From positions 16,314,501 to 16,378,500 of the forward strand of contig NC_092323.1 of NCBI RefSeq assembly GCF_036785885.1: a stretch of 64,000 nt of DNA, read 5' to 3'. The position numbers and the translations under genes were made by a program. Under the pieces are notes generated by a model, which saw only the letters and a program-made list of their open reading frames with translations, made no database searches and was not told the origin of the DNA. The stretch is from Coffea arabica (lineage: Eukaryota > Streptophyta > Magnoliopsida > Gentianales > Rubiaceae). Below, piece by piece: positions 1 to 64,000 of this stretch (position 1 is the stretch's first letter; each line of letters begins with the position of its first letter).

Positions 1-490
1 GAATAATTCCTTAACACATTCTTGAACATTTTTTTTAATCTTACATACATTTCATCTAAAAAAAATTTATGCAGCTTTATTTTTCTGAATCACTCCTAAA
101 AAATAAAATGCAATTGAAAGGAAATTTTTTTGTTAAGGGATGGTTATTGTCAATGTCATACGATCAATCCATAATATAGACAGCGGTGATTTAGATTAAA
201 GCATTCTGAAATAAAAAGATAAAAGTTACCTTCTTTTTATAAAAAAAGATGCAGAAATGGAAGTCACTCAAATAAAAGAAAATTGGAGGGTAGATTTTTA
301 AAGTGGTACCTATTCCAACAACTTTTTCCGCCCATTTAAAGCCCGTGATCATCGACATAAATTACTTGTCAATAAAAGTGTCTATGAAGCAGCTTGGGCA
401 AGGATATCTGTTGGGTCTCTTAATAGCCCAAATTTGGCCCATTTAAGATAAGATCGTCCACTTCAAACCAGGGCTGCCAAAGCTCACAAG
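1..490. other. intergenic, no gene seen
   Basis: AT-rich sequence with short homopolymer runs. I see no convincing coding frame, RNA gene or repeat structure before the hAT-like element that begins at 491. Confidence 0.5.
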
Positions 491-1164
491 TAGGGGTGGC
501 AATGGGGCGGGGGTGGGGCGGGGGACACCTCCCCAACCCCCGGCCCGTTGCATTTTAATTCCCCCCGTCCCGTCCCAGTCCCCGCTCCGCTTCCCCCGCG
601 GGGGCACCCGTGGGGTTAAAAAATTTTATTATATAATTTTATTATAATTAAATTTGAACAAATAATCAATTATTAAAATATCAACATATCACTAAATTAT
701 TATTCATTGTAACTTCACAATTGAAACTCATAAAAATAATTAAACAAAGGTTATTTGACTACAATCTAATATGATAAAACAAATATAACTAAAATAATCA
801 AGTTTTCACTTTTGATACAAATACAATCACTAAATTAATATTGTGTTTTTTTAGAAAAATGTGTTATTGTATTAAGTGTAGTTAGGAATTTAACATAAAT
901 GTATTAATAAATTTAGTATAAATAATTAATAATTTTTATTAATAAACATGCATAATTAGTAGTATAATTGATAATATCATTATATATATATATATAATTA
1001 TGTACATATATATATTTTTTCAAACGGGAGGCGGGGCGGGGAAGTATACCCCCGCCCCCCGCCCCATTTCTAAACGGGGGGGAAAAATTTCCCCTGCCCC
1101 CGGCCCCGCCCCATCCCCCGCCCCAATGACCCCCCGCGGGCACTCGCCCCCGTTGCCATCCCTA
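491..1164. mobile_element. hAT-like non-autonomous DNA transposon with GC-rich ends
   Basis: The element starts TAGGGGTGGCAATGGGGC and ends with the imperfect inverse, GTTGCCATCCCTA. It is flanked by a perfect 8-bp direct repeat CTCACAAG at 483-490 and 1165-1172. Eight-bp target duplications and TAGGGGTGGCAA-type ends are typical of the hAT superfamily. Both ends, about 110-150 bp each, are extremely G/C-rich, while the roughly 400-bp centre is very AT-rich. No transposase frame is present, so it would depend on a helper element. Open frames crossing the GC-rich ends are low-complexity artefacts. Confidence 0.75.
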
Positions 1165-2766
1165 CTCACAAGCTTTCTAGTTTAGTATCAGAATTTTTAA
1201 TTTGTATCCGTATTGAGTTCCCAAAAAAAGAAAAAAAAAACGAATTTAAAAACGAAAGCTCACTTTTCATGGGCTCCCACTTTGGGATCTGTGGCAAGTG
1301 GTATATACATATATATAATTTTTAGATAAAGTTCTACTAAGTTTTGGGGATTGATGTTTTAGGTTCAAGAAAAATTCAATGGCACATTTACATCAACATG
1401 CATACAATCTAAAGTATAGCTAGGTGCTTTCTTTCCTTTTTTTTTTTAAAATTTTTTGATAAAAAAGTATAATTCAATTAATTTTCAACTAAATCCACCA
1501 TTAGAAATGGCACAACAAAATTTAGAGAATACCTACACCGATTATTGATCTTGCATTTTTAGCTAAGACAACTTGACAGGCTAGCAGGTATGTGTAGTGT
1601 CCTCCCTTGTAATAGAGTAGGATTTTCCCTGCTTAAAATCCCTGCTTATAATAGAATAGGATTAAAAAAAAAAAAAAGAAGCTTAGACATGCATCACTTT
1701 GGTATTTTATCTACTATTCCATGAGTCGAGTCCCTTATGATATCCAAAACAAGAGGGCCTAAACTAGATAGAAAATCTCCCACCGCACTAATTTTGGATG
1801 GGTCGGGTCTGGAATTTCAGCCCACTTTAATGTTTGGCTCAAATTAAGCTTAACTCAACCTAAACCTTTTTAATGCTAGTCACAACCCTGATTTTAGTGG
1901 ACAAGGGCAATCCTAAGAGGGGCTTTTTTTAAAAAAAATTTTTTTATGAGGGTAAGGGTAAAATTTAAGAGGTAAGGAGAGAACTTGCTGCAATAATTTA
2001 AGAGGGTAAAATTAAGATAGGCAGATATTGAGGATGAATAAAGAAGAGGGCAAATATAGAATAAATAAAAATTACCATTCTTGAACTTGCTGCAATAACC
2101 AAGGCAAATAAGAGCATTAGCAATTCAGTATTTCATGTTAAGAAAAATTCACCGAAACCCACCACATATTTCAGAGATCTTTTTCTTCCATTAAGGGAAC
2201 AAAAGGTGAAAATTTTCTTGTGGTAAAATTGGCTTTGTCCAACGAAGCAAAAAAGAATATATTCAGCACAAAAGGGTACATATATATATATTATAAAGGG
2301 AATAGAGTCAGTGATATTATTTGTTATTGAAGAATAGGAAAAATTCATATTATTTTCTTTCTCAAATTTTTTTCCGTTCGAATAGTTTATAGAAATTAGA
2401 AAAAGAAAATCTTTCTAGGTTTATGAACTTTCGCTAAGTAATTCGTGCGTTTACCATATAAATTCCTTGGTTTCTTCAGGAAATTGCTTAAAAATTTGTG
2501 AATCCGTCCTTTGTAGCTCCATTTTGGATTTTTGCAAATTAATTTTTCATGTATATAATTTTACGAGCTTTTTCTCAAAATAATAATTTCAAACTTCTCA
2601 TGATAAAGGAAAAAAAAAAGTAACAAAAATAATTTGTGAAATTTATTTTAAATTTGCCTTTTACAATTTAGGTCTTTCTTCTTTAATTTAAATGTATACT
2701 TTATAGGACATATGTCTAAAGTGCTTCGCTTCTTCTGTGATGATTCCATGCTATTTGGGTAGTTTC

Positions 2767-2770
<4 letters not shown>

Positions 2771-2818
<48 letters not shown>
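2771..2818. repeat. TA dinucleotide microsatellite
   Basis: A TACA-type lead-in is followed by an uninterrupted TA run of roughly 20 units. It is a simple sequence repeat with no coding meaning. Confidence 0.9.
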
Positions 2819-2820
<2 letters not shown>

Positions 2821-5363
2821 AATTGTGCGAAACGTGTATTCCATTTGCATTAACACGAAGTTCCTGATTCAGTGTTTCTCCTTGGCCTTTTTTGGCTTTT
2901 CTTTGACCAGTTTTAACACAAACAGACGAATTTTTTGTTTTTCTCCCTTCAATTCCACTTTGGGGCTGCACTTTATAAGAGGTATGGCAGGTAACTTGTC
3001 ACCAAAACGACAGTAATCATTATATCACTTGTAGACAAATGCACGGTCTGGTTTTGTTTGCTTTGTTGGAAATATGCAAAGGTTCAAGAAAATTGTTTTT
3101 TTTTTTTTTTTGTCAATTATCATCCCTATTTCTACTTCTACTCTATCGGAAGGCTCAACTGAGCCTATGAAGACCGATGGGGACAGAACCACCACCGGAC
3201 CAGACGGGTGCGTAAATTTGAAGCAGAGCCACAAGAGTGGCATTTTGGTCAAACCTTGCCTCCCACCCCACCAAAGCCTTAAGGGAGGATTACCACATTA
3301 AAACATGTCGTACATTGCACCATTCTTTATTGCAATTTGCTGCATGCTTGCACACCTTTTATGTATTTTATGACTAAAACAGCTTGATTAATGGCATAAC
3401 TCCTTTTTTTTTTTGGTGCTTGATGAGCACTCGAGCAATTTACAAAAGACAACACTAGTCAAGACACTTATAAAAGAATCGAGGTGGACATAAATTTCAC
3501 TGAGGCATCCAATGTACGTGCAACTAATAAAAAGATATTAAAAAGATTAGAATTAGTCTTGTTGGAAAATAATAACTTAAAAGAGTTATGGTGGTTATTG
3601 AGCAATTCGTGGGACAATTCATAAGTTATTCAATGACCAATCAAAATTTGTCCACCGGATAATCAACACCCGCTATCAAAATATATCCTAGAATGAGTTA
3701 GAAAAGAAAAAAGAAAAGAAAAGAAAAATCATTAATTGTGCTCTTATAAAACTTCCATCAGATTTGGAAAATCACCAATAATCATTCGGGCCTGAAGTGT
3801 TAACTCTTCAGAAAAAATATTAACTATCGTAAAAATTTTTCTTTTTATATCCTCTAAACCATCGAAGGGATAAGCATTAGCAGAAATGATATGCTCTATC
3901 GTGCATTTTATCAAACATATACTAATAGACACCAGATTTTTTCACCTTGATTATGTTTTTGTGAACTTATAAAGAAACATCATGGCACAAACTTGTGAAA
4001 CATAAACACTGCAGTTTGTGAAAACATTTGAACACAAACTTATGATACTAGATTCTACCAGAAGAAGCAAATACCCTTTTTTAGGCAAACGATATCTTAT
4101 TTTATGAATTACAATTCCTGAAGCTTTTTAAACTTATAAACATGTTATTGTATTCACCTTCCAACACATATCTTCATCGATTAACTCCTTTGGCTTTCAG
4201 TTTTATGCATGATATAGGAGGAGTTGGTGGGTTCTACTTCTTCTTTGAAATCAGGAGGATGGGAAGAGGAAAAAAATCTTCTTTTTTTTTTTAGCACCTT
4301 GTGAAAGGTGTCTCTAAATCTGAAAATTTCTACGTGCAATGAATGATAAGTTTTGAACTTTTTTGGAAGCCAAGAAGCAAAGACAACAGATAGTACAAAT
4401 ACTAGACAAGGTTTAAGATGTTTTTCGCATTTGCACAAATCACTGATTATGATTTGGCGTAAGCTGTAACAACAATTAGACCCAATAGTTAATTAGTTAC
4501 CAAGTTTTAATTGGTCATTGAGCAACTTATAGATTATAAAACTTGCCGTTAATTCACTGTATTCTCTACTAGTGATAGTATGCTAGGGTTATAACTCACT
4601 TCCATTATTATGGGTGTCACTTTTTGTGTAGGATATTTCTGGATTCAATTGACGGGGGGTTATTTAGGTCACATCCTAATAGGATACTATGATTGGTTGT
4701 TCCTCTTACGATTTTGTTCGGAGCTGATTCCAGAATCGGACTAAGAACATATCAGATTAAGATTTTACTTTGTTCTTGATGTATGAACAACTAGAAAAAG
4801 TTAATTAGCTTCCATACAACAATAATCGAGTCTTTCCCTTGAATATTTTTGAGACTTGTACGTCGCTTAACAACCCTTAATATGATCGAGTTTGAGAATT
4901 CTGCCATTTTGCTGGAGACAAAAAAGGCATCCCAGTACTAGCAACGAAGTGGAATCCCATTCAACACTGAAATATCTACCAAAATCTGCAGTCAACTCAT
5001 TTGATATACTCTAAAAAGTTTATCATCACTTTTTCTTGTTCCAATTTAAGGTTGAACCCTCACTTTTTTATACGTCGTTCGTCTCTCCAAGTCTGAAAAG
5101 AGAAGTCCTCAACCTCCAAGAGGGTTCTCTAATGGCAAGCAAACCATTAGCCTCTGCCACTAAGTTAGTGGCAAGCACAAAATGAGCAAAAGTGTTTGTA
5201 CAGACCATTAATCTGATCGACCATCACCATTTTCTCTTTGACGCATTTTAGAGTAGCAATCATGGTGATGTGGTCAAAGACATGCTGTTACTCATTTACC
5301 ATTTGAAGCAGCCCTTGCCAAAATGTGAGTCGTGAGTTCGTGACACACGTTATCAACTAGTGA

Positions 5364-5385
5364 ATATATATATATATATATATAT
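5364..5385. repeat. short TA microsatellite
   Basis: An AT/TA run of about eleven units lies some 270 bp upstream of the proposed start of gene 1. Confidence 0.85.
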
Positions 5386-5655
5386 TTTTAATGTATATGC
5401 CGAATAGAGTCTATTATATATTGAGAGGTAGAAGATGGATTCCCCAGAAGTAAATCTTGATTGCTCTTTGGTAAATCTCAATCAGATTTCACTAGTCATT
5501 TTACACAATCGAATTGCATTAATAGCTCAAGTTTATGAGATTTTGAAAGTACTACAATTCTAACTTCCTAGCTTCTGTATTACCCCGGGGGACCATATTA
5601 TAGTAGCAGGGAGAAAGAAAGTGCTAATTCATTCTCAGATAGGTCAGTTCTGGTT

Positions 5656-8600
5656 ATGGCAAGCTTGAGGAACAAAGGTAATCCTCAACGTGCCATAGCA
5701 TGCAGTACAATGTCTTTTAAGTTATTTAATATTTGATAATATTTTCTATAGTGACGGTGTATTATTTACATTAGCGGGGTTTGGATACAGTATTCTTATA
5801 TCAAGAAAGAGTATTAAAATTTGAATAAAGGTTATGTGTCATGCATTGAAATCTACTTATACAATGAAATTTTTGTATAACCTTGGTGATTTTAACCTTT
5901 AATATTTGTAGTTTAGTACCTTGACAATGTTCTCTTTGTTCTTGACATTTTGATATTTGGTTGGCCAATAGAAATAAGTAGACCTATAACTTGATTTTTC
6001 AAAGTCAAAAATTTCAATGAAATAGTAAATGCAACATTTCCATTTCTCTAAAACAGGGCATTTTTTGAAGCTAAAATTGGAAAAAATGATTTTCTTTTTG
6101 GATTTTAATGATTCTTCAACTGATGAAAATGAGCGCGAGGCTATCAATATGAAAAGCCAAGATTGTAAAATTACTAATACTGTCCAAGTTAGGAATTCAA
6201 CTTTATTACTATTGAGGTTACATAGTTACCATTCTGAAAAGTTCTTGTAGCAATTTCGGCATTTGCAGTAAAGTAAAGAAACCTTTTGATTCTTTGTGCT
6301 CTTTATAGTCTTCAAAACTGTCGTATGATAATAAATAATGAATAGTTTTATCCTTCTTATGCCTGGAACATTAGCATCTTCTTTTTGATCCATGTATAAG
6401 CAGGAGAAAAAGGTAGCAAGGCTGCAACTGGAATTGTTCCCGAGATGCTGACTGAGGAAAACTACGAGGACTGGAAAGTTTGCTTGAAACATTATTTGGT
6501 TGGGCATGGACTTTGGGGTGTTGTATCTGGAAAAGAGCCTGAACCAAGTAAAGATAAGAAACAAGAACACGAGGAATGGAAGAAGAAGAATGCATTGGCT
6601 TTACATGCCATTCAACTTTCATGTGGACCAGCCACATATGCAAAGTTTAAAGAAGCTCACATTTGTGCACGAGTTGCATGGAATCATTTGGCTGAGAAAA
6701 TCAAGCGCCCATACAAGTTCAAAGAGCATGATCATGAAGAGGAAAACCATGTGGAAGATGAAGGTAATTTACAATTATGAAGCTGATGAAATTTGTTTTG
6801 CTTTTGTAAGTTTAATCATCTGATCAAATTCTCATTCTTGAGACAGATTAGTTCTTAATCAGAGAAAGTTCTTTTGAACAGTTCGTTCAAATAGGCAAGT
6901 CATATATCTATACATTAATTCAATCTTAACATGTCCAGGAGCAAGAGAGTACCTTAATTATGGGTACTTGTACAAAGCAATTGAAGAAGGAAAGTGCCAT
7001 TCTATAAAGAGTTTCCTGGAGCAGGATCCAAATGCTGTTAGGGCAAGAGTTTCTTCACATAGGGACACAGCTCTTCACATTGCCATTCTGGTTGGTCATA
7101 TCAAGATTGCAGAAGAGTTGGTGAAGAAAATGCAGCCACAAGACTTGGAATTGATAAATGAGTATGGTGCCACAGCACTTTCTCTAGCTGCAATAAGTGG
7201 TGCAACAAAGTTGGCAAAGGCAATAGTAGAAAAAAATCCTAAGCTAGTTAGCATGGAAAATGACCATGATGATGGACAGCTCCCTGTCATTGTCGCTGCT
7301 TTGTATGGTCAAAAGCGTATGGTTCGATACCTATACAAGGTGACCTCAAAGGACGAACTTCAGGGTGAGAGGGGTGCTACATTGCTCAATTGTTTGATTA
7401 CAGCTGAAATTTTTGGTAAGACTGTATGCGAAGAGACCTATAATATTATGTAATATTCGGATGCCAGCCTCATGTTGCAGGAAGTTCAGAGTTTGACACG
7501 TCACAGCCCCCTGTCCAATACCTAAACATTTTAATTTTCGTTATTCCTGATTCTACTCTAGCCATGGTTTTGACCATTTTCCTCCTTCAATATGCTTTTA
7601 AGAGAAAGGATAGACTTTACACCACAAATTTTCATATTCTGTGATGCATTTCTAATCTTGTTTTTGGATTGCTGCAGATGTTGCCTCAATGTTGCTGAAA
7701 CGATATCCGCATCTTGGTGTCACCCCAGATCATAATGGCGACTACACCCTCAGAATATTGGCTCACAAGCCTTCTGCATTTCCTAGTGGAACAAAACTTG
7801 TCCTCTGGAAAAAGTGGATCTACTCCTGTGAGTATATACTTCTACTAATTGCAAATTTATATACCAATCATCCTTAAACTCACATGTAGTGCTGCAATAT
7901 TCTGTATCAATCATCTATGGCATTCAAGAGCTACTCATAAGAGGGTGTATAATATTGTGGTAGGTGTAATGGTGCATTCTCCTTGGGAGAGTCCAAGAGG
8001 TTCCCAAACTTCTCATGAAGATGACAGCATTGGAAGTCACAGGTCAAGTGTGATGGATTTCCACAACATTGACATTCCAGATTCGAGTGATGGGGATCTG
8101 AGATTGCATGAAGGCCATTCCATTCGTCACTGTGGTATATACCCGAAATCTGCCCGCCTCTCTTTCCAGCTGCTAAAATGTATTTGCACTGGAATAGGAA
8201 ATCTTTTTGATAGCAATGTCAAATGGCAAACTTGTTTACACCCTATAAATTCAACTTTACAATGATGCTATATAAAATAGAAATGAATTTTTCTGCAATG
8301 AAATTAAGATATTCTTGCTGTTTGTTCAATGTTGAACAGATTAATGCAGGCAAACATGCATTTCTAGTACGAAAATATTGTAGGTAGTACTTTCTTGATT
8401 ATAGCCCATGGTAGGAAAAAGACAATTACATTAGGAAGTTTGGTTGGAATGCAAAAAAAAAAAAAATCCCAGATACTGCATTCCAAACGAATAAAATTAC
8501 AGAAAATTTGTGTTAAATACTCTATGTTGTACTTACCTGATTTCTTGAAACCTTTTTTGTCTGAAGCATCTTCATGAATTTTGAGTTTTCATCTTGTGTT

Positions 8601-9933
8601 CTGTATGATCTAATGATAATCTTTGCAGTAATCAGTCTCTTGCATAGGATGGTGTGGAGCCTCTTAAGATGCCTTGGTTGGTCTCATCTACTGGTGCTGT
8701 ACTTTCAATAAAACTTCTGATAATTTTTTTACTGATCTGTTGTTGATTTTCCAGTCCCAGATATTAAGCATATACATGACAGGAAATTGGTTCATGATGA
8801 AGCAGTTAAACTCCTGAGCTGTATATTTAAGGAAATCAGACACATGAGCAATTCACAACTTGAAAAGATGGAGATAGACAAAGTTCTATATGAAGCTATC
8901 AAGCATGGAATTGTTGAGTTTGTCGTAGAAATTCTCAAATTTACCCCAGAAATTATATGGAGAAAAGACAAAAAGGGAAGAACAATTTTTGCACATGCAA
9001 TTGTGCTTCGCCAAGAGAAAATTTTCAGTCTCATATATGGTTTGGAAACACAAAGATGTATAATGGCACGTCGACATGATGTATTTGGGAACAATTATTT
9101 GCACTTAGCAGCAAAATTGTCCCCTCAATCCCAACTCGACCGGGTCTCGGGAGCAGCTCTACAAATGCAGAGGGAACTACAATGGTTTAAGGTTGTATCA
9201 ATTTTCTTATTAGTCATCTCATATTGTTTTTTACCCTCAAAACAACTTTGAGACCTGCATAGCAAATAGTAGGAATTTGTCTGGTAACCTCATGATTACA
9301 TTGTAGGAAGTTGAAAGTATTGTCCAACCAAAGCTGAAGGAAGACATGAATGATAACAAGAAAACCCCATCCGCATTATTCACTGACGAGCATAAGGTGC
9401 TGGCCAGGGAGGGGGAGAGATGGATGAAAAATACTGCAGGATCAAGTATGATTGTGGGCACTCTAATCTCTGCAGTCATGTTTACTACAGCATTCACTAT
9501 TCCAGGCGGTAATAGCCAATCAGGCCTCCCAATCTTGCTGGAAACTCAAACAAAGGCTTTCTTGATATTCATGATTTCAAATGCACTATCCATGTTCACA
9601 TCTTCCACTTCAATACTGATGTTCTTAGGCATTCTTACAGCAAGATATGCAGAAGAAGACTTTCTCAAGTCCTTACCTACAAAACTAGTAATCGGGCTCG
9701 CATGCCTATTCTTTTCCATAGTCACCATGATGGTATCTTTTGGTGCTGCTATATATCTGATGTTGAACAAACAGCTAACTTGGGTTTTCTATCCCATTGT
9801 TGCTCTCTCCACTGTTCCAGTTGCTTTTTTCTCATTGTTGCAATTCCCTCTCCTTGTTGAGATGATTAATCGAACATATGGATCGGGCATCTTTGGCAAT
9901 TCCAATGGAAAACTCTCATGGTGTGGTTTATGA
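5656..9933 (+). CDS. gene 1: gag-like/ankyrin-repeat/PGG-domain membrane protein
   Basis: Proposed exons: 5656-5677, 6404-6763, 6939-7415, 7678-7827, 7964-8134, 8636-8677, 8755-9191, 9307-9933. They join in frame to 761 codons plus stop. Exon 1 reads MASLRNK and ends in phase 1 like the first exons of genes 2, 3 and 5. Residues about 20-120 (LTEENYEDW, LWGVVSG, NALALHAIQLSCGP) resemble the copia-gag DUF4219/UBN2 fold. Residues about 130-250 hold four ankyrin-like repeats and about 430-540 hold more. The last exon is a PGG domain (PGG at about 619-621) with about four hydrophobic spans. The family (ACD6/ITN1 type) consists of membrane signalling proteins in defence or stress; any role here is inferred. 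This is the most diverged copy: its intron 3 is 262 nt with stops, and it keeps an intron inside exon 6. Exon 6 part a needs the acceptor at 8634-8635, because the acceptor used by the other copies would hit a stop. Exons 1 and 6a are the least certain. Confidence 0.8.
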
Positions 9934-11737
9934 GTTTTAAAGCCGGTGTTTGGACTCCGGACATCCTCTATCTCACTTTCTGTGTCAATTTCTATCAGAC
10001 TTTATCACTTCTTGTTAAATAGAAGATCCCGAGTTGAGCTCATGTTTTAGGTGGCCATCAAGCTTAAAAGCTTATATTCAATTGATCTCTATATTGTATT
10101 TAATAGTGATCATATGATGTGATCTTCTAAATAAATCATTTTTTTTTTTTTGCAAGGGAATTCAAATCGCTCACATTAATTGGTCTTAGTCTTATCAGTA
10201 CCGAAAAGGTATGATCGGCTGATGCCAGCCTCCATCTTGTAACATCTAAATAATTGCCAACCTTTTCACACTTTGTGGTTTTGCCCCATCATTTCTCCAT
10301 CTCGATCCACTTGCCCATCTCCAATACTTCTCTATCTCGATCACCAGCAGCAGCTGTTGCACGTAAACAACTTATGATTTTGGAGATATGTTTTGATTCA
10401 TGGTCGTGATCGGATTTGAACTCACTCGAACTGTTTTTCAAGGAAAAAAAATTCGCTGGTCATATATTCAAGTTTACATTCTGATTAGGTTTTATATAAG
10501 TTTTTTCCAACCATTTTACCAAAACAACCTCAGGCCTTGTGGGGCTTTGGAATTGTATAAGCCAAATGGCACCATTTAGCCCTAAGGACTACAATTCTAT
10601 TTCCGATTTTAAGGTCCATCCAGAGTATTTTCTTTGGAGAAAAGCTGAAAAAGCTAAATCCAAAAGTCTGCAAAAGCTTTCAGCTTGTGAAGGAGTGCTG
10701 GAAAAAGTGAATCGTCGGTGATATCTGAGCTCCATTTCTAAGCTATAGACGTTATGGGAGCTTTTTTAAACCTTTAAAATGTTAAACAGTTTCTTTTGGG
10801 GCCTATAAGGTAAGGCTGGAGGAAAAATCTGCTACAAGCGTGGATGTCAACTTATCAGCTCACATTATCTAACAGGGTTGATTTTATTATCGAACTTATC
10901 AATCAAAACGAGGTCAGTATAATTTTTCAAATTAGAGGGAGTCTAAGTGAAGTAGTTAAAAACCTCAATTGAAGCGTTTAGTTCGTTATAAATAATCATG
11001 ATGCACTGCAAAGCCTGCCTTCTATTTTCAAATGATTCTTTTTTGGGATAATGTTATTTTCAAAGAATTCTGAACCTGAAAAGCAAGCTTGCTTTATTAT
11101 ATATTTTCTAGGATGAAAAAGGAAAGGTAAAACTCCAATGTCCAATTCCATCAGAGTACCACCGCTATGGCTCCATTTTTGTCCATTTTCTTCAATTGTG
11201 CCCTGGGTCAAATCAAAATATCATGTCTGCTCTTATTAAGAATAATTATCCTCACAAGTTGCACTCAAATATCTCATTCGTCATATACGCCCTTTATATT
11301 TTTTTTTCAACCCTACCATTCTTGTGGCCATTTCACCCCCAATGCCACAAAAGAAAGCATAATTGGCTCAAATAGAAGCACACAGGGACAAGACATGAAG
11401 CCTAAAACAATTGATTTGTAAACGAGGTTAGAAAGATGGGCTTGAATTTAGGCAAGTTATTAAGTGTGGAAAAAAAATCAATTTTATATAGTGTTAAAAG
11501 CCAATGAAATGTGAGAAACAAGTGTCCAAAAAGGTAGTATCATATTCTTTAATAGTGAAATGTGAATGTGGTGAGTGAGGATTGATTGGTATTCAACATT
11601 CGGCAATGCCGATTTCAGCACTACAGTGAGGGTTCAAATTCTCGTGCGAACGTTTTTGGTTCCAATTCGATCTCTCAATTGAAATATTGTCACGTAGATT
11701 TCACTAACTGTAATTCACATGTAAAATAGTCCCTCCA
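9934..11737. other. intergenic between genes 1 and 2, no gene seen
   Basis: This stretch holds the 3' UTR of gene 1 and AT-rich spacer. The part from about 10996 to 11440 is clearly similar to 61700-62710 downstream of gene 5, so it belongs to a duplicated flanking block. Open frames (for example 10539-10721 and 11167-11421) are short and unrecognisable. Confidence 0.5.
10130..10135 (+). terminator. probable poly(A) signal of gene 1
   Basis: AATAAA lies about 200 bp after the stop codon of gene 1. Position and sequence fit a plant polyadenylation signal, though plant signals are loose. Confidence 0.4.
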
Positions 11738-11900
11738 AAATAGCTGATCTGGTGGTGTAGTCCCTAGTTAGGGCATTCACCAGAGTTCGACCCTTGTAAT
11801 AAAAATGGGGAATAATCCAACAACCCAAATAAGAGTTGGGACCTGAAGTGGGATCAGGTCCTTTTACGTCTGCGATCTCTATTTACAGTGAAAAATAAAT
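11738..11900 (+). mobile_element. possible tRNA-derived SINE fragment
   Basis: The stretch contains a tRNA-like head, GGTGTAGTCCCTAGTTAGGG, followed by AGTTCGACCC, which resembles a pol III B box. About 100 bp of non-tRNA body follow. I see no clean poly-A tail or target duplication, so this is tentative. Confidence 0.3.
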
Positions 11901-11979
11901 TTTTAAGCAAAAGAGGTTCGGAATATTCTAACATGGATTCCGGGTCTCTATTATTGCAAGACCAATCGACCAATATTGT

Positions 11980-12070
11980 AGATCGGGCCAACAAAGTCCA
12001 ACTCGATCTAAGCCACGCATTTCAATGAAATGCGTGGCTTAGATCGAGTTGGACTTTGTTGGCCCGATCT
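11980..12070. repeat. perfect 45-bp inverted repeat (91-bp palindrome)
   Basis: The arm at 11980-12024 is exactly the reverse complement of 12026-12070, separated by a single A at 12025. I checked the arms base by base and found no mismatch. The sequence is not low complexity (AGATCGGGCC at the outer edge, GCATTTCA at the centre). It lies about 490 bp upstream of the TATA box of gene 2. Confidence 0.95.
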
Positions 12071-12555
12071 TTGCCATTAGCAGTCATTTGGTCTGATAAC
12101 CAAACCATTCTCTTTCCTTCTAACGTAGAGCAAAAATGATTGCAAATGTGGGCCAAAATGATATATTATAAACGGATGTGGCGTCAAATCGAGGTTAACT
12201 GAGGACAAAAGAAAGTTAGTGGAGGTGCACTGATGCAACTGAAAGTTGAAACATGAGGGGCACACTGATTTGATAGCCCAATAAAAGAGGGTTTTCAAGA
12301 TCGAATCAAAAAATTGAAGCAAATTAGAAAATTGTATCATGTTCCACCACCAAAATTGTGATTAGCTAAATCATCAATTTACGCAAGGAATCCCTCATGT
12401 CTCAGATACATGGGAATAGTAGCAGCGTATTTACAGTTGTGTCGCATGACTACTTTAATTTATGTTACAGTACATCATATCATTGATCAGAAAGAGCACA
12501 GATAAAAAGAAATAAAAAGTGCAAAAGTGTATAAGAATGAGAATCATTCTCTCTA
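12071..12555. other. 5' flanking region of gene 2
   Basis: Non-coding. From about 12400 it is similar to the regions just upstream of genes 3 (about 26470 on) and 5 (about 51030 on), sharing blocks such as CATGGGAATAG and TTTAATTTATGTTACA. This marks a conserved promoter region. Confidence 0.55.
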
Positions 12556-12562
12556 TAAATGC
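12556..12562 (+). promoter_or_regulatory. TATA box of gene 2
   Basis: TATAAAT lies 75 bp upstream of the proposed ATG at 12631. The same box occurs at nearly the same distance before genes 3 and 5, within a conserved upstream block. Confidence 0.7.
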
Positions 12563-12630
12563 TAGTGCTAAAGCTAATGAGTGCCTAGAATAGTTTCTGT
12601 TTCCCCATCACAAAAGATCAAGCCCGAAGG

Positions 12631-15600
12631 ATGACGAAAGTTTCAGGTTAGTCTAAAAACATGCACATTTTTTAGTCTGTATATTTGCTCATTTAGGTTA
12701 TGAATGTTCACTTATGATTACCATAAAAGTCATGCTATGTTCCAGTTGTTCCTTTTCTGCGCATGCAACAGCAGTTCTAGTATTCAGTACATCACTCTGG
12801 TTTCATCTAACCAGTTCTAATGTTCAAGCAACGAAAAAGTCCTGTTCCAGATATTGGAGACAATAATTGGAACTTTTTACTCGAGTCATATAGAGTGATA
12901 ATAATGCCTAACACATCTAGGTAAGTTGAAGGGTTAAATTGCATACTTTTTATGTACAAGTTGTTTTTATTGTAGTTTTTCCTAACTAATTGTGCTTGAT
13001 AGTTCTTAAAGCATTGGGTTGATATCAATCTAGGGAGTAAAATTTACAGCGAACTACTCACACACTGTATAGACTTGCTCTGCAGTTAGGACTGACAATA
13101 TGGGTTTGTGCAGACTTGATCTTGGTCAGTTCAGCTCGAAAAATTTCGAGTCGAGTCTCACACGCTAGGTCGAACATAATTTTGGGCCTAGATATGAAAT
13201 CGAATTTTATTGCAAGCGAAGTTTGGATTTTATTAAATTCTGTTGAGTTTATCTCACATCGATTGTGAAAGGAATAGGGTGCTATGTTATAAGTGCAAGG
13301 AAAAGCCCCTTGAGCTAGCTTTTGAGGTGAGAAGGCCCAATAGCATCCAATTTTTTTGTGAGTCGACGAGTGTGAACATCATCACTAGATTTTTTTTTAA
13401 TAGTGAGCTTGGGTTTGATAAAATTCAATTCAAAATGCCCAATTGAAAATCCCATTTTCTGTCTCATGCATGGAGAGATTGTGTTTGATAGATAATATGG
13501 TGTAAGTGACACCTTAAAATTACATCACCTAATTCTTTTTTTTTTTTTTTTTTGAGGGACATCACCTAATTCAATTTGGGACTCGTTTTTTATTTTGAAC
13601 AGTTGTCATAGACAATTATATATGATCCTTCATGGGTAAGAATCTCCCAATTTAGATTTTTGTGTGGTTAAAACAAAATTTTAGAGAAATTATCAAAAGG
13701 AGATGACAATTCCCAGTACAGCTATTTGCATTCCAGAAATAATGGAATTAATTTAAGAAGATGTCTCAATATAATGGTGCAATAAATCTGTGTGAAAAAA
13801 TCCTATGATAAACTAAGGGGCTGCTTGGTAAGAAGGTTTTGGAATCAAGAATTGGAATCACTCTCATAATTGTTGCTTGGCAAAAAGGTATGGGGATTGA
13901 AGAGTTGGAATGAAATCTAGAAATGTGAGTATGTGACTCTGCATCCCTGACTATATTGGGAAAGTTTTAGTTGATTACCAAATTTGACTTTTAAATGACA
14001 AACAGAAAAATTTCGATCTAGTCACTGCAGTTGACCAGACTTCTAGTGATGAGGTTTGGGGGTGATTTTGACAGTAACAAGTATAAACTTCTTGAACCAA
14101 AGAAGATGATCAACATTCTGCTATTTTGGGTATCTAGTTTCAACTTACATCTATCTTTGATAGGAAAATCTTGGAAATAAATATGATTTCAAGAGGTTAA
14201 AGTAGTAATTAGGCTTGAATTTCTCTTGAGCTTGAAAGCTGATTGGTGGTGGTAAGGAAGAAATGCTGTCTGTCGACGCCCAAAACCGGGGGGAATTTGC
14301 AGAAAGGGGGAAAAAAAGACAGGAAAAAGTGTTAAAAAATATATCTTATTTGATACCCAAACTTAAAAAGATTTTCCCAACCAATACATATTGTAATGAT
14401 AACATAGGAGGGTTTTTCAAAAAAAAAAAAAAAAAAAAAAAACAGGGTTGTACCTATATTAATTATTTTTGTATGATACGAATTCCAATTCGGGAGCATG
14501 AACCATGCACCCAATAAGCGTAATTTAGATATCTTAACTAGTAGTTGGATACCGTCTAAAAATCATTTATGTAAATTATCTTGTGTAATTGGTGCAAACA
14601 ATTGTTAAGGCCTTGAATTCCTGACTATGGAACTTTGCCAACACTATATCATGACTTAGTACAGAGCCAACACCAGTTGGTTCAATTGATAAGAACAGAT
14701 CACTTTTTTATATAAGCTAAAGGAACTAAGGTGTTTGCTAGTTGTCTTTTGGCTAATGTGAATAAACTTGTTGATTATCTATCTTGGTTGTATCATTCGG
14801 TAATAGTGTCTAATTGAAATTGTGCATCCGCCTTTATATCTTGGACATTGGCATCCTTTAAGATAATGTATCTAAGCAGGAGATGATATAATTGGTAGAG
14901 CAGCAATAGGAATCGTTCCTGAGGAGCTCACTGAGGAGAACTATGAGGAATGGAAAAGATGCTTGGAACATTATTTGGTCGGTCATGGCCTTTGGGGTGT
15001 TGTTTCTGGAGAGGAGCAAGATCCTATAAACGATGAGAGACAAGAATATGGAGAAGAAAAGAAACAAGAACATGAGGAATGGAGGAAGAAGAATGCATTG
15101 GCCTTACATGCCATCCAACTTTCGTGTGGACCGGGCACATATGTTAAACTTAAGGAAGCTCACACTTCTGCGGAAGTTGCATGGAAGCATTTGGTGGAAA
15201 AACTGAAGCCCAACAAAATATTGGCGGAAGGTGATCCTGAAGATGAAAGCAGCTGTGTTGAAGAAGAAGGTAACTCTCGATGATGTTGCTATGAAATATT
15301 TATGGTTTCGCATGTAATTTTACATGTGGAATGAAGAGGTTCTCTCTCTTGGTCAAATTTTAAGAACAATATGGTTCATTTGATAGCTAACTTGAATCAT
15401 GTGGTAGCAGGAGGGAAGCATTCAGCGATTGCAGGTTTTCCATCTGTTCTTACTCTTATTCCATTTGATTTCTTTTCTTTTGCTCTTTTATCAGGCAATT
15501 CTTTGCTGTGGAATTTCTGTACTTTACTTCAAATGAAACTCCAATTCAATTGTGCAAGCTCTGTGTGCCAAATAATGGCGGACACTTGAGAGTTGTGAGG

Positions 15601-18600
15601 CCTAATTTACCCAAAAAAAGGCCTTGCAAAACATCTTCCACAGCTAGAATTTGTAATTAGTGATTTGCTTAGTATCCAATTACAATATTATTGCTCTTTT
15701 TCTGTTTCTCTGGACTTCTTGAACAGTTTATACTCATTCAGATTTCAATTGCTCATTAATTATGATAGATGACCATATTAGAGATATTATTCGAAACAAA
15801 TTCTAATGTTTACAGGACCAAAAGAGTACCTCCATTATGCGCCCTTGTACATAGCAATTGAAAAAGGCGATCTTCATCTCACAAAAAGTCTCCTTGATCA
15901 AGATCCAGACGCTGTTAGGGCCATAATTTCATCACATGGAGAAACTGCACTTCACTTTGCCATTCTAAATGGACACATGAAAATCGCAAAGGAACTGTTG
16001 AGGAGAATGGAACAAGCAGACTTGGAAATGGTTAATGACTATGGATGCACAGCTCTTACTCTTGCTGCAATCAGTGGTGAAAAAAAGTTGGCAAGGGCAA
16101 TCGTGAACAAAAATGATAGTCTACTTAGCAGGGAAAATGAACTTGATGATGGGCAGCTTCCTGTCATCGTGGCTGCTTTGTATGGTCAAAAGCATATGGT
16201 TAATTATCTATACTCGGTGACACCAAAGGGGCAACTACATCCAGAGGTGGGCAAGAACGGAGCTACACTGCTTAATTCCCTGATTACGGCGGAAGTTTAT
16301 GGTAAGATTATAGATGTAAAAGGCAGTATACCAATCTGCATCAAATCCTTCTTCAATATATGTGCCCCTAACCCCTTTCTGATTGCTACAGATGTTGCTT
16401 CAATGCTACTTCAACAATATCCAAAACTTGGTGTCACCCCAGATCATAATGGTGACTATGCTCTCAAGTTACTGGCTCACAAGCCATCTGCATTTCCCAG
16501 TGGAACCAAACTTGTTTTCTGGAAAAGATGGATCTATTCGTGTTAGTGTCCTTTTCCCATTTCAACTTTACCTTTTAATCAAATACCAGGGTAAATGTTG
16601 TGATAATGATCACTGACTTGTATATAATGAAGAAAAATATTCTGCTCTCTAATTCAGTGATAAGGAGAACAATCTAAGAACAATAGCCATTATGCATTTC
16701 TTTTTTCTTTTTTAACTTTCTATGAATTTTAATTATCATTCCAGTATGAAATTTGAATTTTGATTGTCATGTCAGTATAAAAACTTCCAACGACAAGAAT
16801 ACCAACTTGCTGTATATGGTAAATGTGTGCTAGTGTTGGAGAATGCTACTTTATACCATCTGTTTATGCCCCAGGTCTAATGGAACATTCTCCATGGGGG
16901 AGTCCAACAGATTCTGCTGGAGATGAGATAGCAAATACAAAAAAAGCAAGCATGATTGGAGACCACAGCATTGAGATTCATCATTCTAGTGATGGTGAGA
17001 AGAATTTGACAGGGAATCAAGGCCTATGGATTACTAGCTGTGGTATGTCAAATATTAAATTTCTTTTTCCAAAATTCCTTCCATAGCTAAAGACTTTTGG
17101 GGTGGGAATCTCCTCTCTAGCTTTTATTTTTTCCGTTTTTCCTCCTCAAATTTTGCTGTAGCTTGATGACAAAATGGAGTGCGATGTATTTTAGTAGGTC
17201 AAATAGTATGACAAGCGATTAGGGCCGCCAAGAGGTTTTTGGGAGTGAGTTTTGACAAGTCCAAACGTGGCTTACAAAAGAAATAAGATCTTTGGGCTTT
17301 TGGGCTTAGTGTTTTGCTATATTAAGCTCACACTCATATCACAAATATGTTGAGGCTTTTGGTTTACTTCGGATTTGGCCTAAACTCATAATAAAAGCAT
17401 AATTATATCAATATATATATATATATTTGACATTAACATAATGGTATATAGGATATTACATTTTTACATTGTAATATACAAAATATATATACTTACATGT
17501 AAAATTATCTGGGCCAAGCTTTAGTTATGCAGAGCCGAATGAAGCCGTGGCTCAACTCGCAATTAAATCGACTCTTATATTTAGGTTCAAACTATACTCA
17601 CACCACCTAATATCTAAGGCTTATCCCAAAATTTTTGAGTAGATCGACCGGAGCTTAGACGAGTCCAACTCATTTGCAGTCCTTTGTGTGATGGACTATC
17701 TATGATTGGGAGAAATCAGAGGAAAGTTCAAGTTTACTAGGGTTAAGGTCCTGTTTGATAGTTCAATTCATTATTTAAATTTAATGGATTCAGATCTTAA
17801 TATATTAAGACGCGTTTGATAATTAAAAATTAAATATCTAAATTAATTAAGTGGCACTATACCCTTAGACATCTTCCTCAGTTTTGTTGCACTAAGGGTT
17901 TAGTGCTTGAGAGCCTTAGCACTATTTCGTTCTTTTGAAGAAACAAATGGGTTTTAATTAAGAATTTTTAATTGTTTTAATTTATTTATTGGAAATATGC
18001 TTTTGCAAGTGATCTATCAATTCTATCCCCAAAATTTGTAATTGAGTTATTAGATGGTTTGATTCACAACTGAGAGTTCATTTCTAGGATGTAAAAGCTT
18101 GGGTTTTTAAATGTGAAGGACCAATTTGCTTCGTTTTAAATGTGAGGGACGAAAAGAATATTTTTATGAAATGTGAGGGATGAAACAGGTCATTTTCTCT
18201 AAAATATATATACTTACATGTAAAATTATTTGGGCCAAGCTTGAATTGTGCAGAGTCGAATGAAGCCGTGGCTCAACTTACGATTAAATCGACTCTTATA
18301 TTTTGGTTCAAAACATAGTTATTAAAATCAACCCGGGCATCAACCTGGCAGGAGGACCGGGTTGGTGGGTCAATAGTTCAATCAGTGGGTCACAGATTGA
18401 ACCGTTGGGTCACACTATATAATAAAAAAAATATAGTATAAATAAATAAACATATAAATTATAATCTAAATATAGAAATTCATAAATGTTAACAAACCAT
18501 AACCTATTCATGTTTCAAAGTTCATATACACAAGCCATACCCATACATGTTTCTTAATTCATGGATTCATATTGATATTATATACAAATATAAATGATAA

Positions 18601-21600
18601 ATCTAAGTGTCAAACAAGGAAATAAACCCTAATTCCCAAATTTCTTTTCAATTTTTCTCATTTTATTGTCAAAAAGACGACAATGCCTATGTTGGCGTGG
18701 TTGGTCAAATTAAAAAATTGGGTAAAAAGGTAATTTTAGAAAAATTTTCAAAACCACCGAGTTCATAAAAAACTGCCGGGTTTAGCGGATCACCGGTTCA
18801 ACTGTCCAGATCTTAATATGTTTAGACGCGTTTGATAACCAAATTAAATATTTGAATTAATTAAGTGGCATTAAATTTCTTAGACAAAACTTGCTTAAAA
18901 AAATAAGTGATAAACTATTCACTTATCATTGAATATGATATACACTCAAATGTATTTGATTTAGTATTTAACAATTTAATAACTTAATGGATTCAGACTT
19001 TAGATTTAGGGTTTCATATTTTAATTTTATCAAATGCACCCTAAGTCTCACATTTTGGAACATTTTCTAGTAAAGATAAAAGATTATTTAAAAAATATTA
19101 TTTTAAAAAAGATAAAATATTATTATAAAAAAAGATAGAAGGTTATTTACTTAAGGATTCTTATGAGTTTCACCTTATTTAGGCAAACTCATAGTTCTTA
19201 GCCACTAAAATTACCGTGGTAAGCAGGCAAAGCTGTAGTTCCTAGCTCTCCTTGATTGATCCGGATTCTTATGAGTTTCACCTTGATTTAGAAGAAACAA
19301 AAGAAATTGAGAAAAGGTTTGAGAAAGAAGACGAAATGAAAGAAATTGGGAAGGTTGTATAAATAGTGATTTTCCAAAATCTATTTTCCTTCTTTTGCAC
19401 TTAAAAGCCTCTACTCCCCAATTTTCCCCATCTCACCCAATAGTTCCATACACTGCCACCAAAGTCCCCAAAAAAAAAAAAGCTGTGGTACTATGCAAGT
19501 ATACATCAAGTCCTTCACGTACGGTCAAGCCAATCTTTACTCCTCCAGAGTGAGTTGGACTCCCAAGTGTAAAGAATATTGCTTCGGGAAGATGTATAAA
19601 ACTGAATGTGTACTTAGTAAAACAAGAGATGTAGACAGTAACAAAACACATGTATAGGGATCGTAAATAATGTTCAACTTCTGGTCTTACCAATTCTTGT
19701 GCATTTGCATCTGTGCTGCTCAAAATTCAACTGGCGGAATCTTTACCATAAATTCCCTCAAGTGATTATACCGAAAAACTGCTTAGGATCCTCTCCCCCA
19801 TATACAGAGTTACACAAATATGGATATGTAGGACAATGTTAGTTCTCCATGTGTCAGAACATGAGGCGCCCACTGATAATTTGCCATAGTTAAGTCAGCT
19901 TTTTTATGAAGGGATAATTTCAGAAACCTTCCTGAGGTTTCTCATAATTTTAGACAGCTCCCCTCACGTTTTAAAAATTACACATAGCTCCCTTAAAACA
20001 TAAGTTTGGATTTCACCTTGATGATGTGAGACCAAAAAAGTATATGAATGCCCAAAATTGCCCTCATCTAATTTTCAAAATGTGAATAATCATTAAAATT
20101 TTTTAAAAGTATGCGTTTTATTGCTTAACCAATGTCATGATGTTTTCTATTTTCATGGTTTTTTACATCCATTCAAATTTTCAAACTCTTATCACTTCTT
20201 CTTTCGAACAAACTCTTTATCTTAGATGCCAAAATCCACTGTCGTAGTTCTTACCTTCACAATCTTTACCTCTCTATAAGTTTTTTCCATATATTGCCTA
20301 TCAAACTATTTATCATAAAACTTACAATTCTTACCTTTTCCCCACTCAAACGGCCAATCCCTTAGTTACCAAAATTCTTTTAACCTTTGCTCTCAACATT
20401 TGGATTGGTCATCCTAAATCAACCCACATTTTTTTCTCTGAATTGACACAATTTTATTGAGATCAAGTTTGCTATCTATTAAGAGGAACCAAGCAGCATC
20501 AACAAAGTGCAAGTTTGGGGTAGTAGTTTAGGACAGGCAATCAAGTTGTACTTTCCCGTAATCCAGTGGCTTTTTTGTGCTCAATGATACGAACAATTGG
20601 GCTGTTGGCGGTGATGATTGCTTCCATCATCATCAACAACAGTAGCATGACAATAAGATAAGTGAGATAAAGGCTTTTAATGGGTATGACAATTTTAGAT
20701 TTCCATTCTATTTCAATTTATGGATAGTGATACCAACGTTGTAATGAGTAGGGTAACAGAATAAAAAAGAGTTATAGGGTTCAGATTAGATTTTAGAAGA
20801 TCAGGAATTCAGGAGAAGTTTTGAAAAAGGTTGTAGGGATAGTGATGGCAAGCTGACGATAAGAAAGGAGACATTTTCCTTGATCAGCATATTTGAGTGA
20901 TATAAGGTTACAATTTAATGGTCATAACTGAAATAGTTTTGCCACAATATGTGGCTTGGTCAAGACGAATTGTTTTCCTTTTTCCATTTTCCTTTCTTTT
21001 GTTATCTTTTTCCCTTTTTATCAATGGCTTGTCCTTTGAAAAATTATAAAGGTTATTATAGTTATCGCTATCATCAAGGGATGCAAGTGTAATATTGAAA
21101 ATCTCAAGGGAGTTCAGTGAAATCGTCAGAAACCTCAGGGGAGGTTTCTGAAATTATCCCTTGTATGAAAAAGTGGATGCCTCTTCCATTTTTGGCAGCT
21201 TATACCACCGTATCCAGTTGTTAACTGTTTCCTATCCTTACCATCTTCCTCTGTCTGAGCTCTTCATTCCTTGCACATTCCAATAGGTACTATTCCTATT
21301 TCCTATCATCTGTCCACAAGTTTGTCCTTCTAATTGTGTTCTTTTTCACTGTCAGTATCAAGTGATAATGTAGTTTAAATCCCACTTTTTTAACTCCCTT
21401 TTTCTGTACAACTCATTTGACACGTCATATTCACTAAGCAGGAATGTAAGTTTCTATCTCTAATGACAAATAATACTAGTTTCACGTACGTTTAGTTGTG
21501 AAGAGGCTCTTTAGTCGAGTATAGTTCCGTTTTAGATGTCCGTATGCAGTTGTGCAACTAATACACTGCTACAGATCTATTTTATTCACTTTGATCTCAC

Positions 21601-23989
21601 GTCTGAAGCATGAATAACACTACAGGCTTTCCATCTCATTTAATTCATTCTATGTATATTTGTTTTCCTGCAGTACTGAAGGTTTTGCATGGACTCGGTT
21701 GGAGCATATTAAGATGCCTCGGTCTGTGTCATGACAGGAAATTGATTCATAAAGATGCCATTCAACTCCTAACCTGTATATTTAAGGAAATTGAGACATT
21801 GAGCATGAAAGAACTTGAAGAGATGGACATCGATAAAATTTTATACGATGCGATTGAACATGGAATCGTCGAGTTCGTTGAAAAAACTTTCAAATTTAGG
21901 ACTGGAATCATATATAAAAGAGACAAAAAGGGCAGAACAATTTTCTCACATGCAATTGTGCTTCGCCAAGAGAAAATTTATAGCCTTATATATGCCTTGG
22001 GAACAAGAAAGAGCATTCTAGCACGTAGGCATGATTTTTTCCAAAACAATTTCCTACATTTAGCAGCCAAGCTGTCTCCGTCGTCTCAACTTGACAAGGT
22101 TTCGGGAGCAGCTCTTCAAATGCAAAGGGAACTACAATGGTTTAAGGTAAGCAATTTAATTCAAAGTCAATATCCTATTTTATCTTAGGGTCTGTTTGTT
22201 TGAACTGAAAATCTTTTCCAGAAAATTTTTCTTCAATTTCTGGTGTTTGTCTGCAAAAGAGGTCAGGAAAATTTTTCTGGTAGAAAATCTTTTACATAAC
22301 TTGGTGTAAAATGACTTCCAGAATTAAGATATGGAAGTTATTTTCCAACAACTATCGCGACTTATCAGTCTCCTTGGCGCTTGGCTATTGTACAAAACCA
22401 TAAGTACCATACAACAGAGATCAAATCAAGAGCAACGTCCCTGCGCTTGCTTCTGCAAATCCCACAACTTTCCACCTCTAGTTTATGTTCCTCCCTACTA
22501 TTCCTTTTCTCTTGTGCCACACAAACACATTTATGGGCTTTGCATTGAGAAGTTTTGGAGAAGGAAAAAAAATGAAGCCAATGGAGGCAGGAGGAGCATT
22601 TTTAGAAGAAGAGTTAATTACAATGACGCGCAACTGGGTTTGAGAGATTTTGACTTCCTAGTTCTGTTCTTTGATTTATTTTTTGGGACTTGAAATGATT
22701 TGGATTGGGGATTGTTTGTGGTGGCTGACGAGGTGGGTAGAGGTAATGATAATTAGTAGTAGCACTTAGCAAAAGAGAAATCCGGGGATAATATTATCGT
22801 TGGAGGATTTTAATTTTTTTGGAACATTTTCTTAAAATTGCACCAAATATCAGAAAATGAAGGGAAAATTGGATATTTTCCAGGAAAGGATTTTCATTGA
22901 AAATGTTTTCTTAGGGAAAATATTCTACATTGAAACAAATAGACCCTTAGTCTACCACATTTTCGTGTCATTTGTTTTCGTTTTCATGTCTTATGAAACT
23001 CCAAGAATTTTGGCTTTACGTCTCATCAGAATATGCAGTGGAAAATCAACATACTGCTGCAAAAAAGTTTTGCGTTAGATTTGTAGCATTTTTCTGATAT
23101 GTTGCCTAAACTCATGCCACATAAGAAATACGACAGTCTTTATTATAGCTCCGCAAAAAATGAGGCAGTTTTGTGGCACAATTAAATGTTGCGAACGTAC
23201 TTGTGGCATCTATAGGTGTCGCAATGACGGTCAGACTTTCTCTATGTTGCAGCTTTTTTGTCATTATGCCAAGACATAGAGATATAAGAACTACAATAAT
23301 TCTTTACCTAATTGTATTTTCCTAGTAAGACTTTGTTCCTGACAACAATTGTTTTGTAGGAAGTTGAGAGTATTGTACAACCAAGGATGAAGGAAGAATT
23401 GAATGCTAGTAATAAAACGCCTTCCGCCCTCTTTTCTGAAGAGCATAAGGTGTTGGCTAAGGAAGGAGAGAGATGGATGAAAAATACAGCAGGATCAAGC
23501 ATGATTGTGGGAACTCTCATTGCTGCAGTCATGTTTACAACAGCTTTCACGGTTCCAGGTGGTAATGATAGTAAAACAGGGCTCCCTGTCATGCTAGAAA
23601 CTCAATCAAGAGTATTTTTGATTTTTATGGCATCAAATGCACTGTCGATGTTCACTTCTTCAACATCAATTCTAATGTTCTTGGGGATTCTCACTGCACG
23701 TTATGCAGAAGGAGATTTTCTCAAGTCCTTGCCCACAAAGCTAATATTTGGAATCACATGCTTGTTTGTATCGATAGTCACCATGATGGCATCATTTGGT
23801 ACTGCTCTATATCTGATGCTGATCGAACAAGTAGCTTGGATTTCCTACCCAATCATAGCTTTCTCTGTTATTCCAATAGCTCTTTACTCATTGTTGCAAT
23901 TCCCCCTTCTGGTTGAGATGATCGGTCGCACTTACGGACATGGTATCTTCGACAAACCTAAAAAGAAACTCGATAGTTTTGAAACCTGA
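12631..23989 (+). CDS. gene 2: gag-like/ankyrin-repeat/PGG-domain membrane protein
   Basis: Proposed exons: 12631-12646, 14880-15269, 15816-16301, 16392-16541, 16875-17042, 21674-22146, 23360-23989; 770 codons plus stop. The 16-nt exon 1 encodes MTKVS and one base of the next codon, and is identical in genes 3 and 5. The gag-like module spans residues about 20-125 (LTEENYEEW, LWGVVSG). Four ankyrin-like repeats follow from about 140 (PLYIAIEKGD, ETALHFAILNGH, CTALTLAAISG, LPVIVAALYGQ). A Ser/Asp-rich linker is encoded by exon 5, more ankyrin units by exon 6 (GRTIFSHAIVLRQEK, FLHLAAKL) and the PGG domain by exon 7 (PGG at about 627-629, four hydrophobic spans). Membrane location and a defence/stress role are inferred from the ACD6/ITN1 family. 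Intron 1 is 2.2 kb, and intron 5 is 4.6 kb because of inserted transposons. Intron 3 is 90 nt, stop-free and in frame, so retention would still give a protein. Confidence 0.85.
13522..13572. mobile_element. 23-bp poly-T insertion with 14-bp target duplication
   Basis: ACATCACCTAATTC occurs at 13522-13535 and again at 13559-13572, bracketing a run of 18 T followed by GAGGG. The long perfect duplication and homopolymer suggest target-primed reverse transcription that aborted almost at once, with the poly-A tail read on the other strand. It lies in intron 1 of gene 2. Confidence 0.6.
14419..14442. repeat. long poly-A run
   Basis: An uninterrupted A homopolymer of more than 20 bases in intron 1 of gene 2. 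The open frames that cross it on both strands are homopolymer artefacts. Confidence 0.8.
17480..18312. repeat. direct repeat pair of about 110 bp in intron 5 of gene 2
   Basis: 17480-17595 and 18200-18312 share a block beginning AAAATATATATACTTACATG and continuing through GCCGTGGCTCAACT. A more diverged relative lies near 31005 in the matching intron of gene 3. The 600 bp between them look like later insertion. Another transposon-like stretch (about 18320-18810, containing GACCGGGTTGG and ACCGGTTCAACTG) follows. Confidence 0.6.
19911..21160. mobile_element. Mutator-like non-autonomous transposon, 1250 bp
   Basis: The termini are inverted repeats starting GGGATAATTTCAGAAACC on both strands. 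They are followed by further inverse similarity (CCTGAGGTTTCT), giving arms of roughly 80 bp. The flanks are TTTTATGAA on the left and TTGTATGAA on the right, a 9-bp target duplication with one mismatch. Nine-bp duplications and long inverted repeats fit the Mutator superfamily. No transposase is visible. It sits in intron 5 of gene 2. The inverted-repeat element at 49348-50317 looks like a distant relative. Confidence 0.75.
22188..22946. mobile_element. PIF/Harbinger-like MITE, 759 bp
   Basis: The left end GGGTCTGTTTGTTTGAA is matched by the inverse of the right end, GGGTCTATTTGTTTCAA. It is flanked by the trinucleotide TTA on both sides, as in PIF/Harbinger insertions. The same intron position in gene 4 (near 45740) has an uninterrupted ATCTTAGTGT with one TTA, an empty site. 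The 120-codon frame at 22331-22693 lies inside the element and shows no transposase motif. Confidence 0.75.
23027..23260. repeat. possible CACTA-type fragment in intron 6 of gene 2
   Basis: Subterminal-type short repeats (GTGGCA/TGCCAC-like) and a fold-back formed by ATCAGAATATGC and TTTCTGATAT. The same material is in intron 6 of gene 3 (32960-33240) and, with a deletion, gene 5 (57070-57245), but not in gene 4. Element class is uncertain. Confidence 0.35.
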
Positions 23990-24222
23990 ACTACTACTAC
24001 AATCTGATCTCCATTCTGCTGCTTATCATAACATTCTGTATTTCACTTCCAGTAGATTGCTTCAAGAAGTTGCTTTTTACATAATCCTTCAGTGTAATGC
24101 TTTAAATAGATCTTGTAGGCAACATCTAGTTGTTTTGGCTCTTTCGTTTTGTTTCCAGCTTGTGCCCAGTTTGCGCTGGAATTCTACGTATTCCTTTGAT
24201 TCTATGGATTCCTTGAGCTATC

Positions 24223-24228
24223 AATAAA
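24223..24228 (+). terminator. probable poly(A) signal of gene 2
   Basis: AATAAA lies about 235 bp after the stop codon, within a 3' flank (CCTTGAGCTATCAATAAATC) shared with gene 3 and, after the solo LTR, gene 4. Confidence 0.5.
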
Positions 24229-24508
24229 TCATACCTATGGATTGCTTTTGATTGTTTTTGCCACATCAATTACTACCTAATATGTAGTATTGATATTTTA
24301 ATTGGATTTGCTGAGTTCTCTTACTCATTATTTAGTGTTAGCAAATGCAACTAAGATGGAATTCCTCAGTATCCTTGCTGGTTGTGCTGTGAAGATGAAT
24401 CTTAAATCAAATCTAATATAGTGTTCTTGATATGAGTAAATGATATAAATGTGCATATTATAATTGTGGTTTTTCCTTTGTAACGCCTAAGATACCCTTC
24501 ACTTATTT

Positions 24509-25124
24509 TAGGGGTGGCAATTAGGTTGGGCTGCGGGTTGGCTGGTTGGGTTGAGACCCAAATATCATGAACAACACGTTAACACAAATATGACTCGCTA
24601 ATTTCACAGGTTATTCGAACCTAACCTCAATAACCTATGTGTTTAACATTCATTGTTTTGGCCTTCTCACCTTGGTAGTATGGTGGACTTTTCTATAATG
24701 GAGTTTCCATAAAAATATGGAAAGTTGCAGCCCAATCTTAAATTTTGTATATGGGACTTGTAGTAATTTTTTTGTTTTCCTTTTTGTACAAAAAAAAAAA
24801 AATCATGAACAAAAATAAAATTACGACGCTTTCACAAATAAAATATCTTGTTTTCGCATAATATTCATGATTCCGTTCTCGTAATACTAATTTATAACCT
24901 AGTTTAGTTTTCTTTTTATTTACTTTATGCCTCCAATTTATTATTAAATTATAAACTTACACGTTAAATGGGTTAGACGTGTCAAATATGTCAATCTTGT
25001 TTGCTTTGCGGATTAATCGAGTCGGACCTGATTTTGACTCGATCACATGAAGAATAAATTCATACCCACTAATTTTGTGTTAGGTTCGAATCATATTTTC
25101 AAATCGTATAAAAAATTGCCACCC
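24509..25124. mobile_element. hAT-like MITE, about 616 bp
   Basis: The left end TAGGGGTGGCAATT is mirrored by AATTGCCACCC at the right end. Flanking TTATTT on both sides suggests a target duplication that has partly decayed. The homologous flank downstream of gene 5 reads CTTTCACTTATTTGATAA near 60307 without the element, which serves as an empty site. No transposase frame is seen. Confidence 0.65.
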
Positions 25125-26734
25125 TTTATTTGATAAAAAATTACTTAGACAAAGTCCAAAGTGATTACAAAGTTCCCTTTAATTAATCGATAACCCTTCA
25201 CTTATTTGATTCCAAATAACTTAGTAAATTCCTAAGTCATTAGAGAGGATCCTTTATCTGTTTACTCTTAATATAAATCAAAATTTATTTACTACTGTTA
25301 AGTGTGATATCGAATCATATTTGGAAAAGTATGGGGAAAACCAGCTGTGCCAACCTCTATGGCTTTGTGGATAAAATAGACATGAGAGAGTTGATTAGCT
25401 CCTAATTAACCAATTTAATTTGGTCTGGAATTTGGTTCTAAAGCATAGCCAAAGAGATATATTGGTGCTCGATGTTTGTTTCATGCATTTGTGGATATGA
25501 CATTATCAGTATTCTTTTTCTTAAGGAATCGATGGAATATTCTTTTTTTTTTTTGACAAAAAGACCAATAATTGATGGACTATTCAAGGACAACAAAAAT
25601 GGAGTCCAAATAATACTTTGGACTTTTAATTCTAAAACTGATAAGCTTTTTTTTTTTCAGGGATTCTTTGCCGAATTTATATCATCAGAGGTCAAGCAAA
25701 CATGTGTGTTTATTAAGATTTATTAGTACTTTTATCTTTGATTAATGTGGCTATGTAATCTAAAATGTAATGGATTACGTTTAATTCGAGAAGAGTTGTA
25801 TACTGCATGTGTTAAAAACTTTTGCGACATTCAAAGAAGAAAAATTGTTAGTTTTTTAGGAGAATTAAATAAGAAGTGCTTCTAAAAAGTAAATATGTGA
25901 GTGGATGAAATGACTATGGTCTTAAGGATAAATGCCAATTTACCTAATAAATACAAAATTGAACATTAACTCTTTTTTTTTTTTTTGGTGAAACTTTTCT
26001 TCCATGTTATCAGTAATATGTGATAAGTTGTAAACCAGCCTTTTGATATTCGTGAACTGTAGCCTTCTGGTTTCTAATGGTTTATTATAGGAGTCTGCGG
26101 AAGTGAGGTTGCATGGACCATAATATATATAAGTCTTTACAAGTTCTCAATGTATGTATGTAAAGATTAGGTTGGAAATGCATGAAATTAACTCTTCTTC
26201 TTCTCCTTTAATTTTCATGGTAAAATAAGAGGGTATCCATTGAGTCTCACTAAAACCCAAGTTAAAAATAAAATCAATACTAATATAATATAGTAGTAAT
26301 AATTATATTAATAATGATCATAACAATAATAATATGAATAATAAAATGAAGAAAAATCAGCTGTGAATAATCATACTAATACTTATCATAATTACAATGA
26401 AAAAAGTAAGACTAGCAGCTCGTTCGAATTTTATTAGCTAAAAATCAATCAATCTGCATTGATTGCGTGAAACACATGGGAATAGCATATCACAGTTGTA
26501 TCGAATAATCACTTTAATTTATGTTACATCATGTCATTAATCAGAAACAAGATAGTAGATAACAAGAAAGAAAAAGTGCAAAAGTGTACATAAATGCTAT
26601 TCCCATTAATGAGAATCACTAATTAATTAAAGTGCATATAAAAGCTATTCCCATTAATTAATCAGAATCACTTTGTTGTATAAACTGTATATAGATGCTA
26701 TTCCCATTAATCAGAATCACTTGATGTGTGCTTC
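25125..26734. other. intergenic region and 5' flank of gene 3
   Basis: Non-coding and AT-rich. From about 25705 onward it is closely similar to the region from 50318 upstream of gene 5, so it lies inside the gene 3/gene 5 segmental duplication. Short open frames are not credible. Confidence 0.55.
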
Positions 26735-26741
26735 TATAAAT
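26735..26741 (+). promoter_or_regulatory. TATA box of gene 3
   Basis: TATAAAT lies 77 bp before the start codon at 26818, in a flank nearly identical to that of gene 5. Confidence 0.7.
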
Positions 26742-26817
26742 ACCGGTGCTAATTAATGCTTAGGGCGCCATTACGGTTTCGCTTCCTCTATTAATTACAA
26801 AAAGTCACGGTCAAAGG

Positions 26818-29800
26818 ATGACGAAAGTTTCAGGTTAGACCAAAGAAATACATGTTTTTTTGGTTCCCTCATTTTATTCTACATATAAGTGCTCAGTTGT
26901 GATATTTTGTTCACTTATGATCAGCATAAAAGTCATGCTGTTTTCCATTTACCCCATTTGGTTTTTCTTTTTCTTTTTTTTTCCTATTTTCTATTTTTCC
27001 TCTTTTCATTCCATTGGATCAATTGTAAGCAGCCAAAGAGGTGCAAAGTCATATTTCTGAATTGAGTGACTTTTCTACTTATGACTTAAATTTTCCATTG
27101 TTAAAATGGCCAATTTCGCTCTTAACAATAGAACCAATCTATTCCCTAATATTTGTTTCTGAACGATTTGATGTACATGTGTATTCATATACTATGTTAA
27201 GTTGTAATTTAGGTGTTTTAATAGTTATCCTGATGCATCCATTAGAATTTTTTTAATACAAATTATAGGCACCCATTTAAAAAATCTTGTAATGTTGAGT
27301 TCGTGGAATCTCTTTTGTCAACCAAACATGTGATAAAGTTCCTTTTTCTTTACCTCATTTTACTTCACTTTTCCGCCAAACAAACAGAACCTTTTGGTAA
27401 CTATAGGAATATGAAACAAAAAAAAAAACTATAGGAATATGAAGCTTTGCCTAAACCCTGCCGCGAGGAGTGGGACGTGGGTCTGTAACTACATTTTGGG
27501 GGCCTGCACCGTACATTGTGAGGCCGTCAATGTCTCTGCATGGCCACCTTCAAAATCAGTCCTGTTTGATTTACAGTGAAATATCACCATGCATTCCTTA
27601 ATTAGATGTAGAATCACGGGAGAGTCAAAATGAGTAGTTGAGGCTAATTCTTGAAAGGACGATCAGTTGAACTCACTGCTCTTCTGGGAATCCATTGTTG
27701 CAAACAGTAACTGGGACTTTAGTATATTAGTCTTGCAGTATTTCTTGACTTTTCCGTAGTCCATAATTCCAAATGGCCAAAATAAGGAAGAAATCTGATG
27801 GGGTTGTGAGGTTGTTTAATCAGTTAATGAAGTTCAGGACAAATGCCTTCATTTATTTCTTGACGAATTGAAAGGAAATTTGTTACTGGTTCGTTATTTC
27901 ATCTTACCGCTTGGTTTCAAGATCTCTAGCTTTGGTTGGTATGCTTCTGAACAATGACCTAATTTTGCATTTCTTTTTTTTTTTTTTTGGTTTTGGGGTA
28001 GGTCTAATTTTGCATTTTCAAAGCTGCGTCTAGCGTTTTCTGATTATTGTTCGAACAGATAGCCATAACATCTTACGAAAGCAAATTCGTATACCTCACT
28101 TTTTATGTGTTTTCTTTATGTGGAAATGCCCTTTTTGAGCCCTTCTAGCACAGCCTCCAAAAGTGCTCTAATGTCCTCCAATTTGACACACAGTTTAAGC
28201 TAAAGGGACCAATTCTAGTTGCTTTTTGACTAATAGGAATAAACTTGTTTATTATCTATGTTCTTTGTAAGTTCTGGTAAGTGTTTTAATTAAATTGTGC
28301 ACCCGCCGATATATCTTGGACATTGGCATCCTTTAAGATTATGTATCTAAGCAGGAGATGATAGAATTGGTAGAGCAGCAATCGGAATTGTTCCTGAGGA
28401 GCTCACTGAGGAGAACTATGAGGAATGGAAAAGATGCTTGGAGCATTATTTGGTTGGTCATGGCCTTTGGGGTGTTGTTTCTGGAGGGGAGAAAGATCCT
28501 ATAAACGATGAGAGACAAGAATATGGAGAAGAAAAGAAACAAGAACATGAGGAATGGAAGAAGAAGAATGCATTGGCCTTGCATGCCATCCAACTTTCGT
28601 GTGGAACAGGCACATATGTTAAACTTAAGGAAGCTCACACTTCTGCGGAAGTTGCATGGAAGCATTTGGTGGTAAAACTAAAGCCCAACAAAATATTTGC
28701 AAAAGGTGATCCTGAAGATGAAAGCAGCCGTGTTGAAGAAGAAGGTAACTCTCGATCATGTTGCTATGAAATGTTTAAGGTTTCACATATAATTTTAGAA
28801 GTGAATTGAAGAAGTTTTCTCTCTTCGACAAATTTTAAGAACACTATGGTTCATTCGATAAGTATTTTCAATCATGTGGTATCGGAGCAAAGTTATGATT
28901 CAGCAATTGCAGGTTTTCTTTATTTTTTTGCTTATTCCATTTGATTAGTTTTCTTTTGCTCATTTAGCAAGCAATTCTTCACTAGGGAATTTTTCTGTAC
29001 GTTGCTTCAAATAAAACTCCAATTCATCTAGCTCTGCTGTGCCAAACAATGGCAGAGACTTCAGAGTTGGGAGGCCTAATTTTCCAAAAGCTTAGAATAT
29101 ATCTTCCACATCTGGAATCTTCATTTAGTCATTGCTTAATATCCAATGACACTATTATTGCTCTTTTTCTGGACTTCTTGAAATTTTTATACTCGTTCAG
29201 ATTTCTATTGTGCCTTCTACGAGCTCATTAATTATGATAGATGACCATATTAGAGATATTATTCGAAACAAATTCTAATGTTTACAGGACCAAAAGACCT
29301 TCGCTATAGGCCCTTGTACATAGCAATTGCAACAGGCGATTTTGATGGCACAAAAAGTCTCCTTGATCGAGATCCAGGCGCTGTTAGGGCCATAATTTCA
29401 TCACATAGAGGAACTGCACTTCAATTTGCCATTCTAAATGGACACATGAAAATTGCAAAGGAGCTGTTGAGAAGAATGCAACCAGCTGACTTGAATATGG
29501 CTAATGACAATGGATGCACAGCTCTTACTTTTGCAGCAATCCGTGGTGTAACAAGGTTGGCAAAAACAATCGTGGAAAAAAATGACGGGCTTCTTATCAA
29601 GGAGAGTGACCTTATCGATGGGCAGCTTCCTGTCATAGTGGCTGCTTTGTATGGTCAAAAGCATATGGTTGATTATCTATACTCGGTGACACCAATAGAG
29701 TTATTTCGCCCAGAGGAGGGTAAGAATGGTGCTACACTGCTTAATTCCCTGATAACAGCAGAAATGTATGGTAAGATTGTGGATGCAAGAGGCAATATAC

Positions 29801-32800
29801 CAATCTGCATCAAACCCTTCTTCAATATATGTGCCCCTAACCCCTTTCTGATTGCTACAGATGTTGCTTTAATGCTACTTCGACGATATCCAAAACTTGG
29901 TGTCACCCCAGATCGTAATGGTGACTATGCTCTCCAGTTACTGGCTCACAAGCCATCCGCATTTCCTAGTGGAACCAAACTTGTTTCCTGGAAAAGATGG
30001 ATCCATTCATGTTAGTGTCCTTTTTCCAGTTCTACTTTACTTTTACATCAAATTCCAGGGTAAATGTTTTAATAATGATCACTGACTTGTATATAATGAA
30101 GAACAATATTATGCACTCTAATTCAGTGAGAAGGAAAACAATCTAAGAATAATAGCCATTGTGCATTTTTTTTCTTACTTTCTACGAATTTTAATTGCCA
30201 TATCAGTATGAAATTTGAATTTTGATTGTTATCTCAGCATAAAATCTTCCAATAACAAGAATACCAACTTGCCGCATATAGTAATTGTGTACTAGTGTTG
30301 GAGACTGCTACTTATACTCTGTATTTATGCCCCAGGTCTAATGGAACATTCTCCATGGGGGAGTCCAGCAGATTCTGCTAAAGATGATCAGACAACAAAA
30401 GCAAGCATGATTGAAGACCACAGCATTGAGATTACTGATGATGAAACGAATTTGACAGGAAATCGGGGCCTACAGATTACTAGCTTTGGTATGTCAAATA
30501 TCAAATTTCGTCTTCCAAAATTCCTTCTGTTGCAAAACATTTTTGGGTTAGGAATCTTCTCCCTAGCTTTTCTTTTTTCTCTCAATTTTTGCTGTAGCTA
30601 GATGACAAAATGGAGTGTGTTGTATTTCGCAACGGATCTTCTGTCTTACTCTCTATTCTATTTTTTATTATACTGCTATTTCTTCTTTATAAATATCATA
30701 TTGTAGTTCTTTTTTATTTTCTTAAAATCCAATAACTTGTCTTCACTGCAGCACGACCCATAAAATAGTATTAATCTTCTATATTATGTTCTGATAGTGT
30801 ATTCGCTATCAATTTTGAATGAGTGATAACTTTGAATTCTGATAAACTTTGAATTTGAAATTCGACTTTTACACGTGTCATGAATCATATAAATATGGAT
30901 TCAATGATGTGATAGTGTAAATACTGTCAGTGAAAAATTTAATATTTTAACTCTTTTACTTACACTATCAAAAAATCTAAAAAGGAAAAGATTTACCCTA
31001 TAAAATATATACACTTACATGTAAAATTATTCAGGCGATGCTTAATTGGGCGGAGCCTAATGAAGCCCCAAGATTAAGTCGGCCTTTATGTTTAGATTCA
31101 AGCTATCATTAGACCAGTTAAAACTTAAGGCTTAATCCCAAATGTTTTGGACCGATGGAGCTGACCTCAGACCGATCCGGCCCATTCACAGTCCTTTGCG
31201 TCTTTGAATTGGGCTATCTATGACTGGGAGAAGCCAGAGGAAAGTTCAAGTTTTATAGGATTAAGTCCAACATTTTGGAGCCTTTTCTAGTAGGAATAAA
31301 AGATTATTAAAATAAAAGAAGAAAAAAGATTTTTTTTTTTGGAAAAAAAAGATAGAAGATTATTAAAGATGAAAGATTAAGTCCTTTTAAGGATAAGAAC
31401 GAGGGATTTTTCATTCACATGTGTGCATAAATACGATTGCTAAACTTAAGGATTCTTATGGGTTTCACTTTTTTTAGGCGAAGCTATTTTTCTTGTGCAA
31501 CGGATCTTCTGTCCCACATCTTGTGCCACTTTCCGTCCCATTTTTTATTATATTATTATTTCTCCTTCATAAATATCATATTTTAATTCTTTTTTGTTTT
31601 CTTAAAATCCAATAACTATTAATTGAGTAATGCACAAAATTTAGCAAATTCAAAAAATCAAAATGCATAAAAATTGAGATTTTTTATGAATTTTCTGCTG
31701 TATTTTTTAATTTTGTATTATATATTGCTTTTTTGCAGCTGTTGTATTTATTTTTTACTTAATTAATAGTTATTGAATCTTAAGAAAACAAAAAAGAATT
31801 AAAATATGATATTTATGTAGGAGAAATAACAATATAATAAAAAGTGGGACAGAGAGTATGCGACAAAGTGGCACAGGGTATGGGATAGAATATCCGTTGC
31901 GTTTTTCTCGGCCACTAAAATTACCTTGGTAAGCAGGCAAAGCTGTAGTTCTTGGCTCTCCCTTACTTGATGATCCGGATTCTTATGAGTTTCAACTTGA
32001 TTTAGAAGAAAACAAGAGAAATTGAGAAAAGGTTTGAGAAAGAAGAAAAAATGAAAGAAATTGGGAAAATTTTATAAATAGTTGTTAACTCTTTCCTATC
32101 CTTACCATCTTTCTCTGAGCTTTTCATTCTTTGTACATTCCAATAGGCATTATTCCTATCATATATCTGTTCACAAGTTCTGCTCTTTTTTTTCTGTACA
32201 ACTCATTTGGCGCTTCATATGCACTAAGCAGGCGTGCAAGTTTCATGTCTGTTTAGTTGTGAAGAGGCTCTTTAGTCGAGTTTTACAATGTTTTAGATGC
32301 CCTTACGCTGTTGTGCAACTAAATAACTGCTAGACTTCTGTTTCATCTCATTTAATTCATGATACTAATGGCTTTCCATCTCATTTAATTCATGCTATGT
32401 GTATCTGTTTTCTTGCAGTGCTGAAGGTTTTGCATGGACTCGGTTGGAGGATATTAAGTTGCCTTGGTTTGTGTCATGACAGGAAATTGGTTCATAAAGA
32501 TGCCATTGAACTCCTGAAGCTCATATTTAAGGAAATCTGGAAATTGAGCAGGAAAGACCTTGAAGAGATAGATATCATGAAAATTTTATACGATGCGATT
32601 GAGCAAGGAATCATTGAGTTCGTTGAAAAAAGTTTCAAATATAAGACCACAATCATATATAAAAGAGACGGAAAGGGCAGAACAATTTTTTCACATGCAA
32701 TTCTGCTTCGCCAAGAGAAAATTTATAGCTTTTTAAATGCCTTGGAAACAAGAAAGAGCATACTAGCATGTAGGCATGATTTCTTCGGCAACAATTTGCT

Positions 32801-33974
32801 ACATTTAGCAGCCAAGTTGTCTCCATTGTCTCAACTTGACAAGATTTCTGGAGCAGCTCTTCAAATGCAAAAGGAAATACAATGGTTTAAGGTAAGCAAT
32901 GTAATTCAAAGTCAATTCGTAGTCATATGTTTTTGTTTTCATGTCTCATGAAACTACAAGAATTTTGGCTTTATGCGTCATCAGAATAATGCCGCGAAAA
33001 ATCAACATTCAGCTACAAAAAAAGGTTTTTGCGGTAGATTTGTGGCATTATTCTGATATGTTGCCTAAACTCATGCCCCATAACAAATACGACAGTCGCT
33101 TTTATGATGCTACAAAAAATGTATGTGGCACAATTTTAATGCTGCAAATGTACTTGTGGCAGGCATCTAATAGCGGCATTTATAGGTGTCGTAAGAACAG
33201 CCAAACTATCTCTATGTTGCAACTCATGTCACTGCGTCATGAAATAGAGACATAACAGCAGCAAGATTCTTTATTTACTTGTATTGTCCTAGTGAGAGAC
33301 TCGTCCTGACGTGAATTAGTTTGCAGGAAGTTGAGAGTATTGTACAACCAAGGATGAAGGAACAACGTAATGCCTATAATAAAACACCTTCTGAACTCTT
33401 TACTGAAGAGCATAAGGTGCTGGCTAAGGAGGGAGAAAGATGGATGAAAAATACGGCAGGATCAAGTATGATTGTGGGAACTCTCATCGCTGCAGTCATG
33501 TTTACAACAGCTTTCACAGTTCCAGGTGGTAATGATAGTAAAACAGGGCTCCCTGTCATGCTAGAAACTCAATCAAAAGCATTTTTGATTTTTATGGCAT
33601 CAAATGCACTGTCGCTGTTCACTTCTTCGACATCAATTCTAATGTTCTTGGGGATTCTCACCGCACGTTATGCAGAAGGAGATTTTCTCAAGTCCTTGCC
33701 CACAAAGCTAATATTTGGAATCACGTGCTTGTTCGTCTCGATAGTCACCATGATGGCATCATTTGGTACTGCTCTCTATCTGATGCTGATCACACAAGTA
33801 GCTTGGATTTCCTACCCAATCATGGTTTTCTCTGTTATTCCAATAGCTCTTTACTCATTGTTGCAATTCCCTCTTCTGGTTGAGATGATCAGTCGCACTT
33901 ACGGACATGGCATCTTCGAAAAACCTAAAAAGAAGCTCTATAGTTTTGAAACCGACACTACTACTACAATCTGA
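26818..33974 (+). CDS. gene 3: gag-like/ankyrin-repeat/PGG-domain membrane protein
   Basis: Proposed exons: 26818-26833, 28355-28744, 29288-29770, 29861-30010, 30336-30488, 32419-32891, 33327-33974; 770 codons plus stop. The order of parts is as in gene 2: MTKVS micro-exon, gag-like module (LTEENYEEW, LWGVVSG, NALALHAIQLSCGT), ankyrin repeats (PLYIAIATGD, TALQFAILNGH, CTALTFAAIRG), short linker, second ankyrin block and PGG domain with four hydrophobic spans. Compared with gene 2 it lacks one codon at the start of the ankyrin exon (PKDLRYRP) and five codons in linker exon 5. Intron 3 is again 90 nt, in frame and free of stops. No frame-breaking change is visible, so the gene may be functional. 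Its closest relative is gene 5, with which it shares the long intron 1 and promoter region. Function is by family inference only. Confidence 0.85.
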
Positions 33975-34172
33975 TCTCCATTCTGCTGCGTATCTGTATT
34001 TCACTTCCAGTAGTTTGCTTCAAGAAGTTGTTTTTAAATAAATAATCCTTCAGTGTAATGTTTTAAATAGATCTTGTAGGCAACATCTAGTTGTTTTGAC
34101 TCTTTTGTTTTGTTTCCAGCTTGTGCTGGAATTCTACAGATTCCTTTGATTCTGTGGATTCCTTGAGCTATC

Positions 34173-34178
34173 AATAAA
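34173..34178 (+). terminator. probable poly(A) signal of gene 3
   Basis: AATAAA lies about 200 bp after the stop, in the same conserved 3' context as in gene 2. Confidence 0.5.
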
Positions 34179-34645
34179 TCATGCCTATGGTTTGCTTTTG
34201 ATTGTTTGCCACATCAAATACTACTGCCTAATATTTAGCGTTGACACTATTTTAATTGGCTTTGCCGGGTTGTCTTACTCACTAGTAATGGATCATGTGC
34301 ACGCTTTGCACGCGAATATGATACTTTTAGATTTTTTTCTTAAAATTTTAGAAAATCACTTGTTTTGAAGGAATAAATGTAATTGAGACAAAAAAAAAAA
34401 AAAGTTCTCTTTTAAGTAACCAACACAATTGCACAAGTAATAAAGCATTCTTTGTCTCCAGAGCATTTTTTTTTATTTTGTAATAGTATCAATATTTTTG
34501 CTTTTCTATTAAATTTGGATAACCTAAATGTTCTCTTTTTTGTCTTTTTAGTTAAAATTTTTAACTTTTTGAATAATTTATTATTCTCCTTTAAGTCATT
34601 CTATGAATTTTTTGTTAGCTTTAATGAGTTTTTCTAATTATTTTC

Positions 34646-34960
34646 ACTACAAGAAATTTGACCTTTTGTGACAATATTCTCTGCGACAAGAGAGAAAGTT
34701 GTCACAATTGAAAACTTTAGTGATGACTTTTAATATCGTCATACTTGATCGTGGGTTCACCCGTCAACAGTGACAACACGAGATAAGTCGTCACAATATG
34801 GATGGCGCGCAACTATCCAGTGTGGTAGGAGATCACCGTTGTGATGACTAGAAAACATGTTGTCATTAAAACTCGTCCTACAGTGACAACTTAAAATATC
34901 GTCACAATATGGTTGCCAGTTCTAAATTAGTGACAACAACTAGTCATCACTGTCCAAATC
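34646..34960 (+). mobile_element. one terminus of a CACTA (En/Spm) transposon
   Basis: It begins CACTACAAGAAATTTGACC, the diagnostic CACTA end, followed by a cluster of short subterminal repeats in both orientations (GTGACAAC, GTCACAAT, GTCATCAC). Homology between the gene 3 and gene 5 flanks stops just before this point. I found no matching opposite end (a TTCTTGTAGTG-type sequence) in the window, so the element is either truncated here or its other end has been lost. Confidence 0.7.
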
Positions 34961-35039
34961 ATTTATTCCCATCTCACTTTCGCTAATTCTACTATGTCAC
35001 CCTAATATTTTCAATATGGCCCATATGTTGTAAATAAGT

Positions 35040-35503
35040 TTTATTAATTCTACCATGACACCCTAACTTTTATATTTTGACCCCATATACCACCTTAATT
35101 TTTTTAATATGGCCCATGTGTTGTAAATAAATTTTATTAATTTTGCTATGACACCCTAACTTTTACATTTTAACCCCATATACCATCTTAATTTTTTGAA
35201 TATGGCCCATGTGTTGTAAATAAATTTTATTAATTCAACTATGACACCCTAACTTTTACATTTTGACCCCATATACCATCTTAATTTTTTCAATATGACC
35301 CATGTGTTGTAAACAAATTTTATTAATTCTACCATGACACCCTAACTTTTATATTTTAACCCCATATACCACCTTAATTTTTTCTATATGGCCCATACGC
35401 TGCAAGTAAATTTAATTAATTATATTATGATACTCGAACTTTTACATTTTAGCCCCGTATTTGGTAAACTAATCTCATTATAACTCTACCATGACACCTT
35501 ATC
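35040..35503. repeat. 93-bp tandem repeat array
   Basis: Five roughly 93-bp units start at 35040, 35132, 35225, 35318 and 35411. Each contains TTTTATTAATT, ATGACACCCTAACTTTTA and CCCCATATACCA. Diverged units continue to about 35600 and recur at 36080-36320. It probably belongs to the interior of the CACTA-like element. Confidence 0.8.
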
Positions 35504-36790
35504 TTTTGTAATTTAGTCTCGTATGTGATAAAGAAAATTTTTATTAATTTTATTATGCCACCCTATGCTTTTACACTTTAAGTTGTGTTTATCATTAGCA
35601 AAATGAGGAATATATTGTAAAAAACAATGTTTACCTATTTTTCAATTATTCCAAACATAGCTAATACCTTGTTATAAAGTTAAAAAATATCATGAATTCT
35701 TTATTTAGTTCTCTTGACAACATATGGGAAATTACTGATTCACATAGTGTGAAAATAATGGAACAGAATAATAAAATTTAATATGAAATTAAGTAAAAAT
35801 CTTGACAATTTGATGACCAGAGTTTGTTATGTATTACAATTTACAATAATCAAATTGTTTATGGTTTATGAATCAGTATATGTATCAAATAGATTTAGTG
35901 TTTCATGCATGTATTAGTAAACCATTTTGGTTATTTAATTAACTAAACAGATTGTTTGGTCTTGTCAGACCACAATTCGTGCATAATTGATAAAATTATT
36001 AAATTGATACAAAAATATTTGCATTAATATATCTTTTTTAGAATCATAAACATATTTTTAAAGTGTTTTTTCCTAACTCACTTTCATTATTTCTACTATG
36101 CCACCCTAATTTTTTCAATGTGGCTTATATGTAATAAATAAATTTTATTAATCTTATTATGACACCCTAAATTTTACATTTTAGCCCCATATGTAATAAA
36201 CTGATTCCATTAACTCTATCATGACACCTTATCTTTTACAATTTAGTCTCGTATGTGATAAACCGATTTCATTAATTCTATTATGGCACCCTATCCTTTA
36301 CATTTTACTTGATGTTTTTCATTTACAAAATGAGAAAGATATTGTAATAAAATATATATACATATTTTTAAAATTGTTCCAACCTTAGTTAATAACTTGT
36401 ACCAAACTTAGCTAAGGTAAAAAAATATCATGGATTCCCTATCTATTGCCTTGACAACACATGAAAAATTATTGACTAGCATAGTGTAAAAGTAATGGCA
36501 AAGAACAATAAAATTCAACATGAAATTAAGTAAAATCTTGACAATAGCATGGTTGGAGTTTATTATTAATTACAATAGTCACATTATTTATGGTTTATAA
36601 ATCGGTATTTGTACCAAATACATTTAGTGTTTCATGCATGTATTAGCAAACTATTTTGGTTAATTGATCAACTAAACAGATTGTGAGGTCTTGTCAGACC
36701 ACAATTTCGTACATAATTAATAAAATTATTAAATTAATACCAAAAATATTTGCATTAAAAATTTTTTTTGAATCATAAACATAATAAGAC
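35455..36790. repeat. direct duplication of about 730 bp
   Basis: Anchors such as TTTCATGCATGTATTAG (35901 and 36630) and ATGACACCTTATC recur with a constant offset of 729-731 bp. The two units are diverged by scattered substitutions. It follows directly on the 93-bp array, some units of which are included in the duplication. Confidence 0.7.
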
Positions 36791-37717
36791 ACTAAATATT
36801 CCAAAAACACTAAATTATCCAAAAACACTAAATTTTCAAAGTTTTAGTGTAACAAATAAAGTTCCAGATACAACTTGTGAAGTAAAAAAGCTCAAAATAA
36901 TAACCTTATTGTTGCAATTTTTTTTTCGAACAATAATTTGATCAATTAGCCGTACCAAAAGAGGATGAAAGTGTTATTTTTTGGTCTTAGCTAAAATGGA
37001 AGCGGGAAGCTGAAAATTGAAGAAGTACAGCGGGTGAACAAAAGAAGCAGAAACAACATAGTTTTGGCTTTGTTTGATAAAAACACTCACAACACTTCGC
37101 AAAAATTTCAGACAAAAATTTCTTTCCCTCTTCTTGCCAGTTTTGGACACTATCATCTTCTTCTTCTCTTCACTGCCATCTTGCTGAAATTATCCAAAAA
37201 ATCACTTTGGGCTACCATTTTCATCCCTAATTTGAGCTACCCAAAAGATTTGTGTAGATTTTGTGGAGTTGCAGATAGTAAAAATCCCTAGATCGGTGCA
37301 ACAAAAATCCCTAATCAGGAGGAGGAGCTGCTGCACAATCGGGTCACCGGAGGCCGCCTAGTGTTCATTTTGTTATCTCTCTGCCTCTCTCTCCATCATC
37401 GTCGTGCTCCTTCTCCTCCATCTTCCCAATTCTCAACAACAACCATGATAATTCCAGAGAAGAACAGGAGAGAGATCTCCAAGTACCTATTCCAAGTACC
37501 CGTGTTCTATTTCGTCAACACAGGACTTTATCTGCTGTTAATTACTGGAGTATTAATTTACTATTCCTTTGCTTTACCTTTATTCCTAGTTTCAACCATC
37601 AAATTGCATTCAATAATATTTGCCCTTTTTACAACACAACATTCATCCTGGCAATTGCAAATAGATGGCCGTAATCGTACTTCTTCCTAGGAGGAAGTAA
37701 TTTGCATCCATGCACCG
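36791..37717. other. spacer upstream of the PPR remnant
   Basis: It contains open frames such as 37034-37291 and 37361-37690 that I do not recognise. The stretch could include the former 5' flank or UTR of the PPR gene at 37718. Confidence 0.35.
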
Positions 37718-38325
37718 ATGCACGCTTTAATTCATGAAATCCATTGGAATTCCCCTTCATGTTTTCCGCCAGTTTTCAACTGCCTGTCAAAAGCACTACT
37801 CCTGCCCACTGCCACGGTCCCTTCGGAGGCCGCTTCTTACAGTCAAGTCTTAGACAAATGGCTAGATATTAGAACCTTGAAAAAAATCCACTGCAGGATC
37901 ATCTTACATCTAAACCTCAACTCTTGCATTTCCTTTGGCACAAGTTGATGCGAGCCTATGCTTCTCGTGGCCAAACCAGTATTACCTGCCAGATATTCGA
38001 TAGAATTCCTGAGAGAAATGTCGTGATTTTTAATGTTATGATTAGAAGCTACGTCAACAACCATCTTTATCATGATGCTCTCTTCATGTTTAAGAGCATG
38101 AATTCGAGTAACACGAACCTTGATTATTATACATTCCCTTGCATTCTAAAAGCTTGCTTTGCCTCTATGGATCTGCGGGTTGGCTTGCAAGTTCATACCC
38201 AAGTCTTGAAAATGAATCTTGATGGAAATTTATATGTCGGGAATGGTCTAATAGCCATGTATGAGAAATGTGGGAGTTTGACAGGTGCTTGTTCTGTCCT
38301 AGACGAGATGCCCAGGAGAGATGTT
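37718..38325 (+). pseudogene. PPR (pentatricopeptide repeat) gene remnant
   Basis: The frame from 37718 reads into LDIRTLKKIHCRI, typical of the N-terminal part of plant PLS-type PPR proteins. It then shifts near 37890-37900 to a second frame with [61 protein letters not shown] and DEMPRRDV. These are classic PPR repeat segments. The family binds organellar RNA in mitochondria or chloroplasts. The coding sequence ends abruptly at about 38325, where copia retrotransposon sequence begins on the other strand. A full PPR protein would run several hundred residues further. With a frameshift and a missing C-terminal portion, this is a broken fragment. Confidence 0.8.
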
Positions 38326-39355
38326 CTCCTGTTGAGAGTAGTTGTCTAATGGTATTATGCCTACGACGTATATGTTTAGACTTACCATTATATATGTTAT
38401 TCTGTGCTCTTCCAATTGCTGATTGATTATCACAGTGAATACATATTGGTGGCACAGGTTTTTCCCATTTTGGAATGTCTTCAAGGAAATGGTGGAGCCA
38501 TTCAGCTTCTTCTCCATATTTGTCCAAGGCAATGAACTCAGATTCCATTGTAGATCTAGCTACAATAGTTTGTTTAGAAGACTTCCAGGATACTGCCCCA
38601 CCGGCAAGTGTGAACACATACCCACTTGTGGACTTTGAATCTTTTATATCAGATATCCAATTTGCATCAGCATACCCTTCTAAAACAGCAGGGTATCTAG
38701 TGTAATGCAGTCCAAAGTTCCGAGTGTACCGTAGGTATTTGAGTACCCTTAAAATTGCTTTCCAATGATTAGCACTCGGATTGCTTGTAAATCTGCTCAA
38801 TTTGCTTACTGCATATGCAATGTCAGGTCTAGTACAACTTATTAAATACATTAGACTGCCAATGATTCTTGAGTATTCTACTTGAGAAATACTCTCTCCT
38901 CTATTCTTAGATAGATGGAAACTATTGTCTAATGGAGTTCTTGCAATTCCAAAATCATTCTTATTGAATTTTTCTAGAATCTTGTCCACATAATGAGTTT
39001 GGCTCAAGACCAACCCGTCTGATATTCTTGTAATTTTAACTCCTAAAATTACATCAGCGAGCCCCATATCTTTCATGTCAAATTTTGAATTCAACATGTC
39101 TTTGGTAGACTTAACCATTTTGTCATTACTACCAACAATAAGTATGTCATCTACATAAAGACATAAAATGACATAGCCATGTTCTGTTTCTTTAGTGTAG
39201 ACACATTTGTCACACTCATTTATTTTGTATCCATTAGTTATCATTGCATTGTCGAACTTTTCATGCCATTTCTTTGGCGCTTGTTTTAGTCCATACAATG
39301 ATTTGACTAATTTGCAAACTTTATTTCCTTTTTCCGGAGTTATGAAACCCTCAGG
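38326..39355 (-). pseudogene. copia reverse transcriptase C-half and RNase H
   Basis: After the stop at 39356-39358, the frame continues with [10 protein letters not shown], the reverse transcriptase catalytic motif [10 protein letters not shown] and [18 protein letters not shown]. The RNase H part follows with [36 protein letters not shown] and [16 protein letters not shown]. It then runs into antisense PPR sequence at 38325, so the end of RNase H and the rest of the element are lost. Family identity is secure; function is not expected. Confidence 0.85.
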
Positions 39356-40168
39356 TTACTCCATGTAGATTTCTTTATCTAAATCACCATTTAAGAAAGC
39401 CGTCTTTACATCAATTTGATGTATCTCCAAATTTCTTAATGCAGCGATAGCAAGAATTATTCTGATAGAATTTATTCTCGTAACAAGAGAATAAGTATCA
39501 AAATAATCCAAACCTTCTTGTTGCTTGTATCCTTTGATTACAAGTCTGGCTTTGTACTTATCGACAGAGCCATCAGGTTTCATTTTCCTTTTAAAGATCC
39601 ATTTGGACCCTAAAGGTCTACAACCAGGAGCAAGATCCACTAACTCCCATGTATGATTCTGTAAGATAGAATCAACCTCACTTTTTATTGCTTCTTTCCA
39701 CAAAAATCCTTCAGAAGAACTTACAGCTTCTGTATAGGTTTGTGGTTCCTTTTCTAATAGAAAAGTTGTAAAATCATCTCCAAACGATTTTTCCACTCTA
39801 GCCCTTTTGCTACGTCTCGGTTCATCTTGTTGAATCAAGTCATGATCATGTTTTTCTTGATTCATAACTTCATGTGTTCGTTTTGATGAACTTGATGCAC
39901 CATTCGATTTACAAGGAAACACATCTTCAAAGAATGAAGCATTCCTTGATTCCATTATCGTATTTTTGTGTATATCCGAAATTTCTGAATTATACACAAG
40001 AAATCGATAAGCAGCACTATTATGTGCATAGCCTATAAAGATACAGTCCACAGTTCTAGGACCTATCTTTATTCTCTTTGGTGCTGGAATAGCTACTTTT
40101 GCAAGACACCCCCACACTTTCAAGAATTTGTAAGATTGTCTCCTACCTTTCCATAACTCATAAGGAGT
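39356..40168 (-). pseudogene. copia integrase C-terminus and reverse transcriptase N-half
   Basis: The frame carries the integrase tail (KVWGCLAKV, GYAHNSAAYRFLVYN), the variable linker and the N-terminal reverse transcriptase (WKEAIKSEVDSI, GSKWIFKRKMKPDGSVDKYK, ARLVIKGYKQQEG, FLNGDLDKEIYME). It ends at an in-frame stop (39356-39358) where related elements continue without interruption. Confidence 0.85.
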
Positions 40169-41428
40169 TTAATCTTGTTTTTTTCGGGGTACCCTATTTA
40201 AAAGGTAATTGCTTGACAAAATAGCTTCACCCCACATATTTTGTGGCAATCCTGAACTTAGTAACATCGCATTCATCATTTTTTTTAGTGTGCGATTTTT
40301 CCGTTCAGCAACACCATTCGATTGTGGTGAGTAAGGTGCAGTTACTTCATGAACAATTCCATATTTTGCACAATAATCACCAATAGGTGTTTCATATTCA
40401 CCACCTCTATCACTTCTTAACCTTTGAATTCTCCGGTTAAGTTGATTTTCAACTTCATTCTTGTATAGAATGAATTTTTCTATGGCTTCATCTTTACTTT
40501 TGAGTAAATACAAATAACAGTATTTTGTGCAATCATCAATGAAAGTGATAAAATATTTATTACCACCTCTTGTTTGAACAAATTTCAAATCACAGACATC
40601 TGTGTGAATCAATTCAAGGGGTTCGGTGTTTCTTTCAATTGTTTGAAAAGATGACATTGTTAATTTTGCTTCTACGTAAATCTCGCATTTATGGTTTGAA
40701 TTGATGTGAAAGGAAGGAATATGATCCAAGTTAATTAGTCTACGCAAAGTATCATAATTAACATAACCTAGTCTACCATGCCATAAATTGGAAGACTCAA
40801 TCAAATAAGCAGAAGACTTATTCTTATTATTCACAATGGTCATTACATTCAATTTGAACAACCCATCGGTTGTATATGCTTTCCCTACATACATCCCAGA
40901 TTTGGATAATATAACTTTATCCGATTCAAAAATCATGCGAAAGCCATGCTTGTTCAGCAATGATCCAGAAACAAGGTTCTTGCGGATTTCTGGCACATAC
41001 AGGACATCGTTCAAAGTCAATGTTTTGCTAGAAGTCATCTTTAGCAACACCTTCCCTTGACCTTCAATAGCAGATGAGGCAGAGTTCCCCATGAACATTT
41101 TTTCACCTTCAACTTTTTCGAAGGTAGTAAACAAGTCTTTGTTTGTGCAAACATGTCTTGTAGCTCCAGTGTCAATCCACCATTCTTTCGGATTTGACCC
41201 TATCATATTTACTTCAGAAACCATAGCAGTCAGGTTCATGTTTTCCATGTCTCCCCCGATTCTATCAAGCAAGTTTGCTTCATGCTTCTTCTTCTTTGGA
41301 AGCTTACATTCAGTGGACTTGTGACCTTTTTTGTCACAGTTGAAGCACTTCCCTTGGAATTTCTGCTTAGAGATTTTCCCTTTTACCCAAAGATTTCGAG
41401 TTGGCTTTTTGCCTTTGGAGTTTTGCCC
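40169..41428 (-). pseudogene. copia zinc knuckle, protease and integrase core
   Basis: A CCHC zinc knuckle (CFNCDKKGHKSTEC) lies near 41309-41350. The protease motif WWIDTGATRHVC follows, then the integrase zinc-binding region (LWHGRLGYVNYDTL ... CEIYVEAK) and the catalytic core (HTDVCDL, FITFIDDCTKY, LRSDRGGEY, GVAERKNRTL). The second cysteine of the integrase HHCC finger appears to be replaced by tyrosine. A stop at 40169-40171 interrupts the frame. Confidence 0.85.
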
Positions 41429-42172
41429 TTACTTATACTCCACAATATTTGCTTTAGCATCAACAGAAGTTGTTGCCTTGCAATCAGAACCCCTGTTGTC
41501 TTCTTCAATTCGAAGTCTAACAATAAGGTCCTCTATACTCATCTCTTTGCGCTTGTACTTGAGATAGTTCTTGAAATCCTTCCACCCAGGAGGTAGCTTC
41601 TCAATAACAGCAGCTACTTGAAAGGTTTCACTCAAAATCATACCTTCAGCTAGAATCTCATGCAAGATAATCTGAATTTCTTGCACTTGACTGATAACAG
41701 TTTTGGAATCCACCATTTTATAGTCTAGAAATTTTTCAACGACAAATTTCTTTGCCCCAGCATCTTCGGTTTTATATTTTCGATCTAAGGATTCCCACAA
41801 TGCCTTCGCCGTCTTATGTATTTGATACACGTTATACAGCGAGTCATGCAAGCAGTTCATGACATAATTTCGACAAAGGAAATCGGAGTGCTTCCAAGCA
41901 TCAATAGCATTGACAGCTTGTGCATCAGTTAAGCCTTCAGGCAGCTTTGGAGCATCCTCACTTAAGAATCTCGAGAGATTCAATGTTGTCAAATAGAACA
42001 ACATCTTTTGTTGCCATGTCTTGAAGTTCGAGCCATGGAACTTCTCAGGTTTCTCACTATGGTTGGTAGAAACCATAGGAGTAATCTTTCCTTCAGGTTG
42101 TTTCACAATTGTGCCAGAGGCAGAGGCATCAAAAGTAGATGTGTTGGTTTCTCTTCCTGTATTGTCAGCCAT
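41429..42172 (-). pseudogene. copia gag (UBN2-type) region
   Basis: The 247-codon frame starts [10 protein letters not shown] and contains [35 protein letters not shown] and [12 protein letters not shown], typical of copia gag. It stops at 41429-41431 just before the zinc knuckle, so gag is separated from the rest by a stop codon. The NF-x2-W ... LW arrangement resembles the N-terminal module of the ankyrin-PGG genes in this window, at the level of fold rather than close identity. Confidence 0.8.
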
Positions 42173-42196
42173 TGAGAACCGAGTCTATTTTAAGAT

Positions 42197-42730
42197 TGTT
42201 AGTGAAATAATAAAATAGGCCGATACAAAAGAGAAGAATAAATATAACCTAGAAAGAAAGTAATAATCGAAAATAACAATAATAACAATCCGAGGCTTGT
42301 GAGTACAATTTTCTTAAAACAGATTCGCCCCCTCCAGGTAGAGTGCTCGAGGTTGAGTAGGCGTCTGTCTCCCAGGATACAACGGATTAAAGGTGAATAT
42401 GTCAGCACCAAACTTTCTTCACCACAGCGAACTCGAACTAGAACAATATGGAACACTATAAAAGATGAAGATGCAAGAAGGAAAAAGAGAGAGAGAGCGC
42501 GCCTTCTTTTGAAACAAAAAGAGATATTTATAGATGCTGGCTAAGGGTGACTGTTAGAAATTGGCAACAAGTGTTAAATTCCAGATAATTATCTTCACGT
42601 TTATCAAAGGACCACATTCATGTACATACATGTATCTCAATAAGATAACTCCAAAATCATGTATTAAGTACATGTATCCTATCCAAAATCATGTATCAAT
42701 AATTAATACACATGAATCCTATATACATGA
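42197..42730 (-). repeat. copia 5' LTR (outer border uncertain)
   Basis: Non-coding sequence upstream of gag in the element's own orientation. The inner border fits CTAACA ending at 42197 on the minus strand. A TATA box (TATAAATA, plus-strand positions 42525-42532) is correctly oriented for minus-strand transcription. With the 3' LTR missing, the outer end cannot be fixed by comparison. Confidence 0.5.
42525..42532 (-). promoter_or_regulatory. TATA box in the copia LTR
   Basis: TATAAATA on the minus strand, about 350 bp upstream of the gag start codon, in the position expected for the U3 promoter of the LTR. Confidence 0.5.
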
Positions 42731-42828
42731 ATGAATGATAGATAATTATTCTGGATTCTTTCAAGAGTGCCATTATGAGAACAAATTTTCTCATTCACTC
42801 TACAATGGATATAGCTATTTTTTCAACA

Positions 42829-45800
42829 AAGAGTACCTTCGCTATAGGCCCTTGTACATAGCAATTGCAACAGGCGATTTTGGTCTCACGAAAAGTCTCC
42901 TTGATCAAGCTCCAGACTCTGTTAGAGCCATAATTTCAACACAGGGAGAAACTGCACTTCAATTTGCTATTGTAAATGGACACATGAAAATTGCAAAGGA
43001 GCTTTTGAGTAGAATGCAACCAGCTGACTTGGAAATGGTTAATGACTATGGATGCACAGCCCTTACTCTTGCTGCAATCAGTGGTGAAAAAAAGTTGGAA
43101 AGGGCAATCGTGGAAAAAAATGATAGTCTACTTAGCAAGGAAAATCAACTTTATGATGGGCCGCTTCTTGTCATCGTGGCTGCTTTGTATGGTCACAAGC
43201 ATATGGTTAATTATCTATACTCGGTGACACCAAAGGAGTTATTTAGTCCAGAGGGGGGTAAGAATGGTGCTACACTGATTAATTCCCTGATTAGAGCAGA
43301 AATGTATGGTAAGATTGTGGATGTAAGAGGCAATATACCAATCTGCATCAAACCCTTCTTCAATATATGTGCCCCTAACCCCTTTCTGATTGCTACAGAT
43401 GTTGCTTCAATGCTACTTCAACAATATCCAAAACTTGGTGTCACCCCAGATCATAATGGTTACTATGCTCTCCAGTTACTGGCTCACGAGCCATCTGCAT
43501 TTCCTAGTGGAACCAAACTTGTTTCCTGGAAAAGATGGATCCATTCATGTCAGTGTCCTTTTTCCAGTTCTACTTTACTTTTACATCAAATTCCAGGGTA
43601 AATGTTTTAATAATGATCACTGACTTGTATATAATGAAGAACAATATTATGCACTCTTATTCAGTGATAAGGAAAACAATCTAAGAACAATAGCCATTGT
43701 GCATTTTTTTTTGTCTTACTTTTTACGAATTTTAATCATCATGTCAGTATAAAATTTGAATTTTGATTGTTATGTCAGCATAAAATCTTCCAATAACAAG
43801 AATACCAACTTGCCGCATATACTAATTGTGCACTAGTGTTGGAGAATGCTACTTATACTCTGTATTTATTCCCCAGGTCTAATGGAACATTCTCCATTGG
43901 GAAGTCCAACAGATTCTGCTAAAGATGATCAGACAACAAAAGCAAGCATGATTGGAGACCACAGCATTGAGATTCATCATTCTAGTGATGGTGAAACGAA
44001 TTGGACAGGAAATCGAGGCCTACAGATTACTAGCTTTGGTATGTCAAATATCAAATTTCGTCTTCCAAAATTCCTTCTGCTGCACAACATTTTTGGGTTA
44101 GGAATCTTCTCCCTAGTTTTTCTTTTTTCTCTCAATTTTTGCTGTAGCTAGATGACAAAATGGAGTGTGTTGTATTTCGCAACGGATATTCTGTCTCACT
44201 CTCTGTTCCAATTTTTATTATATTGCTATTTTTTGTTTATAAATATCATATTTTAGTTTTTTTAAATTTTTTTAAGATCCAATAACTTATCGTCACTGCA
44301 GCACGATCCATAAAATAGTATTAATCTTCTATATTATATTCTGATAGTGTATGCACCATCAATTTTAAATGGTACTTAGTCCCAAATTTTTGGGCCGATG
44401 GACCTGAGCTCGGACCGATCCACCCCATTCACAGTCCTTTGTGTGTTTGAATTGGGTTATCCATGATTGGGAGAAGCCAGAGGAAAGTTCAAGTTTAATA
44501 GGATTGAGTTCAACATTTTGGAGCCTTTTCAAGTAAGAATAAAAGATTGTTAAAATAAAAAAAGAAGAAAACAGACTAACACAAAAAAAAACATAGAAGA
44601 TTATTAAAGATAAAAGATTATGTCCTTTTAAGGATAAGAACGAGGGATTTTTCATTCACATGTGTGCATAAATTAATACGACTGCTAAACTTAGGGATTC
44701 TTCTGGGTTTCACTTTTTTTAGGCAAAGCCATTGTTCTCAGCCACTAAAATTACCTCGGTAAGTAGGCAAAGCTATAGTTCTTGGCTCTCATTTACTTGA
44801 TTGATCCGGATTCTTATGAGTTTTACCTTGATTTAGAAGAAAACAGAAGAAATTGAGAAAAGGTTTGAGAAAGAAGAAAAAATGAAAGAAATTGGAAAAG
44901 TTTTATAAACAGTTGTTAACTGTCTCCTATCCTTACCATCTTTCTCTGAGCTTTCCAATAGGCATTATTCCTATCATATGTCTGTCCACAAGTTTGTCTG
45001 TCTAGTTCTGTTCTTTTACAGTGTCAGTATCAAGTGATAATGCCACTTTTTTAACTCTTCTTTTTTTCTGGACAACTCATTTGACACTTCATATGCACTA
45101 GTTTTAGTTTCTGTAACAATGCTTTAGATGCAACTAATAAACTGCCAGACTTCAGTTTTATTCCCTTCGATCACACATTTTTCCATCTCATTAATTTAAT
45201 TCATCTTATGTGTATCTGTTTTCTTGCAGTACTGAAGGTTTTGCATGGACTCGGTTGGAGCATATTAAGTTGCCTCGGTTTGTGGCATGACAGGAAATTG
45301 ATTCATAAAGATGCCATTCAACTCCTGAACCTCATATTTAAGGAAATCCGGAAATTGAGCATGAAAGACCTTGAAGAGATGGTTATCGATAAAATTTTGT
45401 ATGATGCGATTGAGCATGGAATCATTGAGTTCGTTGATAAAATTTTCAAATATAGGACTGGAATCATACATAAAAGAGACGGAAAGGGCAGAACACTTTT
45501 TTCACATGCAATTGTGCTTCGCCAAGAGAAAATTTATAGCCTTATATACGCATTGGGAACAAGAAAGAGCGTGCTGGCACGTAGGCATGATTTTTTCCAA
45601 AACAATTTCTTACATCTAGCAGCCATGCTGCCTCCACAGTCTCAACTTGACAAGGTTTCTGGAGCAGCTCTTCAAATGCAAAGGGAACTACGATGGTTTC
45701 AGGTTGCAATTTAATTTGTAGTCAATATCCTATTTTATCTTAGTGTATCATGTTTGTTGTCATTTCATTTTTTTTTTTTAATTTCCGTCTTATGAAACAG

Positions 45801-46510
45801 AGACTCAAAAATTGCAATAATGCTTTTTCTAATGGTGTTATCCTAGTGAGGATGTGTACCTGACATAAGTTATTTTTTAGGAAGTTGAGAGTATTCTACC
45901 ACTAAGGATGAAGAAAGAAGTGAATTCTAATGGTAAAACACCTTCTGCCCTCTTCTCTGGCGAGCATAAGGCATTGGCTAAGGAGGGAGAGAAATGGATG
46001 AAAAATATTGCAGGATCAAGTATGATTGTGGGAACTCTCATCGCTGCAGCCATGTTTACAACGGCTTTCACAGTTCCAGGTGGTAATGATAATAAAACAG
46101 GGCTCCCTGTCATGATAGGTACTCACCAAAAAGCCATCTTGTTTCTTATGGCATCAAATGCAGTGTCAATGTTCACTTCTACAACATCGATTCTGATGTT
46201 CTTGGGGATTCTCACTGCACGTTATGCAGCAAAAGAATTTCTCAAGTCCTTACCTACAAAGTTAATATTTGGGATCACATTTTTGTTCGTCTCGATGGTC
46301 ACCATGACGGCATCATTTGGTACTGCTATATATCTGACGCTGATCGAACAAGTAGCTTGGATTTCCTGCCCAATCATTGTTTTCTGTGCGATTCCAATAG
46401 CCCTTTACTCATTGCTGCAATTCCCTCTCCTGGTTGAGATGATCAGTCGCACTTACGGACATGACATCTTCGACAAACCTAAAGAGAAACCCTACAGTTT
46501 TGAAACCTGA
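42829..46510 (+). pseudogene. gene 4: 5'-truncated ankyrin-repeat/PGG gene
   Basis: Homology to the other copies starts abruptly at GAGTACCTTCGC near 42829, inside the ankyrin exon. Exons: about 42829-43308, 43399-43548, 43877-44038, 45230-45702, 45881-46510. The micro-exon, promoter, intron 1 and gag-like exon are absent; copia sequence lies there instead. What remains is open: ankyrin repeats, linker, second ankyrin block and an intact PGG domain (TVPGGN). An ATG at 42735 is in frame and would add about 32 residues of unrelated sequence (MIDNYSGF), so a shortened chimeric protein is possible. The donor after exon 6 is GTTGCA rather than the GTAAGC of genes 2, 3 and 5. Intron 3 is 90 nt and in frame. 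I class it as a pseudogene because the normal start and promoter are gone, but transcription cannot be excluded. Confidence 0.75.
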
Positions 46511-46628
46511 ACTACTACTAGCTTTGAAGTTGTTTTCCAAATAATCCTTCAGTGTGATGTTTTAAATAGATTTTGCTGGAAACATCCATTTGTTTTTGTC
46601 TCCAACTTGTGCTGGAATTCTTCAGATT

Positions 46629-47965
46629 TGACAGGTGCCGAACCTGTACAATAAAAAATACCTACTCGAAAAAAATACAGATTTTGTATATAGCGGTGAG
46701 TAGGGTTGAATCCACAAGGACTGAGGATAATTCGTTTCTTCTAGAGTTCAAAGTATAGGGGGTTTTGGATTAAATGCTAACTAAATAAATTAACTGCAGA
46801 AAATAATTGATTAAGAGAAATAATTAAGGGAAAACTCTAGCCAAGGGTACACTTCAGAAATGGTTCAGGCACTGATCATTGATTCACAGATAATTCCACA
46901 TTTATTAATAGATTAGTTATAGTTGTCATGCACGTGATAAACAACCAACCTTTCCTTAATTTCTCGACAGTTAAGGTACGACCGTTAACTATTTCTCTAA
47001 CCCAAAAACAACCCTAGGTACGACCGTAGGATTTAATTTCTAGATTGCATTAATAATTAGAAAGGCCCAATCCTAACTAACAAACACGCTACGAGGGTTT
47101 GTTTAAACTAGATCGTATGCTCCCCTGACATAAATCCAATTACGCCAGTTGCTACTAAGATAGAGATAACGAACAATTACGGATTCAATTACCTCTATTT
47201 AGCAAAATAGCCTATATGAATAATTAATTATTGCGCACTAATCAATCATACATAAGGACTAAAACAATTAAAAACAGGAAACACATAAATACCAATAAAT
47301 GAGGAAGCGATTAAAATAATTTCGATCTCACAGTAATTGTTGAACCAAGTCTTCAGTTGTCCCCTTGACTAGAATTAAGAGGTTAGTCCTCCATTAATGG
47401 AGAACAACCATGCGAAAGAGCTAAGAAAAGAAAATCTAAAACTATGCTAAAAGCCTAAACTAAAACTTGTTTCTGCCGAGAGAGAGAGAGAAAGAGAGAG
47501 ATCCCCTGAAGCCAGCGAAGGGATTGTATTTATAGAGTTCTCGTGCGGCTGTCTCCAAAAGAGACCCAGTAGTCTTCCTGCTTTTGTGGATCAGCACGTT
47601 TAGTCAAAGAAGGAACCAAATCAATTGAAATCCAATTGAAGTCTTGTTGCCAAATGACTCTTCACGTGCAAATTGGCTAAGTCAGCATTGTTCCAGAATT
47701 GTCACCCGCGAAGGAATCTCCAAATATTTGGAAGTTTGCACGTGGCCAACAATCCCGCAAATCCGGCTTTGGACATCATACTTAGGCGTGCCCACGTCTA
47801 ACTGACAGGAAGGCTTCAAAAGTTAATTTCCCGGCTCCTTTTGCCCCTAAATGCTGCAATTCGCATAGAACACAAAATCTCAGTAAAATCCACCGATTAG
47901 TGCAGTATTTAGTCCAAATAAATAGGAAAAGCACGTGAGAAGACCGACTAAACTGCACTCTATCA
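46629..47965 (-). mobile_element. solo LTR, 1337 bp
   Basis: It begins TGACAGGTGCCG and ends CTCTATCA, so it has TG...CA ends. It is flanked by a perfect 5-bp duplication AGATT (46624-46628 and 47966-47970). The matching place downstream of gene 3 (near 34136) reads CTACAGATTCC with one AGATT and no insert. There is no internal coding region. A TATA-like CTATAAATAC on the minus strand near 47540 suggests minus orientation. A diverged piece of similar sequence may lie at about 60000-60090. Confidence 0.8.
47473..47503. repeat. GA-rich microsatellite
   Basis: An imperfect GA run within the solo LTR. Confidence 0.7.
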
Positions 47966-48000
47966 AGATTCCCGCGATTCTAAGGATTCCTGTAGCTATC

Positions 48001-48006
48001 AATAAA
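48001..48006 (+). terminator. displaced poly(A) signal of gene 4
   Basis: AATAAA in the conserved TAGCTATCAATAAATC context. The solo LTR has moved it to about 1.5 kb after the stop codon; in genes 2 and 3 the distance is about 200-235 bp. Confidence 0.45.
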
Positions 48007-48099
48007 TCATACCTATGGATTGATTTTGATTGTTTGCCACATCAAATACTGCCTATTATTTAGTATTGATATTTTAATTGTCTTTGCCGAGTTCTCTTA

Positions 48100-49347
48100 T
48101 TCACTAGTAATAGATTACGTGTTTTGCACGTGTACTTGGCAATTGGGCAGGTTGGTGGGTTAATATTGAATTTTCATTTAAATGGGTTATATCCAACCCG
48201 TCCAACTTAAAATTAGGTTAATTTTAGATTGGGTCATATTAGGTCATCTCAAACCCATGACCCAAATATGATCCAATATATTAATTTAATAGATTTTAAT
48301 ACATAAATTCTCTCAAATACATTTTCACATACAACAAAAAAAAATTTCAAACACATTTTTACATAGATAGACATATTTTCACGCACTAAAACACTCACGA
48401 TACAAACACACACTCATTTCTTAAACTCATTTGAAATACATTAATTAGTTTGTTTGGATAGTAAATTATTTGAAATAATTTTGTGAAAAAAATATTGTAA
48501 CACTTTTTTGATGTGATGTATATGAGATAAAAATGTGATTGAAAAATGTATAGATGATGCAAGCAAATTAGTGTGTGTAAATAAAGTGTAAATAATATGC
48601 ATTTCAAACACACTATTTTTACGTACACAAACACACTAAAATACATCCTAATATATTTTCACAAATATACGCACATACTAACTATTTAAACTCTAAAAAG
48701 GTTAGAAATTTCACCTCATGAGAGGTTTCTGGAATTATGTCATATAAAAACGATGGCAGATTGGACCCGCTTTCAAACTTTGAAAATTTGTTTCTTTTTT
48801 TTTCCCCATTTTTTTTTTGAAAAGAATTGAGTTATACAGGATTCTACGGTCAAATCAGTATTCTATCATGTAGATCAAAAAATCTTGAATCAATTCCCCC
48901 GCAATGACAGTAGTACTTCGTAAAAACATGGAAACGAGTAGAAATTAATTAATTACTTGGCTACGAAATACTAAATTTAGCAACTAACAAACAAATAATA
49001 AGAAACTAGATTTAAGTTCTACAGGTTGACAACTTCCTAATGACCTTCATTGAGCAAAAAATCAAATTTGTTTATTTATTTTTTTAATTTAAGTTGGGTG
49101 TTGGGTGCTCAACACAAATACCCAAACCACCCAAAAAATATGTGGATTCTTATTACCCAACCCAAAATTGACCCAACACCCAATTTACCCAATCCAACCT
49201 TTCAAATTAGTGGATGAGTTGGGTGGGTTGTTGGGTTTTGGGCATAATTGTCAGGTCTATTTGCACGGGAACGTGATGCTTTTAATGTTTTTTTTTGCCT
49301 TAAAATTTTTAGAAAATCAATTGTTCTGAAGGAACGGACAATTTCAC
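48100..49347. other. intergenic, no gene seen
   Basis: AT-rich sequence. Its beginning (CACTAGTAATAGATTACGTG) matches the 3' flanks of genes 3 and 5. Stretches with repeated AACCCA/TTGGGT words (about 48140-48260 and 49085-49240) look like the ends of a decayed element, roughly inverted to one another. No credible coding region. Confidence 0.4.
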
Positions 49348-50317
49348 AAACTTCCCCTGAAGTTTTTAATAATTACAAAGAGCTTCCCTCAATTTTTAGA
49401 AATTACACTTACCTCCCCTACTTTTATTGTTTATATAACAATATAAGTCCAACAAGTTAAATTTTCTTTCAAAAATCCTAAATTGCCCTTTAAACTAAGA
49501 AAGCAAAATATAGTATGGTTAATCATTTTCTTCCACATTTTGTACAAATCAACAAGCTTAATCCTTAACAACCATCCAAGTATAAGTTTCAAATCCAAAT
49601 AACCATTCAAAAAGATTCCAAATTGCATATATAGCAAAAAAAAAAAAAAACCTCATACAGACACATACCTCCTATTATCTGAATGCTTAAATATCTTTTC
49701 AATACAAGCTAATCTGATCTAGAACCACCATTACAAACTTCTTATGGTCTTAAAAATATTAATATTTCAAAAGTTGAGAATAAATTCCACCTCCACAATA
49801 AAATCATAACCAAAAATTTCCAATCCAATGAAAGAAATCCTTATGTAATTGTTGACATTTTATAAAAGTTTTTCATGACAACAAACAAAATATGACAAAT
49901 TTCGCACCTTTAGTTCTTCTTCCTATTTCAATCATCAATTTCATTATTTAGTTTGATATATAGTCTACTCTCTCTATTAATTTTATAATTTCAATTTGCT
50001 AATATCCACAAAACTGAAGATAACAAAAAAAAGCGTATAGCAGTATATTAACTACAAAAGAAAGGAGCGAAAGTAGACAAGAGATAAAAAGATAATTTTT
50101 TTGGATTTTGTAAATCTATTGCCTTAAATTTAGAATTGTCTACCAAGTGGAGGATAAAAAGATAATTTTTTTGGATTTTGTAAATCTATTGCCTTAAATT
50201 TAGAATTGTCTACCAAGTGGAGGGTATTATAGGTATTTTATTATGCCAAGGGAGGTAAGTGCAATTTCTTAAACTTGAGGGGAGCCAAGTGAAATTGTAA
50301 GAAACCTCAAGGGAGTT
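49348..50317. mobile_element. inverted-repeat DNA element, about 970 bp
   Basis: The left arm (AAACTTCCCCTGAAG ... ACACTTACCTCCCCT) is matched by the inverse of the right arm (AAACTCCCTTGAGG ... GCACTTACCTCCC) over roughly 70-75 bp with mismatches. It resembles the 19911-21160 element in design and wording. The element abuts the left border of the gene 5 duplication. I cannot assign a target duplication with confidence. Confidence 0.55.
50083..50222. repeat. tandem duplication of 70 bp
   Basis: 50083-50152 and 50153-50222 are identical head-to-tail copies, beginning GATAAAAAGATAATTTT and ending TACCAAGTGGAG. It lies inside the inverted-repeat element. Confidence 0.9.
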
Positions 50318-51233
50318 TATTAAGATTTATTAGTACTTTTATCTTTGACTATGTAATCTAAAATGTAACGGATTACGTTTAATTCAAGAAGAGTTGTATA
50401 CTGCAAAGAAGAAAAATGGTTAGTTTTTTAGGAGAATTAGATAATAAGTGCTTCTAAAATGTAAATATGTGAGTGGATGAAATGACTATGGTCTAGGATA
50501 AATACCAATTTACCTAATAAATACAAAATTGAACACTAACCCTTTTTTTTTTTTTGGGTGAAACTTTTCTTCCATGTTATCAGCAATATGTGATAAGTTG
50601 TAAACCAGCCTTTTGATATTCGTGAACTGTAGTCTTCTGGTTTCTAATGGTTTATTATAGTAGTCTGCGGAAGTGGGGTTGCATGAACCATAATATATAT
50701 AAGTCTTTACAAGTTCTCAATGTATGTAAAGATTAGATTGGAAATGCATGAAATTAACTCTTCTTCTTCTCCTTTTCATGGTAAAATAAGAGGGTATCCA
50801 TTGAGTCTCACTAAAACCCAAGTTAAAAATAAAATCAATACTAATATAATATAGTAGTCATAATTATATTAATAATGATCATAACAATAATAATATGAAT
50901 AATAAAATGAAGAAAAATCAGCTGTGAATAATTATACTAATACTTATCATAACAATGGAAAAAGTAAGACTAGCTCGTTCGAATTTTATTAGCTAAAAAT
51001 CAATCAATTTGCATTGATTGCGTGAAACACATGGGAATAGCATATCACAGTTGTATCGAATAATCACTTTAACTTATGTTACATCATATCATTAATCAGA
51101 AACAAGATAGATAACAAGAAAGAAAAAGTGCAAAAGTGCATATAAATGCTATTCCCATTAATGAGAATCCCTAATTGTATAAAGTGCATATAAAAGCTAT
51201 TCCCATTAATCAGAGTCACTTGTTGTATGCTTC

Positions 51234-51240
51234 TATAAAT
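51234..51240 (+). promoter_or_regulatory. TATA box of gene 5
   Basis: TATAAAT lies 79 bp before the start codon at 51313, in the same context as in gene 3. Confidence 0.7.
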
Positions 51241-51312
51241 ACTACTGCTAATTAATGCTTAGAGCACCATTGTTGTTTCACTTCCTCTATTACAAAAAGT
51301 CACGGTCAAAGG

Positions 51313-54300
51313 ATGACGAAAGTTTCAGGTTAGACCAAAAAAATACATGTTTTTTTGGTTCCCTCATTTTATTCTACATAAGTGCTCAGTTGTGATATTT
51401 TGTTCACTTATGATTAGCATAAAAGTCATGCTGTTTTCCATTTACCCCATTTGGTTTTTCTTTTTCTTTTTTTTTTCCTATTTCCTATTTTTCCTCTTTT
51501 CTTTCCATTGGAATTGTAAGCAGCCAAAGAGGTGCAAAGTCATATTTCTGAATTGAGTGACTTTTCTACTTATGACTTAAAATTTCCATTGTTAAAATGG
51601 CCAATTTCACTCTTAACAATAGAACTGATCTGTTCTCTAATATTTATTTCTGAACGATTTGATGCGTGTGTATTCATATACTACGTTAAATTGTAATTTA
51701 GGTGTTTTAATAGTTATTCTGAGACATCCATTAGAATTTTTTTAATACAAATTATGGGCACCCATTTAAAAAATCTTGTAATGTTGAGTCCGTGGAATCT
51801 CTTTTGTTAACCAAACAAGTGATAAAGTTCCTTTTTCTTTACCTCATTTTACTTCACTTTTCCGCCAAACAAACAGAACCTTTTGGTAACTATAGGAATA
51901 TGAAGCTTTGCCTAAACCGTACCGCCAGGAGTGGGACGTGGGTCTGTAACTACATTTTGGGGGCCTGCACCATACATTGTGAGGCCTTCAATGTCTCTGC
52001 ATGGCCACTCATCGGTTTGATTTACAGTGAAATATCACCATGCATTCCTTAATTAGATGTAGAATCACGGAAGAGTCAAAATGAGTAGTTGAGGCTAATT
52101 CTTGAAAGGACGATCAGTCGAACTCACAGCTCTTTCTTGGAATCCATTGTGGCAAACAGTAACAGGGACTTTAGTATATTAGTCTAGCAGTATTTCTTGA
52201 CTTTTCCATAGTCCATAATTCCAAATGGCCAAAATAAAGAAGAAATCTGAAGGGATTGTGAGGTTGTTTAATCAGTTAATGAAGTTCAGGACGAATGCCT
52301 TCATTTATTTCATGACGAATTGAGAAGGAAATTTGGTTCTGGTTGGTTATTTCATCTTACCGCTTGGTTTCAAGATCTCTAGCTTTGGTTGGTATGCTTC
52401 TGAACAGTGACCTAATTTTGCATTTTTTTTGGTTTTCGGGTAGGTCTAATTTTGCATTTTCAAAGCTGCGTCTTGCGTTTTCTGATTATTGTTCCAACAG
52501 ATAACCATACCATCTTACGAAAGCAAATTCGTATACATCACTTTTTATGTGTTTTCTTTCTGTGGAAATGCCCTTTTTGAGCCCTTCTAGCACAGCCTCC
52601 AAAAGTGCTCTAATGTCCTCCAATTTGAGACACAGTTTAAGCTAAAGGGACCAATTCTAGTTGCTTTTTGACTAGGGTTAATACCACTTTGTTCCCTCAA
52701 ACTTTGGACGATTACCCACTTCAGTCCTTAAACTTCAAAATGGGATATTTAAGTCCCTAAACTTATAAATACCTCCCACTTAAGGAAAATTATTAACAAA
52801 TCGTGAATGCCGTTGGTGGTCAAAGTGTCCCATTTTATAAGGGTTTAGGGATTTAAGTGTCACATTTTATAAGTTTAGGGACTTAAGTGGAAGGTATTTA
52901 TAAGTTTAGAGACTTAAGTGTCTCATTTTGAAGTTTAGAGACTGAAGTGGGTAATCGTCCAAAGTTTGGGGGGACAAAGTGAAATTAACCCTTTTGACTA
53001 ATAGGAATAAACTTGTTGGTTATCTATGTTGGTTGTAACTTTCGGTAACAGTGTCTAATTGAAATTGTGCATCCGCCTTTATATCTTGGACATTGGCATC
53101 CATTAAGATTATGCATCTAAGCAGGAGATGATGGAATTGGGAGAGCAGCAATCGGAATTGTTCCTGAGGAGCTCACTGAGGAGAACTATGAGGAATGGAA
53201 AAGATGCTTGGAACATTATTTGGTTGGTCATGGCCTGTGGGGTGTTGTTTCTGGAGAGGAGAAAGATCCTATAAACGATGAGAGACGAGAATATGGAGAA
53301 GAAAAGAACCAAGAACATGAGGAATGGAAGAAGAAGAATGCATTGGCCTTACATGCCATCCAACTTTCGTGTGGACCAGGCACATATGTTAAACTTAAGG
53401 AAGCTCACACTTCTGCGGAAGTTGCATGGAAGCATTTGGTGGAAAGACTGAAGCCCCACAGAATATGGGCGGAAGGTGATCCTGAAGATGAAAGCAGCCG
53501 TGTTGAAGAAGAAGGTAACTCTCGATCATGTTGCTATGAAATGTTTACGGTTTCACATATAATTTTAGAAGTCAATTCGATAAGTATTTTGAAGGACACT
53601 ATGGTTCATTCGATCAGTATTTTGAATCACGTGGTATCAGGAGCAAAGTTATCATTCAGCGATTGCAGGTTTTCTTTATGTTTTTACTTATTCCATTTGA
53701 TTAGTTTTCTTTTGCTCATTTAGCAAGCAATTCTTCACTAGGGAATTTTGCTGTACGTTACTTCAAATAAAACTCCAATTCATCTGTGCTAGCTCTGCTG
53801 TGCCAAACAATGGCGGAGACTTCAGAGTTGGGAGGCCTAATTTTCCAAAAGAGTAATTAGAATATATCTTCCACATCTGGAATATTCATTTAGTCATTGC
53901 TTAATATCCAATGACAATATTACTTTTTCTGTTTCTCTGGACTTCTTGAAAAGTTTATACTCATTCAGATTTCAATTGTGCCTTCTGCGAGCTCATTAAT
54001 TATGATAGATGACCATATTAGAGATATTATTCGAAACAAATTCTAATGTTTCCAGGACCAAAAGAGTACGTTCGCTATGGGCCCTTGTACATAGCAATTG
54101 CAACAGGCGATTTTGATCGCACAAAAAGTCTGCTTGATCAAGATCCAGACGCTGTTAGGGCCATAATTACATCACATGGAGAAACTCCACTTCCATTTGC
54201 CATTCTAATTGGACAAATGAAAATCGCAAAGGAACTGTTGAGGAGAATGGAACAAGCAGACTTGGAAATGATTAATGACTATGGATGCACAGCTCTTACT

Positions 54301-57300
54301 TTTGCTGCAATCAGTGGTGAAAAAAAGTTGGCAAGGGCAATCGTGGAAAAAAATGGTAGTCTACTTAGCAAGGAAAATAAACTTGATGATGGGCAGATTC
54401 CTGTCATCGTGGCTGCTTTGTATGGTCAAAAGCATATGGTTAATTATCTATACTCTGTGACACCAAAGGAGTTATTTAGTCCAGAGGTGGGTAAGGATGG
54501 AGCTACGCTGATTAATTCCCTGATTAGAGCAGAAATGTATGGTAAGATTGTGGATGTAAGAGGCAATATACCAATCTGCATCAGATCCTTCTTCAATATA
54601 TGTGCCCCTAACCTAACTCCTTTTGATTGCTACAGATGTTGCTTCAATGCTACTTCAACAATATCCAAAACTTGGTGTTACCCCAGATAAGAATGGTTAC
54701 TATGCTCTCCAGTTACTGGCTCACAAGCCATCTGCATTTCCTAGTGGAACCAAACTTGTTTTCTGGAAAAGATGGATCCATTCATGTTAGTGTCCTTTTT
54801 CCAGTTCTACTTTACTTTTACATCAAATTTCAGGGTAAATGTTTTAATAATGATCACTGACTTGTATATAACGAAGAACAATATTATGCTCTCTGATTCA
54901 GTGATAAGGAAAACAATCTAAGAACAATAGCCATTGTGCATTTTTTTCTTACTTTCTATGAATTTTAATTATCATGTCCGTATGAAATTTGAATTTTTAT
55001 TTTCATGTCAGTATAAAATTTTTCAATAACAAGAATACCAACCTGCCGCAGATAGTAATTGTGTACTAGTGTTGGAGAATGCTACTTATACTCTGTAGCT
55101 ATGCCCCAGGTTTAATGGGACATTCTCCATGGAGGAGTCTAACAGATTCTGCTAAAGGTGATCAGACGACAAAAGCAAGCATGATTGGAGACCACAGCAT
55201 TGAGATTCATCATTCTAGTGATGGTGAAACGAATTTGACAGGAAATCGAGGCCTACAGATTACTAGCTTTGGTATGTCAAATATCAAATTTCGTCTTCCA
55301 AAATTCCTTCTGTTGCAAAACATTTTTGGGTTAGGAATCTTCTCCCTAGCTTTTCTTTTTTCTCTCAATTTTTGCTGTAGCTAGATGACAAAATGGAGTG
55401 CGTTATATTTCACAACGGATATTCTGTCCTACTCTCTATTGCACTTTTTATTATATTGCTATTTTTTATTTATAAATATCATATTTTAGTTTTTTTTTAT
55501 TTTCTTAAGATCCAATAACTTGTCATCGCTACAGCAAGATCCATAAAATAGTATTAATTTTCTATATTATATTCTGATAGTGTATACACCGTCAATTTCA
55601 AACTGTACTTAATCCCAAATTTTTGGGCCGATGGACCTGGGACCAATCCGCCCCATTCACAGCCCTTTGTGTGTTTGAATTGGGCTATCTATGATTTGGG
55701 AGAAGCCAGAGGGAAGTTCAAGTTTAATAAGATTGAGTCCAACATTTTGGAGCCTTTTCCAGTAAGAATAAAAGATTGTTAAAATAAAAGAAGAAAACAG
55801 ACTAAAAAAAAAAAAGATAAAAGATTATGTCCTTTTAAGGATAAGAACGAGGGATTTTTCGTTCACATGTGTGCATAAATACGACTGCTAAACTTAAGGA
55901 TTCTTATGGGTTTCACTTTTTTAAGGCAAAGCCATTGTTCTCAGCCACTAAAATTACCTCGGTAAGTAGGCAAAGCTATAGTTCTTAGCTCTTCTTAACT
56001 TAAGGATTCTTATGAGTTTCACCTTGATTTAGAAGAAAACAGAAGAAATTGAGAAAAGGTTTGAGAAAGAAGAAAAAATGAAAGAAATTGGTAAATTTTA
56101 TAAACAGTTGTTAACTGTCTCCTATCCTTACCATCTTTCTCTGCGCTTTTCATTCTTTGCACATTCCAATAGGCATTATTCCTATCATATGTCTGTCCAC
56201 AAGTTTGTCTGTCTAGTTCTGTTCTTTTACAGTGTCAGTATCAAGTGATAATGCCACCTTTTTAACTCTTTTTTTTTTTTTTTTCTGTTTAACTCATTTG
56301 GCACTTCCTTCATATGCACTAAGCAGGCATGCAAGTTTCTATCTCTGAAGACATATAATGCTAGTTTCATGTCTGTTTAGTTGTGAAGAGGCTCTTTAGT
56401 CGAGTTTTAACAATGTTTTAGTTGCCCTTACGCTGTTGTGCAACTAATAAACTGCTAGACTTCTGTTTTATTCCCTTTGATCTCACATTTTTCCATCTCA
56501 TTAATTTAATTCATCCTATGTGTATCTGTTTTCTTGCAGTACTGAAGGTTTTGCATGGACTCGGTTGGAGCATATTAAGTTGCCTCGGTTTGTGTCATGA
56601 CAGGAAAGTGATTCATAAAGATGCCAATGAACTCCTGACCCTCATATTTAAGGAAATCGAGACATTGAGCATGAAAGACCTTGAAGAGATGGATATCATG
56701 AAAATTTTATACGATGCGATTGAGCAAGGAATCATTGAGTTCGTTGATAAAATTTTCAAATATAGGACTGGAATCCTATATAAAAGAGACGAAAAGGGCA
56801 GAACAATTTTTTCACATGCAATTGTGCTTCGCCAAGATAAAATTTATAGCTTTTTAAATGCCCTGGGAACAAGAAAGAGCATACTAGCACGTAGGCATGA
56901 TTTTTTCGGAAACAATTTGCTACATTTAGCAGCCAAGCTGTCTCCATTGTCTCGACTTGACAAGATTTCTGGAGCAGCTCTTCAAATGCAAAGGGAAATA
57001 CGATGGTTTAAGGTAAGCAATTTAATTCAAAGTCAATTCTTAGGCATATGTTTTTGTTTTCATGTCTCATGAAACTACAAGAATTTTGGCTTTTATGATG
57101 CTGCAAAAAATGTATGCGGCACAATTTCAATGTTGCAAATGTACTTGTGGCAGGCATCTAATAGCGGCATTTATAGGTGTCGTAAAGAGAGCCAAACTAT
57201 CTCTGTGTTGCAACTCATGTCACTGTGTCATGAAATAGAGACATAACAGCTGCAAGATTTTTTATTTACTTGTATTGTCCTAGTGAGAGATTGTTCCTGA

Positions 57301-57965
57301 CGTGAATTAGTTTGCAGGAAGTTGAGAGTATTGTGCAACCAAGGATGAAGGAAGAACGTAATGCCTATAATAAAACACCTTCTGAACTCTTTACTGAAGA
57401 GCATAAGGTGTTGGCTAAGGAGGGAGAAAGATGGATGAAAAATACGGCAGGTTCAAGTATGATTGTGGGAACTCTCATCGCTGCAGTCATGTTTACAACA
57501 GCTTTCACAGTTCCGGGTGGCAATGATAATAAAACAGGGCTCCCTGTCATGCTAGAAACTCAACAGAAAGCATTTTTGATTTTTATGGCATCAAATGCAC
57601 TGTCGATGTTCACTTCTTCAACATCAATTCTAATGTTCTTGGGGATTCTCACTGCACGTTATGCTGAAGGAGATTTTCTCAAGTCCTTGCCCACAAAGCT
57701 AATATTTGGAATCACATGCTTGTTCGTCTCGATAGTCACCATGATGGCATCATTTGGTACTGCTCTCTATCTGATGCTGATCAAACAAGTAGCTTGGATT
57801 TCCTACCCAATCATAGTTTTCTCTGTTGTTCCAATAGCTCTTTACTCATTGTTGCAATTCCCTCTTCTGGTTGAGATGATCAGTCGCCCTTACGGACATG
57901 GCATCTTCGAAAAACCTAAAAAGAAGCTCTATAGTTTTGAAACCGACACTACTACCAGCATCTGA
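51313..57965 (+). CDS. gene 5: gag-like/ankyrin-repeat/PGG-domain membrane protein
   Basis: Proposed exons: 51313-51328, 53125-53514, 54056-54541, 54636-54785, 55110-55271, 56540-57012, 57318-57965; 774 codons plus stop. The MTKVS micro-exon matches genes 2 and 3. The gag-like exon (LTEENYEEW, LWGVVSG) is 390 nt as in its sisters. The ankyrin exon reads PLYIAIATGD, ETPLPFAILIGQ (an unusual Pro in place of the normal ALHFA pattern) and CTALTFAAISG. The PGG exon has TVPGGN and four hydrophobic spans. Intron 3 is 94 nt because of four extra bases before the acceptor, so here retention would shift the frame and stop early, unlike in genes 2-4. No other disabling change is visible. A family role in membrane signalling or defence is inferred, not shown. 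Confidence 0.85.
52675..52991. mobile_element. Mutator-type MITE, 317 bp, with empty site in gene 3
   Basis: The ends are GGGTTAATACCACTTTG and, inverted, GGGTTAATTTCACTTTG; the inverted similarity extends about 70 bp or more (CGATTACCCACTTCAGTC on both arms). The perfect 9-bp duplication TTTTGACTA is at 52666-52674 and 52992-53000. At the corresponding place in intron 1 of gene 3 (about 28222) the sequence reads GCTTTTTGACTAATAGG with a single copy, so this insertion postdates the duplication of genes 3 and 5. Confidence 0.9.
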
Positions 57966-58037
57966 TCTCCATTCTGCTGCGTATCATGACATTCTGTATT
58001 TCACTTCCAGTAGTTTGCTTCAAGAAGTTGTTTTTTA

Positions 58038-58043
58038 AATAAA
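58038..58043 (+). terminator. possible poly(A) signal of gene 5
   Basis: AATAAA lies about 75 bp after the stop. The downstream AATAAA used as the likely signal in genes 2-4 has changed to GATAAG here (CTATCGATAAGTC), so the poly(A) site may differ. Confidence 0.35.
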
Positions 58044-58874
58044 TAATCCTTCAGTGTAATGTTTTAAATAGATCTTGTAGGCAACATCTAGTTGTTTTGA
58101 CTCTTTTGTTTTGTTTCCAGCTTGTGCCCATCTTGAGCCCAAATTCTACAGATTCCTTTGATTCTGTGGATTCCTTGAGCTATCGATAAGTCATGCCTAT
58201 GGATTGCTTTTGATTGTTTGCCACATCAAATTCTACCTAACATTGAGTGTGGACACTATTTTAATTGGCTTTGCCGGGTTCTCTTATTCACTAGTAATGG
58301 ATCACGTGCACGCTTTCAACGTGAATATGATGCTTTTAGATTTTTTCTTAAAGTTTTTAGAAAATCACTTGTTTTGAAGGAATAAATGTAATTGAGATAA
58401 AAAAAAATATATGTTTCTGAACTTAGTTTGTCATAAGTAACCAACACAATTGCACAAGTAATAAAGCATTCTTTGTCCCCAGAGCATTTTTATTTTGTAA
58501 TAGTATCAATATTTTAGTTTTTTTTTATTACATTTGGATAACCTAAATGTTCTCTTTTATGTCTTTTTAGTTAAAATTTTTTACTTTTTGAAAAATTTAT
58601 TGTTCCCCTTTGAGTTATTCTATGAATTTTTTGTTAGATTTAACGAGTTTTCTAGTTTTTTTTTCGCTAATAGTGGATTGTAAAATGATCTATAGTGCTA
58701 TTGTAGTTATAATAGTATTTAAATATATTGAAATTCCATTGTTCGAGTTTAACTAGCTTAACTTTGAAGAGAAATATTTTGATTCGGTGAAACTTATTTG
58801 TATTTCTCATTGATGATATACTTTATGATTATAGAGTTTATATGATTAAAGATTGCAAGATACTAAGATTATTT

Positions 58875-59860
58875 AGTGTTGGTGCTATCGGGAGCAGCAG
58901 GAGGAGGATCTGGACCATGTATTTTGCTTAGGGGAGGGGGCAAGATTAGTTTGGCGTCACTTTGAGATTCGTGCCGGGGAAATGGAGGGGGTGCACACGA
59001 TATGTCACCTGGTGTGGTTTTGGTGGTTAAGGAGAGGGAATAATATGTTTTTGAAGTTCTTGTATAGGATTCTCCCGTCGGTGATTTGCTGGGAATTGTG
59101 GACGGCAAGGAATAGGAGAGTGTTTGAAGGACAGAGGCTGCGGATCAGGGAGTTGATCAATCGGATCGTCCAATGTTTGATTGAGATCTTTCAAGCACAG
59201 TTCCCAGGATTGCGGTGGTCGAAAGCTTCGTGGGAAGGGTTCCTGGGCGAGGTAGCTAGCCGGAAAGCGAGGTTGACCATTCAACCTATGCAATGGGGGT
59301 CACCGCAGGGTGGGTGGAAGTTGAATTCATATGGGTGTTCTCGAGAGAACTCGGGTTTGAGTGGAGGGGGTGGGCTGGTGCGGGATTGTCATGGGGACTT
59401 TGTATTTGGGTACTCAGAGTACTTTGGTACACTGACCAATCTGCAGGCTGAGTTGCGAGCGCTCCTGTTGGGGGTCAAGTACTGTATTGACCGAGGGTAT
59501 TTGGATTTACATTTGGAAGCAGATTCACGTATACTGATTCGGATCGTTCAAGGGGCTTGTGCGTGTCCATGGGAGTTGCAAAGGGAGCTGGACGAGTTGC
59601 TTGTGTTTAAACAGCATTTACAAACGATCTCGCACTATTTCAGGGAAGCGAACTCGCCGGTAGATCGCCTGGCAAATGTTGGTGCCAACTCGGAGATAGG
59701 ACAGCTGTTTCACAGATTCGCTGAGCTCCCGCGACCGGTCAGGGGGGATGTCCGAATGGATAAGTTGGGTTTCCCATCATTTCATAGAAGGGTGGTTGGT
59801 TATGGGTGACATAGTGTACCCATGTTTTCCACTTAATAAAATTTTCTAGTAAAAAAAAAC
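58875..59860 (+). mobile_element. 5'-truncated LINE (non-LTR retrotransposon) 3' end
   Basis: An open frame through 59809 begins in the zinc-binding region that follows LINE reverse transcriptase (EEDLDHVFC, WRHFE, ICWELWTARNRRVFEG). It then enters a plant LINE-type RNase H domain (GWKLNSYGCSREN, LQAELRALLLGVKYC, LEADSRIL, REANSPVDRLAN). The first catalytic Asp expected in the KLNxDG motif is Tyr here; the Glu and two later Asp are present. The frame is followed by TTAATAAAATTTTCTAGT and a poly-A run near 59850, as expected for a LINE tail. Base composition (G-rich, little A) contrasts strongly with the surroundings. The reverse transcriptase core and ORF1 are absent, so it is a dead fragment. 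Confidence 0.8.
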
Positions 59861-60090
59861 AAAAAAGTACTCTTTGAAATTGGATATTTTATAGAAAAAT
59901 AAAATTTTTTGTTTAGTTCACCATAACTTAAAGGATGTTTCACTTTTGTAACTATCACTACAATTGTTCTGGATCTCTACAACCAACACCAATTACCAAA
60001 TATGAGTAAAATTCATCAATTAATGCAATATTTGACCGAAATCAAGGGGTAAACAATCATAAATTAAATGGCAAAAATGCAATCTATCAT

Positions 60091-60140
60091 TAGGGTAATA
60101 GATAATAGATAGATAATAGAGAGATAGGTAGATAGATTAT
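60091..60140. repeat. GATA-type microsatellite
   Basis: An imperfect run of ATAG/GATA units between the LINE remnant and the duplicated 3' block. Confidence 0.75.
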
Positions 60141-60450
60141 ATAGTGTTAGCAAATGCAGCTAAGATGGGATTCCTTAGCATCATTGTTGGTTGTGCTATG
60201 AGGATAAACCTTGAATCAAATCTAACATAGTGTTCTTGATATGAGTAAATGATATAGCTGTAGGTATTATAATCATATTTTTTTTGGGTAATGTCTAAAA
60301 TATCTTTCACTTATTTGATAACAGAAATAACTCGACAAAATCCAAAGTGATTATGGTGTTCTCTTTAATTAATTGATCACTTTTTGATTTAAAAGAATTT
60401 AGTGAAGTCCTAAATCATTTTAATGTTCCCTATCAATAATTGTTTACCAT
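60140..60450. repeat. duplicated 3' flanking block shared with gene 2
   Basis: Sequence starting TAGTGTTAGCAAATGCA and running past GTGTTCTTGATATGAGTAAATG matches 24333-24505 and then 25130 onward downstream of gene 2, lacking the hAT-like insertion found there. It lies about 2.2 kb downstream of gene 5. Confidence 0.65.
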
Positions 60451-61700
60451 ACTTATGATGAGGACGTCAAACCACGTTATATCAAGAAAAAACTGAAAAT
60501 CTTTTGTGTTTCTTTCTTTCTTTCATGTTTTTAGAGACAACAAGCAATGACAATAGGTAATATTTTTCGAATTTTTGAGAAGCAAACAAATAACAAGAAA
60601 ATAAGAGTAACTTGGTTATTTTCAGATTTTACTTCCAAAAATGATTTCACATCATCTCATTCATTATTGTTATTTTTTTAGTGTAAGTGGAGGGTTTGAA
60701 TCCGAGGGATCTCTTATTTATACTTTCTCCCCCCGAACTATCCAATGCACTTCTCCCCTCCCCCGGCCACATTATCTCATTTATGATTTTCCCCTTGGGT
60801 GAAAAATTTGTACTACGCCGTGCAAACAAAAGTCTCATTAAAAATCAATCGACAAATCAATATAAAAAGTCATGTAGAACAATCTTCCAAAGATGAAGGA
60901 GAGCAGTATACCACATGATACCATTGTCCAAGACTTGGAGGCAATTGAAGTGTACAAAGTGAAATTAACCCTAAATTATATATGCCGACCAGCAACTCGA
61001 CAGCATCAGCGGAGGTGTCAAATCCCAACAACCTCCAGCAGTTCCTTCCCTGAAACTGTGATTTCAGAGGAAAAATATAGAGTAACCGAGAGTGACTTTT
61101 ATCTATCTATTCCTTATGTAACATCTCAAGGTAAACTACAACTTCTGGTGGAATCCCTACATGCCCTCCTAATTGTAAACATTTTAAAGTTTCATTTGTT
61201 AAAATTTTCCCATGTTAAAAATTTCTATAGAAACTTTTATCTGCCTAGGAGCCCTCGTTGAGCCGAAAAAACTTAGTAATAACATGCATTTAATAGCCTG
61301 TGCCATTATTTCATCAGTTCATTATCATTTTTTCTTTGCGGCATGGGAGGGACTTGAAGCCTTAGAAAAGAGAAGGACTTTAACAATGGAAGACTAAGTA
61401 AATTGAGTGACTTCTGAGTTACCTGATTATTGTCCTTACCTGATTATTGTTCTTGCCAACTAAGCTAATTTTAGGACGTGGAGTACCTTTTACCATAATA
61501 TGTGTTGAATACCCTTATAATATATTTTTCTTTTTTTTTCTTCAAATTTAACACAGAATTTTTTGGACTTTTCTTCTTGGCAAGTTCTTGTGGAAGGAAA
61601 TTACATGGTTTCACCTCCTTTATCCAATATGTCAACTTAAGAATGTTAATATTACATATATAAGGCAACAGGTGAATTTTTCAGTTCTTTGTAAACAATC
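60450..61700. other. intergenic, no gene recognised
   Basis: An open frame at 60893-61261 (122 codons) shows no family motif and no repeated or conserved partner elsewhere in the window. Otherwise AT-rich spacer. Confidence 0.4.
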
Positions 61701-62850
61701 AAGATGATGAGCACTACAAAGCTTGCCTTTTCATTTTCTTGACTCTTTTCTAGGATAATGTTATTTCCTTATTTCAAATAGTTCTGAATCTTTTTTGTTT
61801 TGTTTTGTTTTTGTTTTTTCGTTTTTAAAGTTATCAAAGAGTGAATGATATTGGAATATTTGACTTCCTTTTATCCTGTCTAGGTTTTGTAAAGAAAAGA
61901 GGGTAAACTCAAACGGCAATTAACCTGCCACTACTCCAATATCAATTTGCTGCTCCAAATTCCAATTGCATCAATGTATCACCTCCATTTCTCATATTTT
62001 CTCCATTTTCTATGATTTTGCCCTAGGTCAAGTCAAAATGTCTTGTATGGGCTAATAAAGAATCATCTTCACAAGTTACGCTCAGATATCTAACTCATCA
62101 CATATGCCCTTTATTTTTTGGGAAAAACACACTTTAACCCCCTGTGATTTAACACCTTGTAACATAACCTCCCTAAATTTTTAAAAACTATACATAATCC
62201 CCTCATAATTTGAATTAAAGTGCCAAAATAGCGAAATTTACATTCAATAATGGAGTCAACTAAAATATCAAAAGTGCCTCTATTTAAAGTTAAAAATTAT
62301 CTATTAATCACCGGGGGTTATATAAAGCACTAAACCATAAAGAGATTATATAATAAAATATAAAACTATGCAGGATTAGAGTTTCATACATATTATATTT
62401 ATATATTTTAGTCACTTCAGCCATTTTAATTTTTAAACAAGGGTAATTTCAATATTTTTATGAGTTTCGTTACAAATGATTATTTCCGTCGCTTTGACAC
62501 TTTAATTCAAATTATGAGGGTGTTATATATAATTTTTAAAACTATAGGAAATTATGTGAAAAATCCGTATATCACAAGAGGGTAAAGTGTATTCTTGTAG
62601 GCTCTCAACCCCAATGCTTTTAAACAAAGCAAAATTGTTCAAATATAGGCACACAGGGGACAAGATAGGAAGTCTAAAACAATTGCTTTGTAAAAGAGGT
62701 TAGGAACAACGGATTTGAACTTTAAAGCAAAAGAGGTCAAGGTTATTTTCACATAGGTCAAAAATGACTTCTTAGCTCTTACTGAAAGCCTAAATAACAT
62801 TCTAAAGTGATGTAGGTCAAATTGAGGTTAATTGAGAAAAGGAAGAGATG
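61700..62850. repeat. block similar to the region upstream of gene 2
   Basis: The similarity runs along 10996-11440, with shared stretches GGATAATGTTATTT, TCACAAGTT, ATGCCCTTTAT-type and AAACAATTG...TTTGTAAA. It appears to resume near 62815 (AATTGAGGTTAA) against 12188. The inverted-repeat element at 62127-62592 interrupts this copy but not the other. Because the partner lies upstream of gene 2, a further gene copy may start beyond the window. Confidence 0.55.
62127..62592. mobile_element. inverted-repeat MITE-like element, about 466 bp
   Basis: The left arm starts ACACTTTAACCCCCTGTGAT and includes CCCTCATAATTTGAATTAAAG. The right arm is its imperfect inverse (ACTTTACCCTCTTGTGAT and CCCTCATAATTTGAATTAAAG). 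The similar block at 11283 upstream of gene 2 lacks it. A clear target duplication is not visible. Confidence 0.6.
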
Positions 62851-64000
62851 CAAGTTTGGTCTCTTATGTTTGCCCTATGTACTAAACTAGTCCCCAGTAT
62901 TTGAAACAATTAAAATGTAGTCCCAAAAGCTACTATTTATGGGCATATTTTGGACAATTAATAGAAATTCAACAATGGTTGATTGTCAAAAGTAAATTGG
63001 TGTCAGTCAACAGTTTTGAATTTACACTTTGGGTCTCCAATATTTGAACTTTGAATCATTATAGTTCCTTAAGTTCTAAATACCGGTAGTGATGTTTTAG
63101 AATGAAATGAGATGTGAATTGAATCAAAATTTTGTTAGACATGTACTAGAATTTCTAATGAAAAATACATGGAAAATTTATTAAACTTCATTTTTTTTTG
63201 TTTTCATTTCATATTTTCATGCCACTAATTATGCATATGCTTTTTCTCTATAGCATAGTTGGTTACAAAATTGGCATAAGGTATGCGTTTGTTGTTCTGC
63301 ACGATGAATTATTAATTGATAATGAGATGTATCATTTGGCCACTTATGTTGAAATTAAATTCTGAATTAAAACATGCCTTTAGAATATGAAGAATATATA
63401 CTATATTTAAATTAACTTGATCATATTTCTTTTTTCCATTTGAATGTCTTATCATTTAAGTTTAAAAGGAAGTAAATATTTTTTAGAAGTATTTGAATTA
63501 TTTAGTAAAATCATCAATGTATACAAACATGAAAGTTAATATTTTAAAACTTTCCTATGGAAAGTCTTATTTTAATAGGTAGGAAAGACAAGAAAAAACA
63601 AAATGAAGTTCTTTAAAGGTAAATTTCTTATACACCCCTTGTAGTTAAGCGCTTTTTAAAATACATCCCTTATGCTTCAAAAATATCTACTTACACCCCT
63701 TGGAAGTCAAATAGAAACATACTCCGTCAATGGACATTTCACTATAATTGCTCCTACAGTGCATCACATTACTTGATCCAAGTAATGTGAGGTCTTAGTT
63801 ATGTTTTTCTTTCGAAAATGCCTCCATATGAATGTTTACCATTTATAAAAAGCCTAACATTTTTATAGATAGATAACGTTCATTTGGGAGGCATTTCTGG
63901 AAGAAAAATGTCCCTAAATCCTCACACTAAAATCAAATAACCAATCACATTATTGGAGCGTGTATGTTAAATCCTCCTTTTACTGAGTGTGTTTTGGTTT
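62850..64000. other. intergenic, no gene seen
   Basis: AT-rich spacer with phrases typical of decayed MITEs (about 62850-63070 and 63620-63730, the latter with ACACCCCTTG repeats). No open frame worth reporting before the window ends. Confidence 0.4.

Follow-up and report, generated by a model that had tools for sequence, protein, structure and literature searches.

In a 64,000-nucleotide window of the Coffea arabica genome (C14:16314501-16378500), four ankyrin-PGG genes carry a second exon that is, on balance, probably a domesticated copia Gag fragment and may serve as an N-terminal-domain head on an ACD6-like channel. The module no longer belongs to a mobile element, as all 13 strong copies found across the whole 1.198-Gb assembly adjoin ankyrin and PGG matches within one tandem cluster. 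Fusions of this kind are already known; what is new here is the exon anatomy, the start exon, the truncation of the gag domain, the selection acting on it and its loss from one gene through a copia element.

The gag module and its distribution

The module forms exon 2, on the plus strand, of gene 1 (6404..6763, 360 nt) and of genes 2, 3 and 5 (14880..15269, 28355..28744 and 53125..53514, each 390 nt). These coordinates, given in the first-pass annotation, proved exact to the base, with AG before and GT after each exon, and the phase-1 borders it described are found in all four genes as an open frame with phase-1 ends. The likeness to copia gag and DUF4219, for which it had proposed a profile search, was recovered as well and is no accident: all four copies exceed the curated Pfam cut-offs of both PF14223 (Retrotran_gag_2; E from 2.5e-9, in gene 1, to 8.3e-8) and PF13961 (DUF4219; E from 3.6e-9 to 7.8e-9, the latter in gene 1; 35.5-36.6 bits vs a cut-off of 27). 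Retrotran_gag_3 stayed under its Pfam cut-off in these exons. The plus strand of the window holds five PGG matches, and tblastn places the module ahead of four of them.

Exon 2 covers PF14223 only from position 3 to position 71 or 72 of 172, while a copia gag elsewhere in the same genome (L039) covers positions 1-165 and the copia gag within the window, which has no DUF4219 match in Pfam, covers 4-167. By alignment, exon 2 ends where copia gag continues into its second half; by PF14223 coverage this C-terminal capsid half is absent, and, set against Copia and Ty1 (PMC11835246 and PMC8458377, both in part), it would correspond to the capsid C-terminal domain. At the other end, the NY..W motif starts at residue 20 of gene 1 exon 2 and at residue 19 of the L039 gag (numbered from the Met nearest the start of similarity), so that exon 2 appears to begin close to the gag start. 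The retained part would then be, by alignment, a capsid N-terminal domain of roughly the first 105 residues followed by an acidic linker, the latter seen as an acidic, fast-evolving tail that joins the gag core to the ankyrins. A zf-CCHC zinc knuckle was detected by Pfam neither in exon 2 nor in the gene 1 protein; in the in-window copia the corresponding match falls just under the cut-off (19.1 vs 20.8 bits). Of the proposal that a gag domain had been captured, the copia-gag homology stands, but only the N-terminal part of the domain was kept.

Direct similarity between exon 2 and the in-window copia gag is weak: shuffled gag sequences equalled the scores of two of the four copies (300 shuffles), and shuffled exon 2 reached the real scores 0 or 1 times in 2000. 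Searched against PDB sequences, alone or as an alignment, exon 2 gave E values of 0.8 or more and matched no solved capsid, and the in-window copia gag matched the Drosophila Copia Gag capsid (PDB 8s41, 8vvw) at E 5.2e-6. The structure model of exon 2, built from four sequences, is helical and weak (mean pLDDT 49.7). A scan of viral contigs for relatives of the module confirmed none.

Across the assembly there are at least 150 PGG matches (the best 150 of 220 candidates), and gene 2 exon 2 used as query gave at least 22 matches (the best 150 of 177 candidates), 13 strong and nine weak. The strong matches (71-100% identity) all lie in the tandem cluster, seven on C14 and six on C13, which we read as the other haplotype of the C14 cluster. 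The nine weak matches among those listed are copia-like, lie outside the cluster and share only 29-33% identity; three of them belong to long open frames (1035 or 1345 aa). Among the matches listed, the cluster has 14 PGG genes (eight on C14 and six on C13), 13 of which contain exon 2, the exception being gene 4 of the window, and no other listed PGG place has the module. DUF4219 gave at least 114 matches (the best 150 of 4941 candidates); among the matches listed, each of the 13 cluster copies has a PGG match at a distance of 3.0 to 10.4 kb, and for the other 101 the shortest such distance is 51.4 kb. A divergent second fusion elsewhere could have fallen outside these best-scoring sets. All 13 copies of exon 2 are open, and their lengths (354, 360, 375, 378 and 390, with the gene 7 end set at its splice donor) are all multiples of three. 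Between genes 6 and 7 lies a lone PGG fragment (L021, C14:16403897-16403962, query residues 183-204), probably a relic of another copy.

Exon anatomy, loss in gene 4 and origin of the fusion

All four window copies of exon 2 are closed upstream by an in-frame TAA and therefore need an upstream start. A tiny start exon of 16 or 22 nt, overlooked in the first-pass annotation, provides a start codon in the matching phase. Upstream of genes 2, 3 and 5, a conserved block contains ATGACGAAAGTTTCAG followed by GT, which offers a start codon and a phase-1 end; the resulting exon 1 (12631..12646, 26818..26833 and 51313..51328, respectively) is identical in the three genes and encodes MTKVS plus one base. 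Gene 1 has a different start exon, for which a short exon at 5656..5677 fits, encoding MASLRNK (the start codon and six further codons) plus one base, again ending in phase 1. In the fetched stretches, ATGACGAAAGTTTCAG-type start strings, the same or with 1-3 of 25 positions changed, occur in eight further genes, and the 24-base start string of gene 1 recurs on the other haplotype (C13:14740624), upstream of exon 2 of the C13 allele. Together these strings supply a start exon for all 13 module genes, and we infer that exons 1, 2 and 3 are spliced together, as the predicted junctions would allow.

With this start exon, gene 1 is open as a predicted protein of 763 aa that continues through exon 3 (6939..7415; ankyrin repeats, Ank_2 E 1.9e-21, phase-1 end), exons 4 (7678..7827), 5 (7964..8134) and 6 (8629..8676, which in gene 2 forms a single exon with the one after it), exon 7 (8755..9191; weakly ankyrin-like, Ank_2 E 0.0024 and so under the cut-off, phase-0 end) and exon 8 (9307..9933), which encodes the PGG domain (PF13962, E 2.8e-24), hydrophobic segments and the stop codon. 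Pfam places DUF4219 at residues 23-49 of this protein, DUF4219/gag at 23-106, Ank_2 at 138-229 and PGG at 593-706; in the spliced protein PF13962 scores E 1.8e-23 and the gag matches again exceed their cut-offs. Gene 2 is likewise open, with ankyrin repeats in exon 3 (15816..16301), after which exons 4-7 run to 23989, the last of them (23360..23989) encoding PGG and the stop codon, for a total of 770 aa. Gag, ankyrins and PGG thus share one frame in both genes under predicted splicing, as had been proposed. The claim that phase-1 introns extend through exon 6 also agrees with what we found: the first six exons of gene 1 have phase-1 ends and exon 7 a phase-0 end, and in gene 2 the ends of exons 1-5 are phase 1 and that of exon 6 is phase 0. 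Genes 3 and 5 have ankyrin matches in exon 3 (29288..29770 and 54056..54541) and PGG-coding matches at 33327..33938 and 57318..57929, all on the plus strand. The gene 1 intron between exons 6 and 7 (8677-8754) has no counterpart in gene 2 (21674-22146), and genes 3, 4 and 5 are also open across its place.

Several other features were seen in the window. Intron 1 of gene 5 contains a 317-bp element (52675-52991) whose inverted ends measure about 111 bp and which is flanked by a target duplication of 9 bp, TTTTGACTA; it looks like a Mutator-type MITE, and the empty site in gene 3 lies around 28224-28232. A 310-aa open frame at 58877-59809 matches RVT_3 (reverse transcriptase-like, E 7.9e-17) and probably comes from a retroelement. 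Five 93-bp units stand in tandem at 34998-35460, and 35365-36054 and 36097-36783 form a duplicate pair that is about 81% identical.

Gene 4 is broken in both haplotypes by a copia element in exon 3, a cause of its module-less state that had been overlooked. The C13 allele of gene 4 retains exon 2 (14793411-14793788), and there the copia lies within exon 3 with an LTR region on each side and the 5-bp target duplication AAGAG flanking it; further damage is seen there, exon 3 matching in two frames and exon 7 being partial. In the window haplotype, exons 1 and 2 are gone as well: tblastn found no exon 2, and no exon-1-like string was found with up to five substitutions allowed. Here likeness to gene 5 begins at 42828, at the edge of an opposite-strand copia LTR. 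What remains of exon 3 (42829..43308, plus strand, ankyrin) begins at the AAGAG target copy (42829-42833) and is preceded, on the minus strand, by the LTR region (42185..42828; the LTR itself is about 630 bp, and on C13 both sides are present) and by a copia remnant (38340..42184) that has gag, integrase and reverse transcriptase in separate frames, as identified by Pfam and by matches to the C13 copy. No second LTR was found in 34200-38300 of this haplotype.

Between the two LTR regions of the C13 element K is 0.034 (636 sites compared); with plant substitution rates of 1.3e-8 and 7e-9, this dates the insertion to roughly 1.3-2.4 million years ago. For the PGG exon of gene 4, dN is raised, at 0.101-0.116 against genes 2, 3 and 5 vs 0.020-0.039 among those three, as expected of a decaying gene. 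With the copia in exon 3 and exons 1-2 missing from the window haplotype, the module of gene 4 was lost by accident. Gain or skipping of a symmetric exon was considered for gene 4 and rejected, as the C13 allele keeps exon 2 and the copia sits in exon 3. The more general suggestion that the module can be gained or skipped without change of frame holds as far as its phase-1 borders go, but the sole natural loss was a copia insertion with deletion. Two further observations concern this locus. A PPR repeat fragment (37873-38349) adjoins the truncated copia and has no copy in the 17 fetched C13/C14 stretches. In gene 4 the open frame of the remaining ankyrin exon runs on into the antisense copia LTR, which includes an ATG (42735-43601), so that a chimeric LTR-ankyrin start is conceivable.

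As to how the fusion arose, exon shuffling had been proposed. Copia gag has no introns, however, so intron-to-intron shuffling is excluded as a first step, and the borders of exon 2 are better explained by exonisation. A gag-less paralogue on C17 (48% identity to gene 2 in PGG and 39% in the ankyrin exon; no exon-2 match) has an ankyrin exon that, read by hand, can be preceded by a phase-1 intron, at the place which the module occupies in the cluster. The splice donor could be GTTGAG, at the end of a longer exon upstream, or the GTGTG that comes after ATGGCAG, a tiny start exon, also in phase 1. Under predicted splicing, this one gene fits insertion of the gag exon into a pre-existing phase-1 intron. 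A PGG gene on C22 was rejected as a guide to intron phase; it belongs to a distant subfamily, and its open frame starts near its ankyrin repeats. We envisage that a copia fragment inserted into the phase-1 intron separating the tiny start exon from the first ankyrin exon, that it became an exon there, and that the module later spread through tandem duplication.

Selection on the module

In its rate of evolution, the core of the module is close to PGG and slower than the ankyrins. The core was defined as columns 11-110, picked after the alignment had been seen, and the ankyrin and PGG exons were left untrimmed. In comparisons of gene 1 with genes 2, 3 and 5, dN/dS is 0.29-0.34 for the whole exon, 0.19-0.24 for the core and 0.84-0.92 for the tail, and dN is 0.118-0.132 in the core, 0.196-0.260 in the ankyrin exon and 0.134-0.139 in PGG. 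Core dN is below ankyrin dN in all six pairs, with at most 0.014 of 500 bootstrap draws reversed; for the whole exon, dN is clearly lower in only three of the six, and the gene 1 pairs give bootstrap values of 0.50, 0.09 and 0.07. Over the 21 pairs formed by the seven C14 genes, the whole exon has a dN/dS of 0.43, the core one of 0.32 and the tail one of 1.15, and 58 of the 100 core columns are invariant across the 13 copies.

Among close pairs, the whole-exon dN/dS limits include 1 in two of three, and five allele pairs show 20.5 nonsynonymous vs 13.5 synonymous changes, so recent constraint is moderate. The core, bearing in mind that it was picked after alignment, is under purifying selection that is weak in young pairs and alleles. 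Among the close paralogues (genes 2, 3 and 5), ankyrin exon 3 (15818-16297 in gene 2, and its counterparts) has a dN/dS of 0.59-0.79 vs 0.23-0.27 for PGG, a pattern of varying ankyrins beside a steady membrane part, with wide limits.

Possible functions and comparison with known systems

As regards function, Copia N-terminal domains form the spokes of capsomers, with the C-terminal domains at the periphery (PMC11835246, in part), ACD6 is described as a peptide-regulated calcium channel whose ankyrins are intracellular, and Lr14a as structurally similar to TRPA1 (PMC11387256, in part). From the spokes and the likeness to these channels we infer an assembling or recruiting head: the capsid N-terminal domain may act in the cytosol in self-association or partner binding, a mechanism we put forward tentatively, as an open proposal with a little less than even prospects. 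Such a head would gather ankyrin-membrane subunits much as the spokes do in Copia capsomers, and the gathering would govern how an ACD6-like channel with diversifying ankyrin repeats assembles or gates. With neither the C-terminal domain nor the nucleocapsid, closed capsids and RNA packaging would not be expected. RNA binding, one of the roles floated for the module in the first-pass annotation, we judge unlikely, as its net charge (K/R minus D/E) is -3 to -16 and it has no zinc knuckle. If the module does drive channel assembly, plants would offer an example of capsid architecture put to new use in signalling.

The same features invite other explanations. The module might serve as an integrated bait that mimics a host protein or a retroelement capsid bound by pathogen effectors or virus-like particles, with the ankyrin-PGG membrane part reporting the binding, much as NLRs with integrated domains do. 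NLR fusions with UBN2 and DUF4219 occur in several species, and AT4G00980 (DUF4219, UBN2_2, zinc knuckle) is listed as interacting with ATR1-group effectors (PMC4759884, in part); the tandem cluster and its faster-evolving ankyrins would also suit a bait. We nonetheless regard a bait as unlikely, given that the core is conserved rather than diversifying, as its invariant columns attest, and that ANK-PGG proteins are not NLRs. Less probable again is a restriction factor, whose N-terminal domain would co-assemble with related copia Gag and poison particles in the manner of Ty1 p22/p18 or Drt2. Copia-type precedents exist (PMC8458377; PMC10951436; both in part) and the same genome has long copia-like open frames with related gag, but both precedents use the C-terminal domain that exon 2 lacks, the nearest copia gags among the matches listed are only 29-33% identical, a membrane anchor would not be expected, and a copia inserted into gene 4 of this very cluster.

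Explanations that deny the module a role fare worse. A neutral N-terminal leftover, carried along by duplication, would account for the near-neutral acidic tail (dN/dS 1.15) and the weak constraint in young pairs and alleles, and multicopy families may keep such fusions under relaxed selection (PMC12062965, in part); it is hard to square with a core dN/dS of 0.19-0.24 in older comparisons and with 13 of 13 copies open and differing in length only in threes, and we give it little credence. That exon 2 is an intronic gag relic outside the mature message is scarcely believable: a start exon of just 16 or 22 nt might raise the suspicion, but the upstream TAA forces an upstream start in the four window copies, a right-phase start exon is found at all 13 copies, and the frame is open in every one. 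A more adventurous extension of the assembling head, in which ankyrin-PGG channels would be membrane sensors of retroelement or viral capsids, a foreign Gag joining the ring and opening the channel, seems to us a long shot; if true, it would amount to a capsid-triggered plant immune signal.

Setting the preferred reading, a Gag-derived head on an ACD6-like channel, beside known systems, the cluster proteins share intracellular ankyrins and a transmembrane domain with the ACD6/Lr14a immune channels, and the C-terminal PGG/membrane domain typical of ankyrin-PGG (ACD6-type) membrane proteins is present in the gene 1 protein. The available part of PMC11387256 mentions no gag module in ACD6 or Lr14a. 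Capsid-forming Gags of the Arc/Copia type have two capsid domains and a zinc knuckle; of these exon 2 covers, by alignment, only the N-terminal capsid domain. Drosophila Copia Gag (8s41, 8vvw) represents the donor-domain family, of which exon 2 lacks the C-terminal half and the zinc finger. Ty1 p22/p18 and Drt2 are likewise fragments of Ty1/copia-family Gag that act in the host, but they keep the capsid C-terminal domain (PMC8458377; PMC10951436; both in part), whereas the cluster module keeps the N-terminal part and is fused to a membrane protein. NLRs with integrated UBN2/DUF4219 (PMC4759884, in part) similarly place a gag-type domain on a plant defence-type receptor; theirs is another receptor class, and here the domain is a conserved exon of a tandem family.

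Our full-text literature search, with most subscription papers outside its scope, found DUF4219 in six papers, no account of the function of the module, and no paper combining ankyrin, PGG, transmembrane, retrotransposon and gag; the available parts of PMC7465354 and PMC4419669 describe ordinary copia insertions only. The closest relatives are the plant ankyrin-DUF4219 fusions, whose existence had been anticipated and which are indeed published (PMC12062965, Mol Biol Evol 2025, in part): they occur in 362 of 362 Streptophyta proteins, a single fusion event was inferred, and they have the same domain pair, with the gag-type domain N-terminal to the ankyrins. The available main text of that paper names ankyrin and DUF4219, and PGG nowhere. 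What was in print as a co-occurrence of domains becomes, in the coffee cluster, a gene family whose exons are defined, whose disruption can be dated and whose constraint has been measured. Removal of a single symmetric exon would thus serve to test what a captured capsid domain does in a plant membrane protein.
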